Source: a virus. From it: a stretch of 23,059 nt of DNA. The notes under the pieces were generated by a model. That model worked only from the letters and a program-made list of their open reading frames with translations, made no database searches and had not been told where the DNA came from. Within the stretch, counting starts at the first letter, position 1. Every line of letters starts with the position of its first letter. The stretch is from the IMG/VR virus record IMGVR_UViG_3300023176_001945, positions 1 to 23,059 of that record; one strand, written 5' to 3'. The position numbers and the translations under genes are program-made. Shown here piece by piece: positions 1 through 23,059 of the stretch.

Positions 1-1596
1 GGCAGTTCACCAATTACAACTACTCACACCCCAACTAATGCTGCTGACCTTACAACTAAAACATATGTAGATGGTATACTTGGTTCAGCTACTGCTGCAG
101 CTACGAGTGCAACTAATGCAGCTACTTCAGAGACTAATGCTGCTACAAGTGAAACTAACGCAGCTAACTCAGCTACTGCAGCAGCTACATCTGCAACCAA
201 TGCTGCAGCATCATACGATGATTTTGATGACAGGTACCTAGGTGCTAAAACTTCTGCTCCTACACTTGATAACGATGGTGATGCTCTTGTTTTAGGTGCA
301 TTATACTTTAATACTACAACAGACACTATGCAGGTCTATGGTTCATCTGGTTGGACTGCTGCAGGTTCATCTGTTAACGGTACAACTGATCGTAACACTT
401 ACACTGCTACATCAGGTCAAACTACATTTGCTGCTACGTATGATGCAGGATATGTAGACGTGTACTTGAATGGCGTAAAACTATTATTAGGAACAGACTT
501 TACAGCAACGTCAGGAACTAGTATAGTTCTTACAACAGGTGCTACTGCAGGTGATATTGTTGACATTGTAGCTTATGGTACATTTGTATTAGCAGATCAC
601 CTTACAGAAACGCAGTCTGATGCTCGTTACCTTCTAGAGTCAAACAACTTATCTGACCTAGATGATGCAGCTACAGCAAGAACAAACCTTGGTGTAGCTA
701 TTGGGACAGATGTTCAAGCCTATGATGCAACTATCGTAGTTGATGCAGACATTGGAGTTACCGTCCAAGGCTATGATGTAAACACAGCTAAGTATGATGA
801 TACTACAGCTAACTTTACTGGAACACTACAAAATGGTGGTAGCAACGTAGTTGTTGACTCTGATATTGGAAGTACTGTTCAGGCATACAATGCTAACCTA
901 GCAGGAATCAACCAAGGTCTAGCAACAACAGATAGTCCAAACTTCACTGCACTCAATGTAAATGGAACTGTCACGGCTGATGGGCTGACTGTGAGTTCTT
1001 CAGGTACATCTAATTCACTTACACTTACAAAAACAGATGGCAATGCTGTAAAGCTAGTAGCTGGCAATACTGAGGGAACTCATACGTTTGAGTTTAACAA
1101 CGGAGGTGTGTATCTCTCTGATACAACAGGGCTACGTTTAGGGCTATCATCAGACGGCGACATCAGCTTCTACGAGGACACAGGCACCACGGCAAAGTTC
1201 TTCTGGGATGCGAGTGCTGAGAGTTTGGGCATTGGCACTACAAGTCCTTCAACAGCCCTTGATGTAAACGGTACAGTTAACGCCACAGCATTTACAGGTG
1301 ATGGTTCAGGTCTTACTGGTGTTGGCTTTACAACAAACGTAACTACTACAAATACTACAGCATCAAAAGATAACCATTACTACTTAAATGCTGCAGGTAT
1401 TACACTAACACTTCCTGCATCTCCTAGTGTAGGTGACGAAGTAAGAATCTCTGAAGTAGGCGGTAACACTGATAACGTTATTGGTCGTAACGGATCTAAC
1501 ATCATGGGTACGGCAGACGACATTACTTTAGATACCGCATACACAGTAATTTATTTAAGATATGTAGACGCAACTATTGGTTGGGCATTCTCGTAA
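1..1596 (+). CDS. Tail fibre protein, 5'-truncated by the window edge
   Basis: The frame is open from base 1, so this is the last 531 residues of a longer protein; the ATG at 328 is internal. In the visible part, residues 35-69 are five Ala/Thr/Ser-rich heptads, suggesting a trimeric coiled-coil stalk. A beta-rich segment with VDVYLNGVKL follows (about 126-195), then NNLSDLDDAATARTNLGV, a tail-fibre spacer motif. A stretch with LGIGTTSPSTALDVNGTV comes next, of the kind often seen before fibre tips. No S74 autoprotease tip follows. Instead the last 75 or so residues form a beta module (GDEVRISEVGGN, IGRNGSNIMG, YVDATIGW) that recurs at the end of the gene at 3168. It probably forms the fibre stalk and connector for host binding. 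The tail-fibre class is clear; receptor and attachment point are unknown. Confidence 0.85.
   Translation, partial: GSSPITTTHTPTNAADLTTKTYVDGILGSATAAATSATNAATSETNAATSETNAANSATAAATSATNAAASYDDFDDRYLGAKTSAPTLDNDGDALVLGALYFNTTTDTMQVYGSSGWTAAGSSVNGTTDRNTYTATSGQTTFAATYDAGYVDVYLNGVKLLLGTDFTATSGTSIVLTTGATAGDIVDIVAYGTFVLADHLTETQSDARYLLESNNLSDLDDAATARTNLGVAIGTDVQAYDATIVVDADIGVTVQGYDVNTAKYDDTTANFTGTLQNGGSNVVVDSDIGSTVQAYNANLAGINQGLATTDSPNFTALNVNGTVTADGLTVSSSGTSNSLTLTKTDGNAVKLVAGNTEGTHTFEFNNGGVYLSDTTGLRLGLSSDGDISFYEDTGTTAKFFWDASAESLGIGTTSPSTALDVNGTVNATAFTGDGSGLTGVGFTTNVTTTNTTASKDNHYYLNAAGITLTLPASPSVGDEVRISEVGGNTDNVIGRNGSNIMGTADDITLDTAYTVIYLRYVDATIGWAFS
103..207 (+). repeat. Five tandem 21-base repeats encoding Ala-rich heptads
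   Basis: Five consecutive 21-base units encode TSATNAA, TSETNAA, TSETNAA, NSATAAA and TSATNAA. Synonymous positions differ between copies, so the repeat is conserved at protein level more than at DNA level. The heptad period fits a coiled-coil stalk in the tail fibre. Confidence 0.75.
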
Positions 1597-1608
1597 GGAA
1601 AGATAAAC

Positions 1609-3153
1609 ATGGCAAATATTAGTTCATTCTTTGGTGGCTCAGGTGGTGGAGGAACTGCTGCAGACCCTACCCTAAATACTTACGGTGTTCCTCTTCCTCA
1701 GTACATAAAGTGCTACGCATACAAAGATACTTGTGTAGAAACTCAGGGGGTAAGTAGTGTTTGTTGTGGAGGCTTTATACAAGGTGGTATTGTTCCTTTA
1801 CATGGAAATGCTTTTATGGCTTTAGCTGTTGAAATGGGTAGGTCATCAGATTCAGATTGTGGTAGACTTTATGCAAAAGCCTACTGTATTGATGACTCTA
1901 CAGGAGATATTTACAGTGGACAAACTGCCTATACACTTGTTTTTACGAGTAACAGTAGTAATGCCAGAGTTGGTTATGAACAAAAACCAAGAGCTATAAG
2001 TGATGGTTGTAAAAATGTTTATGTTCCAATAGGTGACAATAGCCATGACAGACTTCTTAAAATTTGTGCTAACACAGTTGAAGGCCCATCTTCTATTGGA
2101 ACTTCTACCATTTGTGCATCAGTAGCAACTAATAGCACACTTACTTACAGTGGAGATGTAGGTACAGTTGTTTGGCAATCTAGATCTGACCACCCAAGTT
2201 GTGCTTGTATTATTCGTATTACAAATGGAAGTGTTGCTTTCTGTAATAGTCTAGGTTTTGACAACTGTAATATTAGATGTGGTAGTTCAGGTGGAACTCC
2301 AAGCTGTGCATATATGTGTGCTTTAAATACTGACTATATTTTGCAAGTTGGTTACTGTAACTCTAGTAATTGTTATTGTACAAGATCTAGACAATATCTT
2401 TGGAACCCTGCTAACTCATCCTACAACGTAGATGCTTGCAGTCATGGCTCTACTGATTATGTAAGTTCTCAGGCTTGGAGTAAAACACTATCATGTAACT
2501 TTAATGTTCCTGGTATTTTACAAAGAGCAATAAGAATGGGTCCAGGATTTTATTCACCTGGTCAAAATGCAGCTTGGTTTAATTTAAATCAACCAACTTT
2601 ATGTGATTACTTTACAGAAGAAAGAGTGTGTTTTTGTACAGGTTGTGGGTACACCCATAATCAAAAACTATATTTTAACCCTACAGGCACTTGGAATATA
2701 GAAGCAGATTTTCATAATGGGTGTTTGTCAGGAAGTAAGACTGACTGTAACAGTATGAAGGGAGTTCAAAAAATTAACGTAACTCCTACCCCAGGGGCTT
2801 GTTGGGAGCCATCTTCGTTTTTAATTCAAGCAAATGGCGTTAGATCCTCTGGATTATTTAGCTATGCAAGAGGAAAATGCACTGACTGTGAATTTAGACA
2901 AAATATGTTTACTTCATTTGAAGTTGAACAAGACATTTCTAAATTATCATCTTACACACAAATACCAATTTTTTCTTATGGAAACCCAAATAGTTGTAGG
3001 CTATTTACCAATGAACCTGCCATAAATAATTTAGGCTCTGCTGTTGTTGGTAAAAAGTGGGTTGTATCAATGGAAACTTCAAGAACTGGAACATGTGAGT
3101 GTATTGCTGTGCACTCTTATAAGATTATGACCAACTCATGTACAGCAGATTAA
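1609..3153 (+). CDS. Cysteine-rich putative tail or receptor-binding protein (514 aa)
   Basis: I do not recognise a named family. The protein opens with a short Gly-rich leader (GGSGGGG, residues 9-15) and then has 34 cysteines in 514 residues (about 6.6%, counted by eye). They are spread along the whole length and often paired as CC, CxC or CxxC. The rest is rich in Ser, Asn, Gly, Thr and Tyr, with few long hydrophobic stretches and no signal peptide or obvious membrane segment. An AAGGA ribosome site at 1595-1600 precedes the ATG, and 12 bases separate it from the fibre gene upstream. Its place between two fibre genes, and a later chaperone, make a virion adhesin or fibre tip the best inference. 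The cysteines could form disulfides after release, bind metal, or be modified. Other genes here are cysteine-poor, so the bias belongs to this protein and its partner at 3930. Confidence 0.7.
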   Translation: MANISSFFGGSGGGGTAADPTLNTYGVPLPQYIKCYAYKDTCVETQGVSSVCCGGFIQGGIVPLHGNAFMALAVEMGRSSDSDCGRLYAKAYCIDDSTGDIYSGQTAYTLVFTSNSSNARVGYEQKPRAISDGCKNVYVPIGDNSHDRLLKICANTVEGPSSIGTSTICASVATNSTLTYSGDVGTVVWQSRSDHPSCACIIRITNGSVAFCNSLGFDNCNIRCGSSGGTPSCAYMCALNTDYILQVGYCNSSNCYCTRSRQYLWNPANSSYNVDACSHGSTDYVSSQAWSKTLSCNFNVPGILQRAIRMGPGFYSPGQNAAWFNLNQPTLCDYFTEERVCFCTGCGYTHNQKLYFNPTGTWNIEADFHNGCLSGSKTDCNSMKGVQKINVTPTPGACWEPSSFLIQANGVRSSGLFSYARGKCTDCEFRQNMFTSFEVEQDISKLSSYTQIPIFSYGNPNSCRLFTNEPAINNLGSAVVGKKWVVSMETSRTGTCECIAVHSYKIMTNSCTAD

Positions 3154-3167
3154 TAGGGGAATAACAA

Positions 3168-3917
3168 ATGAGTAAAGCAAGAGATTTAGCAGACTTAATT
3201 GCTGCAGGTAATCCCCTAGCAGATGGGACTGTTGAGGTTGCTGACATCAGTGACCTTACAGCTACTGCAACAGAATTGAACTACGTAGATGGTGTTACAA
3301 GTGCAGTACAAACACAGATAGATACAAAAGCTCCTACAGCAAACCCTACTTTTACTGGAACCGTTACTTCTCCTACAGTTAATGCTTCAACAGAACTTCA
3401 GATAGGTGGGACTGCCATTACAGCTACTGCTGCTGAATTGAACTACGTAGATGGTGTTACATCTAATGTTCAAACACAACTTGATGCAAAGCAAGCTGCT
3501 TCTACTGCTGTTACTACATCAACTACTTTTGGCGGAGATGTCAGTGGTACTTACGATGCTCTTGTTATTGCAGACGACAGTCATAATCACACCATCTCAA
3601 ACGTTGATAACCTGCAGACAACACTAGATGCTAAACAAGAGGAGTTTACTCCTAACGAAGTAACTACTTCTACTACAGCATCTGCAGACAATAGATATTT
3701 TCTTAACGGAGCTACTATTACTCTGACATTACCTGCTTCTCCTACGGTAGGGGATACAGTTGCTATTACAGAGATTGGTGGTAACGCAGACAACATTATA
3801 GGACGTAATGGATCTAACATTATGAGCCTAGCAGAGGACATGACTGTTGATGCAGCTTATGCTTCGTTCCAGTTACAATACGTAGATGCTACCATTGGTT
3901 GGGCTATAGCACATTAA
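3168..3917 (+). CDS. Short tail fibre protein (249 aa)
   Basis: The N-terminus (MSKARDLADLIAAG) and the ATELNYVDGVTS repeats resemble fibre proteins I know from marine phages. Two copies of the repeat (about residues 31-44 and 85-98) each lead into a VQTQxDxK helix. A short segment with FGGDVSGTYDALVI and HNHTISNVDNL follows, then the C-terminal beta module (GDTVAITEIGGN, IGRNGSNIM, YVDATIGW), which closely matches the end of the fibre at 1-1596. The ribosome site AGGGGA lies just upstream of the ATG. It sits between two Cys-rich proteins, so the order fibre, Cys-rich, fibre, Cys-rich repeats. A role as trimeric connector or minor fibre is likely. Whether the beta module anchors the next protein or points outward cannot be told from sequence. 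Confidence 0.8.
   Translation: MSKARDLADLIAAGNPLADGTVEVADISDLTATATELNYVDGVTSAVQTQIDTKAPTANPTFTGTVTSPTVNASTELQIGGTAITATAAELNYVDGVTSNVQTQLDAKQAASTAVTTSTTFGGDVSGTYDALVIADDSHNHTISNVDNLQTTLDAKQEEFTPNEVTTSTTASADNRYFLNGATITLTLPASPTVGDTVAITEIGGNADNIIGRNGSNIMSLAEDMTVDAAYASFQLQYVDATIGWAIAH
3258..3461 (+). repeat. Direct repeat of 42 bases, two copies 162 bases apart
   Basis: Bases 3258-3299 and 3420-3461 are nearly identical, differing mainly in one Ala/Thr codon pair. They encode TATATELNYVDGVTS and TATAAELNYVDGVTS. The near-identity at DNA level suggests fairly recent duplication or gene conversion within the fibre gene. Confidence 0.8.
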
Positions 3918-3929
3918 AGAGGGATTAAT

Positions 3930-6569
3930 ATGAGTACATATTCAACATATGCAGCTTCTGGTGGCGGTGGTCTAACAGGTGGATCTTACTGTTGTATCTG
4001 TGCTGCAAACTACCAGATTACTGCTGATAATTGGGACGACAAAGTAACTCTTGTTTGTTTTTGTGGTAATCCTTCAAGTGCTTCCCTTTGTATGCCTAAC
4101 GCAACTACACTGGACCCAGGAGCTAATTTATACACTATTAAAAATGGTGGTTCTGCAACTACTATTGTAGCTAGAGATGCTGCCTCAAATATTCTTGGTA
4201 TTATTAAACCTTGTAATACTAGTACATTTTCTCTGGTAACTAATGGAGATTGTACAGGTCAATGGTCTTTACAGAACTACACAGACAGTCTTGGTGCAGT
4301 ACAAACATCTAGTGCTTCTTCAACATTTAAACCTAAAGATTTCTGTTGTTCCTACTCAAATGAGTGTGGAGATAAACTTTACGTTATTACTGCTTGTAAA
4401 GAACAGTGCTACTACGAAGCACACACTTTTTGCACAACAGAAACTGGTGTTAGCTTAATCAACACTTTAGAGGTTGTTACATGTGCAGGGTGTAATGACA
4501 ACTCTTGTGCATACCCTTTAAAAGATGGTTGGTTAATCGTAGATGGATTTTATTGTAACTGTCAAGGTACTTCAGGAACAAATGTAGGTGCTTTTGACTG
4601 TGGTACTAAATTTAGATTTGTTACTATAAACTGTGAAGGAACTTGTGCCACTTGTTGTATTGTATGTAGTTTTACAGGAACTGGGCCTACTACTGGATGT
4701 AATATACATTATTGTAATACTGGTGTAAAATTTATGTCACCAGGTGGCATGAACTATTTTGGGTTTTTAGGAACTTTTGGGGTACCTACAGCTAACAGCT
4801 TGCCTTTTGATCTTATAGCAGAAGTTTGGTGTTCTAATACTTGTACTACTGGTGCCCCTAATCTTTGTAGAAAGTACCAAGCTTATTGTTGTATCCCTAT
4901 TAATTACCCAGGTACTGAGATTCCTTGCTTTATACACCCTAACGGATTTATTATTAAACCTGGATCTAACAAAACTTCAGGACATAACCACGTCTTTTTT
5001 GCAAATGGAAGTAGTGTCTCAAGTCCAGGATTTTGGGCAGTTAAGGTATGTAATGATGTGGTAACAGCAGGTTTTAGTAAATGTGGTGATGCAACAAATA
5101 GTGTTCTTAACTGTTACAAAGCTCTGGGCCTAAATGCTACAGGACTATCTGCTATGGGTGGTTGTGTAGATAGTCAACTTATAGATGGTAAAAATTCTAT
5201 TAGTGGTAGTAGCACAGGTTACTATGTTTGTGATCACCCTGTTTTTGGAGCCACAGGATACTCATCTTCTCAGACTAGGTACTACGGTTTGCAAAGTATG
5301 TGTTGGAGTGGAAGCACACCTTGCCATTATTTTGCTTATCATTGTAATGGAACTAGAACCTTTCTACCACCTTCTGGTGCATCTGAAAATAGGTTTGCCT
5401 TTTTTAAATTTGTTACTCCTCGTATAGGATTAATATCTCCTAACTGGTGCTATTGCCAAAGTTTAGCAGGTGTTTATGGTCAGTGTATGACTGGACCAAT
5501 GCTTTGTTTATGTTGTATCGAAGAATATTTTGATTTGTGTTGCGTATGTAAAAACATTTTTGATACATGCTGCAGTGACTTTACACCAGTATTTGGTGTT
5601 CAAAATAGATATCATACTCCTTTAGAAAAGTACTATGACTACCATGATCCTCATAATGCTTATTCACAATTTTCAGGAAATAGTTTTTGGTCTAAAAAAT
5701 GTGGTAGAACAGGGATATATTATACAGAAGGTAAAGGATATCTTCAATTCCCTAGACTGGAATGGTCTGGAAATAACCCAATAGAGTGTATTGGAGAATC
5801 TTGCTTTATTTTTTGGAAACCTCAAAATTGTACTACAACATGTGCAGAGTTAGCTCAGGTTATTGTAAGTCCAACAAGTATAACTTATGGATGTAGATTC
5901 TGCTTTAGCACTTCGTGTTCTTTACCAAATAGTACAGGGTGTTGTGCCTGTTGGGGAATTACTTACTGTAGTCATGGTCAGTCACCTATGTATAGTAAAG
6001 TAGATACAAGTTACATTTGTATATTCTGGCCTAATGGACAATCCTACAGAATTTGTAGAAATTGTTCAAGTGGTACTTTTATTGCAATGGATTCTTGCGA
6101 ACAACCTACTGGGTTTACTAGTTCTGCTTACCCATTTGATCAGGCAAAAATATATAGCACTTGTCATGGAAGATTTGTTTCTAGCCTTTGTTTATCTTGT
6201 TGTAACCACGATACTCTACATAAACCTATTTATTGGAATTTTACATCTTACCCAGGATCTATTTGTAGAGATACTACCGCAGAGACACCAGGTGGTTCTT
6301 GTAGACAAAGTCATGCATCTTATGATCCTGATAGTTGTAGGTACATTTCTATACACAATCCATGTAGTTGCTTTGGATCTTTAAATGGATCTGTTGTTGT
6401 AGGAATACTTGATCCTGCTACTCAAACAAGTCAAATTACAACTTCTCAGTTTGCAGAGGCAAGGGGAATAGGATCATGCTATTTACTAGATTCTGCTAGA
6501 TTGCAAAGCTTTACAGAATACCCACCTAATATAGAGGCAAAAGCCTTTACTACCACAAAGAGATTATAA
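3930..6569 (+). CDS. Very cysteine-rich putative tail or receptor-binding protein (879 aa)
   Basis: This is the second and larger Cys-rich protein: 78 cysteines in 879 residues (about 8.9%, counted by eye), with nine CC pairs. A dense cluster near residues 503-533 contains LCLCC, LCCVC and TCC. A Gly-rich leader (SGGGGLTGG, residues 10-18) resembles that of the 1609 gene. Residues about 50-118 look like a diverged copy of the fibre beta module (MPNATTLDPGANLYTI, an IxxR segment, then a closing W). The rest is rich in Ser, Thr, Gly, Asn and aromatic residues, with no recognised catalytic motif, signal peptide or membrane span. AGAGGGA precedes the ATG, and the stop overlaps the chaperone start (TAATG). 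I infer a large virion adhesin or spike. No named family is recognised, and the fold is unknown. Confidence 0.72.
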   Translation: MSTYSTYAASGGGGLTGGSYCCICAANYQITADNWDDKVTLVCFCGNPSSASLCMPNATTLDPGANLYTIKNGGSATTIVARDAASNILGIIKPCNTSTFSLVTNGDCTGQWSLQNYTDSLGAVQTSSASSTFKPKDFCCSYSNECGDKLYVITACKEQCYYEAHTFCTTETGVSLINTLEVVTCAGCNDNSCAYPLKDGWLIVDGFYCNCQGTSGTNVGAFDCGTKFRFVTINCEGTCATCCIVCSFTGTGPTTGCNIHYCNTGVKFMSPGGMNYFGFLGTFGVPTANSLPFDLIAEVWCSNTCTTGAPNLCRKYQAYCCIPINYPGTEIPCFIHPNGFIIKPGSNKTSGHNHVFFANGSSVSSPGFWAVKVCNDVVTAGFSKCGDATNSVLNCYKALGLNATGLSAMGGCVDSQLIDGKNSISGSSTGYYVCDHPVFGATGYSSSQTRYYGLQSMCWSGSTPCHYFAYHCNGTRTFLPPSGASENRFAFFKFVTPRIGLISPNWCYCQSLAGVYGQCMTGPMLCLCCIEEYFDLCCVCKNIFDTCCSDFTPVFGVQNRYHTPLEKYYDYHDPHNAYSQFSGNSFWSKKCGRTGIYYTEGKGYLQFPRLEWSGNNPIECIGESCFIFWKPQNCTTTCAELAQVIVSPTSITYGCRFCFSTSCSLPNSTGCCACWGITYCSHGQSPMYSKVDTSYICIFWPNGQSYRICRNCSSGTFIAMDSCEQPTGFTSSAYPFDQAKIYSTCHGRFVSSLCLSCCNHDTLHKPIYWNFTSYPGSICRDTTAETPGGSCRQSHASYDPDSCRYISIHNPCSCFGSLNGSVVVGILDPATQTSQITTSQFAEARGIGSCYLLDSARLQSFTEYPPNIEAKAFTTTKRL

Positions 6570-6997
6570 TGAAAATTTATTTAAAACTTGAAGATAAAGT
6601 AGTAAAAAGTGTTCATTTAAGTCCTGTAGGTCTTGATGAAAACGATGGGCCAGTTACTATTCAAATGTATGACTGGGATGATGAAAGTGACCATGACTAC
6701 AATTCTGAAAACTTTTCTAATCTTGTACCAGAGTTTTGTACTTTAGAAGGTCGTCTATTTATGACTATGGATTTCATAGATGAAGCAGAACGTACTAAAG
6801 CTCTAGAAGATCAGTGGACTATCTTAAGATCTTTAAGAAATATTCTTCTACAAGAATCTGACTGGACACAGTTAGCAGATGTTACACTAACGGAAGAAAA
6901 ACAAACTTCTTGGAATACATATAGACAAGAATTAAGGGATTTACCAAATACTCTATTTACTCCTTTTGTTTATGAATTTCCAACTAAACCTTCTTGA
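6569..6997 (+). CDS. Phage tail assembly chaperone (Phage_tail_APC-like)
   Basis: The protein is 142 residues. The C-terminal half carries a typical tail-assembly chaperone signature: RSLRNILLQESDWTQ (about residues 87-101), then an LTEE helix and WNTYRQELRDLP (115-126), as in Pfam Phage_tail_APC (PF16778). The N-terminal 60 residues are acidic and less conserved. Such proteins sit next to tail fibre genes and help fibres fold, trimerise or attach. The start codon overlaps the stop of the large Cys-rich gene by one base, so translation is probably coupled, which suggests that the Cys-rich protein is a client. It ends the host-recognition block. Confidence 0.8.
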   Translation: MKIYLKLEDKVVKSVHLSPVGLDENDGPVTIQMYDWDDESDHDYNSENFSNLVPEFCTLEGRLFMTMDFIDEAERTKALEDQWTILRSLRNILLQESDWTQLADVTLTEEKQTSWNTYRQELRDLPNTLFTPFVYEFPTKPS

Positions 6998-7066
6998 TTT
7001 TAACTAAAAATTAAGCTATACTAACGAGCACCCTTAGTTGGGTATAATAATAAGAAAGAAAGACTC
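6998..7066 (+). promoter_or_regulatory. Candidate promoter between the tail and sugar blocks
   Basis: This 69-base AT-rich gap is the only sizeable intergenic space on the plus strand. It contains a perfect TATAAT at 7043-7048, about 19 bases before the next start codon. No good -35 box lies 16-18 bases upstream, so a sigma70 promoter is uncertain. A weak inverted repeat (ACTAA at 7020-7024, TTAGT at 7034-7038) lies just before it. A purine-rich ribosome site (AAGAAAGAAAG) follows at 7051-7061. The position at a functional boundary supports a regulatory role. Confidence 0.35.
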
Positions 7067-7993
7067 GTGAAAAAACTGTTTATGATTGACGGAGGTGCAG
7101 GTCGTGCTATTGCAGCTATCCCTGCCCTCATTAAATACGCAAAGAAGAATGATGACTTTGCAATACTAGTACATGGTTGGGATACACTATACTGGGGTAT
7201 TTCTGAACTACAAGACAAAACCTTTAACCCTGAACAAAAGGGTATCTTTGAGCAGGTTGTGTCTAAGGCTGAAGAAATTATATCTCCTGAGCCATATCGA
7301 GTACCAGGTTACTTTAAACAAGAGAAGTCTTTGGCAGAAGCTTTTGACTACTTGATTAACAACACACATGATCATTCTGATCTAGGTGTTCCTGTTCTTA
7401 AGACTTCCAAGATGGAAGAGATTAACGCAGCAGGAATGTACTTAGATGTAAAGAACCAGCAGCAGAAACAAAAGAATATTGTTCTACAACCCTTTGGTCG
7501 TTCTGCTCAGAAACATCCTACTGGTGTTGTTGTTGATGAGTCATCTCGTTCTCTTGACCCCCAATCGTACCTAAAGCTAGTTAAAAAACTTAGCACTAAG
7601 TACAACCTAGTTCTTATGGCAGAGCCAGACTTCCATCTGCCAGACGACACCTACACCGTGAAGCCACAGGCAGACCTAAGAATGTGGACTGCTTTTATTG
7701 GTTCAGCAGATTATTTTGTTGGTGTAGACTCAGTTGGTCAGCACATGGCTAGGGCATTAGGCACACCTGGAACAGTTATTGTTGGTTCTACGTTTGCTAT
7801 CAACACAACTTACCCAGACTATTTTAACATCGTAGAAAAGAAGGATGCTAAGAAGTACTCACCTATTCGTATTTCAGGTCTTGAGAGTCACCTAGCTGAT
7901 AGAGCTAACGACACACTCATGGACTTTAGTGATGAAGAGATCAATGCAATGTATAACAACATTGTCAAAGACATTGAGAAAAAGGTGAAGTAA
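7067..7993 (+). CDS. GT9-type glycosyltransferase (heptosyltransferase-like)
   Basis: This 308-residue protein begins at GTG 7067, just after a purine-rich ribosome site; the next ATG lies five codons in. The C-terminal part has the donor-site signature of GT-B family 9 (ADP-heptose:LPS heptosyltransferases): SADYFVGVDSVGQHMARALG (213-232), then GTPGTVIVGST (232-242). Near the N-terminus, DGGAGRAIAAIPAL (8-21) resembles the family's Gly-rich loop, and LQPFGRSAQKHP (140-151) matches the region that begins the second Rossmann domain. The nearby ADP-heptose genes make an ADP-heptose donor likely. The acceptor may be host LPS or a virion protein. GT9-like domains also occur in protein heptosyltransferases, so both options stay open. 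It overlaps the carbamoyltransferase by one base. Confidence 0.75.
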   Translation: MKKLFMIDGGAGRAIAAIPALIKYAKKNDDFAILVHGWDTLYWGISELQDKTFNPEQKGIFEQVVSKAEEIISPEPYRVPGYFKQEKSLAEAFDYLINNTHDHSDLGVPVLKTSKMEEINAAGMYLDVKNQQQKQKNIVLQPFGRSAQKHPTGVVVDESSRSLDPQSYLKLVKKLSTKYNLVLMAEPDFHLPDDTYTVKPQADLRMWTAFIGSADYFVGVDSVGQHMARALGTPGTVIVGSTFAINTTYPDYFNIVEKKDAKKYSPIRISGLESHLADRANDTLMDFSDEEINAMYNNIVKDIEKKVK

Positions 7994-9696
7994 TGAATAT
8001 CTTAGCAATCAACCCAGGACACAATGGGTCTGCTGCTCTACTGGTAGATGGTGACCTAAAGTTCTACATTGAAGAAGAACGTCTGTCTCGTAGTAAGTAT
8101 GATGGAAATCCCTTCAAAGGTATGATGGAAGCACTACGTTACGGCGTAGATATCTTAGTTCTTGGTGGTACCCACGAAGAATTTCCTAGACTACCTTGGA
8201 CTGGTGAAGATCCTTATTCTGGTTTCCTTCGTAAGTTTAATCCTAACCTACAAGTTATTAACGTAGGTAGTGCACACCATATAGGACATGCAGCAGGTGC
8301 TTTCTACAACTCAGGGTTTGATGAAGCTGCAGCAGTTATCGTAGATGGATCTGGTACTCGTAGAGAGATTGACATAAACGGTGAGTTTAAAAACCCAGGT
8401 TTTGAAACAGAGTCTATCTTTAATTGTGATTACGAAGAAGGCATTAAACCTGTCTTTGCTTCTTACGGTGGTAACTATGACACACAACGTGTTATCAGTG
8501 AAGATACAGAAATGGATAGTGCAATCACACTAGTGAAAGCATACGAAGCTGTGTCAGAATACCTTGGTTTTGGTTTTATTGAAGCAGGTAAGACTATGGG
8601 TCTTGCACCCTACGGAAAAGAAAACGAATTTATACCTAGTCTTTTCTTTAATGGCAGAGGAAACAAAAACGTATTTGTTCCAAATTACCCTGCAGGTGCT
8701 CACGTAGACCACAGCAGACATCCTTTTTTAGAATTAAAAGAAGATCCTCGTGCTTGGCACAAAGACCCTAGTAAGGTGACAGATGCTGCTAAAGATTTAG
8801 CTTGGGCTGTACAAGATGAAACCCAAACTCTTGTTGGTGATTTGATTGAGAAAGCTGTAGACAAGACAGGACAAAAGAATATTGTAATTGCAGGAGGCTA
8901 CGGACTAAACTGTGTAGCCAATTACTATTACAAGAAACGTTTCCCTGACCTTAATATCTACGTTGATCCTATTTCACATGATGGTGGTACAGCCATTGGT
9001 TTAGCACAGCTAATATATTATGATCAAACAAAAGACACTGAGAAACGTCCACTAAGTACATTGTACCTTGGCCCTGAACGTACTGAAAACTATGATCTAG
9101 AAGGGTACGACACAAAGGATGTTACCCCTGCTGATGTAGCCAAGCTGATTGCTGAGAAGAACATTGTTACTTTGTTCCAAGGTAGATCAGAGGCAGGGCC
9201 AAGAGCACTAGGTAATCGTTCTATTCTGTACGATCCCACAGATCCTAACGGTAAGGACACAGTGAACAAGGTCAAAGGACGTGAGTGGTTTAGACCATTT
9301 GCAGGGTCAATGCTCAAGGAATACTTTGAGGAATGGTTTGACACATACGGAATGGAAGAGACACCATTCATGATGTATGCAATGGACTTCAAGACTGAGA
9401 AGCATGGTGAAGTTCCTGCTATCACACACGTAGATGGTACATGTCGTATTCAGACTGTAACCAGAGAGCAGAACGAAGCCTATTACGATCTGATTGAAGA
9501 GTTCCGTAAGATCACTGGTGTACCAATCCTGTTCAATACAAGCTTTAACCTAGCAGGTGAACCACTTGTAGAAACACTAGAGGATGCACTACACACCATG
9601 AAGAACTGTGACATTGACTACATGTACCTACCAGAAGTAGGGAAGCTTGTTACGGTAGCTTCTGAGCAAACTGAAGAAGATTCTCAAACACCTTAG
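7993..9696 (+). CDS. Carbamoyltransferase of the NodU/CmcH/TobZ family
   Basis: The length of 567 residues is normal for the family. The N-terminal Kae1-like part starts NILAINPGHNGSAALL and holds the metal-site motif HHIGHAAGAF (95-104), AGKTMGLAPYG (198-208) and GGYGLNCVAN (301-310). The C-terminal YrdC-like part has GRSEAGPRALGNRS (397-410), REWFRPFA (430-437) and FNTSFN (514-519). These enzymes activate carbamoyl phosphate with ATP and place a carbamoyl group on a sugar or other hydroxyl. In Pseudomonas aeruginosa a related enzyme carbamoylates a core heptose, so a carbamoyl-heptose product is a reasonable inference here. The start codon overlaps the stop of the glycosyltransferase gene (TAATG). 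The 3' end overlaps the convergent phosphatase gene by 47 bases. Confidence 0.9.
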   Translation: MNILAINPGHNGSAALLVDGDLKFYIEEERLSRSKYDGNPFKGMMEALRYGVDILVLGGTHEEFPRLPWTGEDPYSGFLRKFNPNLQVINVGSAHHIGHAAGAFYNSGFDEAAAVIVDGSGTRREIDINGEFKNPGFETESIFNCDYEEGIKPVFASYGGNYDTQRVISEDTEMDSAITLVKAYEAVSEYLGFGFIEAGKTMGLAPYGKENEFIPSLFFNGRGNKNVFVPNYPAGAHVDHSRHPFLELKEDPRAWHKDPSKVTDAAKDLAWAVQDETQTLVGDLIEKAVDKTGQKNIVIAGGYGLNCVANYYYKKRFPDLNIYVDPISHDGGTAIGLAQLIYYDQTKDTEKRPLSTLYLGPERTENYDLEGYDTKDVTPADVAKLIAEKNIVTLFQGRSEAGPRALGNRSILYDPTDPNGKDTVNKVKGREWFRPFAGSMLKEYFEEWFDTYGMEETPFMMYAMDFKTEKHGEVPAITHVDGTCRIQTVTREQNEAYYDLIEEFRKITGVPILFNTSFNLAGEPLVETLEDALHTMKNCDIDYMYLPEVGKLVTVASEQTEEDSQTP

Positions 9697-10297
9697 TCTT
9701 CTTTCTTAATTTCTCCTTAGAGAACTTTTGAAGATCTTTTTCAGTAGCTACCCCATGACCAGTACGTACTAAGATTGGGGTAGCACCAATACGTTCTGCA
9801 GCTTTAAGGTCTGTGATCTTATCACCTACGTAGAACCCTTTATCTTTAAATCTAATTTTGTTGTTGAATATTTCTTTCTCAGTACGATGAAACATCCCAA
9901 TATTAGGTTTAGCATAGTAGTCTTCTTTCAGGGATGACTCAGAATAAAACAAACCATCAATGGAGTAGATACCTGCATTGCCAAACACCTCAAACATACG
10001 TTGATGAATGGCTTCTACCTGTGCATGTGTCTGCTCTTTCTTTATAATACCGCCTTGGTTAGTTAGAATAACTACTTTGTAGCCTTTTAGCCTAAGCATA
10101 CGAATAGCTTCCAGTGAACCAGGGATAGGCTCCCAGTCGTCAGGATCAGTAAGATAGTGTCCTCTGTCTATGTTGATGACACCATCACGATCTAAACCAA
10201 CAATAGATTTAGGGAACACAGTAGGCCAATCAGAGGGTAGGTTTTGTTGTTGAACTTGTTGTGGGTCTTGTTCTATGATATGCTTAAATCTGGACAT
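9650..10297 (-). CDS. gmhB: HAD phosphatase, GmhB-like (heptose-1,7-bisphosphate 7-phosphatase)
   Basis: This 215-residue HAD hydrolase carries the expected motifs: nucleophile LDRDGVIN (35-42, D36 and D38), LTNQGGI (78-84), AKP (129-131) and YVGDKITDLKAAE (156-168). The DRDG/TNQ pattern is that of GmhB and the HisB N-terminal domain. GmhB removes the 7-phosphate of D-glycero-D-manno-heptose 1,7-bisphosphate between the kinase and nucleotidyltransferase steps, and both partners are adjacent. The Cys/His zinc loop of E. coli GmhB is missing: residues 119-129 contain no Cys or His. About 30 extra Gln-rich residues precede the domain. It is the only minus-strand gene in the cassette, with a strong AGGAG ribosome site 5 bases before the ATG. 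A histidinol-phosphatase or other sugar phosphatase role cannot be excluded. Confidence 0.75.
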   Translation of the reverse strand: MSRFKHIIEQDPQQVQQQNLPSDWPTVFPKSIVGLDRDGVINIDRGHYLTDPDDWEPIPGSLEAIRMLRLKGYKVVILTNQGGIIKKEQTHAQVEAIHQRMFEVFGNAGIYSIDGLFYSESSLKEDYYAKPNIGMFHRTEKEIFNNKIRFKDKGFYVGDKITDLKAAERIGATPILVRTGHGVATEKDLQKFSKEKLRKKTKVFENLLQFAQKLP

Positions 10298-10302
10298 AAC
10301 AA

Positions 10303-10307
10303 CTCCT
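10303..10307 (-). promoter_or_regulatory. Ribosome binding site of the GmhB-like gene
   Basis: The complement reads AGGAG, five bases before the ATG at 10297. It lies in the 29-base gap between two divergent start codons. The plus-strand gene has its own AGGA at 10315-10318. There is no room here for full promoters in both directions, so at least one must lie inside a neighbouring gene. Confidence 0.75.
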
Positions 10308-10326
10308 TTTTAACAGGATAATACAC

Positions 10327-10737
10327 ATGAAGAAAGTATTTGTCAATGGAGCCTTTGATGTAATACATTCTGGACACCTTGATCTTATTGAATTTGCAGG
10401 GATGTTAGGTGGTCATTTACTCGTAGCTATTGACACAGACAGTAAAATAAGGTATAACAAGGGAGCAGATAGACCTTTTAACAATCTGAAAAATCGGAAG
10501 CATCTGATGTCAATGTTGAAGCCTGTTAATGCTGTTGTGTCGTTTGATTCAGATGAAGACTTGGCAGCTATTATTAAGAGGTATGAACCTGATGTTATGG
10601 TGAAAGGTTCCGATTGGAGGGGGAAGAAGATTGTTGGTGAGGAATACTGTAAAGAGGTAGTATTCTTTGAGAGGACCAATAATGAATCAACAACAAAAAC
10701 CCTCCAAGATTTTGTTGATAGGAGACGGATGCTATGA
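10327..10737 (+). CDS. ADP-heptose synthase domain (HldE C-terminal type nucleotidyltransferase)
   Basis: This 136-residue stand-alone cytidylyltransferase-like protein matches the C-terminal half of HldE (RfaE domain II). The start is VFVNGAFDVIHSGHLDLIEF, with the nucleotide-binding HxGH motif (HSGH, residues 14-17). It continues with RPFNNLKNRKHLMSML, PDVMVKGSDW and ESTTKTLQDF, the Ser/Thr-rich region conserved in this subfamily. It should transfer AMP from ATP to heptose-1-phosphate to give ADP-D-glycero-D-manno-heptose. An AGGA lies 8 bases before the ATG. The kinase half is encoded immediately downstream in an overlapping gene, so the two HldE activities are split and in reverse order compared with E. 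coli. Related glycerol-3-phosphate cytidylyltransferases are less likely given the neighbours. Confidence 0.82.
   Translation: MKKVFVNGAFDVIHSGHLDLIEFAGMLGGHLLVAIDTDSKIRYNKGADRPFNNLKNRKHLMSMLKPVNAVVSFDSDEDLAAIIKRYEPDVMVKGSDWRGKKIVGEEYCKEVVFFERTNNESTTKTLQDFVDRRRML
10669..10674 (+). promoter_or_regulatory. Ribosome binding site that fixes the kinase start
   Basis: GAGAGG lies 7 bases before the ATG at 10682, inside the end of the nucleotidyltransferase gene. A longer reading would need a TTG at 10667, which lacks such a site, so ATG 10682 is preferred. Confidence 0.65.
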
Positions 10738-11437
10738 CGAGTACTGTTATGGTGTCGTAAACAGGCTAAACCCAGAGGCACCAGTACCAGTACTAGATTG
10801 GGATACCACTGTTCGTAAGTTAGGAATGGCTGGTAATGTGCTACAAAACTTTCAAGCACTTGGTGTAGATTGTCACTATGACATTCTATATAAAGAAACA
10901 AAGAAACGTTACATAGACTCAAAGACTGGTCAACAGATTGTAAGAGTTGATGTACCTCTAATAGAAGAAGAACATGATGAGCATCGGTTACACAACTTTA
11001 GTGATTATGATGCTGTCGTTATCTCTGATTACAATAAAGGTTATGTCTCCACTTTTGCCATCCAAAGTATCTTAGAGAGTTACAACGGTCCAGTATTTAT
11101 TGATACAAAGAAGCAAGACTTAAAACTATTTAATAAAGCTTTTGTAAAGATAAATCAGTACGAGTATGAAAATAGAACATCTGATGCAAACAACATGATT
11201 GTTACGTTTGGGTCAGAAAAAGTCGTCTACAAGGATAAACTATACTTACCACCAAAAGTAGATGCACATGATGTTTGTGGGGCAGGAGACACCTTTTTAG
11301 CAGCTTTGGTGTACAACTACCTACAAACAGACAGTATAGAAAAAGCTATTAAGTTTGCTATGAAAGCTGCTGCGGTAACTGTTCAACATGTCGGTGTGTA
11401 TGCACCTCGTTTAGAGGAGATACAACATGCGGCTTAA
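10682..11437 (+). CDS. Heptose-7-phosphate kinase domain (HldE N-terminal type, PfkB family)
   Basis: The protein has 251 residues from ATG 10682. The N-terminal part (ILLIGDGCYDEYCYG, then RLNPEAPVPVLDW and GMAGNVLQNFQALG) follows the HldE kinase pattern of a substrate loop, a Pro-Glu-Ala-Pro-Val-Pro stretch and a Gly-rich turn. The C-terminal PfkB signature is DVCGAGDTFLAAL, whose GAGD Asp is the catalytic base. It should phosphorylate D-glycero-D-manno-heptose 7-phosphate at C1. HldE kinase domains are usually about 310-330 residues. This one is shorter, with the middle lid/dimer region and the stretch before the ATP site reduced. It overlaps the nucleotidyltransferase gene by 56 bases and the cupin by 11, so these genes are translationally linked. 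Other PfkB sugar kinases are possible, but the context favours heptose. Confidence 0.82.
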   Translation: MNQQQKPSKILLIGDGCYDEYCYGVVNRLNPEAPVPVLDWDTTVRKLGMAGNVLQNFQALGVDCHYDILYKETKKRYIDSKTGQQIVRVDVPLIEEEHDEHRLHNFSDYDAVVISDYNKGYVSTFAIQSILESYNGPVFIDTKKQDLKLFNKAFVKINQYEYENRTSDANNMIVTFGSEKVVYKDKLYLPPKVDAHDVCGAGDTFLAALVYNYLQTDSIEKAIKFAMKAAAVTVQHVGVYAPRLEEIQHAA

Positions 11438-11783
11438 TGGACATGTTAAAAAGGGTTGGGGGTCAGAACTGATATGGGCAACCAACGACAAATACTGTGG
11501 TAAGTTTTTACATTTTAACGAAGGTGCTAAGTTTTCTATGCACTTTCATAGAGAGAAAGATGAGACTTGGTATGTCCTTAAGGGAAAATTTAAAGTTATC
11601 TACATTGATACAAAAGATGCAAGCACTCATGAAAAGACTCTTACAGCTGGCGATACGTGGCGTAACGAGCCTTTGGTCCCGCATCAAATCATTTGTGAAA
11701 AGGAAGGCACAGTAATAGAAGTATCTACTCCTGATTCGGTAGAAGATAACTATCGTGTAGGTCGGGGAGATAGCCAGAAATGA
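11427..11783 (+). CDS. Single-domain cupin in the sugar cassette
   Basis: This 118-residue protein is a cupin with an intact metal site. Motif 1 is FSMHFHREKDETWYVLKG (36-53), giving ligands H39, H41 and E46. The fourth is H86 in VPHQII. It opens with GHVKKGWGSELIWATND, resembling the cupin domain of type II mannose-6-phosphate isomerases and related phage or LPS-cluster proteins. Possible roles are sugar-phosphate isomerisation or epimerisation. It lies between the kinase and HldD, overlapping them by 11 and 4 bases, and so belongs to the pathway. No GmhA isomerase is visible, and whether this cupin replaces it is speculation. The fold call is firm; the reaction is unknown. Confidence 0.75.
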   Translation: MRLNGHVKKGWGSELIWATNDKYCGKFLHFNEGAKFSMHFHREKDETWYVLKGKFKVIYIDTKDASTHEKTLTAGDTWRNEPLVPHQIICEKEGTVIEVSTPDSVEDNYRVGRGDSQK

Positions 11784-12550
11784 AAATACTAGTTACTGGC
11801 AGCAATGGGTTTATTGGCAAGAACATGGTCAATGCCCTGTCTCCACACCACGAAGTAGTTAAAAACGAATGGGGTATGTCGTTTCCTAAAGTAAAAGGGT
11901 TAGATTGGGTTATACACTTAGGAGCTATTAGTTCTACTACTGAAACAAATATTAGTCGTATATATAAACAAAATATAGAGTTTAGTATTAAGTTGTACGA
12001 GGAGTGTATCAAACACAACGTTAAGTTTCAATTTGCTTCTAGTGCTTCTGTGTATGGGCTAAAGTCAGACTTTAAAGAGACATCACCTCTTGATCCTCAA
12101 AACCACTATGCTCGAAGCAAAGCACTGTTTGAAAAGTACGTAGAGTTTAGGAATGCTCCTATTACTACACACATATTTAGATACTTTAACGTACACGGTC
12201 CCCAAGAGGAACACAAAGGAAACCAAGCAAGCCCACAAACAAAGTTTATGGAGCAAGCTAAAACAACAGGTAAAATCAAACTGTTCAAAGGATCAGAAAA
12301 GTTTGTAAGAGATTTTATCCATGTTGGTAAAGTTGTAATGGACCACCAAAAGTTTTTTGATATAGAAGAATCAGGTATATGGAACTTTGGAACAGGAACT
12401 ACACAAAGCTTTTATGATGTAGCTTTAGATGTTTCTAACAAGACTGGTGCTTCTATTGAGTTTATTGATTTTCCAAATAATCTAAAAGGTAATTACCAAG
12501 AGTTTACTAAAGCAGACACAACAAAGTTTAGAAAAACTCTTTCAGTTTAA
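11780..12550 (+). CDS. hldD: ADP-glyceromanno-heptose 6-epimerase (HldD-like)
   Basis: This is a short-chain-type nucleotide-sugar epimerase of 256 residues. It has the NAD loop GSNGFIG (7-13), HLGAISSTTE (46-55), SSASVYG (87-93), the YxxxK pair Y110/K114 in HYARSK, and FRYFNVHGP (133-141). HldD-specific features follow: HKGNQAS (145-151, with a Lys matching the second catalytic Lys of HldD), LFKGSEKFVRDFIHVG (168-183), WNFGTGTTQSF and LKGNYQEFTKAD near the end. It should convert ADP-D-glycero- to ADP-L-glycero-D-manno-heptose, the donor of heptosyltransferases. E. coli HldD has 310 residues. The missing portion is mainly in the loop region after the first Rossmann strand. The start overlaps the cupin stop as ATGA. 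It is one of the best-supported calls in the cassette. Confidence 0.88.
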   Translation: MKILVTGSNGFIGKNMVNALSPHHEVVKNEWGMSFPKVKGLDWVIHLGAISSTTETNISRIYKQNIEFSIKLYEECIKHNVKFQFASSASVYGLKSDFKETSPLDPQNHYARSKALFEKYVEFRNAPITTHIFRYFNVHGPQEEHKGNQASPQTKFMEQAKTTGKIKLFKGSEKFVRDFIHVGKVVMDHQKFFDIEESGIWNFGTGTTQSFYDVALDVSNKTGASIEFIDFPNNLKGNYQEFTKADTTKFRKTLSV

Positions 12551-12561
12551 GGTAAAGTATA

Positions 12562-15500
12562 ATGGCATGGAATGACCCTAAACCAGTAAAAGATGGATCT
12601 GGTAACGTAGTAAAGGATGGCTTAGGCAATCCTGTTATGAATACCCCTGGTGCTGCACATCCAACAGACAATGATCGTCCTGCTCCTGCCCCTGCAAACT
12701 CAGGGACTACTGCTGACACACAAGGTGAAAATCAGATAATTCCCCCTCAACGTGATGCTACAGTTGGCGGAGGAACTGGTACTTGGTCAATGCCAGAAGA
12801 AAGAACCTATAAGGCTACTGTAGATGGTATTGATATTCCTACTTGGGTTCATGATGCCTACATAAGTTCTTATGTAAGTACTGCAAAAGCAGGTAATCCT
12901 CGTAAGCCTAACATGCGTGAGATGATGGAAGCTCTTGCAGGTAAATCTGTAGAAGAAATTTACGATTCTGGAGAAGATTACAGTGCCCTAACTCGTAAGG
13001 CAAGTGATCTTCTGTATGGGGTTGTAGGCTCTAATGAAGAGACCCGTAATTGGGACGTTATTATGGAGGCTGCAAAGACTCCAGGTACTGGTGAAATTGA
13101 TCCAGGAAGACTTGAAGCTGCTGCATCACTAGCCACAGAGCAAATGTATGGTGGTTATGATATACAGTATGATCAAGTTGAAGGTACAGATCAACTGCTG
13201 ATATATTCTAAAGCAAACGGAAATTTACTGACTGCTATACAACCCAATAACAACGACTGGAACCTGAGAAATGGTAGTGGTTTTGGTCGTATAAGAAGTT
13301 TTGGTATCAGGGATGATATGCTTAAGGCAGCTATGCCCACTGCTATGCAAGAAAAATATGCAACTTACCTTAAAGCATATGATGAAGTGTATAATCCTTG
13401 GTGGGATAATTACCAAGACCTTATGGGGGTAGACTTTCTCAGTGGTTTTACTCCCCCTGAACTAAAGCAAACAAAAGTTGTAGACCAAACTATTACTGGT
13501 AACGAAGGTCAAACAGGTACAGGTACTACAGGAACGGGTACTGGTACTACTGCAACAGATAACGGAGATGGTACCACTACTTACAATGTCGGTGAAACTA
13601 CTTATGACACTGGCGTAAACACTGGAACTACAACTTACAATACTGCAACTGGTAATGTAGATACTAGTAATCTAGGCGGTGCAGGTACTAATACTTACGA
13701 ACAAGCTGCCATATCAGGAACGTTTCAAAAACCAGTACAAACTGCAGGACTATCTTCTGTTCCAGATCAGGTTACAGTAAAAAATAACTATACTGGTACT
13801 AATATGGCTAACCTCACTTCTCAATCTCAAGCAGGTTTTGGTGGACAAGCTCAGTATACAAACCAGTTTGGTCAGTCTGTAACTGTTACTGAAGATGCCT
13901 CTGGTAAACCTTTGACATACGTACCTCCAGGATTTAATAAAGCTGCTGCACAAGGTGGTGTAATAGCTATGGCAGAGGGTGGTGATGTACAACTTGCTAG
14001 AAAGTTCTTAGGGTTTCAAGGTCCAGCAGATCAACTTACAAACTTCCTATCTGCTAACCCTGCTGCTGCTGCACGTATGGGTAAGTACCAACAAGCAATG
14101 TCTGGTATGGCTAGAGTAAGACCAGGTGCAGATGAGGGTACGACAGGATTAAGTCTTGAAGACTTCCAAAAAATGCAGCAGGGTCTTGTTACACAAACTA
14201 TGCAACCTATTCAGGGTGCAGTAGGTCAAATACAACCACAACAAGCAGACTTTATTGCTCAGGATGCAGGTAAAGTTTATGACGTAGCAAATATGGCAAA
14301 TGCAGCTACAGTCCCAACTGTTGCTCAAACAGGTATGCCTGTGGTTTCACAAACATCTACTATGACTCCTGAGACTATAGCTGCAGATGTTAAACAAGAA
14401 ACTGCTGGCGTTACTGCACAAACTGGTACACCTACACAACAGGTAACAGGTCAAACACAAGACAGCACTATGGTCTCTGGATTGCAGGGTCAAACAGGTC
14501 AATCTATAGATGTTACAGGTGCTCCTACACGTACTTTACAGACAGGGCCAAATGGTGAACTAATTACTGGTACTGGTGTAGACCAAGCTCAAGTAGATGC
14601 AGCATTTGGTACTGGTGAAGTAGCTGCTGCTTCTGTACAAGATGAACTAGCAGGACTGATGCAACAGTTTGAGGGTGGAGATACACCTGCATGGGCTGCT
14701 GGGTCTATGCGTAAAGCTACACAGATGCTTGCAGCTAGAGGTCTTGGTGCTTCGTCTCTTGCAGGTCAAGCTGTTATTCAAGCTGCTATGGAAGCTGCAC
14801 TACCTATTGCTCAGATTGATGCTGGTAACAAACAGCAGATGGCTTTGTTTAAAGCAGAGCAAAGGTCTAAATTCTTAGGTATTGAATTTGACCAAGCATT
14901 CCAAGCTAAAGTTATGAATGCAGCTAAAGTTTCTGAGATTGCAAACATGAACTTCACTGCTGAACAGCAGGTTGCTCTTGAAAACTCTCGTGCAGCTAAC
15001 ACGATGGAATTAACTAATTTAAGCAACAAACAAGCTGTACTTATGGCTGAAGCTGCTGCATTGTCGCAGCTAGATATAGCTAACCTAAACAACCGTCAGC
15101 AAGCTGCTGTAGTAAATGCACAGAACTTCTTGCAGATGGATATGGCTAACTTGTCTAATGAACAGCAGACAGAGTTGTTCAAGTCTCAGCAAAACATTCA
15201 AGCATTACTTACTGATCAAGCTGCTGAGAATGCTGCTGAACAGTTTAATGCTACAAGTGAGAATCAAACAGATCAGTTCTTTGCAAACCTAACTGCAAAC
15301 GTAGGTCAGTTCAACGCCTCTCAAGCAAATGCTATGGATCAGTTTAACGTAAACACTGTAAATGCTTTGAGGCAGTTTAATGCAGAAGTACAAAACCAGA
15401 GAGATATGTTTAATGCTCAGAATGGTCTTGTTGTAGCACAGGCAAATGCTCAGTGGAGACAGAATATTGCTACACTAAATAATGCTGCACAAAACGAAAG

Positions 15501-15762
15501 TAATATGGACTTTGCAAAAACCATCAATGCTTTAACCTCTAAGAACCTAGATGAGATCTGGCAACGTGAACGTGACAACATGAGCTTTGCATTTACCTCT
15601 AGTGAGTCAGCTATGGACAGAGCTTTGCAGATTGTTCTTGCAGATAAAGAACTAGAGTCAGTTAGGACACAACTTGCAGCAGAAGAAGATGCTGCTTCCA
15701 CTTCACTGATGTTTAGATTCTTGTTTGGTACAAGTAATAAAGGTCTACTTGGTGGTATTTAA
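12562..15762 (+). CDS. Large putative virion protein with hendecad coiled coil (1066 aa)
   Basis: No named family is recognised. A Pro/Ala/Gly-rich leader (residues 1-75) is followed by a compact region to about 305 with many aromatic residues. A Gly/Thr-rich low-complexity linker follows (about 314-375). Next comes a mixed region containing AAQGGVIAMAEGGD (about 465-478), a motif I associate with marine phage virion proteins, and then a Gln/Thr-rich stretch. From residue 796 to about 1037 the protein is a run of 11-residue repeats rich in Asn, Gln and Ala, and predicted helical. There are no membrane spans and no catalytic motif. The next gene encodes a muramidase-like protein and the block ends with another very large protein, so an internal or ejection protein, or a long tail component, is the best inference. 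AAGGT precedes the ATG. Confidence 0.65.
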   Translation: MAWNDPKPVKDGSGNVVKDGLGNPVMNTPGAAHPTDNDRPAPAPANSGTTADTQGENQIIPPQRDATVGGGTGTWSMPEERTYKATVDGIDIPTWVHDAYISSYVSTAKAGNPRKPNMREMMEALAGKSVEEIYDSGEDYSALTRKASDLLYGVVGSNEETRNWDVIMEAAKTPGTGEIDPGRLEAAASLATEQMYGGYDIQYDQVEGTDQLLIYSKANGNLLTAIQPNNNDWNLRNGSGFGRIRSFGIRDDMLKAAMPTAMQEKYATYLKAYDEVYNPWWDNYQDLMGVDFLSGFTPPELKQTKVVDQTITGNEGQTGTGTTGTGTGTTATDNGDGTTTYNVGETTYDTGVNTGTTTYNTATGNVDTSNLGGAGTNTYEQAAISGTFQKPVQTAGLSSVPDQVTVKNNYTGTNMANLTSQSQAGFGGQAQYTNQFGQSVTVTEDASGKPLTYVPPGFNKAAAQGGVIAMAEGGDVQLARKFLGFQGPADQLTNFLSANPAAAARMGKYQQAMSGMARVRPGADEGTTGLSLEDFQKMQQGLVTQTMQPIQGAVGQIQPQQADFIAQDAGKVYDVANMANAATVPTVAQTGMPVVSQTSTMTPETIAADVKQETAGVTAQTGTPTQQVTGQTQDSTMVSGLQGQTGQSIDVTGAPTRTLQTGPNGELITGTGVDQAQVDAAFGTGEVAAASVQDELAGLMQQFEGGDTPAWAAGSMRKATQMLAARGLGASSLAGQAVIQAAMEAALPIAQIDAGNKQQMALFKAEQRSKFLGIEFDQAFQAKVMNAAKVSEIANMNFTAEQQVALENSRAANTMELTNLSNKQAVLMAEAAALSQLDIANLNNRQQAAVVNAQNFLQMDMANLSNEQQTELFKSQQNIQALLTDQAAENAAEQFNATSENQTDQFFANLTANVGQFNASQANAMDQFNVNTVNALRQFNAEVQNQRDMFNAQNGLVVAQANAQWRQNIATLNNAAQNESNMDFAKTINALTSKNLDEIWQRERDNMSFAFTSSESAMDRALQIVLADKELESVRTQLAAEEDAASTSLMFRFLFGTSNKGLLGGI
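14947..15672 (+). repeat. About 22 tandem 11-residue (33-base) repeats, with a 22-residue super-repeat
   Basis: From residue 796 to 1037 of the 1066-residue protein the sequence divides into 11-residue units without insertion. Units at 796, 818, 840 and 862 share an xNxxxxQxxxx pattern 22 residues apart (for example TNLSNKQAVLM and ANLSNEQQTEL). Units at 895, 917, 928, 939 and 950 begin with FN (for example FNASQANAMDQ and FNVNTVNALRQ). An 11-residue period is the mark of a right-handed coiled coil. Later units are more diverged. Confidence 0.7.
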
Positions 15763-15773
15763 AAGGTGATAAG

Positions 15774-16523
15774 ATGAGTATCTACAGAAAAGACACATTA
15801 GATATGTACCGTAAAGGTTTAGATGCTGGTGGTACAGCCCTATATGAAATTCGTAAAGCTGAGATAGCAGGGCTTGGTGCTCGTAGGGGTAAGATTAGCA
15901 AAAGAGTTGGTGGTAACATTGGAGAAACTCCTGCCAGAATGTTCAAAGCTTTTGAGGATATTAATAAGATAGCTGCTGAACGTAAGGTACGTCTAGCTGC
16001 TGCAGGAATGGATGAAGATGGTTACTTAGATATTTCTCCTAGTGCAGAAGCTGGAGACCAAGTGCATGTAAATAAAAAGACTAGCTCTCTTATCCCAGAA
16101 TACCCTGAAGGTTTGACAAGTAAAAAGATAGAAGGTATCATTAGACGGGAAGCCAAGCTTCGTAACATGGACCCTGAAATTGCTATCAAAATATATAAAT
16201 CTGAGGGTTTTAATTCATACCAATCAACGATTACAAAAGGTAGTCAGAAAAAAGTAGGTGGCCAAGAAGCATCTTATGGGCCTTTCCAATTATATACAGG
16301 TGGTGGCCTAGGTAACGATTACGAAAGGCTAACAGGAAGAACTCTTGCTGAAGACAATACCTTGGAAGGTATTACAATGCAAATTCAGTTTTCTCTAGAT
16401 ATGGCAATTGATAAGGGTTGGTCATTTTGGAAGGGAAGTAAAGTTGCAGGTGTTGGTGAGAGAGATGGTCTAGACGGTGCAACAGCAGTTTATAATTGGA
16501 GATCTGAAGATGAAGACACTTGA
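15774..16523 (+). CDS. Virion-associated muramidase-like protein (lysozyme-fold domain)
   Basis: The protein has 249 residues. The N-terminal 100 are basic and helical, likely a virion-binding region. The C-terminal part resembles a lysozyme or transglycosylase domain: a helix with PEIAIKIYKSEGFNSYQS, in which E144 of the SEGF motif is the likely catalytic acid, then EASYGPFQLYTGGGLGN (165-181), like the SxGxxQ motif of lytic transglycosylases. A helical part with LEGITMQIQFSLDMAIDKGW (197-216) follows. Such proteins open the peptidoglycan during DNA entry. There is no signal peptide or holin beside it, so a virion role is preferred over lysis. The ribosome site AAGGTGAT lies just before the ATG. 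The 3' end overlaps the next gene by 14 bases. Confidence 0.65.
   Translation: MSIYRKDTLDMYRKGLDAGGTALYEIRKAEIAGLGARRGKISKRVGGNIGETPARMFKAFEDINKIAAERKVRLAAAGMDEDGYLDISPSAEAGDQVHVNKKTSSLIPEYPEGLTSKKIEGIIRREAKLRNMDPEIAIKIYKSEGFNSYQSTITKGSQKKVGGQEASYGPFQLYTGGGLGNDYERLTGRTLAEDNTLEGITMQIQFSLDMAIDKGWSFWKGSKVAGVGERDGLDGATAVYNWRSEDEDT
16498..16501 (+). promoter_or_regulatory. Ribosome binding site that fixes the 16510 start
   Basis: GGAG lies 8 bases before ATG 16510, inside the end of the muramidase-like gene. A longer reading from GTG 16477 has no such site and would overlap its neighbour by 47 bases instead of 14. Confidence 0.6.
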
Positions 16524-17022
16524 GAGGCCAATTCCAGGTCAATCACTAACAGCTGAACCAAGAAGTCAGGCGTATGAAAGACCTCCAGAAGTATCCGATC
16601 CTATTGAAGCATTAGATATGCACCTAGATAATCTTTCAGAGCCAGGTGCAATGGAAGATGCATTACACTTTTTAGATTATGGACTTGATCTTGTAACTCT
16701 TGTCGAAGGTATTCTTCGTAGTGCTGTGATGGAAGGTGTACACAACATTGATGTTAGCCTTATCATTGCCCCTGCTCTTCACGAGTTTATTAAGAACTTT
16801 GCTGATGAGGCTGGAGTAGACTACGATGAGGGCTTTACAAATGAACGTGAAGAAAAAGCTCTATCATACAGACGTGATGTAGAAGCTGCAAGAAAGATGC
16901 TTGCTGAAGTAAGAGAAGAAGAAGAGCCTAAACGAGATCCACTTCCAGTAATGATGGAAGAGGAACAAGAACCAGTACAAGAAGAAGAACCAGCTAAAAC
17001 TGGACTAATGGCGAGGATGTAA
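16510..17022 (+). CDS. Conserved phage protein, probable virion component (170 aa)
   Basis: Function is not recognised. From ATG 16510 the protein starts MKTLERPIPGQSLTAEP, then a Pro-rich PYERPP-like stretch. A central helical, rather hydrophobic block follows (LDYGLDLVTLVEGILRSAV, then NIDVSLIIAPALHEFIKNFA), which looks well folded and conserved. The last 60 residues are highly charged and Glu-rich (EEEEPKRDP, EEEQEPVQEEEPAK), ending in TGLMARM. The central hydrophobic helices could pack against the membrane or a portal, but no clean membrane span is present. Its place between the muramidase-like gene and two large genes, with tight spacing on both sides, suggests a structural or assembly role. 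No catalytic residues are evident. Confidence 0.65.
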   Translation: MKTLERPIPGQSLTAEPRSQAYERPPEVSDPIEALDMHLDNLSEPGAMEDALHFLDYGLDLVTLVEGILRSAVMEGVHNIDVSLIIAPALHEFIKNFADEAGVDYDEGFTNEREEKALSYRRDVEAARKMLAEVREEEEPKRDPLPVMMEEEQEPVQEEEPAKTGLMARM

Positions 17023-17024
17023 CT

Positions 17025-17981
17025 ATGGGGTTAAGTGCAGTAGGCATAATGGACTGGGTCGAAGCTACCGACAAAGAAACGGCCCGTAGGGAAGAATTAA
17101 CCACTAAGTTAATTGAGATGGATCTTAGATGGGGTGGTAGTAGTGGCTCTGGTCGTGGTGGTAGTAGTGAAAACGTAGCTACTAAAGCTGCAGTATTAAA
17201 AAAGATACAGGCAAGACTTCCCGAAGATAGTAAGATAGCTCCACAGCTTGTTGGTGCTGATCTAGAAACTCTAGAATTATTTGATAAAGGTCAAACAGAA
17301 TTAGAAGGTTTTTATTCAAGGAATGATCTACCTTATACTCCAGAGCAAGCTGAGGCAGATGTAACTAGTTTTTATAGAGAAGTTGTAAAATCAGGTGGTA
17401 AAGTAGATGTAGAAGATATCTATGCTATGCTTGGTATAGATGAAGATATGGTAGACGAAGTTGCCTACGGTGATAAAACCTACGGAGATCTTGCAAGAAG
17501 TATTGCAGAGGGCAAAGAGGAAGTTGGACTAGCATTTAGCTTCAGAGAACCTGTCAAACCTCTATCAGGTAGTGAACAAGCAAGTATCAGAGACTTGTAC
17601 ATAGATAACCTAAGACCTGCTATTAGAGCTGCAATAACAGATCTCAATCGTCAACTAGCTAAACCAGATTCTAACACAGATACAACTGCATTAGCACAAC
17701 GATCAGAAGAATTAGGAAAAGCACTTTCAGCTTTGGACAAGGGAGATTACACCCTTGCAACTAATTTTGTTGGCCCTCAAATGGCTATTGATATTATGAG
17801 AACTAACCCAAGGTTTAAATCTTATAATTATCTTATTAATAAGGATTTAGATTTTGCTGGTGATGGTGAATTACTAAAAGAAGCTATTAGAGTAGGACTA
17901 CTTAAAGCAGGAGATAACTATCGTAGTGGTAACAAATTTGGAACTGTTACTGAAGAGCAAGTTAAAGTGGCAATGGGTTAA
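17025..17981 (+). CDS. Uncharacterised probable virion protein (318 aa)
   Basis: No family is recognised. Residues 1-35 are a charged helix (WVEATDKETARREELTTKLI). A short Gly/Ser-rich linker (GGSSGSGRGGSS, about 37-48) follows, and then a mainly helical acidic body. There is no signal peptide, membrane span or cysteine, and no enzyme motif that I can see. The ATG is two bases after the preceding stop, with GAGGAT in the end of the upstream gene as a ribosome site. The next gene begins two bases after its stop, so it belongs to the same late operon and was probably made in similar amounts to its neighbours. An internal virion or tail-tube-associated role is inferred from position only. Confidence 0.6.
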   Translation: MGLSAVGIMDWVEATDKETARREELTTKLIEMDLRWGGSSGSGRGGSSENVATKAAVLKKIQARLPEDSKIAPQLVGADLETLELFDKGQTELEGFYSRNDLPYTPEQAEADVTSFYREVVKSGGKVDVEDIYAMLGIDEDMVDEVAYGDKTYGDLARSIAEGKEEVGLAFSFREPVKPLSGSEQASIRDLYIDNLRPAIRAAITDLNRQLAKPDSNTDTTALAQRSEELGKALSALDKGDYTLATNFVGPQMAIDIMRTNPRFKSYNYLINKDLDFAGDGELLKEAIRVGLLKAGDNYRSGNKFGTVTEEQVKVAMG

Positions 17982-17983
17982 TT

Positions 17984-20900
17984 ATGGATGAAAGTTTTAT
18001 CAACTTAGGTATCAATGAAGAGATCCAAGAAGAGTCCCCTCAAAATTTTATAGACCTAGGTATAACAGAAAAAGAAAAAACAGAAATACCCCCAGAGCAA
18101 AGCTTTGAGGCTTACAACATCATTCGTGAACTTGACGGTATTGAACAAGACTCACTTACCGAAACAGCTATCCTTGAAAATAAAAACCTTGTTGAAGGTA
18201 TCCGTAACATCATGAAAGCTCGTTACAGTGAAGAGACTCGTAACAAGTTTAGTTTTGATGAGAGATACGACAGAGATATGTCTGATGAGGATCTAATTCA
18301 AGAGTGGCAGAATTGGATGAGGTCACTTACTGGTGGTCAGACCGTGACGACAGGTAATGACGTTGCGTGGTTTGCTATGGCTGATGATGAACAAAGAGCT
18401 TTGATGGGTGCTTCTTTTGAAATCATGGATAAGATGCCAGGCATATTTAATGATAATGTTACTTGGGGAGAAACTTTTGACGGCATAAGAGATTATGCTA
18501 GAGCAGGTATATGGGATCCCAGTACTGTCTTAGGTCTCGGCATTGGTCGTCTATTTACAAAAGTCAGCAGTAAGTCTGCAGGTTTTGGTATGCGTAAAAT
18601 AGCACAAGAAGCATATAAGAATGCCTTGAAAAGAGGTATGACCAAAGAACAAGCTAAGAAAGTAAGAAAAGATGTCATCAAGAAGGGCTTTAGAAAAGCT
18701 GGCATAAAAGAAAAACTACCTGCTGTAATTGCTGGTACATCTACTGATGCAGCTATTGCTGTAGGTACTGACCAACTGTATCAAGGACTACGTATCGGTA
18801 GTGGGGTACAAGATAGCAGAAGCTTGCCACAGTCTGTAGGAGCTGCATTAGGTGTGATAGTAATGCCAGCTTTGACTGTGGGTACGAAGACACTTGCCAA
18901 AGGTATGGGAGAGATTCTTAACTTCAAGACATACGTAGACATATCTTCTAAGTTTGCTGGACGTAGTAAAGAAGAAATTACCGAACAGGTAATGGAAAGA
19001 ACAGACATAAAGCTGATTGACACAAATCTTAGAAAGATGTTTTCTGATTTTAGTGCTAATATGGATACATATACACCTTGGTTAAAAGCCAGAGAACAAG
19101 CTAAGGAGTCCGTAAAACAATCTAAAACTGATGTAGCCAGTGGAGACTTACAGGACTTGTTTGAATCTGTATTCCTATTCGGTAAACCAGAAGAAGGTAC
19201 AGCTCAAAAAGGCCTTATCTACAGTATGGCCGAGGCTGGGTTTGTGTATATCCCAAGATATAAGGGCGATAAAATCTCTAACTTTATTGGAGATGCTATA
19301 AAATATTTGCCAGATGAAACTGTAAAATCTATTCTTGCTTCGTTTAGAAAACAGGTTGATGTAAAAGGCACAGGGTTAAACAAAATTAAAACCGCCAAAG
19401 ATTTATCTAACTGGTTTATAAAGAGATCATCTGAAGGTGGTACAATACTTCGTAACAGAAAAGTTGCACAGGATATTCTAAATAAAGGTTTTGAGAATAT
19501 AACACTTGAAGATATGTTTAACCTTCATAAGGTAGGTAAACCTATAGCAGAAATTGCAGCAAGTCCTCAAGATCGTGTGAAGTATATACAGTCTTTGTGG
19601 AAACGTGCACTTACTTCTCACCCAAGTACAACTGGTCTTAACATCAAAGGTTGGGCATATACATCAAGTTTAAATAATATATCTGACGTTGTGCTTGCAG
19701 CAGTGCTAGGGTTACAAGGTAGGGGACAAGAAGCAAAAGGATCTATCCTTGGTGCAGCTCGTCGTGGTTTTAATGTGTTAGACTATGATGCCACAATCGA
19801 ACAGGGTTTGAATTACCTGAAGTTTAGACCTGAAGTTGGTGAAGAACTTTTGTCTGAAGTATCTGGTGGTGTTGAAAGTAGAAACGTACTTGAGAGACTT
19901 AACTTAGACCCTAAGTCTAAGATAAACCAGGCTACAGAAAAAACTATTAGTGGTATCCAAGCAGCAACTGGTGTTAAGCTTCAAGATGAAGTTACTAAAA
20001 TGATTTCATTTATGAGTGCTATGGACCAGAATATTATGAAAGCCTATGGTGTAAACTATAACCAGTTTATGAAACGTAAAGATGCATTCGTTGAGATGCA
20101 CACCAGAAAGTTTCTGGATGAGGTACAGACACCAGCTATCGACAGAGCTAAAAAAGAAACTTATTCTTTTTCTTGGTTAGGTAAAAAAGGTGATGGCCTA
20201 TTTCTTGGCATTGCTAAAAATGTAGAAAAGTTTTCTAACTCTGCAGGTGGTGGTTTCCTAATTCCATTTGGTAGGTTCTTTAACACTGTTACAGCAATGT
20301 TTGGTGACTACAGTGGGTTCAATGCATTGAAGCATGTAACAAGTAGAGTATACAAACTAGACAATCCTTTTGATAATGAAGGACAGGTTCTTTTGTCTAA
20401 AGGTATTGTAGGTGCAGGTGTAATCTTTGGACCTAGACTTTCTATAGGTGGCTCTTCAGAATATGAAGCTGCAAAAGAAAGAGTTAGAAACGGTGAAAGT
20501 TGGAACTTTGATATTCTGCCTGATGGTTCTCGTAGAGACTATACATATGATGCTCCACAGAACTACCCCAGAATTATAGCTCAGGCTTTAGCTCACAGAC
20601 AAATTGATGGTCGTATACCAGACCCACTCAAAGAAGAAATGTTTGAGTTATTTGTCGGTCAAACCTTCCGTCAAACTGGTGAGGTCTACGACACATTTAA
20701 AGACTACTTCTCTACTGTGCTTGACTCAGACTTAGAAGATTCTTTCATGGCCAGTGTAGAACTACTTAGTGGTGCATTCTCAAGGATTGCTTCTGGTAGT
20801 ACTAGATTCTTAGAACCTATCAACACCTTTGCAATGTATGCCACAGGTGACTTTGCTTCCCCTGATCGTAGACAAGGTAACAAAGTTCTAAACGAATCTA

Positions 20901-21475
20901 TCAGATACATCGACAAGATTCCTGAGATGTTTGGTGTAGAGGTGACTGATCAACCAGATCGCAAGATAGCCACCAGAGATAGAGGTAACTTTGATGCAGG
21001 TCGTGTAGCACTTGGTGCCAGAGGTGATAGAGGTGCATCTCCTGCAGAACGTGTAGCTGCATCTGTAGGTAAAGCCTCATGGAAAGCAGTGATGTTTGAT
21101 GGGGAGCCTGAACTTAAAAACAGACTTGATGATTTTGTACAGGAAGTGTTTAACCTGGAAGCATCTAAGCTCATTGAAGATGGATTCCTAGAACTTCCAC
21201 TATCAAAAAGAGAAAACAAATATAAAGAATTGGTCACAAAAATTAAAACAAGAGCTAAAGCAATCTTAGCTGGAAGCCCTAAAAAAGATGATCAACTTTT
21301 AAAGTTAGAGCAAGAAGTTTTAAGTAAGCCAAAACGACTTAGAGAGGATGCCCTAGAGCAACTGGAATATGATGGAGAAATAACAGATTTAAAAAGTGAG
21401 GAGGGTGGTGAAGAGAAACTTCAGTTTTTACTTTACCTAATGAAATACGCAGACGAAATAATGTATGCAGACTAA
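17984..21475 (+). CDS. Very large probable internal virion or ejection protein (1163 aa)
   Basis: No family is recognised. The acidic N-terminus has two copies of a short motif, FINLGI (5-10) and FIDLGI (22-27), a likely docking peptide. A long helical body follows. It includes a basic Lys/Arg-rich helix near residues 200-245 and short hydrophobic stretches (SVGAALGVIVMPALTVGT, and FLIPFGRFFNTVTAMFG) that are amphipathic rather than clear membrane spans. The C-terminal 250 residues are highly charged. It is the last plus-strand gene and ends 6 bases before a terminator hairpin. Size, position after a muramidase-like gene, and lack of enzyme motifs fit a large ejected protein such as those of T7-like phages, but this is analogy of position, not sequence similarity. 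Confidence 0.62.
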   Translation: MDESFINLGINEEIQEESPQNFIDLGITEKEKTEIPPEQSFEAYNIIRELDGIEQDSLTETAILENKNLVEGIRNIMKARYSEETRNKFSFDERYDRDMSDEDLIQEWQNWMRSLTGGQTVTTGNDVAWFAMADDEQRALMGASFEIMDKMPGIFNDNVTWGETFDGIRDYARAGIWDPSTVLGLGIGRLFTKVSSKSAGFGMRKIAQEAYKNALKRGMTKEQAKKVRKDVIKKGFRKAGIKEKLPAVIAGTSTDAAIAVGTDQLYQGLRIGSGVQDSRSLPQSVGAALGVIVMPALTVGTKTLAKGMGEILNFKTYVDISSKFAGRSKEEITEQVMERTDIKLIDTNLRKMFSDFSANMDTYTPWLKAREQAKESVKQSKTDVASGDLQDLFESVFLFGKPEEGTAQKGLIYSMAEAGFVYIPRYKGDKISNFIGDAIKYLPDETVKSILASFRKQVDVKGTGLNKIKTAKDLSNWFIKRSSEGGTILRNRKVAQDILNKGFENITLEDMFNLHKVGKPIAEIAASPQDRVKYIQSLWKRALTSHPSTTGLNIKGWAYTSSLNNISDVVLAAVLGLQGRGQEAKGSILGAARRGFNVLDYDATIEQGLNYLKFRPEVGEELLSEVSGGVESRNVLERLNLDPKSKINQATEKTISGIQAATGVKLQDEVTKMISFMSAMDQNIMKAYGVNYNQFMKRKDAFVEMHTRKFLDEVQTPAIDRAKKETYSFSWLGKKGDGLFLGIAKNVEKFSNSAGGGFLIPFGRFFNTVTAMFGDYSGFNALKHVTSRVYKLDNPFDNEGQVLLSKGIVGAGVIFGPRLSIGGSSEYEAAKERVRNGESWNFDILPDGSRRDYTYDAPQNYPRIIAQALAHRQIDGRIPDPLKEEMFELFVGQTFRQTGEVYDTFKDYFSTVLDSDLEDSFMASVELLSGAFSRIASGSTRFLEPINTFAMYATGDFASPDRRQGNKVLNESIRYIDKIPEMFGVEVTDQPDRKIATRDRGNFDAGRVALGARGDRGASPAERVAASVGKASWKAVMFDGEPELKNRLDDFVQEVFNLEASKLIEDGFLELPLSKRENKYKELVTKIKTRAKAILAGSPKKDDQLLKLEQEVLSKPKRLREDALEQLEYDGEITDLKSEEGGEEKLQFLLYLMKYADEIMYAD

Positions 21476-21480
21476 ATAAA

Positions 21481-21507
21481 AGGGGGCACTTGGCCCCCTA
21501 TTTTTTT
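21481..21507. terminator. Bidirectional rho-independent terminator between convergent blocks
   Basis: A perfect 7-base stem (AGGGGGC at 21481-21487 with GCCCCCT at 21493-21499) encloses a five-base loop and is followed by a T tract at 21501-21507. On the other strand the A-rich stretch at 21474-21480 gives a T-rich tail, so it can stop transcription from both sides. It sits 6 bases after the 1163-residue gene, and the minus-strand DUF3310 gene ends inside it at 21498. Confidence 0.85.
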
Positions 21508-21716
21508 GATTGCTGTTGGATAAGTGCTTCGAGATACCAACGAGCTTTCTTTAGATCTTCGACACCGTTCTTGTAACGCCATCGGTGTAGATACTTTGCG
21601 ATGTTACCTCGAAAGTAACCTGCAAGTTCATCATCACTGAGAAAGTCTTTGATATAATCAATGCACTCAATAGACCCCTGACCGTAGTGTTGGGGGTTAT
21701 TTACATTGTCATTCAT
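21498..21716 (-). CDS. DUF3310 family protein (72 aa)
   Basis: The 72-residue protein has the DUF3310 pattern: NNPQHYGQGSIECIDYIKDF near the N-terminus, FRGNIAKYLHRW in the middle, and VEDLKKARWYLEAL at the end. Members are common in phage early or nucleotide-metabolism regions, and a nucleotide-kinase-like role has been suggested for a T7 relative (recalled, not checked). The start at 21716 is chosen because its ATG overlaps the upstream stop as ATGA; a longer reading from 21773 would run into the nuclease gene. The stop lies inside the terminator stem. The small size and lone domain are normal for the family. Confidence 0.8.
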   Translation of the reverse strand: MNDNVNNPQHYGQGSIECIDYIKDFLSDDELAGYFRGNIAKYLHRWRYKNGVEDLKKARWYLEALIQQQSKK

Positions 21717-22159
21717 AGTTCTACCAGTTCTGCCTTTGTGTAAGGAATGTGGAAGAAAGTTTCGCCACGCCAAATGTTCCTACCTTTAGCCTCTTTGATT
21801 GTATCATCAGTCATCAACGTGTCCTTGATACGCCAAGCCTTAGTCAGATCTTTGTTAAAGACGTAGAAGTTAAGAACCCCATTCTCGTCTTTGTACTTTT
21901 CGACTAGTCTACGTTTACGTGCAGGAATACGAATCTCATGCCAGTGTGTTGGCCAATCTCCGTCCCATGCTACCTTGACCTCAGCTTCATTGAAGTATGT
22001 AAAGTCATTCTTCTTTGAAACAACGTCAACGTTGTAGTCCTCTTTGTCATTCATAATCAAATGACCTTTGCCTTGGAGATAGCTGACTAGCTTTTCCTTA
22101 GCCTTCTGGTCGTAAGCCTCATACAAAGATTTACTGAAGGGTCTGTTAGTTCTTTTCAT
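21713..22159 (-). CDS. Putative PD-(D/E)XK-type nuclease (148 aa)
   Basis: The protein resembles small phage nuclease-like proteins. Candidate metal ligands are D45 (in EDYNVDVVS) and E60-V61-K62 (in NEAEVKVAWDGDW), a D...ExK arrangement in which strand, turn and strand order is plausible. A conserved-looking WHEIRIPARKRRLVEKYK follows (about 73-90), with several basic residues that could contact DNA. It lies within a minus-strand block of nucleic-acid and nucleotide metabolism genes. The start codon overlaps the stop of the small basic protein (ATGA), and its stop overlaps the DUF3310 start in the same way. A DNA-repair, recycling or host-DNA-degrading role is possible. The enzyme class is a motif-level inference, and the fold would need structural confirmation. 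Confidence 0.6.
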   Translation of the reverse strand: MKRTNRPFSKSLYEAYDQKAKEKLVSYLQGKGHLIMNDKEDYNVDVVSKKNDFTYFNEAEVKVAWDGDWPTHWHEIRIPARKRRLVEKYKDENGVLNFYVFNKDLTKAWRIKDTLMTDDTIKEAKGRNIWRGETFFHIPYTKAELVEL

Positions 22160-22311
22160 TTACCTTGTCCCCTGTAAGGTTTGGTGGATCTACGTTTATG
22201 TTTATTCATAGACCCAAGTTTCATTGAAGCAATCCTCTTAGACTGTGAGGTTTTCTTCTTTATAGGCTGATGTGAGTTAGCTGATGCACCCACGATCTGA
22301 ACCTTAGCCAT
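22156..22311 (-). CDS. Small basic protein (51 aa)
   Basis: A 51-residue frame runs from ATG 22311 to TGA 22156. It contains about 13 Lys/Arg residues, with KKKTSQSKRIASMKLG in the middle and KHKRRSTKPYRGQGK at the end. AAGGAAC just upstream of the ATG is a good ribosome site. The start overlaps the DUF1289 stop by 8 bases and the stop overlaps the nuclease start (ATGA), so it is a coupled gene and not noise. I recall similar short proteins ending in a YRGQG-like tail beside nuclease genes in other phages, but did not check this. A DNA- or RNA-binding accessory role is likely, with no cysteine, membrane segment or enzyme motif to say more. Confidence 0.7.
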   Translation of the reverse strand: MAKVQIVGASANSHQPIKKKTSQSKRIASMKLGSMNKHKRRSTKPYRGQGK

Positions 22312-22495
22312 GTTCCTTTCTCCATTTTAATTCATACAACAATTTATTTTGTTCGTACTCAGACATAATACACCAATCACGTATCTCGTCAAGAGTTCTT
22401 TTACACCCCACGCAAAGATTGTCCTCACCTATTCGACAGATCTTCACGCAGGGTGATGGGACTTGCCCTAACTTTTGTCTACGTTGCCTACTCAC
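22304..22495 (-). CDS. DUF1289 protein with Cys cluster (63 aa)
   Basis: The protein carries the DUF1289 signature: PSPCVKICRIGEDNLCVGC, then TLDEIRDWCIMSEYEQ. The five cysteines (C16, C20, C28, C31, C42 when read from GTG 22495) form a CxxxC plus CxxC pair, suggesting metal or iron-sulfur binding. The family is mostly proteobacterial and its function is unknown. I prefer the GTG at 22495, which overlaps the reductase stop by 8 bases, the same overlap size as at its own 3' end. An ATG at 22543 would add a hydrophobic 16-residue extension that is simply the reductase sequence read in another frame and has no ribosome site. In that case it would look like a signal peptide by accident. Close position to the reductase hints at a shared regulon. 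Confidence 0.75.
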   Translation of the reverse strand: MSRQRRQKLGQVPSPCVKICRIGEDNLCVGCKRTLDEIRDWCIMSEYEQNKLLYELKWRKEHG

Positions 22496-23059
22496 ACTGA
22501 CGTAAGCCTGTAGCAGGATCGAAGTAGCAAGCACCGCCTTCATCTACAAAGTCTTGTGTTTCTTCCACTGGAGCTTCTTCTACGATATCCTCTGATGCAG
22601 AAGCATTAAGAATGCCATACCGTTTACCTGCTGCACGGAATGTTGTACAGCCAGAAGCACCACCGTCATATGCATCCATGTAGACTTGCTTGAACTCTTC
22701 CCATGTTACGTCAGAACCAACGTTACAGGTCTTTGAACAAGCTGAGTCAACAAAACGAGAAGCAACGTTCAACACTTTGACATGATCAAACACGGACAAC
22801 TCATCAGCAGTTTTACCTTTGACACCAAACACACGGTAGCCATAATCCTCTACTCGTTCTGTTCTTGGACCGTCAAAGGTTTGGATAGTACGGTCGTAGT
22901 AATGTGAGAAGACTGGTTCAATTCCTGAAGAGACGTTGTCGGCTGACAAGCTGATCGTTCCTGTTGGAGCAACTGATAGAAGATGACTGTTGCGAATACC
23001 ATGATCAGCAATGAGGTTACGGATATCATCAGGAAGAGTTTTAGCAAAATCAGATTCCA
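22488..23059 (-). CDS. nrdJ: Class II (B12-dependent) ribonucleotide reductase, C-terminal part
   Basis: The frame is open to the window edge, so the visible 189 residues are the end of a longer protein. They contain the class II core motif SHLLSVAPTGTISL, followed by SADNVSSGIEPVFSHYY (a substrate-site region), then CSKTCNVGSDVTWEEF and GASGCTTFRAAGKRYGIL. The C-terminal tail ends in ACYFDPATGLRQCE, with the Cys pair typical of electron shuttling from thioredoxin. The enzyme makes deoxynucleotides from ribonucleotides using adenosylcobalamin, so the phage probably depends on host B12. Class I and class III forms lack this tail arrangement. The 3' end overlaps the DUF1289 start by 8 bases, and the gene leads a five-gene overlapping chain. 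Confidence 0.88.
   Translation of the reverse strand, partial: ESDFAKTLPDDIRNLIADHGIRNSHLLSVAPTGTISLSADNVSSGIEPVFSHYYDRTIQTFDGPRTERVEDYGYRVFGVKGKTADELSVFDHVKVLNVASRFVDSACSKTCNVGSDVTWEEFKQVYMDAYDGGASGCTTFRAAGKRYGILNASASEDIVEEAPVEETQDFVDEGGACYFDPATGLRQCE

Follow-up and report, generated by a model that had tools for sequence, protein, structure and literature searches.

The protein P0002, encoded by an open reading frame of 1,066 amino acids at 12562..15762 on the plus strand of the viral DNA analyzed here (the window, 23,059 nucleotides in full), carries near its C terminus a long array of 11-residue units (hendecads) that is marked by a continuous glutamine stripe and that changes length among relatives almost exclusively in whole units. 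A sequence-only reading of the same DNA had pointed out the repeats; that observation is confirmed and proves stronger than was stated, while the interpretation placed on it is partly supported. The interpretation preferred here, to which a probability of roughly 0.5 is assigned, is that the array forms a right-handed helical tube in the DNA-ejection apparatus of the HMO-2011-type short-tailed phages.

The array protein and its relatives

The protein comes from a marine phage type described as common. Its relatives number 265 in the viral_contigs collection and 27 among phage records, and searches of Pfam, PHROGs, and NCBIfam with the protein gave no match. To follow the protein along its length (all features on the plus strand), a folded N-terminal domain (residues 81 to 290, 12802..13431; AlphaFold2 block pLDDT 61 to 90) precedes a Gly/Thr-rich linker that is predicted to be disordered (residues 295 to 426, 13444..13839; pLDDT below 50). 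The N-terminal domain is missing in some relatives, two of which (L029 and L040) begin only at about query residue 463 to 475. Just ahead of the array lies a conserved module (residues 690 to 750, 14629..14811) recognized by invariant or near-invariant columns, P.WA ... RGLGASS ... ALPIA, in a 50-row alignment, and 61 residues long in 45 of those rows. The array (residues 750 to 1020, 14809..15621), delimited by self-match, length quantization, and the Gln stripe, comprises block 1, 145 residues with a 22-residue super-repeat (14809..15243), and block 2, 126 residues of QFNA-type 11-mers (15244..15621). The C-terminal segment that follows (15622..15759) has a 4-residue insertion in some relatives, and in none of the 50 rows does it contain a 19-residue stretch with a mean hydropathy of 1.6 or more. 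In 2 of the 50 relatives, a Peptidase_S74 domain (chaperone of endosialidase) is added after the array; the window's protein has no such family match. Two of the 50 also match phrog_4287 ("DNA ejection protein") and phrog_6121 ("virion structural protein"), the phrog_4287 match lying within the added S74 domain in one and, in the other, covering both that domain and the last part of the array.

The AlphaFold2 model of the whole protein, built as a single chain, is weak (mean pLDDT 54.4). Within the array it predicts one helix over residues 900 to 1044, at block pLDDT values of about 50 to 70, with much of the first part in broken helices below 50. A globular fold, which would speak against a coiled coil, does not appear in this low-pLDDT prediction for the array. 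A Foldseek comparison of the full-length model with the PDB returned no match at an E value of 0.001 or below, and PDB sequence searches with the single sequence and the 50-row profile gave unrelated matches only (E of at least 0.27), with no sequence relation to solved ejection proteins or tubes.

Eleven-residue spacing and whole-unit length changes

The repeats had been described as about 22 uninterrupted units at 14947 to 15672, which is residues 796 to 1037. The spacing is indeed uninterrupted, and it was the extent that fell short: measured from anchor A750 to anchor R1020, the array is 271 residues long, or 24.6 units, and it begins 46 residues ahead of the earlier start. The length of about 35 nm given for the stretch first described agrees with simple arithmetic, taking a straight helix that rises 0.15 nm with each residue. 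Both the 11-residue unit and the 22-residue super-repeat are real. Among self-match lags of 1 to 59, the top five are 22, 33, 44, 55, and 11, and the per-residue score at lag 22 is 0.62, whereas shuffled sequences average -0.48 (standard deviation, 0.146; maximum, -0.01 in 1,000 shuffles). Big hydrophobic residues are spread unevenly over the 11 positions to a degree matched by 0 of 2,000 shuffles, with no such unevenness at periods of 7, 10, 12, 13, 14, or 15. The first half of the array alone again gives 0 of 2,000; the second half gives 219 of 2,000, and the 11-residue signal there is therefore weaker in the single sequence. Three turns per 11 residues make a period of 3.67, and since this exceeds 3.6, coiled-coil theory predicts the right-handed supercoil that had been suggested.

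Is the register kept in homologues? From 277 loci, 235 open reading frames had the N-terminal anchor, 228 the C-terminal anchor, and 224 both above the score limits; removal of exact duplicates left 187 distinct arrays. Their lengths are congruent modulo 11 in 186 of the 187, with 12 lengths ranging from 172 to 612 residues, and the sole exception is 4 residues shorter through a change inside the C-terminal anchor. The register, whose loss in homologues had been proposed as a sign against the coiled coil, is thus retained. Within the 50-row alignment, all 8 distinct array lengths obey the modulo-11 rule, compared with 5 of 30, 1 of 19, and 4 of 24 for control stretches of the same protein and 1 of 4 and 1 of 5 for the flanks. 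At least 22 length changes are required on a tree of 107 arrays (the 187 minus 14 in which an anchor was not located and minus those more than 88% alike with equal length). Each block also follows the rule on its own: of 32 nonredundant arrays, 31 do so in block 1 and 30 in block 2. The set behind the block, stripe, and angle measurements comprises 33 arrays, those of the same length being no more than 60% alike, with rows missed by the locator left out; one of them (L260) has no landmark for the block split, another (L092) was divided at a different landmark, and in a third (L240), where the locator is 6 residues off, a hand count puts block 1 at 68 residues, in register. For evidence drawn from sequence alone, this quantization is unusually clean support for a helical register.

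A glutamine stripe with a switching hydrophobic flank

Glutamine recurs along the array with a sharp period of 3.67, in a single continuous stripe. Its power at 11/3 over residues 741 to 994 is 15.5, which none of 5,000 column shuffles reaches, while Asn and Gln pooled give a weaker 3.3 (173 of 5,000). Across the 33 arrays the mean Gln power is 9.68 at 11/3 (shuffle mean, 1.0; maximum, 1.62 in 1,000 shuffles) and only 0.8 to 1.1 at periods of 3.5, 3.6, and 3.75. A heptad coiled coil was rejected because, on average, these arrays lack power at 3.5. Asn and Gln together make up 25.6% of residues 741 to 1037, a stretch with a net charge of -13. Of the Asn/Gln-rich core proposed earlier, the richness is borne out, and the continuous stripe is one of Gln; that these residues form the core is what we infer.

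The hydrophobic residues behave differently. Over all 242 residues first examined, their power at 11/3 is 0.08 (equaled or bettered by 9,237 of 10,000 shuffles) because the phase of the hydrophobic stripe differs before and after residue 884 or so, being 121 degrees in residues 741 to 884 and -70 degrees in residues 884 to 994. Taken by block, the power is a weak 2.36 in block 1 (442 of 5,000 shuffles) and 8.12 in block 2 (1 of 5,000). Among relatives, the hydrophobics lie at +98 degrees from Gln in block 1 (R = 0.95; the 22 of 32 arrays with at least 66 residues there) and at -115 degrees in block 2 (R = 0.85; n = 32). A coiled coil uninterrupted in every respect is therefore not what the array displays: the spacing runs on, but the hydrophobic stripe switches flank, which rules out a single continuous hydrophobic seam. 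Charged residues tend to sit opposite the Gln face and are near it in 4 of the 33 arrays.

The gene neighborhood

The array gene and its neighbors form a gene block that is conserved among relatives. Tail-fiber-like genes and a tail assembly chaperone lie upstream. Downstream, a 249-codon gene (15774..16523, +) occupies the slot of endolysin-like enzymes in CRP-9 and CRP-603; it looks transglycosylase-like by eye only and has no match in Pfam, PHROGs, NCBIfam, or the PDB, while 2 of 5 relatives' genes tested from this slot match endolysin PHROGs. Next comes a conserved acidic protein of about 180 residues (16477..17022, +; by alignment, the start is probably 16510), present in 173 of the 173 loci having at least 3.5 kb downstream of the array gene. 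A 318-codon gene (17025..17981, +) then fills a variable slot in a gp15-like position; it has a sequence match in just two other loci, and other genes fill the slot in isolates. The last gene of the block (17984..21475, +), in a gp16-like position, encodes a mostly helical protein of 1,163 residues (AlphaFold2 mean pLDDT, 73.3; pTM, 0.71), and the array protein lies upstream in 30 of the 30 loci seeded by it that have at least 5 kb upstream. The model of this protein has no Foldseek match at an E value of 0.001 or below, and its highest VIA Z score, 6.2 across 63 residues, belongs to unrelated chains; no T7 gp16-type chain is among the fold matches listed, a result that does not show such a fold to be absent. 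When the PDB and PHROGs were searched with profiles of the 180- and 1,163-residue neighbors, nothing convincing emerged. The array protein had been called a large virion protein. Large it is, and gene order suggests that it belongs to the virion; the literature searched yielded no virion proteomics for HMO-2011-type phages, including CHOED/MQM1.

Comparison with known systems

Some tape measure proteins contain tandem 11-residue units and set the length of long tails, although no paper on such repeats was found in the literature searched. A tape-measure-like structure was one of the roles first suggested; a tape measure for tail length is unlikely here because isolates of the group are described as short-tailed (PMC6918029). 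The tube that was suggested beside it is favored by the layout of the faces, which resembles that of phiX174 protein H. In the H tube, Asn, Gln, and Arg are reported at 18 of 23 lumen-lining positions (PMC7354561). Like the array, H has hendecads, Gln on an amide-rich face, and charged residues roughly opposite; relative to Gln, its hydrophobics lie at +78 degrees and its charged residues at -164 degrees, compared with +104 and -164 degrees in the block 1 profile of the array, the H values coming from only 33 residues. The two differ in that H has three hendecads, a transition, and then heptads, whereas the arrays have about 15 to 55 hendecads and no heptad signal, and in that H forms a 17-nm decameric tube in a tailless single-stranded DNA phage while the array belongs to a double-stranded DNA podophage. 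Neither phmmer nor a profile search of PDB sequences gave a match to H up to an E value of 1. The role proposed for the array is the same as that of H. Among papers found for hendecads and bacteriophages, only the phiX174 work concerns, by title, a phage DNA tube.

The block also recalls T7 gp14/gp15/gp16 and P22 gp7/gp20/gp16 as a podophage run of consecutive late genes whose last product is very large, and some relatives have wall-hydrolase functions close by. The pattern in T7 and P22 is a small, a medium, and a very large protein at the end of the late operon; here the block is conserved, the roles are set by size and position only, and the array protein comes as an additional member. It has no strong hydrophobic segment and no detectable homology to T7 gp13 to gp15: hhalign of two family profiles against the single T7 sequences of gp13, gp14, and gp15 and against PVA1/199E37-1-type DNA transfer proteins showed no relation (probabilities of 0.17 to 0.71), and neither 7-11 gp20 nor Mwe-JY13 has a clear hendecad self-match. 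Another podophage product that may be likened to it is the Sf6 DNA-injection protein gp12, which is reported to form a decameric channel-like assembly (PMC4755594).

A proposed tube for DNA ejection, and its rivals

How might such a rod serve ejection? Helix direction, oligomerization, the tube, virion location, and the ejection role are all inferred in the following scheme. Several copies of the C-terminal rod would pack side by side into a right-handed alpha-helical barrel, in which the Gln-marked face of each helix, recurring every 3.67 residues, would line the channel and the charged face would point outward. The flanking hydrophobics would bind neighboring helices, and the flank that does so would change between block 1 and block 2. 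At infection the protein would leave the head and lengthen the short tail across the cell envelope, and DNA would slide along the amide-lined wall, as has been proposed for phiX174 protein H.

Polar cores also occur in trimeric stalks, and S74 domains are also chaperones of fiber and spike proteins, so the array could instead be the shaft of an external fiber or stalk, a trimeric right-handed coiled coil with polar core layers and a C-terminal domain acting as assembly chaperone. The two relatives that end in Peptidase_S74 and the tail-fiber-like and chaperone genes upstream fit this picture. The window's protein lacks S74, however, and S74 is also found at the end of proteins from Salmonella 7-11, Vibrio 199E37-1, and Pseudoalteromonas H6/1 that annotation, rather than experiment, assigns to ejection or DNA transfer. 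Moreover, phages that infect SAR116, Roseobacter, Pelagibacter, Vibrio, and rhizobial hosts keep the array but differ in the N-terminal part, which is unlike a host-range fiber; a fiber is judged unlikely. Somewhat less probable still is a core rod that stays in the head and organizes DNA or ejection proteins. The net charge and amide-rich face could allow contact with other core proteins, and a pre-ejection core state is described for T7-type core proteins (PMC8954989), but fully extended arrays of 172 to 612 residues would measure about 26 to 92 nm, a considerable length for a core that stays fixed inside the head.

Two further accounts are both improbable, the second by a shade more. Unequal crossing-over in tandem repeats yields unit-sized changes without selection, so the quantization might reflect mere DNA slippage free of structural constraint. 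Against this, third codon positions in the window match at 31.5% at lag 33 and 28.4% at lag 66, with 28.4% expected, so that no clear DNA-level repeat is left; lengths that violate the rule hardly occur in the array, though they are frequent in other parts of the protein; and the Gln stripe is retained. The other account starts from synuclein and perilipin-type amphipathic helices, whose 11-residue repeats lie on membranes. The 11/3 periodicity with polar and hydrophobic sides, clearest in block 2, is as expected for such a helix, but in the array Gln is the constant face while the hydrophobic side changes flank, and hydropathy is low (best 19-residue mean within the array: median, 0.73; highest, 1.21 in 50 rows).

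Returning to the ejection tube, a bolder and more tentative extension is that HMO-2011-type podophages build their DNA conduit as a modular ruler, altered by whole hendecads. The tube would then range from about 26 to 92 nm, at about 1.65 nm per unit, with its amide-lined wall staying in register. It would have arisen separately from the phiX174 tube, by convergence, and could be as much as several times its length. If this is true, these phages would offer a test of whether tube length tracks unit number, with a bearing on how short-tailed phages bridge the cell envelope. The array also opens the question of whether an amide-lined wall may be a general solution for the passage of nucleic acids.

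Length of the array across relatives

The array of 11-residue units (hendecads), which occupies the last third of a 1066-aa protein (ORF 12562-15762) in this 23,059-base virus record, is real and strongly constrained; no description of such an array was found in the open-access literature searched. Between two anchor residues, A750 and R1020, which are identical in 96/96 sequences (many of them close relatives), it takes eight lengths, all equal modulo 11. Anchor HMMs run on all 277 loci gave 187 distinct arrays, and the 11-residue register, whose loss in homologues the sequence-only reading had named as grounds against itself, is kept in 186 of these; the claim covers recognizable arrays, since the patterns used to pick the loci overlap in part with the array and its anchor, and array-less relatives would escape them. 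The lengths seen are 172, 194, 205, 216, 227, 238, 271, 282, 293, 370, 392, and 612 aa. The sole misfit, in locus L150, is 4 residues shorter through a change inside the C-terminal anchor; a +4 change in some relatives falls after R1020. The longest array, 55 units in locus L149, has very regular 22-residue repeats.

Do other stretches of the protein follow the same rule? In a 50-row alignment, 8/8 distinct array lengths fit it, compared with 5/30, 1/19, and 4/24 in three control stretches and 1/4 and 1/5 in two little-varying flanks. A quick tree of 107 rows requires at least 22 array-length changes. Among 32 arrays, the N-terminal part (block 1) and the C-terminal part (block 2) vary in length separately, block 1 spanning 46 to 486 aa (31/32 in register) and block 2 being 126 or 148 aa in 25/32 (30/32 in register); the misfits go back to landmark placement. 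As a check on DNA slippage, identity at third codon positions in the window is 31.5% at lag 33 and 28.4% at lag 66 (expected, 28.4%), while first positions reach 35.7% and 40.0% (expected, 28.2%) and second positions 39.5% and 45.1% (expected, 30.5%). In the window, the repeat is maintained at the protein level.

Faces of the helix

The 11-residue units and 22-residue super-repeat proposed at first sight are borne out: of lags 1 to 59 scanned over aa 796-1037, the top five self-matches are 22, 33, 44, 55, and 11. Hydrophobic residues in this stretch are unevenly spread over 11 columns (0/2000 shuffles reach the value; 219/2000 for its second half alone) and are not distinguishable from random over 7, 10, 12, 13, 14, or 15 columns by the same test. 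In the 50-row average, the hydrophobic peak is at 3.68 residues in both aa 741-884 and 884-994, with a phase of 121 degrees in the former versus -70 degrees in the latter; column shuffles reach the power in 442/5000 and 1/5000 cases, a weak and a strong signal, respectively. Because these phases cancel, hydrophobic power at 3.667 across aa 796-1037 amounts to just 0.08 (best single period, 3.74), which counts against the sequence-only reading. The array is thus uninterrupted in its 11-residue spacing, as had been claimed, while its hydrophobic stripe shifts to another side of the helix.

The constant face is that of Gln. Its power at a period of 11/3 is 15.5 over aa 741-994 (0/5000 column shuffles), with charged residues placed some 170 degrees from it (power, 5.1; 26/5000). 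In 33 nonredundant arrays of 172 to 612 aa, mean Gln power is 9.7 versus 1.0 in shuffles, peaking at 3.66, and whole-array hydrophobic power is 1.04, the shuffle level; the shuffles ignore relatedness, and the arrays are at most 60% alike among equal lengths only. The charged-minus-Gln angle (circular mean, 156 degrees; R, 0.67) is a tendency with exceptions, 4/33 arrays having charged residues within 22 degrees of Gln. Hydrophobics flank Gln at +98 degrees in block 1 (R, 0.95; n = 22) and at -115 degrees in block 2 (R, 0.85; n = 32, two of these arrays being at 131 and 163).

What known structure has such a design? PMC7354561 describes a helical tube that residues 151-271 of phiX174 H form as a decamer, 17 nm in length, with N, Q, or R at 18/23 lumen-lining positions and three hendecads as its first 33 residues. 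In that short sample of 33 residues, hydrophobics lie at +78 and charges at -164 degrees from Gln, near the +104 and -164 degrees of the block 1 profile. Searches of the PDB sequences with a single sequence and with a profile found no relation between the two proteins. By analogy, the array would resemble the phiX174 tube in sequence design, with no membership of that family implied. The structure prediction for the protein is weak: mean pLDDT is 54.4, a single helix of 145 residues covers 900-1044, and the helices of block 1 are broken and of low confidence.

Relatives and gene neighborhood

The named relatives are HMO-2011-type podophages (27 records, two phages twice), and 25/27 matching phage records carry the label "hypothetical protein" under the match. 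Nearer ones include Roseobacter phages CRP-1, CRP-2, and CRP-9, Puniceispirillum phage HMO-2011, and Pelagibacter phages; more distant ones include Vibrio CHOED, Aeromonas MQM1, Pseudoalteromonas Slicky01, and rhizobial phages. A search of viral_contigs found 265 relatives, of which the best 80 were kept, in 79 loci. In L029, L040, and similar loci, the protein (625-631 aa) begins at about query residue 463-475, and its N-terminal half is therefore absent or separate. The C terminus, as compared at loci L090, L093, and L081, is exchangeable: the CRP-738 and CRP-212 proteins end in an S74 domain, that of HMO-2011 in another extension, about 70 residues long, and those of the other relatives shown in a short tail.

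The CRP-738 and CRP-212 relatives also match phrog_4287 ("DNA ejection protein") and phrog_6121 ("virion structural protein"). By annotation, S74 likewise ends ejection or DNA transfer proteins of Salmonella 7-11, Vibrio 199E37-1, and Pseudoalteromonas H6/1; the domain is known from fibers too. A gene for an acidic protein of about 180 aa lies downstream of the array gene in 173/173 loci that extend 3.5 kb or more beyond it. The 1163-aa gene follows the array gene in 34/41 loci of the first set that have 7 kb or more downstream; in the set seeded with the 1163-aa protein, the array gene is upstream in 30/30 loci that have 5 kb or more of upstream sequence, some contigs being common to both sets. 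A recognizable copy of the 1163-aa gene occurs in only 1/10 annotated isolates, whose tables have large genes downstream. Of five genes adjoining the array that were tested, those of CRP-9 and CRP-603 match endolysin families; of the remaining three, one has a weak tape-measure match, one matches a tail protein, and one matches nothing. The window's own gene in this position, of 249 aa, has no match in Pfam, PHROGs, NCBIfam, or PDB. Comparison with T7-type proteins by hhalign found no relation of the array protein, and predicted-fold comparison of the 1163-aa neighbor gave, among the matches listed, no clear T7-type one, only weak unrelated ones.

Elsewhere in the window, two tail-region ORFs are very rich in Cys (1609-3153, 34/514 residues or 6.6%; 3930-6569, 78/879 or 8.9%) and have no Pfam, PHROG, or NCBIfam match; the adjoining ORFs 1-1596 and 3168-3917 have zero Cys. 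A cassette within the virion gene region (7067-12550) encodes a carbamoyltransferase, a HAD phosphatase (9650-10297, on the minus strand, unlike the plus-strand genes around it), a cytidylyltransferase-like protein, a PfkB kinase, a cupin, and an NAD epimerase, a content that suggests nucleotide-sugar synthesis, perhaps of a heptose.

A possible path for DNA

How might such an array work? Long parallel helices may bundle around a channel, the hendecads imposing a right-handed twist. Gln would face inward and charges outward, the flanking hydrophobics would sit between neighboring helices, and the flank switch at about aa 884 would mark a change of packing. Gain or loss of whole units would alter length with packing undisturbed, which is the proposed reason for the modulo-11 quantization. 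As part of a putative ejection block, this putative oligomer may form or line the path of the DNA through the envelope.
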